Shown here one piece after another: positions 1-35,630 of a DNA stretch of 35,630 nt; within the stretch, counting starts at the first letter, position 1; the number at the start of each line of letters is the position of its first letter. Location of the stretch: NCBI GenBank assembly GCA_023511795.1, contig JAIMAU010000020.1:1-35630 (forward strand), written 5' to 3'. Source of the stretch: Armatimonadota bacterium (GTDB lineage Bacteria > Armatimonadota > UBA5829 > DTJY01). The position numbers and the translations under genes are program-made. The notes beneath the pieces were generated by a model. The model searched no databases. It saw nothing but the letters and a program-made list of their open reading frames with translations, and had not been told where the DNA came from.

Positions 1-2
1 GG

Positions 3-659
3 CACTATTTTATCTTACTTCTCCCCGCCACAGCAGTTCTTGTTGGAATTGGTTACACTTCAGCAATAGCCATATTGGCAAAGCGAAAGAAAGCACTTGC
101 AATTATACCTGCTGCCATTTTTGGAGTTGCAGTAATTGCGGCGATCCTCAACCAAGGGAAATTGCTTTTTTCAGCATCACCAATTGAAGTCTCTCGCGCC
201 GTATATGGCCTCCAACCTTTCCCAGAAGCATTAGAAATCGCAAAATATATTAAGAGGTCCTCAACAAAGCAAGACACGATCGCAGTGTTAGGGTCCGAGC
301 CAGAGATTTTTTTCTATGCAAATCGAAGGTCCGCCACTCCTTATATCTACGTCTACCCACTCATGGAGGAACATGACAAAGCCCTCAAAATGCAAAATGA
401 AATGATGCAAAACATCCAAAAGGCAAAACCTAAGTATATCGTTTCAGTCGTCAATCCGCTTTCATGGGGTGTTTCGCGAGGTTCTGTAACTAAAATTTTC
501 AACTAGAGCGCAGATTATTGCCGGCAGCACTATAGAATAGTAGGTATAGTTGATATGTTGTCACCCGACTGGACAAATTATTATTGGGACAATGAGGCAA
601 GAAAAAATGCCCCACAATCACAGGAATATGTGATTATTTTGGAAAGAAAATCTAATTAA
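3..659 (+). pseudogene. 3' part of a GT39/PMT-like membrane glycosyltransferase with an in-frame amber codon
   Basis: The gene enters from the left edge in the frame starting at base 3 and first stops at TAG 504-506. The same frame then continues without a frameshift to TAA 657-659. Both halves match the C-terminal part of the two intact GT39-like proteins at 10644 and 16039: HYFI..LP, VLGSEPEI-FY, RRSAT-YIY-YPLME before the stop, and a YY/HY-LVG--E-like segment after it. The TAG falls exactly where both paralogues have Trp (KVFDW, LLFDW), so a single TGG-to-TAG change explains it. Family role: GT-C enzymes that move a sugar from a polyprenyl phosphate to an acceptor outside the membrane. The visible part is one or two membrane segments and the extracytoplasmic C-terminal domain. 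It could be a recent pseudogene, a strain variant or a base-call error. The 5' part is outside the window. Confidence 0.8.
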
Positions 660-671
660 AAGGTTTTCTTG

Positions 672-689
672 TTATTCCTATAGGAATAA
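672..689. promoter_or_regulatory. 18-bp perfect palindrome just upstream of the 701 start
   Basis: The sequence ttattcctataggaataa reads the same on both strands. It ends 2 bases before the GGAGG ribosome binding site (691-695) of the TMTC-like gene. This position would suit an operator or a small hairpin affecting initiation. No protein is assigned to it. Confidence 0.4.
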
Positions 690-700
690 GGGAGGATAAC

Positions 701-2350
701 TTGACCCGAAAGCCCAACACTTCCAATAAGAAGATATATGCCGCTGTAATGCTCCTCGCATTTATTGTAATTGTGCCCTTTTTTCAAGTGCTTTGGCATG
801 ATTTTATCACGTTAGACGACCCCACTTATGTCATTAGCAATGAACAAGTTAAAAAAGGACTAAGCTTTGCAGGGCTGAAGTGGGCTTTAACCACAATGTA
901 TAGTGCAAATTGGCACCCAATCACATGGCTCTCGCACATGCTTGATTATCAACTTTTCGGTCTTAATCCAATGGGCCACCATCTAATGAATCTGCTCATT
1001 CATCTAGCAAACACCCTGCTGCTATTTTCGGTGCTGAGGCGAATGACTGAAGCAGTCTGGCGAAGTGCGTTTGTGGCGGCGTTATTCGGCGTGCATCCGC
1101 TCCACGTCGAATCTGTTGCGTGGGTAGCCGAGAGAAAAGACGTCCTAAGCACCCTATTTTGGATGCTCACAATGCATGCATATAGCCGATATGCTCAGTC
1201 GCCAACTATTAAAACCTATTTACTTGTGGTAGTAATCTTTACTTTTGGGTTAATGTCAAAGCCAATGTTGGTAACTTTACCCTTTGTTCTTCTAATTTTA
1301 GATTATTGGCCTCTCGAGCGAATCGGGAGTTCTGGCTTAATGCCAATTGTAACTTCAAGAAATTTTAGAACCTTACTGTTTGAGAAAATCTCGTTGTTCT
1401 TCCTATCTGGGATATCATGCGTCATTACTCTTTCCGCCCAGGGTCGAGGCGGTGCAATACAATCGCTAGAGGAATTTACACTAGGGGTAAGGCTAGCTAA
1501 TGCGGTCGTTGCCTACGCAAGCTACTTAATAAAAATGATTTGGCCTTATCACCTCATTGTATACTATCCTCACCCAGGTTCTAATCTGCCTGCTTGGCAG
1601 GTCTTAGCATCTGGATTTTTTTTGGCGCTCATTACATTCATTGCTATAATGCTCGGGCGTAAATATAGATATCTCGCGGTTGGCTGGCTATGGTATCTTG
1701 GCACGCTCGTGCCAGTGATTGGCCTCGTCCAAGTCGGCATGCAAGCCATTGCAGATAGATATACTTATGTGCCTCTAATTGGAATCTTCATTGCAATTAC
1801 TTGGGGAGTCCCCGCGCTAATCAAACCTCATGAAACTTGCAAGAGAGTAGGGGGAAAACAAATTGCATTTTCGATTCTTAAATCATCAGCAGCCTTGTCT
1901 ATTCTCGCCCTAGCTATATGTACATGGATTCAGGTAGGTTATTGGAAGGATAGCTTCTCCCTTTTTAGACATACACTTGCTGTTTGCCCCCAAAATGCCG
2001 TTGCCCACTACAACCTTGGTGTAGCATTTGTGAATAATGGAGACGCTGAAGCCGCTATGGTAGAGTTTCAAAAAGCACTGAATATAAAACCGGGATATCC
2101 TGATGCATGGTACAATATTGGCGTCCTTCTTCAGCGCAAGGGTAAAATTGATGAGGCAATCAAAAGCTACTATCAAGCAATCAAACTTGACCCTACGTTG
2201 GTACAAGCCCGAAACAATCTTGCCATAATGCTTTTTATTAAAGGAAATTATGCAGAGGCATGGAAAGAAGTTCATGCTTGCATGAAATATGGATTTCAGC
2301 CTCATCCCGAATTCCTCAAAGCGCTGTCCCAAAAGATGCCTGAGCCTTAA
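701..2350 (+). CDS. TMTC-like GT-C membrane protein with short TPR tail
   Basis: This 549-residue multi-pass membrane protein has the bacterial TMTC-like architecture: about ten hydrophobic segments (residues 12-420), then TPRs. The first external loop carries the acidic pair D39-D40 (TLDDPTYV), the usual place for the GT-C metal/donor motif. Other hallmarks are NWHPITWLSHM, HPLHVESVAWVAERKDVLS, LMSKPMLVTLPFVL and ADRYTYVPLIG. The C-terminus has two clear TPRs and a degenerate third, and ends in the PHPEF-KALSQKMPEP tail shared with four paralogues in this window. The start is TTG 701, set by GGAGG at 691-695 with 5-base spacing. In eukaryotes TMTC proteins are O-mannosyltransferases using dolichyl-phosphate-mannose; the donor and acceptor here are unknown. 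It has the fewest TPRs of the five paralogues. It follows the broken GT39 gene by 41 bases and was probably its operon partner. Confidence 0.85.
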   Translation: MTRKPNTSNKKIYAAVMLLAFIVIVPFFQVLWHDFITLDDPTYVISNEQVKKGLSFAGLKWALTTMYSANWHPITWLSHMLDYQLFGLNPMGHHLMNLLIHLANTLLLFSVLRRMTEAVWRSAFVAALFGVHPLHVESVAWVAERKDVLSTLFWMLTMHAYSRYAQSPTIKTYLLVVVIFTFGLMSKPMLVTLPFVLLILDYWPLERIGSSGLMPIVTSRNFRTLLFEKISLFFLSGISCVITLSAQGRGGAIQSLEEFTLGVRLANAVVAYASYLIKMIWPYHLIVYYPHPGSNLPAWQVLASGFFLALITFIAIMLGRKYRYLAVGWLWYLGTLVPVIGLVQVGMQAIADRYTYVPLIGIFIAITWGVPALIKPHETCKRVGGKQIAFSILKSSAALSILALAICTWIQVGYWKDSFSLFRHTLAVCPQNAVAHYNLGVAFVNNGDAEAAMVEFQKALNIKPGYPDAWYNIGVLLQRKGKIDEAIKSYYQAIKLDPTLVQARNNLAIMLFIKGNYAEAWKEVHACMKYGFQPHPEFLKALSQKMPEP

Positions 2351-2493
2351 TCCATCGGCAATGCCAATTATATTTTTATAAGTCTAACAAGTGATGTAAT
2401 GATTGTTTTTTCAGGATATAGAGTGAAAGATTTGAAGGCATGTAATAGAATCAGCTGTTGTAAGTCTAAACAACCGAATGAGTAGATTCAAAA

Positions 2494-5400
2494 ATGAGAC
2501 ATACTCGGCGAAGTACTGAAGGCGTTCTTATTCTATTTGCATCCCTATTATTGCTAATGGGGTTTGCACTAGTCTATGCTGCAAAGCTCCCGCAACTTTA
2601 CGAAGGTGAGAAAGCAAACATAAACACTGCCGATGAAAATACGTTATCGGCAATTATGGGTATTGACCGCAGGCTTGCAAAACTTATATGCGAATACCGC
2701 AGAAAGAACGGGAATTTTACAGATGTTGATTCGCTTGGACGTATAAAGTTGCTCACCAAAGATGAAGCGGAGAAAATTGCTTCATTAAATGCCAGTCGCA
2801 AAATTGACCTTACAACTATTAGTCCTGAAGAGCTTTCAGCACAAGCAGGAATCAGCCCCGAAGTCGCCTATAGAATTTTGGAAGCAATAGCAACAAGAGC
2901 CCCAGGTGAACCCATAACGGCCATTCTTCTGTCAAAAATTCCTCTTATTTCTAGTGATACTTTGGCCTCACACAAAAAGATCCTGAGAGTTCGAGATGCT
3001 GAGCGAGTAATGATTTCATTTTGGATAAAAGCCTTTCTCATGATAAGCGGGTTCTTTATATTTCATTTTACACTGAGAAAAAAAGCACCAAATGCTGACC
3101 CTTACCTCATACCATGTGTAATGGTGCTTTCAGGGCTAGGATGCATAATTTTGTTTTCAATTAAGCACCCGCTTCAAGACACCGACGTTTTCAGCCGTCA
3201 AGTTCAAGGTGTGCTTATTGGCATTGTCTTCGCAATAATACCCATAAATGCAAAATTCAGCACACTGCGTCTTTGGCGGTATACTTATCTATATGCAATC
3301 TTCGCCATCATCTTAACCATAGCGCTAGCACTGTTTGGCAAAGGCCCAGGAGGAACACGACTAAGTTTATTGGGAATTCAGCCGGTAGAGATAGTTAAGC
3401 TTGCCTTAGCTTTTTTTGTTGCGAGTTATCTTGCTGACCGTTGGAGTATCCTCTCCGACCGCACTGGTCCACGTCGCCGATTTCAGCTTCCTTTATTCCG
3501 TGATATCGGTCCCCTAGCTGTAATGTACTTTCTCTCCCTCGCCACGTTTATCATGGTTAAGGATCTAGGCCCGATGCTTGTCCTTTTTGGAATGTTTGTC
3601 GTGCTACTTTACGCTGCAACTGGAAACTCTTTATTTATCGTAGCCGGACTTGGACTCATTGCATTCAGTGGTTGCATTGCCTATTTTTTAAAGCTAGGGG
3701 TTTTTGATGTGCGCGTTGATATGTGGCTTCATCCATGGGCAAATTCGCATGCGAACGGAATGCATCTTGCGCAATCACTTTGGGCGTTGGCAACTGGTGG
3801 ACTATGGGGAAGCGGCTTAGGACTTGGGCAACCGAACTACATACCAAGAGCAGGCTCAGACCTCGTTTTCTCTTCGCTAGGTGAGGAGATTGGTCTTCTT
3901 GGCACGATTTTAATGCTTATCTTATATTCAGTACTCCTATCAAGATGCTTTCGAATTGCAATTCGGGCTAGAAATGATTTTGAAAGGTTTCTTGGGGCGA
4001 GCATAGCATCACTTCTAGGAATCCAAACGGTTGTTATAATCTTCGGTGTGCTTGGAATCCTTCCGCTTACTGGAATTACCTTACCATTTACCAGCTTTGG
4101 GCGGTCTTCAATGATTGCCTCATTCTTTGCATTGGGCTTATTGCTGAGTATTTCATCTGACGGTTCGATTTACTCGTCAAATATTCCAATACAAACCAGG
4201 CGAGCACTCAACCGCCTTGCAACCAGCCTCGTTGTTTTATTACTGGGTGGAGCCGGAATATGCCGCCTGATGTGGATTCAAGGCATCCAGGCAGACCAAA
4301 TAGCTGGTTCATTAGTGATAGTACCCGACGCTGATGGCATTTCACGCCCCCACATCAATCCCCGATTAAAAGCTATAGAAGCAAGAATACCCAGGGGAAC
4401 TATTTTCGATAGGAATAACCAAATAGTAGCGTTTTCCCACAATGGGAGAAGGTTTTACCCATATGGTGGGTCTATGGTTCACCTTGTAGGCTATCTTGAT
4501 TCCAGATATGGTGGCCCAACTGGAATAGAAAAAAGCAGAAACAATGACCTTCGTGGCTTTGATAATTACTCAGACCTTCTCCCAATATATCGTCTGAGCC
4601 ATATGCCTCACTGTCCAAAGCTAAAAGGAAAAGACATAAAGCTTACAATTGACGCCAGACTTCAGGCAAAGGTTGAGAATGCGCTCAGGAAATACGCAAA
4701 TGCTTTAGTCGACAAGCGCACCGGAAGGGTCAAAAACAAAGGTGCTGCAGTTGTTCTAGATGTTTATACGGGTGAGGTACTTGCCGCAGTTTCAATTCCA
4801 AATTTTGACCCCAACAAGCTTTCGTATCACAATTGGAGGAAATATATGGCTGATTTAAATAACGACCATGTGCTCATTAACCGAGCACTGAATGGCCTTT
4901 ATCCTCCAGGCTCAACGTTCAAAATTATTACAACTGCAACTGCGCTTCAGAATGGAATTGATTTCAAGTATATCTGCAATCATAGCGAACATGGAGTAAC
5001 ATGGCGGTGGAAAGGCAAAACATTCGCACGAAAACGCATTACCGACCTCGAGGATATGTCGCCTCATGGTTTGGTTGATATGGGAAAAGGCCTTAGAGTA
5101 TCTTGCAATCTATATTTCGCACATTTGGCGATGGAGCTGGGTCCTGAGCTTTTGTATAAGACAGCAACAAAAGGCTTTAAGCTAGAACATATCCCACCGC
5201 CAAAGCTACTCGCTGAAGATTTAGCCGATAGCGGCTATGGACAGGGACGGATTTTGGTTACTCCGCTTGAGATGGCACGAGTTGCTGCAACTATTGCAAA
5301 CAACGGTATCATGATGAAGCCTCAATTTATTAGGGAAATTCGCACCAAAGATGGCAAGATTGCTAAGCAGTTTGAACCAATTGAAATGGGAAGACCTCTG

Positions 5401-5676
5401 GATTACAAAACAGCGGCTCGCCTCCGAAAAATGATGGTCGATATTACCACACGTGGTACAGCTAAGGGCCTTTTCGAGGGCATAGATATTAAAGTTGCTG
5501 GAAAAACCGGAAGCGCTGAGAACGAGCAAGGTGATAGGCTTGCTCATTCGTGGTTTGTAGGATTTGCCCCCGCAGAGGACCCCCGAATTGCCTTTGCCGT
5601 TGTTATCGAAAATGGAGGATTTGGAAGTCGCTCTGCTGGACCAGTATGTCGGGAGATAGTTAAAGCTGCTTTATAA
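2494..5676 (+). CDS. HhH - SEDS (RodA/FtsW) - class B penicillin-binding protein fusion
   Basis: One 1060-residue chain joins both halves of a peptidoglycan synthase. Residues 11-29 are a membrane segment. Residues 42-84 are a ComEA-type helix-hairpin-helix (NINTADENTL..IMGIDRRLA..I), with a second weaker HhH at about 104-152. Residues 174-193 are another membrane segment. Residues 203-562 are a SEDS glycosyltransferase (GGTRLSLLGIQPVE; GGLWGSGLG; GSDLVFSSLGEEIG, where D456 aligns with the catalytic Asp of RodA). Residues 580-600 are a membrane anchor. A short pedestal (RGTIFDRN, HLVGY) leads into a transpeptidase with SxxK at S807-K810, SxN at S870-N872 and KTG at 1004-1006. All catalytic signatures are intact, so the protein should polymerise and crosslink glycan strands. 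SEDS proteins and class B PBPs normally work as separate partner proteins. The ATG start has only a weak ribosome binding site. The HhH domain is predicted to lie outside the cytoplasm. It could serve elongation or division. Confidence 0.92.
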   Translation: MRHTRRSTEGVLILFASLLLLMGFALVYAAKLPQLYEGEKANINTADENTLSAIMGIDRRLAKLICEYRRKNGNFTDVDSLGRIKLLTKDEAEKIASLNASRKIDLTTISPEELSAQAGISPEVAYRILEAIATRAPGEPITAILLSKIPLISSDTLASHKKILRVRDAERVMISFWIKAFLMISGFFIFHFTLRKKAPNADPYLIPCVMVLSGLGCIILFSIKHPLQDTDVFSRQVQGVLIGIVFAIIPINAKFSTLRLWRYTYLYAIFAIILTIALALFGKGPGGTRLSLLGIQPVEIVKLALAFFVASYLADRWSILSDRTGPRRRFQLPLFRDIGPLAVMYFLSLATFIMVKDLGPMLVLFGMFVVLLYAATGNSLFIVAGLGLIAFSGCIAYFLKLGVFDVRVDMWLHPWANSHANGMHLAQSLWALATGGLWGSGLGLGQPNYIPRAGSDLVFSSLGEEIGLLGTILMLILYSVLLSRCFRIAIRARNDFERFLGASIASLLGIQTVVIIFGVLGILPLTGITLPFTSFGRSSMIASFFALGLLLSISSDGSIYSSNIPIQTRRALNRLATSLVVLLLGGAGICRLMWIQGIQADQIAGSLVIVPDADGISRPHINPRLKAIEARIPRGTIFDRNNQIVAFSHNGRRFYPYGGSMVHLVGYLDSRYGGPTGIEKSRNNDLRGFDNYSDLLPIYRLSHMPHCPKLKGKDIKLTIDARLQAKVENALRKYANALVDKRTGRVKNKGAAVVLDVYTGEVLAAVSIPNFDPNKLSYHNWRKYMADLNNDHVLINRALNGLYPPGSTFKIITTATALQNGIDFKYICNHSEHGVTWRWKGKTFARKRITDLEDMSPHGLVDMGKGLRVSCNLYFAHLAMELGPELLYKTATKGFKLEHIPPPKLLAEDLADSGYGQGRILVTPLEMARVAATIANNGIMMKPQFIREIRTKDGKIAKQFEPIEMGRPLDYKTAARLRKMMVDITTRGTAKGLFEGIDIKVAGKTGSAENEQGDRLAHSWFVGFAPAEDPRIAFAVVIENGGFGSRSAGPVCREIVKAAL

Positions 5677-5717
5677 GCAGTAAAAACATTTAAATATAAC
5701 CAAGGAGGATTTTTAAA

Positions 5718-6833
5718 TTGACAAAAGAATCGTTGTTCCCAGATAAACGCGAGATTGCAGAAAAAGAACGCCGTGTTAAGGAATTCATGGAACTAAAAGG
5801 GCTTGATGCTCTCGTGCTAACTACCCAAAGCAATTTCGCCTGGTTCACTTGCGGTGCCGATAATCGCGTGGCAAACGCAACAGAAATAGGAGTAGCTTCT
5901 GTGGTAATCACTAAGGACTCGAAGTACATAGTTTGCGATAATATTGAATACCCTCGAATATTTGATGAGGAAGTCGGTGACCAAGGGTTTAAGTTCAAAA
6001 CTTATAATTGGTGGGAAAGCAACCTAGCTGATGAGATTAGTAAACTTACAAGCGGCACTGTAGGTGCTGATACTATAATTGCTGGTACAAAGTTGGTTGC
6101 TGGCGATATTTCGCCGCTCAGATATTCGCTAACCGAACAGGAGATAGAACGGTACCGATGGCTTGGTATCAATACAGCTGAGTGCATGTATGAAGCTTGT
6201 ATTGAAGTCAGACCAGGAATGACTGAGCACCAGATTGCAGCCTTACTTGGCGGCAAGCTTATGGAGAGGGGCATAATACCAAACCTAATTCTGATAGCAG
6301 CCGACGAACGAATAAGTAAATATAGACACCCAATTCCCACAGAAAACACTTTGGAAAAATACGCAATGCTGGTTACCTGCGCCCGAAAATGGGGACTAAT
6401 CCTTTCAATGACACGAATAGTTCACTTTGGCTCAATCTCACCAGAACTCAGACATAAGCATGACGCAGTTATGCAAGTGGATGCCAAATTAATCGGCGCA
6501 ACCCGGCCTGGTGCACGGGTGGATTTCATTTTCGGCAAGGCAATCGAAGCATATAAGCGCACAGGTTTTCAAAATGAGTGGCACTTCCACCACCAAGGTG
6601 GTCCAACTGGCTATGCAGGCAGGGATTATCGTGCTAGACCAGAAGTTGCTGGAATCGTTGAGACAAATCAGGCTTTTGCATGGAACCCTTCTATCGCTGG
6701 CACTAAATCCGAAGACACTATAATTGCTTTGACAAATCACACCGAAATCATTTCGACCCATAAGGACTGGCCAACGAAAACAATTGAGATTAACGGAGCA
6801 AAAATTGAGCGACCTGATATAATGGAAATGTGA
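5718..6833 (+). CDS. M24 (Xaa-Pro peptidase/creatinase fold) protein lacking Asp metal ligands
   Basis: This 371-residue protein has the creatinase-type N-terminal domain (residues 1-130; LDALVLTTQSNFAWFTCG) followed by a pita-bread M24 domain. The start is TTG 5718 behind AAGGAGG (5702-5708). In active metallopeptidases of this fold, five ligands bind two metals (D, D, H, E, E). Here the His region (HHQGGPTGY, H291-H292) and the two Glu regions (VETNQAFAWNP and KSEDT) are present. The two Asp positions read T220 (LVTCARKWG) and S230 (ILSMTR). The protein is therefore either metal-independent, like creatinase, or a non-catalytic relative. It starts 41 bases after the SEDS-PBP fusion and is probably cotranscribed. 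No signal peptide is visible, so it should be cytoplasmic. The substrate is unknown. Confidence 0.85.
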   Translation: MTKESLFPDKREIAEKERRVKEFMELKGLDALVLTTQSNFAWFTCGADNRVANATEIGVASVVITKDSKYIVCDNIEYPRIFDEEVGDQGFKFKTYNWWESNLADEISKLTSGTVGADTIIAGTKLVAGDISPLRYSLTEQEIERYRWLGINTAECMYEACIEVRPGMTEHQIAALLGGKLMERGIIPNLILIAADERISKYRHPIPTENTLEKYAMLVTCARKWGLILSMTRIVHFGSISPELRHKHDAVMQVDAKLIGATRPGARVDFIFGKAIEAYKRTGFQNEWHFHHQGGPTGYAGRDYRARPEVAGIVETNQAFAWNPSIAGTKSEDTIIALTNHTEIISTHKDWPTKTIEINGAKIERPDIMEM

Positions 6834-6860
6834 CCGTTTGGCGAACAGGGGGTGCCAAAT

Positions 6861-8936
6861 ATGAAGTTTGAAAGGCGCATACACCTTCTCGCCGGCTTGC
6901 TCCTTGCAATTGCAACATTTCTTGTGTTTTGTCGGGTGCTAAGCCATGATTTCATTAACTTTGACGATGGTGTTTATGTCTATTCGAATGCTAATATCAA
7001 AGAGCTGACGTTTCAAAGTATTGGATGGGCATTCAAAACAATGCAAGCGTCCAATTGGCATCCTCTTACATGGATTTCGCATATAATTGACTATCAACTT
7101 TTTGGTTTAAAGGCGGCCGGCCATCACTTCACGAGTCTTCTACTCCACATTATGAATTCCCTTCTGCTTCTGTATATCCTAAACCGTATGTCTGGCTCAT
7201 TTTGGCGAAGTATTTTTGTGGCCACATTATTTGCGCTTCATCCGCTTCATGTGGAATCGGTGGCCTGGGTCGCTGAGAGGAAAGATGTCCTAAGCACCTT
7301 GTTCTGGATGCTCACAATATGGGCTTATTTGAGATATGTCCAATCACCCAAAATTAAAACTTATATTCTCGTAATAATCTTGTTTTCGCTTGGTCTTATG
7401 TCCAAGCCAATGCTCGTAACCCTCCCATTTGTGCTCCTTCTACTTGACTACTGGCCGCTTTGCCGTACTACGCTTAGTCACCGTCATTCACAAGTTGCTT
7501 TTCCCGTCGGGGTCAAAAAACTTTTGTTAGAGAAAACGCCCCTGTTCTTCCTGTCAGCAACTTCGTGCGCTATTACATACATTGTTCAGCAAAAAAGTGG
7601 AGCAGTGATTCCCTCTGAACGACTGCCTTTCAGCATTCGGCTGGAAAACGCCATAGTTTCATACCTTGCTTATATTTTTAAGATGGTGTGGCCTGCTAAG
7701 TTAGCTATCTTTTACCCTCATCCAATGGCTGGCTTACCTATATGGCAAGTACTTGGCACTAGTGTGATTCTAATCACAGCTTCGTTTCTCGCAATCATTG
7801 TTCTTAAGAAATACCCCTACATATGCGTAGGATGGTTTTGGTACCTTGGAACGCTTATACCAGTAATTGGCCTTGTCCAAGTTGGAACACAGGCAATAGC
7901 TGATAGGTATACATATATTCCACTTATAGGGATCTTCATAATAATTGCCTGGGGGATACCGGATTTTATAGCACGCCTCGAAGAGCATAGAATAAGCAGG
8001 GTAACAACGAGAAGAATATATTCTCCTCATCAGTTTCATTTATCTTTTCTACAGTTCATCGCATATATTTCTATTATTGCTTTTAGTGTATGTACATGGC
8101 TTCAATTAGGATATTGGAAGAACAGCATAACAATATTTAAGCGTGCTATTGCCGTTACTGGTGAGAATAGCGTAGCACAATATAATTTAGGAGTTGCTTT
8201 TGCCGCTCAAAACAAACCTGCTCTGGCACTTCCTCATTTTGAGGAAGCCGTGCGAATAGACCCATTCAATTTTTTCGCCCGCTACAATCTGGGCAAAGCT
8301 CTAGATGAAACCGGCAGGTATTCCGAAGCAGAGGAACAATTTCGCGCTGCTATACTGCTCAATCCAAACGATGCCGATTCACATAACAACTTAGCTTGCG
8401 TTTTATTGGAGCAAGGTAGATATGATGAAGCGATTGCTGAATATAAAGAAGCCATTAGGCTTAAGCCTAATGATTCCTTAATTCGCAATAATATGGTCTC
8501 AGCTTTAATAAAGAGAGGCGATTTATCAGAAGCGCTAAAGCAATATACCAAAGCCCTTAGAATCAACCCTAACGACCCTTTTGCTCATTACAACATGGGA
8601 AACATGATGGTGAAGCAACAGAAATGGAACGAAGCAATTCGCCACTTTTCTGAGGCTGTACGCTTGAAGCCAGACTATGCCGACGCATATTATAATTTAG
8701 GTGTTACATATCAAACAATCGGAAACCTCGATAAAGCATATCAAGCATATCAGCAAGCTATAAGAGCCAAACCAGGGTTCGGAAAGCCTCATAACAATAT
8801 GGCAGTCATTCTTTACACGCTCGGAGACTATGCTGGAGCCTGGCGTGAGGTAGAGCTATATATAAAATGGGGTGGCTGCCCTCATCCAGGATTCATTAAG
8901 GCTTTGTCCGAAAAGATGCCAAAGCCGCCAAATTAG
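6861..8936 (+). CDS. TMTC-like GT-C membrane protein with six TPRs
   Basis: This 691-residue protein is a paralogue of the proteins at 701, 12373 and 18498. About ten membrane segments fill residues 8-425, with the acidic pair D35-D36 (NFDDGVYV) in the first external loop and the conserved HPLHVESVAWVAERKDVLS and ADRYTYIPLIG blocks. From about residue 433 come six full TPRs (DEAIAEYKEAIRLKPND type), a degenerate last repeat and the family tail WREVELYIKWGG-PHPGFIKALSEKMPKP. ATG 6861 is preferred over the in-frame GTG 6852. The purine-rich CAGGGGG at 6845-6851 sits about 9 bases before the ATG but abuts the GTG. This is the first gene of a TMTC - DUF2142-like - GT39 triplet that is repeated downstream. 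Predicted role: glycosyl transfer from a polyprenyl-phosphate sugar on the outer membrane face, with TPRs binding acceptors or partners (inferred from eukaryotic TMTC). Confidence 0.86.
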   Translation: MKFERRIHLLAGLLLAIATFLVFCRVLSHDFINFDDGVYVYSNANIKELTFQSIGWAFKTMQASNWHPLTWISHIIDYQLFGLKAAGHHFTSLLLHIMNSLLLLYILNRMSGSFWRSIFVATLFALHPLHVESVAWVAERKDVLSTLFWMLTIWAYLRYVQSPKIKTYILVIILFSLGLMSKPMLVTLPFVLLLLDYWPLCRTTLSHRHSQVAFPVGVKKLLLEKTPLFFLSATSCAITYIVQQKSGAVIPSERLPFSIRLENAIVSYLAYIFKMVWPAKLAIFYPHPMAGLPIWQVLGTSVILITASFLAIIVLKKYPYICVGWFWYLGTLIPVIGLVQVGTQAIADRYTYIPLIGIFIIIAWGIPDFIARLEEHRISRVTTRRIYSPHQFHLSFLQFIAYISIIAFSVCTWLQLGYWKNSITIFKRAIAVTGENSVAQYNLGVAFAAQNKPALALPHFEEAVRIDPFNFFARYNLGKALDETGRYSEAEEQFRAAILLNPNDADSHNNLACVLLEQGRYDEAIAEYKEAIRLKPNDSLIRNNMVSALIKRGDLSEALKQYTKALRINPNDPFAHYNMGNMMVKQQKWNEAIRHFSEAVRLKPDYADAYYNLGVTYQTIGNLDKAYQAYQQAIRAKPGFGKPHNNMAVILYTLGDYAGAWREVELYIKWGGCPHPGFIKALSEKMPKPPN

Positions 8937-8954
8937 AGGAGAAACAATCTTAAA

Positions 8955-10499
8955 ATGCATATTAGTATAAGTTCTAAAAAAAACCTTAATCATTCTTCTC
9001 AGAAAATAGGTCGGAATCAAAGATGGCGTGTTGAACAGCTTTTTGTATTAATCTTATGCATAGCTTCCTCAATTCGCATATTCTTGTTCGCCGCAGGATT
9101 TCCAGTCTTTACCAACGTAGATGAGCATGCCCACTTCGACTTAATTTGCAAATACTCAAAAGGAAAAATACCAACTGGCCTTGGGAAATACGACCATGAT
9201 GCAAACAGAATGATATTGCTATACGGGTCGCTAGAATATCTATACAATCCGTCAGATTTCCCGACTGGGGAAATCCCTCCTCCTATATGGAAACTGCCTC
9301 CTAAAGCACAAGAATTTGTTTTAGAGAAAAGGCTTGAAAAGGTTAAAGACGATCTAAATCATGAATCTACACAACCGCCTGTGTATTACTATGTTGCGGC
9401 ATTATGGTACAAACTTGGCCAGGTATTGCAAATAGGAAACGGATTCATACTCTACTGGGTAAGGTTTTTAAACATTATAATCTATTCCATGCTCATCTGG
9501 CTATCCTATATGTTTGCAAGAAAGTATTACTACGAAGACGCCTTCTTAAGACTAAGCTTGCCTTTGGTATTGGCTTTTTTTCCACAAGACGTGTTTTTTT
9601 CCATAAATAACGATGTTTTAACGCCTCTTGTGTTTACCGCAGCTCTTCTATGTTTATTCGACTGCCTTATAAGCGAATCAAATGGCCTTGCCTTCTATTT
9701 GCTAACTGGTCTTCTTATCGCCACTGCATTCCTAGTAAAGATCACAGCTTTCGTAATTTTCATAATGCTAGGCTTCGTGGTAATTCTTAAAGCCATTAGA
9801 CTCAAAAATGAAAGAAGATTTTCCGACGGTATGCCGGCACTTGCCATATTGGCTTTAAGTGCATTAGCGCCTGCTGGGTTATGGCTACTAAGAAATTACT
9901 TTGTATTGGGAGATATAACGGGCTCAACAGCAAAAATTAATATGCTAACTTGGACTGCTAAGCCATTTACAACAATATGGGACCATCCGATATTTACCCC
10001 TGCTGGAGCGCTTACGTTTTGGAGCGAATTAATGAAAACCTTCTGGCGGGGAGAAATTACCTGGCATGGCGAAAGGCTTTCGTGGGATTTTGCTGATGGA
10101 TTTTATTGGATCTCGTCATCGGTTTTCCTGATCGCTTTTATATATAGCTTACTTCTAATGCGACTGCAAACAAAATCAAAAATCATTGACATAGCAAACT
10201 TCATAGTTTTTGGAGCATCAATTTTGTTTATGGCTGGAATTTCTATTTCTTACGATTACGGCAATTGCTGGTATCCTTCCCAAGAACATCCATATTTTAC
10301 TTCTGGTAGGCTAATATCAGACGCACTCGTGCCGTTTCTCATTTTATATCTTCAAGGTTTTAAAATCTTAACGTCCCGATTGAAATCATACATTAGATGG
10401 GCCGCGCTAGGAGTAATAATCGCGCTTATGTTAGCTTCAGAGATAGCGCTTTCTATCCCGGTATTCGGGAGCGCATATAATATGTTTCACTTGCACTGA
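8955..10499 (+). CDS. DUF2142-like GT-C membrane glycosyltransferase
   Basis: This 514-residue multi-pass membrane protein has a cytoplasmic basic N-terminus, a first membrane segment at about 28-50 and then a loop with NVDEHAHFDL (D56-E57). An acidic pair after the first membrane segment is typical of GT-C glycosyltransferases. Further hallmarks shared with its paralogue at 14448 are ESTQPPVYY, FFPQDVFFSINND, WTAKPF-IW-HPIFTP and FWRGE. It is most like the DUF2142/PMT-like group of predicted membrane proteins, whose substrates are mostly uncharacterised. A GAGGAG sequence lies 13 bases before ATG 8955, overlapping the end of the upstream TMTC-like gene (18-base gap), so the two are probably cotranscribed. 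The final codons form half of a hairpin (10484-10516). Confidence 0.75.
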   Translation: MHISISSKKNLNHSSQKIGRNQRWRVEQLFVLILCIASSIRIFLFAAGFPVFTNVDEHAHFDLICKYSKGKIPTGLGKYDHDANRMILLYGSLEYLYNPSDFPTGEIPPPIWKLPPKAQEFVLEKRLEKVKDDLNHESTQPPVYYYVAALWYKLGQVLQIGNGFILYWVRFLNIIIYSMLIWLSYMFARKYYYEDAFLRLSLPLVLAFFPQDVFFSINNDVLTPLVFTAALLCLFDCLISESNGLAFYLLTGLLIATAFLVKITAFVIFIMLGFVVILKAIRLKNERRFSDGMPALAILALSALAPAGLWLLRNYFVLGDITGSTAKINMLTWTAKPFTTIWDHPIFTPAGALTFWSELMKTFWRGEITWHGERLSWDFADGFYWISSSVFLIAFIYSLLLMRLQTKSKIIDIANFIVFGASILFMAGISISYDYGNCWYPSQEHPYFTSGRLISDALVPFLILYLQGFKILTSRLKSYIRWAALGVIIALMLASEIALSIPVFGSAYNMFHLH

Positions 10500-10516
10500 G
10501 ATGCAAGTCCTGAAAC
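10484..10516 (+). other. Interrupted 12-bp hairpin across a stop codon
   Basis: The left arm gtttcacttgca (10484-10495) pairs with tgcaag (10502-10507) and tgaaac (10511-10516), leaving a 3-base bulge. The TGA stop (10497-10499) lies in the 6-base loop. No T-tract follows, so this is not a classic intrinsic terminator. It may be a Rho-linked or RNA-processing element. Confidence 0.4.
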
Positions 10517-10595
10517 GTGAGCTACTCTTGCCAAAAATCCTATCCTCAAAAAGCTAGAGTTCTAGCAATTACCCAAATAAAGTACAGTTTGCTAA

Positions 10596-10624
10596 TTGAC
10601 ATATTTTCTATAAAAGAGTAATCT
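10596..10624 (+). promoter_or_regulatory. Candidate sigma-70-type promoter
   Basis: A perfect -35 TTGACA (10596-10601) is followed after 17 bases by TAATCT (10619-10624), a weak -10. It lies in the 144-base gap before the GT39-like gene. The implied transcript start near 10631 leaves a sensible leader only if translation starts at ATG 10764 rather than TTG 10644. Confidence 0.4.
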
Positions 10625-10643
10625 AGTAGCTGAAAATTCGCTT

Positions 10644-12365
10644 TTGCCTTCAATAAGCAGTAAAGCTATTCCACTTAGTTTCTCCCCCCGGAAGCTGGTG
10701 GTTTTGGTGGCGAAGCGCGGGAAACGCGCAACAAAGTGTCATAATGCACCTAATAAGAGCAAAATGCAATGGGCATGGTTGCTCGTTTTCATTGTGGTGC
10801 TTTTTTGTGCGACAATACGAATTAGGCTACTCCCAACGCCGCTCGAACGCGATGAGGGCGAATACGCCTACGCGGGCCAGCTAATCCTGCAGGGAATCCC
10901 CCCATATGTGCGTGTTTATAATATGAAGCTTCCAGGCACCTATGCTGTTTATGCCATCGCCATGGCACTTTTTGGTCAAAATCCAACTGGTATCCACCTC
11001 GGTTTGCTTTTCGTAAATGCTACCACTATAATCCTGGTATTCTTATTGGCACGAAAACTGTTCGACACCTTAACAGGCTTGGTAGCATCTGCGAGTTTTG
11101 GCATCCTTTCTCTTGGCGCATCTGTTCTGGGCGTTTTTGCGCACGCCACCCACTTCGTAACATTACCAGCAATTGGCGGACTGCTACTTCTGTTAAAAGC
11201 CAAAGAACTGAGAAGTCGCTCAATGTTGTTTTGGAGTGGTTTATGCCTTGGGCTTGCATTTTTAATGAAGCAACATGGCATATTCTTTGTAATCTTTGGT
11301 GCTTCCTATATTCTCATTTACAACGCTCACTTCTCTTTACGGCAAGAGAAAATTGGTTTCTTAAATCAAAAATTGGTTGACGCGGCGATATTTCTCCTCG
11401 GCGCCGCTGTCCCACTTGTTCTTACATGCCTAATTTTGTTATTGACAGGAGCACTCCAAAAGTTCTGGTTTTGGACTTGGACATACGCTCTTCAATATGT
11501 CACAGAAACATCTTTTTCCACTGGCTGTAAACTATTTAGGAGTGGCATCGGTTACGTTGTGCAGTCAGCACCCGCGCTTTGGATTTTGGCAGGGTTGGGC
11601 TTGATTTGTCTTTTTGCAGATCGAGAATGGCGAAAGCGTGCGCCTTTTGTTGGAGGGCTACTGCTTTTCTCATTTTTTGCTATTTGTCCTGGTTTTTATT
11701 TTCGTAGTCATTATTTTATCGTGGTGCTGCCAGTACTAGCTATTCTCAACGGCATCGCTGTCAGTACCATATATAATATTGCAGAAAGAATACACGCTCC
11801 TATATATCGTAAAGCAGCTGTGTTGGCATTTCTTTTGATTTTAGGTTATTCTATATTCCAGCAGAAAACATTTCTATTCAAAGCCACGCCCTGTGAGGTA
11901 TGCAGATTATCCTATGGCGCCGCCTGTTTCCCTGAGGCTCTGGAGGTTGGAAAATATATTAGGGAAAACAGCACCAAGGATGACCGAATTGTCGTCCTAG
12001 GTTCCGAACCTGAAATCTACTTTTATTCGCGTCGGATGTCAGCCACAGGATACATCTACATGTATCCTCTTATGGAGTCTAGTCCTTTAGCCGAAAAGAT
12101 GCAACGCGAAATGATCAAGGAAACAATGGCATCAAGACCTAAATTTCTAATTGCAGTTTGCATCCCAACCTCATGGATGCGCAGGCGTGAGTCACCAACC
12201 TTATTGTTTGACTGGTTTAACCAATACTCGACGGATAATTACCAATTAGTGGGAAGTGTGGAGATACTTAGCCTAGAACGAACCGAATACCGCTGGGGAG
12301 AAGAACTGAACGCTTATAAACCGAAGGCGGAAAACAGGATTCTTGTTTTCATGCGAAGACAGTAG
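10644..12365 (+). CDS. GT39/PMT-like membrane glycosyltransferase
   Basis: This 573-residue protein (from TTG 10644) has about ten membrane segments and the GT39 signature LLPTPLERDEGEYAYAGQLI, with acidic pair D70-E71 in the first external loop. An extracytoplasmic C-terminal domain carries VLGSEPEIYFYSRR and YIYMYPLMES. GT39 enzymes (protein O-mannosyltransferases, ArnT-like) use polyprenyl-phosphate sugars. The start is uncertain. No good ribosome binding site precedes TTG 10644, and the first 40 residues (basic, KRGKRATK) have no counterpart in the paralogue at 16039. ATG 10764 gives a shorter protein beginning MQWAWLLVF just before the first membrane segment. The TMTC-like gene at 12373 starts 7 bases after this stop, so the two are cotranscribed. 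Confidence 0.83.
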   Translation: MPSISSKAIPLSFSPRKLVVLVAKRGKRATKCHNAPNKSKMQWAWLLVFIVVLFCATIRIRLLPTPLERDEGEYAYAGQLILQGIPPYVRVYNMKLPGTYAVYAIAMALFGQNPTGIHLGLLFVNATTIILVFLLARKLFDTLTGLVASASFGILSLGASVLGVFAHATHFVTLPAIGGLLLLLKAKELRSRSMLFWSGLCLGLAFLMKQHGIFFVIFGASYILIYNAHFSLRQEKIGFLNQKLVDAAIFLLGAAVPLVLTCLILLLTGALQKFWFWTWTYALQYVTETSFSTGCKLFRSGIGYVVQSAPALWILAGLGLICLFADREWRKRAPFVGGLLLFSFFAICPGFYFRSHYFIVVLPVLAILNGIAVSTIYNIAERIHAPIYRKAAVLAFLLILGYSIFQQKTFLFKATPCEVCRLSYGAACFPEALEVGKYIRENSTKDDRIVVLGSEPEIYFYSRRMSATGYIYMYPLMESSPLAEKMQREMIKETMASRPKFLIAVCIPTSWMRRRESPTLLFDWFNQYSTDNYQLVGSVEILSLERTEYRWGEELNAYKPKAENRILVFMRRQ

Positions 12366-12372
12366 TTTAAAG

Positions 12373-14325
12373 ATGCAAAATCGCTATTTAGTAATTTTAT
12401 TCCTCATTACTATAACCCTTGTCGTTTTTCTCCAAGTTAGTAGTCATGAGTTTCTCAACTACGATGATGATGTGTATATTACTGCCAACCATCATGTTCG
12501 GAATGGGCTAACTTTAGAATCAATCAAATGGGCTTTTACAACTACATATGCAAACAATTGGCATCCCCTAACGTGGATATCACACCTACTTGACGTGCAG
12601 TTATACAAGCTCAAACCCGCCGGGCATCATGCAACTAACCTTTTAATCCACGTGTTGAATGTTGCGCTCCTATTCGTAGTGCTAGAAATGATGACCCATT
12701 CGAGATGGCGAAGTGCATTCGTTGCAGCCATGTTCGCAATACACCCTCTCCATGTAGAGTCAGTTGCCTGGGTAGCTGAAAGAAAAGATGTTTTAAGCTC
12801 TTTCTTCTGGATACTAACACTTTTTGCACACCTACGATACACCAAATATCCAAGGGCAACCACTTACGTTCCTGTGGTTTTAATCTACGCCCTCGGCTTA
12901 ATGTCAAAGCCAATGCTAGTAACTCTTCCATTTGTACTTCTCCTGTTGGACTACTGGCCACTAGGCCGAACAACTTTTGCTCATGAGCAACTTGCCGGCT
13001 CTATAGAAAAGCACAGTATTGGAAAGTTAGTAATAGAAAAGATTCCCCTATTGGTCTTAGCAGGAGCATCTTGCACAATGACATATATTGCACAGGGTGA
13101 GGCGGTTGCGCCGTTCGAAAGGTTTCCATTTGGTATCCGCGCGACAAACGCTGTTGTAGCATTTGTCTCTTATATTCTGAAGATGCTCTGGCCAGTTAAC
13201 CTTTCTGTTTTTTACATGCATCCTTCAACGTCTCTTCCAACATGGCAGGTATTAGGAGCCGGGGTTGTCCTTGTTTGCATATTTGTTCTTGCATTGCGAA
13301 ATGCTTTCACCCATCCGTATATCCTAGTAGGATGGCTGTGGTATTTTGGAACATTAATACCCGTAATCGGCTTAATTCAAGTTGGGGCACAAGCAATGGC
13401 AGATAGATATACTTATATGCCACTTATAGGCATCTTTATCATAATTGCTTGGGGAGTACCGAAACTGCTAGGAAATTCACGGATTGGGGTAGAAAAGGGG
13501 AAAAGGAAAAAAGAAGCTTTCGTTCCTAAATCTTTCATTCTGCCATTTGCTGCACTGCTTATTATAATAAGCCTTACGATCTCGGCCTGGTATCGGACGA
13601 GTGTTTGGAAGAATAGCATAACCTTGTTTGAGAATGCACTTAGGTCGAACCCAAACAATTATATTGCACACAACAATCTTGGGGTAGCTTTGGAAAAAGC
13701 AAACAAGTTAGAGGAAGCTGCAGCTCACTACGAAGTCGCTTTACGACTCAAACCAAATCACCCCCAAGCCCACAATAATCTCGCTAATATTTACTTCCGA
13801 ACAGGCAAAGTGGACAAAGCAATTCTAGAGTACAGAAAGGCTTTGAAGCTAAAACCCAATGATGCAGGCATTCACAATAATCTTGGGGTAGCTCTTGCCG
13901 AAAAAGGCATGCTGGACGAGGCAATTAAAGAATACAAAATAGCTCTGCAGATTAGACCAGACTACGACAAAGCACACCTAAACCTTGGGATGGCATTGGC
14001 AAGACTAGGAAAATTTAGAGAAGCTGCCGATGAAATGAACAAAGCACGAAACATTAGCCCAGAAAGTTCGGAAGGCCACAACAATTACGGTGTAATACTT
14101 GCAGGACAAGGAAAGGTTTTGGAGGCAATAGAGCAATTCAAAGAAGCACTGCGGCTTAAACCTGAAAATGCAGAGGCACATAAAAATCTGGCTGTTGCGT
14201 ATTATCTAACCGGAAAGTACGCGGACGCATGGAGGGAAGTGCAATTATACCGCAAATACGGTGGAACGCCGCATCCTGGTTTGATTCAAGCTCTTACAAA
14301 AAAAATGCCTAAGCCTCCAAAATGA
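12373..14325 (+). CDS. TMTC-like GT-C membrane protein with five TPRs
   Basis: This 650-residue paralogue has the usual membrane domain (residues 5-420) with acidic D31-D32 (NYDDDVYI), HPLHVESVAWVAERKDVLS and ADRYTYMPLIG. Five full TPRs start near residue 425, followed by a degenerate repeat and the tail WREVQLYRKYGG-PHPGLIQALTKKMPKP. ATG 12373 is chosen because the in-frame TTG 12343 lies inside the end of the upstream GT39 gene, and the resulting extra residues have no match in the paralogues. Only a weak ribosome binding site is visible, so coupling to the upstream gene (7-base gap) is likely. It opens the second copy of the TMTC - DUF2142-like - GT39 triplet. Function is inferred from eukaryotic TMTC O-mannosyltransferases. 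Confidence 0.86.
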   Translation: MQNRYLVILFLITITLVVFLQVSSHEFLNYDDDVYITANHHVRNGLTLESIKWAFTTTYANNWHPLTWISHLLDVQLYKLKPAGHHATNLLIHVLNVALLFVVLEMMTHSRWRSAFVAAMFAIHPLHVESVAWVAERKDVLSSFFWILTLFAHLRYTKYPRATTYVPVVLIYALGLMSKPMLVTLPFVLLLLDYWPLGRTTFAHEQLAGSIEKHSIGKLVIEKIPLLVLAGASCTMTYIAQGEAVAPFERFPFGIRATNAVVAFVSYILKMLWPVNLSVFYMHPSTSLPTWQVLGAGVVLVCIFVLALRNAFTHPYILVGWLWYFGTLIPVIGLIQVGAQAMADRYTYMPLIGIFIIIAWGVPKLLGNSRIGVEKGKRKKEAFVPKSFILPFAALLIIISLTISAWYRTSVWKNSITLFENALRSNPNNYIAHNNLGVALEKANKLEEAAAHYEVALRLKPNHPQAHNNLANIYFRTGKVDKAILEYRKALKLKPNDAGIHNNLGVALAEKGMLDEAIKEYKIALQIRPDYDKAHLNLGMALARLGKFREAADEMNKARNISPESSEGHNNYGVILAGQGKVLEAIEQFKEALRLKPENAEAHKNLAVAYYLTGKYADAWREVQLYRKYGGTPHPGLIQALTKKMPKPPK

Positions 14326-14361
14326 TTTACGTTGGGCCCTAATAAAAAGCCCTCGGGTGCC

Positions 14362-14390
14362 TTGACTTAACCACCATAATAAATTAAATT
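14362..14390 (+). promoter_or_regulatory. Candidate sigma-70-type promoter
   Basis: TTGACT (14362-14367), 17 bases, then TAAATT (14385-14390) lie in the 122-base gap before the DUF2142-like gene at 14448. The hexamers match consensus at 5/6 and 4/6. It may give internal transcription within the long cluster. Confidence 0.4.
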
Positions 14391-14447
14391 ATACCTGTCG
14401 TTTCCCCATATCTCGAACAGCCGTACAGTGCTCAGCGGTTTCTACTT

Positions 14448-16025
14448 ATGCCCAAACTCGCAAGTACCAAGCGGCGTTCTCGTCTGAGACGCGCCGAAAC
14501 AAGGGAATTAAAAAGAATCCCTTTGTGGGACTCTTTTACGGCGAAAAATGAATTCACAATCGTCGTGATATTGTGTATTGTTGCTGCTCTGCGCATTTTC
14601 ATTTTCAGTGCAGCGTTTCCATTCTTTAACAATGTGGACGAACAGGCTCACTACGACTTAGTTTATAAATATTCTAAGGGCCAAATTCCAAGCGCACTAG
14701 AGAAATTTAGTGCCGGCGCAAGCGAGCTAATCGTCCTTTTTTCCTCGCCCGAATACTTATGCAATCCACTTAGCTTCCCCAATGCGAAATTTCCGAAGCC
14801 AATGTGGAACTTACCTCCAAGCGAACTAGCACCTGCACTGAAACTAGCAACGATAAACCTAATGAATAAAACAAACTACGAATCCACCCAGCCGCCTGTT
14901 TTCTATATTATCGCAGGTTTATGGTATAGACTAGGTGAGTTATTGAACTTACGCGATGGCATGCTTCTATACTGGACGAGGTTTCTGAATGCTGTACTTT
15001 TTATTCCACTAATTTTGCTTTCTCACCGATTCATTAGAATCCCTTACCCCGACCGGCTGTTCATGCGCATAGGAGTACCAGCAATGATAGCGTTCTTCCC
15101 CCAAGATGTCTTCTTTTCAATAAACAACGATGCGGTTAGTCCACTGTTCTTTACAGCTGCTTTTCTTTGTTTGTTAGAAATATACCTTTCACGTTCAAAG
15201 AGCTATGCGTTTTATGTTTTTACCGGCATCCTGGTAGCAGTAACCTTTATGGTTAAGTTCACAAATGCCGCGATATTTGCAGCTTTAATGGCTGTAGCTG
15301 CTTTAAGAATCGTTGAACTTTCAGCGGTTGGAAAAATTGGACGTGAATTGCCAAAGATTATATTGATGATTTTTTCAGCCATAACACCAACTGCTCTCTT
15401 TCTAACTAGAAACCTACTTGTATTAGGCGACATCACCGGCATGTCCGGAAAGATAAATATACTTGGGTGGACAGCAAAGCCTTTTGCTCAAATATGGCAC
15501 CATCCAATCTTCACGCCTGAAGGATTGATTACTTTCTGGAGCGACCTAATGAAAACTTTTTGGAGAGGCGAACTCGTGTGGCACAAGTCTACAGTCGCAG
15601 TGCCATGGGTTGACTCCTTTTATTGGATATCCACCACAATTTTTCTATTTGCGGCGGCCGTGAATTTGATTCTATACAAGCGGCAAAATCGAGATACTGG
15701 TTGGATAGCAGACATTTTTGCGTTTGGCGTGATTGGCCTTTCCGTATTAGGACTGGCAGTAATCTCGTTGGTATATGACTTCGGAAGGTGTTGGTATCCC
15801 TCGAGTCAACATCCATATCTTACATCTGGCAGGTTGATAATTGGAATCATGGTGCCATTTATAGCGCTCTATCTTAGAGCTATTGAATTTATTCTGTGGA
15901 AAACAGGACTAAGAAGCTCTCGCTGGTTGGCTTTATGTATAATATTAGGACTGATGCTTGGATCCGAAATAGCAATTTCTATCCCAGTATTCGGCAGTTT
16001 ATACAACTGGTTTCATATGATTTAG
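14448..16025 (+). CDS. DUF2142-like GT-C membrane glycosyltransferase (second copy)
   Basis: This 525-residue protein is a paralogue of the one at 8955 along its whole length. It has a basic N-terminus (RRSRLRR), a first membrane segment at about 36-56, then NNVDEQAHYDL with D64-E65 in the first external loop. FFPQDVFFSINND, WTAKPFAQIWHHPIFTP and FWRGELVWH are shared. About ten membrane segments are predicted. The acidic pair and topology support a GT-C glycosyltransferase. The donor is probably a polyprenyl-phosphate sugar and the acceptor is unknown. ATG 14448 lacks an obvious ribosome binding site. The GT39 gene follows after 13 bases, repeating the order seen at 8955-12365. Confidence 0.75.
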   Translation: MPKLASTKRRSRLRRAETRELKRIPLWDSFTAKNEFTIVVILCIVAALRIFIFSAAFPFFNNVDEQAHYDLVYKYSKGQIPSALEKFSAGASELIVLFSSPEYLCNPLSFPNAKFPKPMWNLPPSELAPALKLATINLMNKTNYESTQPPVFYIIAGLWYRLGELLNLRDGMLLYWTRFLNAVLFIPLILLSHRFIRIPYPDRLFMRIGVPAMIAFFPQDVFFSINNDAVSPLFFTAAFLCLLEIYLSRSKSYAFYVFTGILVAVTFMVKFTNAAIFAALMAVAALRIVELSAVGKIGRELPKIILMIFSAITPTALFLTRNLLVLGDITGMSGKINILGWTAKPFAQIWHHPIFTPEGLITFWSDLMKTFWRGELVWHKSTVAVPWVDSFYWISTTIFLFAAAVNLILYKRQNRDTGWIADIFAFGVIGLSVLGLAVISLVYDFGRCWYPSSQHPYLTSGRLIIGIMVPFIALYLRAIEFILWKTGLRSSRWLALCIILGLMLGSEIAISIPVFGSLYNWFHMI

Positions 16026-16038
16026 CAAATCAAGCAAA

Positions 16039-17688
16039 ATGACAAAGCGGAATTATCACAAAAGAGAACATAAGGAAAAACTTAAAGGTCCACAAATCCA
16101 ACGGCAAGCCTGGATACTGCTGGCAATCGCAATCTTCGCAATAGCACTAATACGCATACGTCTGCTTCCAGTTCCGCTCGAGCGCGATGAGGGCGAATAT
16201 GCCTATGCAGGCCAGCTTATTTTAAAAGGCATACCTCCGTACCTGCATGTATACAATATGAAATTTCCTGGAATATACGCTGTATATGCGCTAATAATGG
16301 CATTGTTTGGACAAACAATTGTTTCCATTCACCTCGGGCTCCTTATTGTAAATATCATTACAATTGTCCTTATTTTTCTTATAGGAAAGCGATTTTTCAG
16401 TCCAACAAGCAGTGTAGTAGGAGCAACAACTTATGCAATATTTTCCCTCGGCCAGCCCGTGCTTGGAATGTTTGCCCATGCCACTCATTTCGTCGTTTTG
16501 TTTGCACTCTGTGGATATCTTCTTCTCATGAAGGTGTTTGAATCGAAAAGGATTCTGCTTCTTTTTTTGAGCGGCTTTTGTTTTGGGATTGCAATCTTAA
16601 TGAAGCAACATGGATTTTTATTTGGCGCATTCGCCTTGCTTTACTTGGTGCTTGTGCAAAGAAAAAACAATATTTTCACACTCAAGCAATGTGTGGCAGG
16701 AACTTCCCTCTTCGCATTGGGATTGGTCATTCCACTCGGTATAACTTGTCTAATCCTTATTGAAGCAGGCGTGTTCAATAAATTTTGGTTCTGGACTTTC
16801 ACATATATTAGACAATACGCTAGCCAAGTGTCCCCTGCTTTGGGTTGGGAGCTTTTTAGCGAGAGAGCCATTAAAATATTTCTTGCATCTCCGTTACTTT
16901 GGCTGCTTGCAGCATTGGGGTTTATAATCATTTTAGCGAACAAGGAAATGAGACCCAAAGCCCTTTTTATCATAGGCTTATGGATATTCTCGTTCCTTGC
17001 CATCTGCCCAGGACTCTATTTTCGCGATCATTACTTCATTATGACTCTCCCGGCTAATGCGATGCTAGTCAGTGCCGCCTTTAGTTATCTCAACAAAATA
17101 ACGGCTGGGACTAAGCTTGCTGCAATGCCCTTGATAATCATTATTGCCGCAGTAGGTCACTCGTTTTTTACTCAGCGGGAAGTTTTATTTTCGCTTAGCC
17201 CTAACATGGTAAGCCGTGAAATTTATGGTGGGAATCCATTTCCTGAATCTTTGAAAATTGCTGAATATATTAGAAAGCACACGTCACCTAATGATACTAT
17301 AGCTGTATTGGGTTCCGAGCCACAGATATATTTCTATTCGAAACGTCGGTCTGCAACTGGATACATTTACATGTATCCGTTGATGGAAATTCATCCATAT
17401 GCTTTGCAAATGCAGATGGAAATGATCCGAGAAATCGAGGCTGCGAAACCTAAAATTCTCGTCTGCGTAAGCGTGTCAACCTCATGGTTGCCTTTGGAGA
17501 ATTCGGTAATGAAAGTATTCGACTGGTCAAGCAGGTATGCCAGAAAGTATTATGATTTAGTTGGCAATATAGAGATAATTGCTATGGACTATACTAGATA
17601 TTCGTGGGGTGAAGAAGCAGCAAAGCATAAGCCAAATGTGCCTGCAGTAATTTACGTTTTTAAGAGAAAGCCTACCCTAAGTAAATAA
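16039..17688 (+). CDS. GT39/PMT-like membrane glycosyltransferase (second intact copy)
   Basis: This 549-residue protein is closely related to the one at 10644. A basic cytoplasmic N-terminus (KREHKEKLK) is followed by a membrane segment, then LLPVPLERDEGEYAYAGQLI with acidic D50-E51. About ten membrane segments follow, then an external C-terminal domain with VLGSEPQIYFYSKRRSATG and YIYMYPLMEI. The Trp in VFDWSSRY marks the position replaced by a stop codon in the broken copy at 3-659. Family knowledge: GT39 enzymes transfer mannose or related sugars from polyprenyl phosphate to proteins or lipids. The GT2 gene that could make such a donor begins 13 bases downstream, which supports a shared pathway. 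Confidence 0.87.
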   Translation: MTKRNYHKREHKEKLKGPQIQRQAWILLAIAIFAIALIRIRLLPVPLERDEGEYAYAGQLILKGIPPYLHVYNMKFPGIYAVYALIMALFGQTIVSIHLGLLIVNIITIVLIFLIGKRFFSPTSSVVGATTYAIFSLGQPVLGMFAHATHFVVLFALCGYLLLMKVFESKRILLLFLSGFCFGIAILMKQHGFLFGAFALLYLVLVQRKNNIFTLKQCVAGTSLFALGLVIPLGITCLILIEAGVFNKFWFWTFTYIRQYASQVSPALGWELFSERAIKIFLASPLLWLLAALGFIIILANKEMRPKALFIIGLWIFSFLAICPGLYFRDHYFIMTLPANAMLVSAAFSYLNKITAGTKLAAMPLIIIIAAVGHSFFTQREVLFSLSPNMVSREIYGGNPFPESLKIAEYIRKHTSPNDTIAVLGSEPQIYFYSKRRSATGYIYMYPLMEIHPYALQMQMEMIREIEAAKPKILVCVSVSTSWLPLENSVMKVFDWSSRYARKYYDLVGNIEIIAMDYTRYSWGEEAAKHKPNVPAVIYVFKRKPTLSK

Positions 17689-17701
17689 TAAGGGAAGAAA
17701 T

Positions 17702-18493
17702 ATGTTTGCAGGAAAGAAAGTAGTAGTTGTAATGCCAGCGTATAATGCTGCAAAGACGCTAAAGAAAACATATGACGAAGTGATGGCCCAAGGAATGGTT
17801 GACCTTGTTATCGTCGTTGATGACGCAAGCCGCGATGAAACATTTGAAATTGCAAAAACCCTGAAAAATGTCAAAGTTTATAAACATGAGGTAAATAAAG
17901 GCTATGGTGGAAACCAAAAAACTTGCTACCGCCTTGCTCTTAATGAAGGTGCCGACATTGTTGTAATGGTACATCCCGACTATCAATACACTCCACTATT
18001 GCTCCCAGCAATGGTTTCAATGGTAGCAAATAATCTATATCCTTGCGTAATAGGTTCGAGGATTTTGGGTGGCCATGCGTTGAAAGGCGGAATGCCCATT
18101 TGGAAGTATTTCTCAAACAGGGTCCTTACTTTTATTGAAAATATCCTTTTGAGTGCAAAGCTTTCGGAGTACCATACTGGATACAGATGCTTTACAAGAG
18201 AAATACTCGAAAAATTACCGCTTGACGCCAACTCTGACGACTTTGTTTTCGACAACCAAATGCTCGCACAAATCTTATGGTTCGGATATGAGATTGGAGA
18301 GGTAAGCTGCCCAACAAAGTACTTTCCCGAGGCATCCTCAATAAATCTTAAGAGAAGCATTAAGTATGGCTTTGGTTGTCTTGCAACTGGTTTAATATAC
18401 CGCTTGGCAAAATGGAGGCTAATAAATACCGCCATATTTCCCAGTAAAAAACAAATAAAGCCTTTGGTAGGTAAAACAAAGAAGCGGTTATGA
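17702..18493 (+). CDS. GT2 polyprenyl-phosphate sugar synthase-like glycosyltransferase
   Basis: This 263-residue soluble or peripheral GT-A enzyme starts VVVVMPAYNAAKTL. It has VVDDASRDET (D40-D41, nucleotide-sugar binding) and VMVHPDYQYTP (D93, the metal motif variant of this subfamily), then YHTGYRCFTREIL. The layout matches the dolichyl-phosphate-mannose-synthase-like branch of GT2, without the C-terminal membrane segments found in some members. It would transfer a sugar from a nucleotide donor to polyprenyl phosphate on the cytoplasmic face. Its place among eight GT-C genes makes it the likely donor maker for all of them (inference). The sugar could be mannose or glucose and cannot be read from the sequence. 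A purine-rich AGGGAAGA precedes ATG 17702. Confidence 0.85.
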   Translation: MFAGKKVVVVMPAYNAAKTLKKTYDEVMAQGMVDLVIVVDDASRDETFEIAKTLKNVKVYKHEVNKGYGGNQKTCYRLALNEGADIVVMVHPDYQYTPLLLPAMVSMVANNLYPCVIGSRILGGHALKGGMPIWKYFSNRVLTFIENILLSAKLSEYHTGYRCFTREILEKLPLDANSDDFVFDNQMLAQILWFGYEIGEVSCPTKYFPEASSINLKRSIKYGFGCLATGLIYRLAKWRLINTAIFPSKKQIKPLVGKTKKRL

Positions 18494-18497
18494 TGCG

Positions 18498-20627
18498 ATG
18501 CGACGAGATTACCTAATCTATGTTCTTCTAGTTATAATAACTTTTGCTGCCTTTGGACGTGTTTTAGTCAATGATTTTGTGGTCTATGATGATGACAAAT
18601 ACGTAACCCACAACGAACATGTTAAGGCAGGACTAACGCCCGAAGGCCTAGCATGGGCTTTCACCGCATTCCACGCTGCCAATTGGCATCCTCTGACTTG
18701 GATTTCCCACATGGTCGATTGTAGCGTATATGACATGAAGCCATGGGGACACCATCTTACTAATCTTCTTTTGCATGTGGCGAATGTTCTGCTACTTTTT
18801 CACATCCTAAAATTGATGACTGGCTCAATATGGAAAACCGCTTTGGTAGCCGCATTATTCGGCGTGCATCCCTTGCATGTCGAATCAGTCGCCTGGGTTT
18901 CAGAACGAAAAGACGTTCTAAGTACATTTTTCTGGCTAATCACAATGTGGGCGTACTATCGATATTCCAGATGCCCAAAGCTCGGGTCATATATCCCAGT
19001 TGTGCTATTTTTTGCACTGGGCCTAATGTCAAAACCAATGCTTGTAACACTTCCATTCGTTCTACTTCTACTAGACTGGTGGCCCCTCGGACGCATAAGC
19101 CTTAAAAGTTACACCCTAGTCCTTAAGCCAGGAAGTATTGTTAGGCAACTTCTAAACGAGAAGATTCCCCTTTTCGCGCTTGCTGTTGCATCAAGCATTG
19201 TAACCTTTATCGCACAAAAGGAAGGCGGGGCTGTTGGAACGCTAATGGAAATCCCGCTCGACATGCGGATAGGAAACGCTCTTCTATCTTACATGCGCTA
19301 CATAGGCAAAATGATTTGGCCTTGGCCACTAGTGGTTTTCTACCCACATTCAATACATGGATTACCCATTTTGAAAGTAATTTTCGCTTCGATTTTATTC
19401 CTAGCAATTACTTGGCTAGTAATAAAACAAATGCACCGGCGACCTTACATGGTCGTTGGTTGGTTTTGGTACATCGGCACTCTAGTTCCAGTAATCGGAA
19501 TTATACAAGTAGGCCGCCAGGCAATGGCAGATAGGTACACATACATTCCACTCATCGGCATATTTATAATACTTGCCTGGGGTATCCCTGACTACTTCAA
19601 CACGCGAATAAAAGAAAAAGCCAAAAAAGTGTCCTCCATTCTGCCATCGATAACATGCATTATAATTGCTGTCTTTGTTGTTTGCACTTGGTGCCAAGTG
19701 GGCTATTGGAAAGACACAATTGCTTTGTTTGGCCACACTCTTCCAATTACAGGCTCCAACTACGTAGTTCACAATAACCTTGGAGTTGCTTTTTCTGAGA
19801 AAAAGCAATACGAACAAGCCATAGCCCACTTTCAAAAAGTCTTAGAAGTCGAACCCAACGACCCCGATACAAACTACAACATGGGAAACGCACTTGTAGC
19901 CATCGGCCGCTTTTCTGAAGCAGCCAAATATTACAGGGCAGCAGTCAAAGCTGACCCAAACTATGCTTATGCGCACAATAATCTTGGCAATATCTTGTCA
20001 CAGCAAGGTAGGCTCGATGAAGCAATCGAAGAATATAAGAAAGCGTTGCAAGCTAAACCCGATGATTTAGATATTAAACGCAATCTAGAGACTGCGCTTT
20101 CACAACGTGCTAAGAAAACAAACACAGCTACGAGTCTCTATGAGGCCATTAAAGCAAATCCCAACGATGCAAAAGCTCATTATGAACTTGCAGTTATTCT
20201 TGAAAACCAAACTGACTTCGAAGGTGCCATCGAGCACTTCTCCATCGCAGCTCGATTAAAGCCTAGCTACGCCACTCACTATCACCTAGCAAATATCCTT
20301 TCGAAAATGGACCGCGTTGATGAAGCTATTCGCCATTATCGAGAAGCAATTCGCTTGGACCCAAAGCGATTTGAAGCCCACTACAATCTCGCAAACACCC
20401 TTTCAAGGCAGGGAAAGCTAGATGAAGCAATCGGGGAGTATGTCGAGGTCATACGCCTTAAGCCTGACTTCGCAGACGCCCATAACAATCTTGCCATCGC
20501 ATTATTTGAAAAGGGTGATTATGCTGGCGCTTGGCATCATGTATATCTTTCGCGACAGAACGGCGGTAACCCCCATCCTGAATTCATACGCGCTCTGTCA
20601 GAGCATATGCCGGACCCAGGAGGGTAG
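18498..20627 (+). CDS. TMTC-like GT-C membrane protein with seven TPRs
   Basis: This 709-residue paralogue starts 4 bases after the GT2 stop, so it is almost certainly translated from the same message. Its membrane domain (residues 5-415) has D31-D33 (VYDDDKYV), HPLHVESVAWVSERKDVLS, LMSKPMLVTLPFVL and ADRYTYIPLIG. Seven TPRs follow from about residue 417; the fourth (NLETALSQRAKKTNTA) is clearly degenerate. A final partial repeat and the tail VYLSRQNGG-PHPEFIRALSEHMPDP end the protein. Its adjacency to the putative donor synthase supports use of a polyprenyl-phosphate sugar. The TPRs would face outside the membrane if topology matches eukaryotic TMTC proteins. Confidence 0.87.
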   Translation: MRRDYLIYVLLVIITFAAFGRVLVNDFVVYDDDKYVTHNEHVKAGLTPEGLAWAFTAFHAANWHPLTWISHMVDCSVYDMKPWGHHLTNLLLHVANVLLLFHILKLMTGSIWKTALVAALFGVHPLHVESVAWVSERKDVLSTFFWLITMWAYYRYSRCPKLGSYIPVVLFFALGLMSKPMLVTLPFVLLLLDWWPLGRISLKSYTLVLKPGSIVRQLLNEKIPLFALAVASSIVTFIAQKEGGAVGTLMEIPLDMRIGNALLSYMRYIGKMIWPWPLVVFYPHSIHGLPILKVIFASILFLAITWLVIKQMHRRPYMVVGWFWYIGTLVPVIGIIQVGRQAMADRYTYIPLIGIFIILAWGIPDYFNTRIKEKAKKVSSILPSITCIIIAVFVVCTWCQVGYWKDTIALFGHTLPITGSNYVVHNNLGVAFSEKKQYEQAIAHFQKVLEVEPNDPDTNYNMGNALVAIGRFSEAAKYYRAAVKADPNYAYAHNNLGNILSQQGRLDEAIEEYKKALQAKPDDLDIKRNLETALSQRAKKTNTATSLYEAIKANPNDAKAHYELAVILENQTDFEGAIEHFSIAARLKPSYATHYHLANILSKMDRVDEAIRHYREAIRLDPKRFEAHYNLANTLSRQGKLDEAIGEYVEVIRLKPDFADAHNNLAIALFEKGDYAGAWHHVYLSRQNGGNPHPEFIRALSEHMPDPGG

Positions 20628-20641
20628 GTTCTGTATTCGTT

Positions 20642-22813
20642 ATGGCAAAACTTAACCAGAAGCAAAAAGTGAAAATAAATAAGAAAAATGAATGGCTAGT
20701 TCCATCCGCACTCATCAGCATAACAATAATCGTCTTTATTCCAATCCTATGGCATGAGTTTGTTGCCTGGGATGATGACATGCTCATCCACCAAAATCCT
20801 TTCTATCATCCATTCAATCTGCACAGCTTTCTGTACTTCTGGGGACACCACTACGAAGGGCTCTATATGCCCCTAACTTATAACTCATGGGGCATTATCT
20901 CGCTAATTGCCAAACTGCCACCTTCCCCTAATAGACCTAGCATGAGTCCTATTCCATTTCATGCCTTTAATTTATCGCTACATTTGATAAATGTTCTTCT
21001 TGTGCTAAACATTGTTCTCTTTTTAATCAAAAAATACATATCGCCGGCAGAAAAAAAGACTATATTGGGCATCCCACATGAGTTTTGGGCAGGGGGAATA
21101 GGCGCTTTGGTGTTTGCAATTCACCCTGTCCAAGTCGAGCCAGTCGCATGGGCAACAGGAGCGAAGGAATTATTATCAACATTTTTCTCATTTGCTGCCC
21201 TTCGGATGTACCTTGGTGCTGCCGCAGGACAAACTAACGGTGGCAAAAAAGGCTATTTCCTGGGGATGTTATATTTCATCCTAGCCATGCTTGCAAAACC
21301 AAGCGCGGTTGCCGTACCCCTATTAGCATGGTTTTTGGATTATTTAATATTAAAAAGGACATTTAAACAGAGTGTAACTAATGTTTTGCCTTGGATTGCT
21401 TTAGCCATACCATTTATTATAATTGGGAAGAAAATTCAGCCAGATATACAGGTAAGCTTTGTACCGCAACTATGGCAGCGGCCTTTTGTGGCAGGAGACG
21501 CAATAGCATTCTACCTTTACAAGCTATTTTTTCCGTTTAACCTCGGTCCAGACTATGGCCGCACACCTGCATATGTTTTAGATAATTGGTGGGGATACGT
21601 AACCTGGATTGCACCGTGTTTGATTACGGTGATGGCTTGGACACAGCGAAACAAAGCCCCCTGGTTTGCTGCAATTTGTGTAACAGTAGCAGGCCTCCTA
21701 CCTGTTCTTGGCTTTGTACCATTCGTTTACCAAAGTTACTCAACAGTTGCTGACCGTTACTTATACCTTCCAATGCTAGGTCCGGCATTGGCTGTTGCAT
21801 GGCTAGCATTGCGCTTAAAGGGCAACCTATCAAAAAGTGTATTGGTATTGGCGCTTGGAGTTTTTGCAACTTTGGCTTTTTCTCAGCAAAATCATTGGTA
21901 CAACACTATATCTTTGTTTGAGCATGCATTAAGTGTTAACCCCCGGAGTTACATCGCGTGTAACAACATGGCGGTAGTGTTTATTTCAAAGGGAGAAATT
22001 GACAAGGCAGCAGAATACCTTGGACGCGCACTCGAAGTCCGCCCAGAGGATGCAGAAGCAAACAATAACATGGGATTCCTTCTAGCAAACCAGGGCAAAC
22101 TAGATGAAGCAACAGAGTTCTACCAAAGAGCAATAAAAGCAAAGCCCAACTATTCGAGCGCGTACGTCAATCTTGGAAACATCTATGTATCTAAAGGAGA
22201 CTTCCAAAAAGCCATTGAGTATTACCATAAAGCCATTTCTTTCAATCCATATGATGCAGCTGGTCATGGAAATCTTGGCTATGCACTATACCGATTAGGC
22301 AAGGCTGAGGAGGCAATTAAGGAATATAGACTAGCCATTCGTCTAAGACCAGGCTTTATGGAAGCGCACGCAAACCTTGGCGACGCCTTCATGGCCCAGG
22401 GTAAAATTGAAAATGCAATCGAAGAGTATAAAGAAGCAGTCCGATTGAGGCCTGATTTTGCAAGAGCATGTATTGGTCTAGGCATAGCTCTTAGTCGCTT
22501 AGGCAAATTCGATGAGGCTGCTGATATCTTTTCACAAGCTATAAAAGCTAATCCAGAATCTGTAGAAGCCCATTATGGGTTGGCAAATGCTTTATTTAGG
22601 CTAAAGAGATATGATGAAGCAATCGCTGAGTACTCTAAAGCCGCACATCTAAAACCAAACTTTGGGGGAGCCCACCGCAACATGGCGGTATGCCTCTTCT
22701 TGGTCGGAAGATATTCTGATGCATGGCTAGAGGTACAGCTTGCTCGTAAATATGGCGTTGAGCCACATCCAAACTTCCTCAAAGCACTCTCGCAAAAGAT
22801 GCAAAAACCTTAG
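20642..22813 (+). CDS. Divergent TMTC-like membrane protein with seven TPRs
   Basis: This 723-residue protein is the most divergent of the five paralogues. It has a basic N-terminus (KQKVKINKK), a first membrane segment, then AWDDDMLIHQNPF (D44-D46). The usual VESVAWVAERKD block reads VEPVAWATGAKELLS, and the PMT-like block reads VADRYLYLPMLG. The first external loop is enlarged with a Pro-rich stretch (KLPPSPNRPSMSPIPFH). Seven well-formed TPRs (from about residue 435) and a degenerate eighth lead into the family tail EVQLARKYGVEPHPNFLKALSQKM. It is 14 bases after the previous gene and probably ends the operon. The gene converges on hydF with only a 25-base gap and no clear terminator. A different sugar or acceptor specificity is plausible but unproven. 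Confidence 0.83.
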   Translation: MAKLNQKQKVKINKKNEWLVPSALISITIIVFIPILWHEFVAWDDDMLIHQNPFYHPFNLHSFLYFWGHHYEGLYMPLTYNSWGIISLIAKLPPSPNRPSMSPIPFHAFNLSLHLINVLLVLNIVLFLIKKYISPAEKKTILGIPHEFWAGGIGALVFAIHPVQVEPVAWATGAKELLSTFFSFAALRMYLGAAAGQTNGGKKGYFLGMLYFILAMLAKPSAVAVPLLAWFLDYLILKRTFKQSVTNVLPWIALAIPFIIIGKKIQPDIQVSFVPQLWQRPFVAGDAIAFYLYKLFFPFNLGPDYGRTPAYVLDNWWGYVTWIAPCLITVMAWTQRNKAPWFAAICVTVAGLLPVLGFVPFVYQSYSTVADRYLYLPMLGPALAVAWLALRLKGNLSKSVLVLALGVFATLAFSQQNHWYNTISLFEHALSVNPRSYIACNNMAVVFISKGEIDKAAEYLGRALEVRPEDAEANNNMGFLLANQGKLDEATEFYQRAIKAKPNYSSAYVNLGNIYVSKGDFQKAIEYYHKAISFNPYDAAGHGNLGYALYRLGKAEEAIKEYRLAIRLRPGFMEAHANLGDAFMAQGKIENAIEEYKEAVRLRPDFARACIGLGIALSRLGKFDEAADIFSQAIKANPESVEAHYGLANALFRLKRYDEAIAEYSKAAHLKPNFGGAHRNMAVCLFLVGRYSDAWLEVQLARKYGVEPHPNFLKALSQKMQKP

Positions 22814-22838
22814 CAAAGCAATGAAGTATTGACTAAAA

Positions 22839-24119
22839 TTATTCTTTCTTTAAACTGCTTGACATTGCCCGTTCAGAATCATCCCAAATCGTCTTGACAG
22901 AAGGGAAGGGGGCAAGTGCACGACTGAGGATGCCATGGATATAGGCTAGTGTGACCCCGTAATTCGTCATTGGTACCCCGGCTTCACGTGCCTGCTTCTG
23001 GCGAAAACACATTTCACGGCGGTTGAGCGTGCAACCTCCACAGTGAACAATTACTTTGTAACTCTGAATATCTGACGGAAACTCAACTCCAGAGCTAAAA
23101 CCAAACTCCAACTCGCCGCCAATCATGCGCGTTAAATATTGAGGGATTTGCACACTGCCAATGTCATCTTTTTGTCGGTGATGCGTACATCCTTCGGAGA
23201 TGAGCACACGATCACCCGGCTTTAGACTTTTAAGCGCTTGCGCACCTTTTACAAACTCTGCAAGGTCGCCTTTATAGCGTGCCATTAATATGGAAAAACT
23301 CGTCATCCATATGTCGGGTGGAGTATCTTCAGCCACCCTTTTGAATGCTTGGGAATCGGTTACAACTATTTTTGGTTTACGGCTGAGGCTCGCCAATGCC
23401 GCCTTTAATTCGCTTTCCTTGGCAACAACAGCATAGGCGCCATGGTCGAGAACGTCGCGCAGGGTCATTACTTGTGGGAGAATCAATCTGCCCTTTGGTG
23501 CTGCTGAATCAATCGGTACCACCAGGACAACAATTTCACCAGGGTTAATAAGGTCACCAATTATTGTTGGTTCACAGAATCCTGCAGGCGCATTTGCAAT
23601 CAATTCTTGCTTTAAAACTCCAATATTCTCACCAGTTGCAGATGAGACACGAACAAAAGGGAGAGAGCGTTTGCGTGCCCAAACTTCGGCCTGACTCATA
23701 GCTTTGTTATTATCTCCCGCGATAAAATCGCTCTTTGACTCGACTACAATTAATGGAATTTGACGATTGCCAGCCATATTAGCTAGCTTATCTTCCCATT
23801 CGCCAGGAGCTTGCTTTGCTTCAATAAGCAAAACTGCTAGGTCAGTTTTTTCTAACACTCTTAGTGTCTTCTCAACACGAAGCTCGCCAAGCGCCCCAAC
23901 GTCGTCAATACCTGCAGTGTCTGTAATAACCACCGGTCCAATGGGAAGTATCTCCATTGCTTTGGACACGGGGTCGGTTGTTGTGCCAGGAATATCAGAA
24001 ACAATTGCCACTTTCTGACCGGTTAATGCATTAATAAGAGATGATTTCCCCGAGTTCCTGCGCCCAAATATGCTTATATGCAATCGCTCCCCAGATGGAG
24101 TTTGATTCAAACTAGGCAT
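22839..24119 (-). CDS. hydF: [FeFe]-hydrogenase maturation GTPase HydF
   Basis: This 426-residue protein has all three HydF parts. The N-terminal Era/TrmE-like GTPase has the P-loop GRRNSGKSS (residues 19-27), switch DIPGTTTDPV and DTAG. A dimerisation region follows. The C-terminal [4Fe-4S] domain has the HydF ligand pattern C311-x-H313 ... H359-C360-x-x-C363. HydF is the scaffold on which the 2Fe subcluster is assembled with HydE and HydG before transfer to the hydrogenase. Neither partner gene nor a hydrogenase is in this window. ATG (24119-24117) is chosen over the upstream in-frame TTG at 24155 because GGGAG lies about 10 bases before it and the TTG abuts a hairpin. It lies downstream of the GH20-like gene on the same strand. 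Confidence 0.95.
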   Translation of the reverse strand: MPSLNQTPSGERLHISIFGRRNSGKSSLINALTGQKVAIVSDIPGTTTDPVSKAMEILPIGPVVITDTAGIDDVGALGELRVEKTLRVLEKTDLAVLLIEAKQAPGEWEDKLANMAGNRQIPLIVVESKSDFIAGDNNKAMSQAEVWARKRSLPFVRVSSATGENIGVLKQELIANAPAGFCEPTIIGDLINPGEIVVLVVPIDSAAPKGRLILPQVMTLRDVLDHGAYAVVAKESELKAALASLSRKPKIVVTDSQAFKRVAEDTPPDIWMTSFSILMARYKGDLAEFVKGAQALKSLKPGDRVLISEGCTHHRQKDDIGSVQIPQYLTRMIGGELEFGFSSGVEFPSDIQSYKVIVHCGGCTLNRREMCFRQKQAREAGVPMTNYGVTLAYIHGILSRALAPFPSVKTIWDDSERAMSSSLKKE

Positions 24120-24155
24120 TGCAATTTCACTCCCGTTGGCTGGATACAAACTCAA

Positions 24156-24183
24156 AGTGCTTTGCCCTGTTGATCAAAGCACT
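24156..24183 (-). other. 9-bp hairpin between the GH20-like gene and hydF
   Basis: The arms agtgctttg (24156-24164) and caaagcact (24175-24183) pair perfectly around a 10-base loop. On the minus strand the bases after the stem are only mildly T-rich, so this may be a weak terminator or attenuator ahead of hydF. Confidence 0.4.
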
Positions 24184-24232
24184 GCTTTATTTTAGCATTT
24201 CACCACTAAGCTCGGCAAAGAGTGCTAATTCA

Positions 24233-25159
24233 CTATATAAACTCGCTTCTCGCCGCGGCGCCTACCTGTTCAATGGCTCTTATATGCCGTTCGAAGCAAT
24301 CAGGGAGCAATGGCCGCCAAACTGTTTGAAGAAAACCTTTAAGTCTTTCCGGCGCAATATTCTCCTTCGCAAATTTAACCGTATCTCCAAAATTCGTGGG
24401 AACCGTCCAATTGCTCCCAGTAGGAACTTGGTCATAGCCGTGCTTTTCTAAATCGAGGTATGCCTTTACATAACTAATTTCTGGTGAAAAAGACTCACCA
24501 TAGTACCAATTACTTTGAAGCACTGATTTTGGCATCTTTGCTATGAACTCATCCGGGTGCACCCATAAATAATCAGACCAAATCCATGCACGTGCGCCGC
24601 CTTTTTCAACCTGTTCTACAAGAAACAAAAAATCATGCCACCACAAATCATGCTGACGGATTACAACATAATCATACATTGCTTGGTGTGCAGCCGTTTC
24701 CTCATCCATGCCTAGATGAAAAAGACGTGGTTTATCAAAAATTTCAATAGCCTCTTGGATGAGATCTCTGCAGACTCCGTAGTACGTGTCAGTGCTTAGC
24801 ATTCGAGAATAGGGTCCTAGCCAGACGTCATGGCACGCAGAAAAGTTCATTTTCGGAATCGGTTCGATGCCAAGGTTACGAAGATGTGCAAGTTCGGCCT
24901 TTAGCTCTTTCACTGTCCAGGCATCTCTCGCGGCTAGTTCAGGATGACTCTCGTACCTGACACCCTCGCCAAGATCAATGACGAGCGTGTTTATTCCAGC
25001 TTCTGCAAACTTTGGAATCAGTCGCTCCCATAATTCCCGGTTAAAACGCATATACGGCCGTGCGGTAATGTGAGGCAAGTTCCACTCAGGGGCTTCACGG
25101 TCTGCCCAAAAATTGAAGCCAAGATGGATTAAATAAGCCCAAATTCTGTCGTCTTTCAT
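24233..25159 (-). CDS. GH20-like TIM-barrel protein
   Basis: This 308-residue protein has no signal peptide. The sequence reads as a TIM barrel: a strand with INTLVIDLGEGVRYE (residues 56-70), then IEPIPKMNFSACHD (98-111), then LFHLGMDEETA (147-155). The last motif, with D152-E153, resembles the catalytic Asp-Glu pair of GH20 hexosaminidases (HxGxDE). The protein is shorter than usual GH20 enzymes and lacks their N-terminal accessory domain, so the family is a fold-level suggestion. The Trp-rich later part (WIWSDYLW, SNWYYGE) is typical of sugar-binding barrels. AAAGGAG lies just upstream of ATG 25159. It may process an oligosaccharide in the cytoplasm. The substrate is not known. Confidence 0.6.
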   Translation of the reverse strand: MKDDRIWAYLIHLGFNFWADREAPEWNLPHITARPYMRFNRELWERLIPKFAEAGINTLVIDLGEGVRYESHPELAARDAWTVKELKAELAHLRNLGIEPIPKMNFSACHDVWLGPYSRMLSTDTYYGVCRDLIQEAIEIFDKPRLFHLGMDEETAAHQAMYDYVVIRQHDLWWHDFLFLVEQVEKGGARAWIWSDYLWVHPDEFIAKMPKSVLQSNWYYGESFSPEISYVKAYLDLEKHGYDQVPTGSNWTVPTNFGDTVKFAKENIAPERLKGFLQTVWRPLLPDCFERHIRAIEQVGAAARSEFI

Positions 25160-25179
25160 ATTAGCTCCTTTCTTGTTTA

Positions 25180-25200
25180 TTCTGCTTCAATAAAGCAGAA
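25180..25200 (-). promoter_or_regulatory. Hairpin in the leader of the GH20-like gene
   Basis: Perfect 8-base arms ttctgctt (25180-25187) and aagcagaa (25193-25200) flank a 5-base loop, about 20 bases before the start codon at 25159. It could be an operator or leader structure. There is no direct evidence of function. Confidence 0.35.
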
Positions 25201-25367
25201 ACTTCATTTAAAGTAACCAAGAAACTGGTGGCTTAGTTTGACTAGCTCAGCTAGAATTAGGGTAAAAATTAAAAGAAAGAAACTGCCGACAAAAAAGATT
25301 ACCATAATCGATTTTAAAATGGTAGCAGATGGGTCTTTCGCCCTTTTTAAAAACACAACTAGAATAG

Positions 25368-25396
25368 TTGACTTGTCAGTCATATTCAGGTATATT
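25368..25396 (+). promoter_or_regulatory. Sigma-70-type promoter for htpX
   Basis: TTGACT (25368-25373), 17 bases, TATATT (25391-25396): each hexamer matches consensus at 5/6 with ideal spacing. Transcription would start near 25403, just before the AAAGGAG ribosome binding site (25411-25417). Confidence 0.65.
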
Positions 25397-25428
25397 ATCC
25401 GTGAAAGTTTAAAGGAGTTGGATGTTCT

Positions 25429-26295
25429 ATGAATTCGCTAAAAACAGGTATTTTATTGGCAGCGTTAACAATTCTCATAGTCCTTGTTGGAGGCATGGTT
25501 GGAGGCCCCAGAGGGACAGTTTGGGCTTTTATATTTGCTTTAGCGATGAACGGGCTTGCGTATTGGTACAGCGACAAGATTGTGCTTGCAATGTATGGTG
25601 CAAAGCCAATAAGCGAGGCCGAGTCACCCGGTTTGTACTCTCTTATAAGACGGCTAACAATGGAAGCCGGTCTCCCAATGCCAAAACTCTACATTATTCC
25701 CGGTGAAATGCCCAACGCATTTGCAACCGGTCGCAATCCTGAAAATGCGGCTGTTGCAGTGACCGAGGGACTTCTCAGAATACTTGACCGTGATGAGGTT
25801 GAAGGTGTGCTCGCTCATGAATTGGCGCACGTGAAGAACAGAGACATCTTAATTTCAACAATTGCTGCTACATTGGCCGGAGCAATCATGATGCTCGCAA
25901 ACATGGCTCGGTGGGCAGCGATTTTCGGCAGTATGGGTCGGTCGGATGATAATAGGAATGGCGGTGGCGGACTTGCTCTTCTTATTACTGCTTTCATAGC
26001 ACCCATTGCCGCGATGCTAATCCAATTGGCAATATCGCGCTCGCGCGAATATCAAGCCGACGCAACAGGAGCAATAATTAGTGGCAAGCCACTCAGCTTA
26101 GCCAATGCACTTATAAAACTCGAAAACGCTGCAAAATTCGTGCCAGCAGAAGTGAATCCATCCACGGCGCATATGTTCATAGTGAATCCACTTCGTGGAG
26201 GAGGGATTCTTAGCCTCTTCAGCACACATCCCCCAATCCCTGACCGCGTCAATCGGCTCAGAGCAATAGCTGAAAAGATGGGGCAAACAGTGTAG
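25429..26295 (+). CDS. htpX: HtpX-like M48 membrane zinc metalloprotease
   Basis: This 288-residue protein has the HtpX layout. Two N-terminal membrane segments (about 6-24 and 30-48) come before a cytoplasmic zinc protease domain with HELAH (H130, E131, H134). A further hydrophobic hairpin region (about 142-200) is followed by the third zinc ligand E207 in [10 protein letters not shown], and the C-terminus has [13 protein letters not shown]. HtpX cleaves misfolded membrane proteins and complements FtsH in quality control. The length is normal for the family. ATG 25429 is 11 bases after AAAGGAG; the out-of-frame ATG 25422 is ignored. The gene stands alone with its own promoter and terminator, consistent with a stress-responsive single-gene unit. 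Confidence 0.93.
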
Positions 26296-26314
26296 CCAAG
26301 TTTGCAAATCTAAT

Positions 26315-26344
26315 AAAAGGGAGCTGGTTTTCAGCTCCCTTTTT
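26315..26344 (+). terminator. Intrinsic terminator after htpX
   Basis: The arms aaaagggagctg (26315-26326) and cagctccctttt (26332-26343) pair over 12 bases around a 5-base loop and run into a T-tract. The flanking A- and T-runs could also let it stop transcripts from the opposite strand, where the URO-D gene ends. Confidence 0.9.
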
Positions 26345-26359
26345 GTGTAGACGTCTTAA

Positions 26360-27523
26360 TCACCAGTTGTCATATTTTCCAAACTCTCGTGCGGCAATAT
26401 ACATAGCATTAACATTTTCCACTGGCGTACCTGGTGCAAGGTTGTTACCCTCTCGCAAAACAAACCGGCCGCCATTCATAATGCCCGTGGAAAGTATACG
26501 GCGAACTTCTTCGCGCACTTCAGCAGGCGTTGCCCGAAGAAGGAATTGCACTGAAGGCCCTCCGTTGATTTGAACGTCCGGGCCCAACTCTTGCCTTAAA
26601 GAGCCAAAGTCTACGGGGAAGCCGGTGTCAAATGTCATTACGTTAAGCTCATCGCGAATTATCTTGAAGTGTCTTGTGGCATCACCACAGAGATGTATAC
26701 TGTGCGGCCCAGCGCCTGCAAGTTCCTCAAAAAGGCGTTTGTGACGCGGAAGAACGAATTCTCTATAAGCCTCGCACGAGATAAGCTGAATGCTGTCATC
26801 TGCTATACCCCAACACCTGGGCTTAATTTCATACCCAAGCATCTTTCTCCAAGCTTTAATTCTTATTATTGTTGCCTCTGTTATAAAATCAAGTAGTTCA
26901 TGCACATACTGAGGATCCTCATAAATGTCCATGCATATCTCGGTCGCGCCCCTTAAACTTGCAGCAGCGGTAAACGGCCCATCGGTTCCCAATCCTGAAG
27001 GGATGACATCTGATATCGGCAGACCCATGAAAGTAAAATTCTTAATTTTTTCCTTCAATATTTCATAAAAGCGCAAGTTCTTTTCCATCGACCCATCCTT
27101 AAATGGGTCCGGCACACCCTTGTCAAAAAGCAGACGCTTTCGGTCATCTGTCAATATCGGCTCAGTATCTGGAACTTGGCCATCATAATAGCGCACCGGG
27201 CAACCAAACCATGAAGCTTCATATGTGTTCTGAAGGTCAACATAAACAGCTGGCCAAGCTTCTCTAGGCATCCCCATTTCGGCGTCAAAGAGAAGATTGT
27301 GTCTAACATAGTATTGAAATTCAAGCTGAGTTTCTAGCATAAGTTCAGGATTTTCAGAGTACTCTTTAAAAGTAATTTGCCGAGGATTGAGCCAAGGAGT
27401 GAAAAGGTAGTATCTCACGTTTAGACCAAGCACCACAGGAACGCGAATAGGCTTACCAGCATGATAAGCGTCCCATACTTCTTTAACTTCCTGATTGTGT
27501 AATTTGAAGTCCATTTCCAACAT
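26360..27523 (-). CDS. Uroporphyrinogen decarboxylase (URO-D) family protein
   Basis: This 387-residue protein belongs to the URO-D superfamily, which includes HemE and the corrinoid-dependent methyltransferases (MtaA/MtbA-like). The superfamily TIM barrel is visible from SDVIPSGLGTDGPF (171-184) and IADDSIQLISCEAYREFVLP (240-259) to HLCGDATRHF (277-286) and the C-terminal REGNNLAPGTPVENVNAMY. Methyltransferase members bind zinc through H-x-C and a later Cys. H277 and C279 are present, but the usual later Cys in the GC-x-x-x-x-TP segment reads Asn (N360-N361). It is probably not HemE, because the HemE N-terminal arginine motif is not seen. Such divergent members are common in polysaccharide-degrading bacteria with unknown role. 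The start ATG at 27523 has a weak ribosome binding site. Confidence 0.8.
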   Translation of the reverse strand: MLEMDFKLHNQEVKEVWDAYHAGKPIRVPVVLGLNVRYYLFTPWLNPRQITFKEYSENPELMLETQLEFQYYVRHNLLFDAEMGMPREAWPAVYVDLQNTYEASWFGCPVRYYDGQVPDTEPILTDDRKRLLFDKGVPDPFKDGSMEKNLRFYEILKEKIKNFTFMGLPISDVIPSGLGTDGPFTAAASLRGATEICMDIYEDPQYVHELLDFITEATIIRIKAWRKMLGYEIKPRCWGIADDSIQLISCEAYREFVLPRHKRLFEELAGAGPHSIHLCGDATRHFKIIRDELNVMTFDTGFPVDFGSLRQELGPDVQINGGPSVQFLLRATPAEVREEVRRILSTGIMNGGRFVLREGNNLAPGTPVENVNAMYIAAREFGKYDNW

Positions 27524-27775
27524 TGTTCTAGACCTGCCTCAAACTGCTAATCCACAAAAAGTAAGCAAAATCACATTTTGACCAAACTCCAATTTGCACT
27601 CCGACCTCAGAAATACATTATAGCTTCTGTTAAGTTCTAGGGCAAAAATGAGTAAAGGAGATAAACGGCCAAGCGGTGAATATAAAATCGACAAATAGTA
27701 TGCAGCGCAAATGCGTTTTGAAGATGACTAAAAAATCTTCACACCAAACGCTAATACTAAAGAAGGAGTATAAAG
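27524..27775. other. Divergent intergenic region
   Basis: These 252 bases separate the minus-strand URO-D gene from the plus-strand PHP operon and should hold promoters for both. TTGCAC (27594-27599) followed by an AT-rich ATTATAG stretch (27617-27623) is a weak plus-strand candidate. No RNA gene or strong hairpin is apparent. Confidence 0.4.
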
Positions 27776-28765
27776 TTGAACCGCATATTCTTTACATCCT
27801 TACTACTTTTCTTCATAGCTGGCACTATTTCAAGCGCCGCAAAAGTAGAAAAATGGACATGGGCTAGGGGAAGTCTCCATACCCACACAACCAATAGTGA
27901 TGGCGACAGTCCGCCACAAGTAATAGCCGATTGGTATAGAGAAAATGGCTATAATTTTCTAGCAATCACGGATCATGAGAAATTGACAGACCCACTTCCC
28001 TTGGATAACAATCCGAACGACAACTTCATTCTCATCACAGGGGAGGAACTGGCAATGCCAGGCAAGGGGTCGCCAATTCATGCAAATGCTTTTGGCATAA
28101 CAGAGACAATTAAAGCCCCAAACAGAACTCTTAATGCAGGAAGAAGTGTACGTCGTCTTGTTGAAACCATTCGAGACGCGGGTGGAATACCAATGGTCAA
28201 TCACCCAAATTGGGAAAAAGGCCTTTTGCACATTGACCTGCTTTATATCGATGGACCGTACATTCTTGAGATTGCCAATATGGGCAACGGCAGTCTAAAT
28301 GAAGGAAATTTTGCACGACTCTCAACTGAACAAATTTGGGACTACTTATTGTCAAATGGCAAGGAGGTTTATGCCTCGGCAACCGACGACATGCATTCAA
28401 TCAAAGACGGCCCTACTGGACCAAACGGCCCTGGAAAAGGGTGGATAGTAGCAAAAGTGCCAGAGTTGACACCTAAAGCAGTGTTAACAGCATTGTCAAA
28501 GGGTGATTTCTATGCGTCGACCGGTGTTGAACTTGAGGACTATTCTTTTGATGGCGAAAGATTCTATATTAAGGTGCGTCCAAAGCCAGGCAAGTCGTAT
28601 ATGATTCGATTCGTAGGCAAATGGGGAAGCATACTCCAAGAAACAATGGGTACATCGGCAATATATAAAGTAACTGGAAAGCAAGAACCAAATTCATATA
28701 TCCGCTGCAAAGTAATCTGCTCTGATGAAACCGTTGCCTGGACCCAAGCATTCCGGATTGATTAG
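27776..28765 (+). CDS. Exported PHP-domain metallohydrolase
   Basis: This 329-residue protein has an N-terminal signal peptide (residues 1-22, NRIFFTSLLLFFIAGTISSA) and a PHP domain with a full set of metal ligands: H35-x-H37, D66-H67, E90-E91, H102, H143, and D204 with H207 (TDDMH). PHP proteins are mostly metal-dependent phosphoesterases. A C-terminal beta-rich part (residues 245-329) looks like an accessory domain. TTG 27776 is the start, with AAGGAG 7 bases upstream. It heads an operon of exported proteins; the next gene is 26 bases downstream. The substrate is unknown. A role in cleaving a phosphorylated glycan or polymer would fit its neighbours but is not shown. Confidence 0.85.
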   Translation: MNRIFFTSLLLFFIAGTISSAAKVEKWTWARGSLHTHTTNSDGDSPPQVIADWYRENGYNFLAITDHEKLTDPLPLDNNPNDNFILITGEELAMPGKGSPIHANAFGITETIKAPNRTLNAGRSVRRLVETIRDAGGIPMVNHPNWEKGLLHIDLLYIDGPYILEIANMGNGSLNEGNFARLSTEQIWDYLLSNGKEVYASATDDMHSIKDGPTGPNGPGKGWIVAKVPELTPKAVLTALSKGDFYASTGVELEDYSFDGERFYIKVRPKPGKSYMIRFVGKWGSILQETMGTSAIYKVTGKQEPNSYIRCKVICSDETVAWTQAFRID

Positions 28766-28791
28766 CCATTCTCAAAAGGATAACTTTCAGC

Positions 28792-29970
28792 ATGGTAATA
28801 TCCAGTCTTCGGCTGATTGTCATAGGAATCACAGTGGCAGTAGTTTGCGGGTGCGAACCAGTCATGCGCGAACTTCAATACACCAATCCTCGCACGCACC
28901 TTTTCCCGATGCACATGGATCTTGGCATTGGCGATGAGAAGGTAGACACTGCCACCTTAATCGCTTCTCAAAATTATGTTGCTTTTGTTGAACACCCAAA
29001 CGTCATTGTTCACTACCCAAATGGAATGTCTGCGCTTGCCAAACAGGTAGCCGATGCATTTGAAAAAGCGCGAATTAAAATAGCAGAGCGAACAGGCATA
29101 ACTTGGGCTTTCAAACCAATCGTATATCTCGTTCCTGTTACAAACACATCTTGCGGCTATCGCCTTCGCATATCGCTTCGTAAACAACGCGAACTGAAGT
29201 TGCCATTGATTATTTTGCCAAATGGCGTAGTTCTTTCGGAATGGAGTAGCGGAATAGCACATGAGCTAACCGAAGCATCCATGCTTGCGTCGCTCAGCAG
29301 ACGAGAGCTTTTCCTTGGCGACTATTGCATATTCGGCGGAGGATTAGTCAACGAAACTCGATGGTTTCGCGATGGAGTTTCTGAATTAGCAGGCGAAATC
29401 CTAAACCGCGAACTGTTTGGCGAAGAATATCAGCCGCCAGCTGATATATATGCCGAACTCTCACGCATCCGTGGGCTTCTTTTAGATTGGAATAACTGTA
29501 AAGAATACACAGCAAACGAAAGAGCCTATTACCTCGCTTCTCTTGGGTTAATTCATGAATTAACGAATAGATATGGAGACCATGTAATCGCCCAGATTGT
29601 CGAAGCTGCTTTAAAGCACCGTTACATAAACGGAAGCACGCTTCTCAGGGCTGTCAATAAAATAACTGGTACTGACCTAAAAGAATTTTTAAGAACCTAC
29701 CAGCCGACCTGGCTTGGAATAGAAACAGTGGACGCTAGCCAAAAAGTAAAAATTGCCGCTGTTTATTCCGGCGGCCCTGCTGAAAAATGGGGCTTGAAAG
29801 CAGGAGATATAATTACGTCCGTTGATGGACAGCACGTTCCATCCTCTGCATGGCTAGTCCACTACATCGCCGCACGTCGGCCAAGAGAACGAATTTCGGT
29901 GGAGGTGGAACGTGCTGGGGTTCGCAGTAAATACCACTTAATGGTTGTCTCCAAGCCTGCATTTCATTAA
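28792..29970 (+). CDS. Lipoprotein with degenerate gluzincin motif and C-terminal PDZ domain
   Basis: This 392-residue protein starts with a hydrophobic signal ending in VVCGC (Cys21), a plausible if slightly unusual lipobox. The middle part resembles the MA-type gluzincin peptidases. Where these have HExxH and a later W-x-x-E-G, this protein has H157-E158-L-T-E161 and W191-F-R-D194-G, followed by E198. Two of the expected zinc ligands are therefore altered. Residues about 318-388 form a PDZ domain (AVYSGGPAEKWGLKAGDII). Either the site binds metal differently or the protein is a non-catalytic binder. The gene sits 26 bases after the PHP gene and 71 bases before the GH38-like gene. It should be anchored outside the cytoplasmic membrane. 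Confidence 0.75.
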   Translation: MVISSLRLIVIGITVAVVCGCEPVMRELQYTNPRTHLFPMHMDLGIGDEKVDTATLIASQNYVAFVEHPNVIVHYPNGMSALAKQVADAFEKARIKIAERTGITWAFKPIVYLVPVTNTSCGYRLRISLRKQRELKLPLIILPNGVVLSEWSSGIAHELTEASMLASLSRRELFLGDYCIFGGGLVNETRWFRDGVSELAGEILNRELFGEEYQPPADIYAELSRIRGLLLDWNNCKEYTANERAYYLASLGLIHELTNRYGDHVIAQIVEAALKHRYINGSTLLRAVNKITGTDLKEFLRTYQPTWLGIETVDASQKVKIAAVYSGGPAEKWGLKAGDIITSVDGQHVPSSAWLVHYIAARRPRERISVEVERAGVRSKYHLMVVSKPAFH

Positions 29971-30041
29971 CATGCAGGTATCGATTATTGACCACCCAGT
30001 TCCTTATATGCTAGAAAACAGTTGGGGAGATAAAACAATCC

Positions 30042-32579
30042 ATGGTGATTTACCGCTTGTTGATAAGTTTAATCTTAACTCTTGGCTTTTTTTTGGAGGC
30101 AACTATTTTGCAGGCTGATACGTCAATTCTCACTCGCTCACCAGTTAAGACAATTTATATTGTCCAACTTTCACACCTTGATATTGGATTTACCAATACT
30201 CAAGCGGCAGTAGCCAGGGTATCTGCCAAAACAATCGACGAAGTAATTGCGCTTTGCGAAAAAGATAAAGATTACAAATGGACAATTGAAAGCCTTTGGC
30301 AGCTTGAACAGTGGATGAAAGGCAAGACGTCAGACCAAATTGCACATCTAATGTCGCTCGTTAAAAGTGGACGCATTGGGCTTACTGCGTGCTATGCTGG
30401 CATGTGGAGTAGCATTATGGGTGCGGAAGAAATTTGCCGTTCTTTTTATTTCGCTGCACGCCTTAAAAGGGATTACGGCGTCGAAATAAAGACTGCAATT
30501 CAGAATGACATACCAGGAGCAACGTGGGCTTATCCTCAAGCCCTAAAAAAAAGCGGCGTAAAGTACTTGTTAATGGGCGTTAATAACTTCATCGGTGCTG
30601 GTGCTGAAATTCCAGTAAAAGACAGGCCATTCTACTGGGAAGGTCCTGACGGTAGCCGCGTTCTCACATGGATATGCTCCGACTTTATAGGAAAAGAAAG
30701 CGGCTATCTTTTAGGGCTTTGGGAATATGGCTGGGGTAAAGGCGGCCGTGCCGAAGAAACCGTGCCAAAACTGCTTCAACGTTTGGAGGAAGCTGGCTAT
30801 CCTTACGATGCCATCCTCATAATTGCAGGAACGGGCGACAATGGCCGCACAAATCTTGCTATGACTGAAGGCGCAAGAGAATGGAACTCTAAACATGAAT
30901 CACCAAAAATGGTAATATCCCAGCCTGACGAATTTTTCTCACACATGGAAGCCAAATATGGCGATCTCTTTCCTGTATATCGAGGTGATTGGTCAGGACT
31001 TTGGGACCAAAATGCTCAAGGCACCCCATATGGAACTGCTTTGTCGAGGCAAGTTCACGATGAACTTCCATGCGCCGAAGCTATTGCTTCGTTCATTGAA
31101 GCACTAGAGCTTAGGAAATACCCAAAACAACAAATCGAATCCGCATGGGAGAACGTAATTACGTATGACGAACACTCTGGTGGCGGCGGTTGGCCTGGAA
31201 CACTTACTGCCGAGCAAACACGCGAAGGTAACATTACTGCCCAACGGTATGCGCAGACGGCTTCCAAACTTACGTCAAACGTGCTTCAGAACTCAATCAG
31301 CACGCTTCTAGCGCACGTCAAAATCCACAAAGATAGCTTTTTTGTTTGGAATCCTACGCCGCATATACGAACAGGTGTAATTCAAGTCGGCGACACATTT
31401 ATACTTGCTAAAGATGTGCCGGGCCTTGGCTACAGGTGTTATGGGCCACCCCAAACTTATAAATCCCATCTTGCCATAGGTGCAAATTTTTTGGAAAACG
31501 AATATCTCCGCATCGAGGTAGACAAAAACGGCTTTGTTGCTAGCCTAAAAGATAAACGTACAGGTTTGGAATTAGTTGACCGAAAATCCAAGTACGGCTT
31601 TGGGCAGCTCGTTCAAGCATCAAAAGAATACAATGGGCCCGTAAACTTTAGCAAACCTTCAATAAGAATAAGGCAAACTAGCCCGCTGGCCGCTAGCCTA
31701 ATCATCACAGATGCAAAATCACCGCTTTCAAAAACAGAAATTACCTTGTACGCTGGCGAACCTATAGTAAGATTCAAGCATAAGTTCAACCTACAGCGAA
31801 CACCTTATGCTTCATACGATGACGGTTCAATAAAATATGATATCGCCTATCCATTCAACATTCCCAATGGCAAGTTAACATTCGATACACCTGCCGGATT
31901 GCTCAATCCTTATACCGATTACATGCCGAAAGCCAACTGCATACTCAACGTTCAACATGGTGGTGACATCGCCGGCTCTGAGATAGCTGTGTCTTTCTTC
32001 TCTAGGCAGGCGTTCAATTGGGAATTTGGAAACATCAACTGGATTTGGGGCACGCCAATCCCACCCCAAACTACTGAACTTATGGTGCGGCTTTTGAGTA
32101 AACATGATGAAGCGAAGTACAAGGAAGGAATTGGAAGGGTAATTGTGGAGCCCGACGCACCCAATGTACTTACATTCGAGACAGCATTTTATATACACAA
32201 GCCAGGCGCCGAAAACGTCATCCACTTTTTGGAATCCGAAGCAAACCCGCTGATTGCAAAACCAATTAAAGCAAACCCAAATGGTAACCTCCCATCATCC
32301 GCCCAATTCATCAAACTGGATGGCGACGGGTTCTCTCTTCTCACCTTCAAAAAAGCGGAAGTCGGAAGTGGGTACGTAATTCGTTTAATGGAAAACAAAA
32401 ATAGGCAATCTGAGATACAGATATCCTCTGGATTTTTGAAAATTAAGTCAGCTGAGCTACTGGACATCGTTGAGAATCCCATAGGCAAACTTCCAGTTCA
32501 AAATGGTGCTTTTGCAATAGAAATGCGTCCACGTGAAATTGTCACAATCCGACTTCAGTTATCAAGGACACGAAAATGA
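30042..32579 (+). CDS. Exported GH38-like alpha-mannosidase
   Basis: This 845-residue protein has a signal peptide (about residues 1-26) and a GH38-type N-terminal catalytic barrel. H45-L-D47 (QLSHLDIGFTNT) matches the family zinc motif. D156 in NDIPGATWAYPQAL is at the nucleophile position. H378 in YDEHSGGGGWPG matches the late zinc His. The helical and beta-sandwich C-terminal domains of GH38 appear to follow (residues 390-840; LRIEVDKNGFVASLKDKRTG is the typical start of the beta part). GH38 enzymes remove alpha-linked mannose from glycans. Export suggests action on periplasmic or external mannosylated material, possibly products of the glycosyltransferase island in this window (inference). 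GGGGAG lies 11 bases before ATG 30042. It overlaps the next gene by 4 bases. Confidence 0.87.
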   Translation: MVIYRLLISLILTLGFFLEATILQADTSILTRSPVKTIYIVQLSHLDIGFTNTQAAVARVSAKTIDEVIALCEKDKDYKWTIESLWQLEQWMKGKTSDQIAHLMSLVKSGRIGLTACYAGMWSSIMGAEEICRSFYFAARLKRDYGVEIKTAIQNDIPGATWAYPQALKKSGVKYLLMGVNNFIGAGAEIPVKDRPFYWEGPDGSRVLTWICSDFIGKESGYLLGLWEYGWGKGGRAEETVPKLLQRLEEAGYPYDAILIIAGTGDNGRTNLAMTEGAREWNSKHESPKMVISQPDEFFSHMEAKYGDLFPVYRGDWSGLWDQNAQGTPYGTALSRQVHDELPCAEAIASFIEALELRKYPKQQIESAWENVITYDEHSGGGGWPGTLTAEQTREGNITAQRYAQTASKLTSNVLQNSISTLLAHVKIHKDSFFVWNPTPHIRTGVIQVGDTFILAKDVPGLGYRCYGPPQTYKSHLAIGANFLENEYLRIEVDKNGFVASLKDKRTGLELVDRKSKYGFGQLVQASKEYNGPVNFSKPSIRIRQTSPLAASLIITDAKSPLSKTEITLYAGEPIVRFKHKFNLQRTPYASYDDGSIKYDIAYPFNIPNGKLTFDTPAGLLNPYTDYMPKANCILNVQHGGDIAGSEIAVSFFSRQAFNWEFGNINWIWGTPIPPQTTELMVRLLSKHDEAKYKEGIGRVIVEPDAPNVLTFETAFYIHKPGAENVIHFLESEANPLIAKPIKANPNGNLPSSAQFIKLDGDGFSLLTFKKAEVGSGYVIRLMENKNRQSEIQISSGFLKIKSAELLDIVENPIGKLPVQNGAFAIEMRPREIVTIRLQLSRTRK

Positions 32580-34378
32580 GGGTAGCTCTTTTCACTCTAG
32601 CATTAATTTGCGCCATTCCCATGAGTGTACATGGCAAACTTACAATTACGAAGGCATATTACCGCGATCCAAATGCCAGCCTACACGTGTTTCTCAAAAA
32701 CCAAGGCAGACAACCTGTAAGGCTACTTCCACCGATAGTAGACGATTTTGACTGCGCCACAATTGATGAACATAATGTAAATCGTCCGCAAGATGTGCTC
32801 TGGTACCGCATGCGTCCCAACACTATTGCTCCGGGTGAAATCGCTAACATCTTAATCACTCTTTCAACACCAACCAACAAGTCAAAAACGGTGGAAATTC
32901 GTACGACTAACGGCGAAACCATAAAAACGGTCATCCGATGTGTCGCCGAGCCATTAAGATTCCAAGCAATTCGCTTTGCGCCTGATCTTAAAACAATTGA
33001 TGTATATGTTCGTTGGGCAAACCCCACAAAGTCATCGCTTATCAAAAGCATACTACTCGACGGCAAAGATGTACACAGATTTGCCTCGCCTTGGCCTGCT
33101 AAAGCATACGACGGATTGGCCTTTACAAGAATTGTCTTGGAAAAGCCGCTTGCCAAGAATTCGTTTCACGTCATCGAAGCTAAATCGATTGACGGACTTT
33201 CAACTGCCTATCAGATTCGTGCAATGCCGGCGGAGTTTTTAATTGGCGTTTACGGCACGCCGACTGCTGAGAATATCGCCGATTGGTCAACCCATGGATG
33301 CAATCACTACCTATCTTTCGGTGTCGTGCAACCTGACATCCTTGAAATTATGTCAAAACATCGCATAAGCGTTGGTGCTAAATATATCCCCGAACCGCTG
33401 GTTGACCGCTCTGCTGGCAAAATTGTGAACTTCAATGAGGATATTGCTAGAAAAAATATCGAAGAAATCAAAAACAAGCAGGCGTTCTTATACCACCATC
33501 TTGTAGATGAACCAGACGTTGCAGACCATTATGGAGGAAGACAGCTTGGTATAAGCGCAATGGAGCTAGCTGCTAGGGATGAGTTTTGCGCAAAAGTCGA
33601 CCCTGAACACTATACCTTCGTGCAGTTAGATAATACCTTTCGACCCCAAAATTACCGAGTTTACGGCGAAATAGCCGATGTTATTGCAACTCATCGATAT
33701 TCTCTAGGAAACTTTTTAAGAAGCGAAGCTGGTCAGGAAACATACACACGACCACCATTTCTCAGGGATCTTCTCGAAACAATCGAAAAGCTTAAATTGG
33801 CTACTGAACCAAAGCCATTTTTCATGGTTACCCAATTTTTCAACCTCGGCGAACGCCGTTCTGGACGCGCGCCTACTATAGAAGAAATGCGCCTTCAGTG
33901 CTATGCCATGGTATTGGGCGGTGCACGCGGAATCATCCATTACATCCACTCAGGCTCGACTGGCGGCGGCGAAGGCGGACGCGTGAAAACACTCTGGGAT
34001 GCCATGACAACCCTACACAACGAATTGAGAAGGGTAGGGGAAGTAGCCGCAATTGGCACGCCTGCACCAGCCAATTGGGCAAAATGCAATACTCCCAATG
34101 TCCTTCCAGGCGCAATCCTATGCGGTGATAAAATCGTAGTGGTACTTATCAACCTTAGCCATCGCTCATCCCTCGAAACTTTTGCCGCTCGGCCGGTGCG
34201 AGAAGCAATAGTAACAGTAAAAATTCCCCCTTGGTTAGATGCCAATGCTTTGAAAGTTGTCGCACTTGATAGCGGAGATTTGATTGAAAGCCAACTCCAA
34301 GAAGACATGCTGTCTTTCAAGATAAACGAAATCATTGATGCGCGTTGTTTCCTACTTTCCCGACAAATAGGGCAATGA
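32576..34378 (+). CDS. Exported TIM-barrel protein, putative glycoside hydrolase
   Basis: This 600-residue protein has a signal peptide (RVALFTLALICAIPMSVHG). The N-terminal half (20-220) is beta-rich and could be an immunoglobulin-like or carbohydrate-binding module. The second half reads as a TIM barrel: FLIGVYGTPTAENIADW, then YHHLVDEPDVADHYGG with D311-E312-P313, then QLDNTF, FMVTQFF and the GGARGIIHYIHSG strand near the barrel end. DEP after a strand and a late ARGI-YY strand are common in GH-A-like barrels of uncharacterised secreted glycosidases. No named GH family is claimed. The ATGA overlap with the upstream alpha-mannosidase gene and with the downstream GT2 gene shows translational coupling, so it should act on the same glycan. 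Confidence 0.7.
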   Translation: MRVALFTLALICAIPMSVHGKLTITKAYYRDPNASLHVFLKNQGRQPVRLLPPIVDDFDCATIDEHNVNRPQDVLWYRMRPNTIAPGEIANILITLSTPTNKSKTVEIRTTNGETIKTVIRCVAEPLRFQAIRFAPDLKTIDVYVRWANPTKSSLIKSILLDGKDVHRFASPWPAKAYDGLAFTRIVLEKPLAKNSFHVIEAKSIDGLSTAYQIRAMPAEFLIGVYGTPTAENIADWSTHGCNHYLSFGVVQPDILEIMSKHRISVGAKYIPEPLVDRSAGKIVNFNEDIARKNIEEIKNKQAFLYHHLVDEPDVADHYGGRQLGISAMELAARDEFCAKVDPEHYTFVQLDNTFRPQNYRVYGEIADVIATHRYSLGNFLRSEAGQETYTRPPFLRDLLETIEKLKLATEPKPFFMVTQFFNLGERRSGRAPTIEEMRLQCYAMVLGGARGIIHYIHSGSTGGGEGGRVKTLWDAMTTLHNELRRVGEVAAIGTPAPANWAKCNTPNVLPGAILCGDKIVVVLINLSHRSSLETFAARPVREAIVTVKIPPWLDANALKVVALDSGDLIESQLQEDMLSFKINEIIDARCFLLSRQIGQ

Positions 34379-35382
34379 GTACCCCAATCATTTCGGTTCT
34401 GCTTCCAGCATTCAACGCCGCCAATACACTCAATCAAGCAATTGAGAGCTTGATAAGGCAGACATTCGCCAGCTTTGAGGTAGTGGCGATAGACGATGGT
34501 TCTGCCGACGGTACCGCCGATATCCTTGACCGCTGGGCAAAACAAGACGCGAGAATAAGGGTTATACACATTCCGCATTCAGGGATTGTAAACGCACTCA
34601 ACATTGGGTTTGCCGAATGCAAGGGTAAGTTCATTGCTCGCATGGACGCCGACGATGTTTCTCATCCCGATAGGCTTCGATTGCAAATCGAATTCATGCA
34701 AACCCACCAGAACGTTAGCGTTTGCGGATGTCTTGTTCGCTCATTTCCAAGGCCGAAGGTCAAAAAAGGCTTCCTTCGATACGAAGAATGGCTAAATTCT
34801 CTCATTAGCCATGAAGACATTTCGAGGGATATCTTTATCGAAAGCCCGCTTGCACATCCTAGCGTTATGATGCGAGCATCAGACCTACGCATGCTTGGCG
34901 GTTACCGCGACATAGGCTGGCCTGAGGACTATGATCTTTGGTTGAGGTTTTACATGGCAGGGAAGCGCTTTGCAAAAATTCGCAGAGTTTTGCTGTTTTG
35001 GCGGGAAACCCCCGGCAGACTAACATTCGCTGACTCGCGCTATTCGCTTGAAAACTTCATGCGATTAAAAGCTCATTTCCTTGCTCAATACTTGCCGCAA
35101 TCACGCCCGATAATTATCTGGGGAGCAGGCATGACAGGCAAGCGACTCATGAAGCATCTGATTAGAGAAGGCGTAAAGCTCACGGCAGTTGTTGATATTG
35201 ACGCTAACAAAATAGGACAAGTCGTTCGTGGTGTGCCCATAATTCGACCCGAGGATTTAGAAATATTTGCAGATGCTTTTGTTATTGCCGCCGTAGCCTC
35301 AGAGGGGGCGCGCTACCTTATTCGAAGACAATTGATTGAGACAAACCGAAAAGAATTGCAAGATTTTATTTGTGCAGCGTGA
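34375..35382 (+). CDS. GT2 glycosyltransferase fused to a C-terminal Rossmann-like domain
   Basis: This 335-residue protein begins at ATG 34375, which overlaps the upstream TGA (ATGA). The in-frame TTG at 34345 lies inside the previous gene and is rejected. Residues 5-225 are a GT-A fold with SVLLPAFNAANTL, AIDDGSADGT (D40-D41) and the DxD motif ARMDADDVSHPDR (D91, D93). Residues 243-335 form a separate domain starting PIIIWGAGMTGKRL, a GxGxxG-type nucleotide-binding loop, followed by VVDIDANKIGQ and VRGVPII. It resembles the N-terminal domain of PglD-like sugar acyltransferases and related CoA/NAD-binding proteins. No membrane segment is seen, so it should be cytoplasmic, unlike its exported operon partners. 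The sugar donor and acceptor are unknown. Confidence 0.83.
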   Translation: MSTPIISVLLPAFNAANTLNQAIESLIRQTFASFEVVAIDDGSADGTADILDRWAKQDARIRVIHIPHSGIVNALNIGFAECKGKFIARMDADDVSHPDRLRLQIEFMQTHQNVSVCGCLVRSFPRPKVKKGFLRYEEWLNSLISHEDISRDIFIESPLAHPSVMMRASDLRMLGGYRDIGWPEDYDLWLRFYMAGKRFAKIRRVLLFWRETPGRLTFADSRYSLENFMRLKAHFLAQYLPQSRPIIIWGAGMTGKRLMKHLIREGVKLTAVVDIDANKIGQVVRGVPIIRPEDLEIFADAFVIAAVASEGARYLIRRQLIETNRKELQDFICAA

Positions 35383-35427
35383 GATATAAAAATGGCTCAA
35401 AATTGCCGATATTTTTGTTGCATGATA

Positions 35428-35456
35428 TAGACAAAATGGCGGTGTCGTGTTATAAT
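35428..35456 (+). promoter_or_regulatory. Promoter of the tRNA-Asn gene
   Basis: TAGACA (35428-35433), 17 bases, then a perfect TATAAT (35451-35456). The predicted start lies about 25 bases before the mature tRNA 5' end. Confidence 0.7.
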
Positions 35457-35488
35457 AATCAGCGCAAGCGTGAAATACTTTATAATAT

Positions 35489-35564
35489 TCCCCGGTAGCT
35501 CAATCGGCAGAGCGCTTGGCTGTTAACCAGGATGTTACAGGTTCGAGTCCTGTCCGGGGAGCCA
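35489..35564 (+). tRNA. tRNA-Asn (anticodon GTT)
   Basis: A complete 76-base cloverleaf. The acceptor arms tccccgg (35489-35495) and ccgggga (35554-35560) pair over 7 bp. The D-arm is GCTCAATCGGCAGAGC, the anticodon loop CTGTTAA has GTT at 35522-35524, and the T-arm is ACAGGTTCGAGTCCTGT. The 3' CCA (35562-35564) is encoded in the DNA. Confidence 0.97.
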
Positions 35565-35572
35565 GATTGGTG

Positions 35573-35591
35573 TCTGAGAGCGTATCTCAGA
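35573..35591 (+). terminator. Possible weak terminator after tRNA-Asn
   Basis: The arms tctgaga (35573-35579) and tctcaga (35585-35591) pair over 7 bp around a 5-base loop. No real T-tract follows. The remaining bases to the right edge hold nothing recognisable. Confidence 0.3.
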
Positions 35592-35630
35592 TTCACATAA
35601 AGAAAGTAGCCCTATTTCGGGTGGACGCCC

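Follow-up and report, generated by a model that had tools for sequence, protein, structure and literature searches.

SEDS glycan polymerases and class B penicillin-binding proteins (PBPs) are normally separate partner proteins. The closest described pair is encoded in the actinobacterial fhaA-fhaB-pstP-rodA-pbpA-pknA-pknB cluster; in mycobacteria, rodA and pbpA lie inside this set of FHA, PP2C phosphatase and kinase genes (PMC11898655, PMC6554272), and we found that Actinomyces oris shows the split-pair FHA/PP2C/kinase arrangement too. The two activities have also been joined artificially: engineered RodA-PBP2, SpoVE-SpoVD and FtsW-PBP3 fusions, built in the order SEDS-linker-PBP, polymerise lipid II and are active as one chain (PMC6207328, PMC10449877). 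Single-ORF SEDS-PBP fusions are known from nature as well, according to a passage of one report that cites the Rhodococcus RHA1 genome (PMC10449877), so that although the first-pass annotation of the DNA described here was right to call the two enzymes normally separate partners, a natural join had already been reported.

We analyzed a 35,630-nucleotide stretch of Armatimonadota DNA (the window), in which a single open reading frame on the + strand (2494..5676) runs without an internal stop through 1060 amino acids and carries a SEDS domain and a transpeptidase domain in the same order as the engineered fusions. Pfam recognizes FTSW_RODA_SPOVE at residues 208-555 (3115..4158; 210 bits, cut-off 26.4) and Transpeptidase at residues 750-1056 (4741..5661; 190 bits, cut-off 22.1). 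As the first-pass annotation had claimed, the catalytic motifs of both halves are intact in this one frame: the SEDS Asp, D456, in a GSD motif within the large outer loop, and the transpeptidase motifs SxxK (S807, K810), SxN (S870, N872) and KTG (K1004-T-G1006). The SEDS domain also has E299, K302 and R407, and the PBP part has the features of a class B enzyme, with its three motifs following a single anchor and no GT51 domain.

Hydropathy predicts 13 membrane segments. Segment A (residues 11-29, 2524..2580, + strand as for all features here; AlphaFold2 helix 5-35, predicted N-in) is followed by a helix-hairpin-helix (HhH) region (residues 37-169, 2602..3000), segment B (residues 172-190, 3007..3063), which is predicted to bring the chain back to the cytoplasm, and ten SEDS segments. 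A short, positively charged linker (residues 560-574, 4171..4215), predicted to be cytoplasmic, leads to the PBP anchor (residues 575-593, 4216..4272), for which AlphaFold2 and hydropathy agree. The proposal that one membrane segment links the SEDS and transpeptidase parts is borne out by this profile; the N-terminal part, with two further membrane segments flanking the HHH_3 match, had been missed. The signs of the loop charges fit a cytoplasmic N-terminus, so that the HhH region, the SEDS catalytic loop and the PBP are all predicted to lie on the outer side. Between the anchor and the transpeptidase domain is a short pedestal (residues 634-692, 4393..4569) that matches PBP_dimer (22.9 bits, cut-off 24.4) and PBP_dimer_2 (21.7 bits, cut-off 27) weakly, under both cut-offs; at E <= 0.01, these profiles are found in 18/26 and 17/26 homologues, respectively. 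The whole protein is modelled by AlphaFold2 with a mean pLDDT of 88.8 and a pTM of 0.78.

We searched 291 genomes of the phylum Armatimonadota for homologous frames and found uninterrupted ones in many families. More than 40 separate genomes have an unbroken frame of ~860-1250 amino acids that covers both domains, so the join is no assembly error, and a frameshift or chimera artefact is ruled out. The 26 homologues that we aligned come from diverse Armatimonadota, with identities from 94% down to 34%, and all keep the join; among close relatives, the same-genus genome G224 (94%), and also G225 and G223, retain it. The protein is thus a natural single-chain SEDS-class B PBP with the two parts fixed at 1:1. 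D456, S807, K810, S870, N872 and K1004-T-G1006 are identical in 26/26 aligned homologues, and the combination of intact catalytic residues with long-term conservation suggests that the fusion is probably bifunctional, as the first-pass annotation had argued. It is improbable, at somewhat under one chance in ten, that one half is dead, with the SEDS part serving merely as a scaffold or lipid II presenter while a class A PBP polymerizes: the window's genome does have one class A PBP, of the PBP1A family, and the SEDS branches of some divergent members, L046 and L057, are very long, but R407, E299 and E464 are, like D456, invariant in 26/26 homologues and K302 is kept in 25/26. Divergent SEDS-transpeptidase fusions are found at L056:5017-8286, L046:4427-8065 and L057:5008-8373; the L056 fusion has a TonB_C-like domain in place of the HhH, and those of L046 and L057 carry HHH_3. 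Our search of the literature on Armatimonadota wall synthases found none.

Which class of SEDS-PBP pair has been fused? The first-pass annotation framed the protein as RodA-PBP2, and the best NCBIfam match is indeed to PBP2/MrdA (TIGR03423, pbp2_mrdA; 264.6 bits), with the SEDS part also matching RodA (TIGR02210, 175 bits) and FtsW (TIGR02614, 198.3 bits). All three matches, however, fall under the curated equivalog cut-offs of 455, 336.7 and 337.5, respectively. FtsW, RodA and the fusion together with its split-gene homologues form three distinct clades in the SEDS tree, with RodA separated at 100/100 and the fusion's SEDS part in the third clade, outside that of FtsW. The cut-offs and trees together rule out an FtsW-FtsI or a RodA-PBP2 identity. 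Comparison of the predicted structure with known complexes, which the first-pass annotation had proposed for RodA-PBP2, points elsewhere: in the whole-model fold search, where matches are filled by the transpeptidase domain, the closest structures are M. tuberculosis PbpA chains (3upo among them) at Z ~46, along with coriobacterial transpeptidases. These are the chains from Atopobium parvulum and Eggerthella lenta annotated as 'peptidoglycan glycosyltransferase' (4jbf, 4mnr; transpeptidase domain, Z ~46). Since numbering of the Atopobium chain starts near 523, it covers the C-terminal portion of a ~945-amino-acid protein, and we infer that the N-terminal half, which lies outside the structure, is a SEDS domain.

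The gene content of these genomes also bears on whether the fusion could be a fused RodA-PBP2 at the core of the MreB-guided elongation machine. A standalone SEDS protein in the window's genome scores 381.5 bits and passes the FtsW cut-off of 337.5. Genomes of families f10-f13 and f24 typically encode two standalone SEDS proteins in addition to the fusion (in G045, whose fusion is at C1:1087333-1090557, the two are a RodA that passes its cut-off and an FtsW-like protein that narrowly misses its own), so that true RodA coexists with the fusion there. MreC was found in 0/5 genomes of the window's own family, and 262/291 genomes of the phylum have it. There is no true MreB in the own family either: the best MreB_Mbl matches, of ~60-65 bits, are on frames consistent with DnaK or FtsA, compared to ~440-500 bits for MreB in sister families. 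Both proteins, which an MreBCD elongasome would have in the same genome, are thus missing, and the SEDS-class B PBP pairs of this family come down to the fusion and FtsW-FtsI. Taking the absent MreB and MreC together with the cut-offs and the separate clade, we give the elongation-machine reading about one chance in ten.

In other families, the same SEDS and PBP pair is encoded by two adjacent genes. The order is FhaA-FhaB-PP2C-SEDS-PBP at L041 and SEDS-PBP-PASTA kinase at L043 and L053. In the SEDS tree and the PBP tree alike, these split-gene homologues are set apart from the main fusion group, and the split arrangement is ancestral to the fusion. One fusion, L058 (G247), groups with the split genes, raising the question of two fusion origins; a single origin was not rejected (AU p 0.357). 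A sequence labelled 'Bacteriophage sp.' (L088, MT837429.1) has a bacterial-looking FHA-SEDS-PBP gene set; it was considered as a phage-borne fusion and ruled out, as its genes are split.

The FHA and kinase genes accompany the fused pair too. In G225 and G223, the fusion, FhaA, PP2C and kinase genes lie in a row. In the window's genome, FhaA-PP2C-kinase is at G000:C1 ~319-324 kb, unlinked to the fusion, as it is in G045 and G031; a HEAT-repeat protein (L079:13370-14806) is encoded directly 3' of the kinase in the cluster of the window's genome. Directly 3' of the fusion, where G223 and G225 have the FhaA gene, the window has an M24-type peptidase gene (5718..6833, +), which nothing found here ties to the system. 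Across the 291 genomes, FhaA is present in 80/104 genomes with the SEDS-PBP pair vs 5/187 without it, where the pair-bearing genomes were listed by eye from the search and the counts ignore shared ancestry; several of the 24/104 pair-bearing genomes lacking FhaA at threshold are f12 genomes with the fusion. Within the own class, FhaA or the pair occurs only in G000, G223, G224 and G225. G222, of the same family, has lost both, its fusion gene being wholly absent rather than split; this genome is 99% complete, with a single SEDS gene and no fusion, FhaA or MreC, and is a natural case in which the entire system has been lost.

The fusion thus resembles actinobacterial RodA and PbpA in its PbpA-type transpeptidase (Z 46 to 3upo), its SEDS partner, its association with FhaA, PP2C and a Ser/Thr kinase, and its MreC-less lineage. 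It differs in being one chain rather than two proteins and in the added HhH region. The two FHA domains, on separate FhaA and FhaB proteins in the actinobacterial cluster and at L041, are on one protein in all 8 fusion-lineage genomes checked (G000, G223, G225, G045, G180, G025, G031 and G008). Finally, the kinase of the window's family is without PASTA domains, and the genes are unlinked in the window's genome.

The HhH region sets this fusion apart from the engineered ones, which are man-made, belong to the RodA/FtsW classes and have no HhH. HHH_3 matches residues 39-96 with 62.3 bits (cut-off 27) and is recognized in 21/26 fused homologues; the region is absent or unrecognized in the other 5/26, the f24 members and L032. 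Folded alone by AlphaFold2, the region has a pLDDT of 93.9, and its top fold match is ComEA (8dss, Z 11.3), followed by Tex and GspK and, weakly, PsbU. Both the profile and the fold are therefore of the ComEA type, as is the predicted extracytoplasmic side of the membrane, so that one might expect the region to bind DNA outside the cell and couple wall synthesis to extracellular DNA or to DNA uptake. We consider this very unlikely: most homologues, like the window protein, have another residue in place of the second Gly in the GxG hairpin that contacts DNA (read from aligned segments), other extracytoplasmic HhH relatives such as GspK and PsbU work in protein contacts, and some members lack a recognizable region altogether. 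Unlike ComEA and other HHH_3 domains, this region forms part of a wall synthase, with a membrane segment on either side of it. We take it instead to be a built-in module for protein contacts or regulation. A more specific and quite tentative idea, to which we give perhaps one chance in four, is that the HhH is an outer-face regulator that takes, within the chain itself, the role played by MreC for RodA-PBP2 or by FtsQLB for FtsW-FtsI, freeing the wall synthase from the Mre machine and relaying FHA/kinase signals jointly to the polymerase and the cross-linker.

Outside the phylum, we found further fusions in plasmid CDSs of Rhodococcus pseudokoreensis (946 amino acids) and Spirosoma oryzicola (1323 amino acids), each with SEDS then transpeptidase on one chain, as here; the Spirosoma gene is flanked by Ser/Thr kinase genes and an FHA gene. 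Unlike the window fusion, the Rhodococcus protein lacks an HhH and carries a complete PBP_dimer domain, and both fusions are isolated plasmid genes, whereas the Armatimonadota fusion is a clade-wide chromosomal gene. A scan of genome contigs gave only one relative, in a MAG of the Capsulimonadaceae, a family that NCBI assigns to Armatimonadota, so that outside the phylum the fusion is documented by the plasmid records alone.

Around the fusion gene is a repeated cassette in which five similar membrane proteins with C-terminal TPR repeats (701-2350, 6852-8936, 12343-14325, 18498-20627 and 20642-22813) alternate with PMT_2/DUF2142 membrane proteins (8955-10499, 10644-12365, 14448-16025 and 16039-17688), an annotation for which Pfam was run on 4/9 of these proteins. 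A HydF-type GTPase ([FeFe] hydrogenase maturation) with dimer and tetramer domains is encoded at 22839-24155, and the contig edge possibly holds a gene fragment.

We think it likely, at roughly three chances in four, that the fusion is a working single-chain RodA-PbpA-type synthase under FHA/Ser-Thr kinase control, independent of MreBCD. Counting against this reading are the distance of the FHA/kinase genes from the fusion in the window's genome, the 24/104 pair-bearing genomes lacking FhaA at threshold, and the family's PASTA-less kinase. Neighboring SEDS polymerase and PbpA-type transpeptidase genes of a FhaA-FhaB-PP2C-RodA-PbpA-kinase cluster, known from Actinobacteria, would have fused; within one 1:1 unit, the SEDS part would polymerize lipid II and the PBP part fused C-terminally to it would cross-link what it makes. 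Enzymatic activity is suggested by the sequence, and phospho-control by the gene associations: the FHA protein, PP2C phosphatase and Ser/Thr kinase encoded elsewhere in the genome would probably set the activity of the fusion, which may work independently of MreBCD.

The SEDS-PBP join itself is not new, given the natural fusions already reported and the two found here outside the phylum; what is new is the breadth of the fusion in one phylum, its HhH region, and the FHA/kinase link in a Mre-less family. Current work uses man-made fusions to ask how the polymerase and transpeptidase of SEDS-PBP complexes activate one another; a natural, long-conserved single chain whose pedestal is short and whose stoichiometry is fixed offers a structural model ready for use. 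That a lineage without MreB and MreC retains the fusion together with FHA and kinase genes supports a second, phosphorylation-linked route of wall growth outside Actinobacteria.

Follow-up and report, generated by a model that had tools for sequence, protein, structure and literature searches.

In Actinobacteria, rodA and pbpA share a locus with pstP, pknA/B, and fhaA (PMC6554272). Fusions go unmentioned in an article on wall synthases (PMC8406291). Natural SEDS-PBP fusions, with SEDS and class B PBP encoded in one open reading frame (ORF), are known to occur (PMC10449877). The latter work does not mention a helix-hairpin-helix (HhH) domain, and HhH-less fusions are also found in Armatimonadota.

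HhH domains grip DNA mainly through the backbone nitrogens of their hairpins. Among the proteins that carry them, ComEA is tethered to the membrane in Gram-positives. ComEA is an extracytoplasmic DNA binder, and Lys164 of the Bacillus subtilis protein is required for DNA binding and transformation (PMC9747964). In Pasteurellaceae, an external HhH with a VNINTA segment in ComE1 binds fibronectin, and the same region also binds DNA (PMC2601033).

Here, we analyzed a window of 35,630 nucleotides from an Armatimonadota bacterium (assembly GCA_023511795.1, contig JAIMAU010000020.1, positions 1 to 35,630), which encodes a SEDS-class B PBP fusion with an external HhH insert. The domain arrangement is real and conserved, and adds an unusual module on the outside to catalytic machinery of a known kind; it is apparently undescribed. 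The initial annotation had known of no established function for such a combination, and among the papers searched, none combined SEDS or FtsW with HhH or ComEA.

Architecture and topology of the fusion protein

The fusion gene (positions 2494 to 5676, forward strand) is an ORF without internal stop and encodes 1,060 amino acids in the order TM1, HhH, TM2, ten-helix SEDS domain, PBP membrane helix, and transpeptidase. The SEDS polymerase domain (residues 203 to 560; positions 3100 to 4173) matched the FTSW_RODA_SPOVE profile PF01098 between residues 208 and 555 (profile positions 6 to 352 of 356; E = 6e-62), and solved RodA and FtsW structures aligned to the fusion from about residues 201 to 203 onward. 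The transpeptidase domain (residues 750 to 1056; positions 4741 to 5661) was identified by PF00905 (E = 5e-56), which together with the SEDS match bears out the earlier designation as a SEDS-PBP protein. Solved PbpA structures (3un7 and 3lo7) were among the closest PDB matches and aligned over residues 653 to 1060. In an alignment of eight fusions, D456 of the SEDS domain, which probably corresponds to the catalytic Asp of RodA, was invariant, as were the transpeptidase motifs SxxK (S807), SxN (S870 to N872), and KTG (residues 1004 to 1006), found in this order. The PBP pedestal is short, with about 212 residues from the membrane helix to SxxK; PBP_dimer was matched in part only, and the match of PBP_dimer_2 to the PBP half was below the Pfam cut-off. 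The fusion is a RodA-PbpA-type peptidoglycan synthase, with SEDS glycan polymerase and class B transpeptidase in one chain. It resembles the actinobacterial RodA-PbpA in its RodA-type SEDS and short-pedestal PbpA-type transpeptidase parts, but differs in being a single chain whose first external loop carries an HhH.

Hydropathy analysis revealed TM1 at residues 11 to 29 (positions 2524 to 2580), TM2 at residues 172 to 190 (positions 3007 to 3063), the ten helices of the SEDS domain, and that of the PBP at residues 575 to 593 (positions 4216 to 4272). A fourteenth peak (residues 750 to 768) fell within the transpeptidase domain and was interpreted as a strand of its core. PBP helices run from inside to outside, and the transpeptidase is necessarily located outside. 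Since 12 helices precede the PBP helix, the N terminus is placed inside and residues 31 to 171 outside, on the transpeptidase side. The same location, between two membrane segments on the outside, had initially been suggested from basic residues, and these are indeed present as RHTRR (residues 2 to 6) ahead of TM1 and LRKK, containing the noted RKK, after TM2. HhH-less relatives keep both N-terminal helices, joined by 12 to 16 residues, indicating that the HhH is an optional insert in an external loop.

In a scan of residues 1 to 202, HHH_3 (PF12836) matched residues 39 to 97 (positions 2608 to 2784) with an E value of 1.2e-18 (67.4 bits versus a cut-off of 27), where an HhH had been recognized from the sequence alone at residues 42 to 84. 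The second HhH-like copy, noted at about residues 104 to 152, was detected at residues 106 to 130 by PF00633 when residues 1 to 202 were scanned alone (25.4 bits versus a cut-off of 24), whereas it stayed under the cut-off, at 19.7 bits, when the full protein was scanned. These profile matches support a first copy far above chance and a weaker second one. AF2 modeling of residues 1 to 202 from a two-sequence alignment gave moderate confidence (mean pLDDT, 68) and predicted helices at residues 48 to 55, 59 to 72, 79 to 82, and 89 to 100 in the first unit and at residues 111 to 118, 122 to 133, 141 to 147, and from 154 onward in the second. This predicted order is the pattern expected of two consecutive (HhH)2 units. 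Positions 2614 to 2949, initially given for the domain, correctly correspond to residues 41 to 152, but it extends to about residue 165, the second unit covering residues 104 to 165 (positions 2803 to 2988). A Foldseek search returned no significant match (best E = 0.6), and VIA-align ranked the Tex HhH (Z = 6.7) ahead of XcpX/GspK (Z = 6.2), where Z values below 8 are weak. Because these structural matches are weak, the assignment of the fold rests on the HMMs. An AF2 model of the full-length fusion, also from two sequences, reached a pLDDT of 36. A plasmid search using residues 1 to 300 gave no match.

Distribution and genomic context in Armatimonadota

Strong matches to the fusion profile were found in 61 of 291 genomes of the phylum, and N termini were read at about 50 loci; one locus (L033, from genome G064, a Capsulimonadaceae MAG of Armatimonadota) came from a contig scan. 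TM1-TM2 loops of the HhH type, 69 to 188 amino acids long, were present in six families (f1, which is the window's own, f5, f11, f17, f22, and f23). Fusions of families f8, f10, f34, f39, and f40 and of one f11 genome (L087) had no HhH, and in f13, f43, and f45 the SEDS and PBP genes were adjacent but unfused. The co-occurrence of HhH and SEDS remarked on for this single protein is thus not a one-off: RodA-PbpA-type fusions of Armatimonadota repeatedly carry an HhH inserted into their first extracytoplasmic loop. In a tree of the catalytic part, it was kept in 36 fusions and degenerate in two more (L090 and L091), and its absences in f8 and L087 fell inside the HhH-bearing clade. The tree required at least four changes among three states, or three if HhH presence was scored simply. 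A single gain followed by losses is compatible with it, the count being unsure owing to the long-branched L112. This fusion (genome G018; 1,221 amino acids) has a loop of 188 amino acids with two HhH-like parts.

The HhH and the transpeptidase lie on the same side of the membrane in one chain, and the PBP pedestal is short and only partly matched by PBP_dimer. Both observations would fit an HhH that is internal to the enzyme and, packed against the pedestal of the transpeptidase or the outer loops of the SEDS part, stabilizes or gates the fusion with no outside partner. However, HhH-less fusions (f8, L087, f10, and f34) have pedestals of similar length (200 to 238 residues) and appear intact, which indicates that the HhH is dispensable for the fold. 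We regard a purely internal role as possible, if rather unlikely.

The variable loop length, the degenerate copies, and the two absences within the HhH-bearing clade might instead point to a relic insert drifting in a permissive loop with no specific function. Between two species of the window's own genus, however, dN/dS of the loop was about 0.19 (0.15 to 0.27), compared to 0.09 for SEDS and 0.13 for PBP; the loop is under purifying selection, although it is less constrained than the enzyme. Together with retention across six families and conservation of the structural core, this makes a relic improbable.

In two relatives of the same family (L063 and L064), genes for FhaA, PP2C, and a Ser/Thr kinase lie directly downstream of the fusion, as at the actinobacterial locus, and FhaA and PASTA kinase genes are present at L111. 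The window copy itself is not beside such genes. Its direct 3' neighbor (positions 5718 to 6833) encodes an M24 (creatinase/prolidase-like) peptidase and is kept in the sister species. The fusion gene lies within an array of genes for membrane proteins that recur (positions 701 to 2350, 6852 to 8936, and 12343 to 14325) and contain a PMT-like glycosyltransferase part; those read to the end carry C-terminal TPRs, and the sister species (L062) has the array as well. At L076, L079, L086, L091, and other loci of f11 and f23, the fusion is preceded by genes that, by reading, resemble secG, tatA, and a pfkB-type sugar kinase.

Apart from the fusion, the window genome encodes a single SEDS protein, at C3:244225; a PBP lies nearby (C3:237384), and an FtsA-like match was found at C3:252341. 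Because FtsW and a PBP are thus encoded separately from the fusion and close to an FtsA-like gene, the fusion is probably a non-divisional (elongation) synthase. A clear MreB was not seen in the window genome; judging from size and place, the low-scoring matches are probably DnaK/FtsA-type actin-fold proteins. MreC was present in 261 of the 291 genomes, including most other HhH-bearing ones, but it was not found in any of the five genomes of the window's own family (G000 to G004), the only one to miss it among well-covered HhH carriers. One member of this family, G002, seems to be without the fusion.

DNA-binding signature of the fused HhH

Like ComEA (PF12836, TIGR01259), the fused HhH combines a NINTA segment and (HhH)2 outside the membrane. 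Its solved relatives by sequence are ComE operon protein 1 and the HhH of EEPD1. The label "ComEA-type" holds for the Pfam domain only. It does not extend to the GxG hairpins or to a lysine of the Lys164 type, which are lost in the window protein and in nearly all relatives. In the window protein, hairpin 1 reads MGID (residues 55 to 58; positions 2656 to 2667) and hairpin 2 reads KLLT, with GxG absent from both. In contrast, a separate ComEA of the same genome (C3:33528), which adjoins ComEC (C3:31980), has the hairpins PGIG and SGIG. We compared 39 fused loops with 23 HhH domains of ComEA/Tex proteins from the same phylum. In hairpin 1, the second Gly was kept in only 2/39 fused copies but in 23/23 ComEA/Tex domains (Fisher P = 5e-15, ignoring kinship), and both Gly of hairpin 2 in 0/39 and 22/23, respectively, while structural positions (N, A, R, and F) were kept in 32 to 36 of the 39 fused copies. 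An equivalent of K164 was found in a single fused copy; since the genome's own normal ComEA also lacks it, K164 is a weak criterion for DNA binding. Net charge of the loop was not informative (−1 for the genome's own ComEA HhH; median of +3 for fused copies).

DNA had been listed among the possible ligands, and an HhH that binds incoming or extracellular DNA outside the membrane as ComEA does, tying DNA to wall synthesis, would agree with the shared Pfam domain, the extracytoplasmic location of ComEA (PMC9747964), and a weak but real similarity to the comEA models of NCBIfam. Yet both models matched below their cut-offs, TIGR00426 as well as TIGR01259 (comE), the latter far below (39.6 versus 152.35 bits). 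The hairpin glycines and ComEA lysines are lost, a normal ComEA adjoins ComEC in the same genome, and the fused copy, part of a synthase, shows no comEC linkage. To judge from these sequence features, DNA is an unlikely ligand, and we give a ComEA-like function little credence. HhH domains can also touch DNA without a GxG hairpin; that the fused copy binds DNA by such a non-canonical surface, with the synthase responding to DNA in the envelope (incoming, biofilm, or surface trapped), seems slightly less probable still.

GspK-like extracytoplasmic pseudopilins of this phylum likewise have HhH domains without GxG, some of them (L152, L154, L155, L156, and L157) as several tandem units, in part with long Gly-rich inserts between. 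As in GspK/XcpX minor pseudopilins, which assemble with other proteins, the fused HhH is thus extracytoplasmic and GxG-less, but the fusion has no pilin N terminus, and the T2SS_GspK model of NCBIfam scored 15.9 bits versus a cut-off of 130. Profile scores favored neither ComEA nor GspK as its origin, GspK being the better match in 18 of 39 fused HhH. An HhH that brings the synthase to pili or a secretion apparatus by contacting pseudopilin-like proteins, as the HhH of GspK does, would suit these tandem GxG-less domains and the high structural rank of XcpX, but given the profile scores and the lack of pilus genes adjoining the fusion at the loci read, this role is very unlikely.

A candidate docking module on a probable elongation-type synthase

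Loss of GxG and Lys164, retention of the structural core, the GxG-less HhH of GspK-like proteins, and fibronectin binding by ComE1 together lead us to prefer a protein as the ligand of the fused HhH, although ComE1 differs from the fusion as a small secreted protein that binds DNA too. We infer, at roughly even odds, that the HhH is an external module, built into this probably elongation-type synthase, for protein docking or regulation. The two extra N-terminal helices hold the (HhH)2 in the first extracytoplasmic loop, and this domain would act as a protein-protein module, because the DNA-gripping hairpins were lost while the structural core was kept. It may bind a partner in the envelope or the transpeptidase head of its own chain, and docking would place or regulate the enzyme, roughly as external activators such as MreC act on RodA-PBP2. 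A general role of the HhH as a substitute for MreC was rejected, since most other HhH carriers have MreC.

Activation of SEDS-PBP pairs from outside the cell is a main open question, and the known activators are separate proteins. In the fusion of Armatimonadota, a candidate module for external regulation is part of the enzyme, for which its natural HhH-less relatives (f8 and L087) are ready comparisons. Moreover, a domain usually read as "DNA-binding" has here been put to use outside the membrane with its DNA-binding signature lost, which is a warning for annotation.
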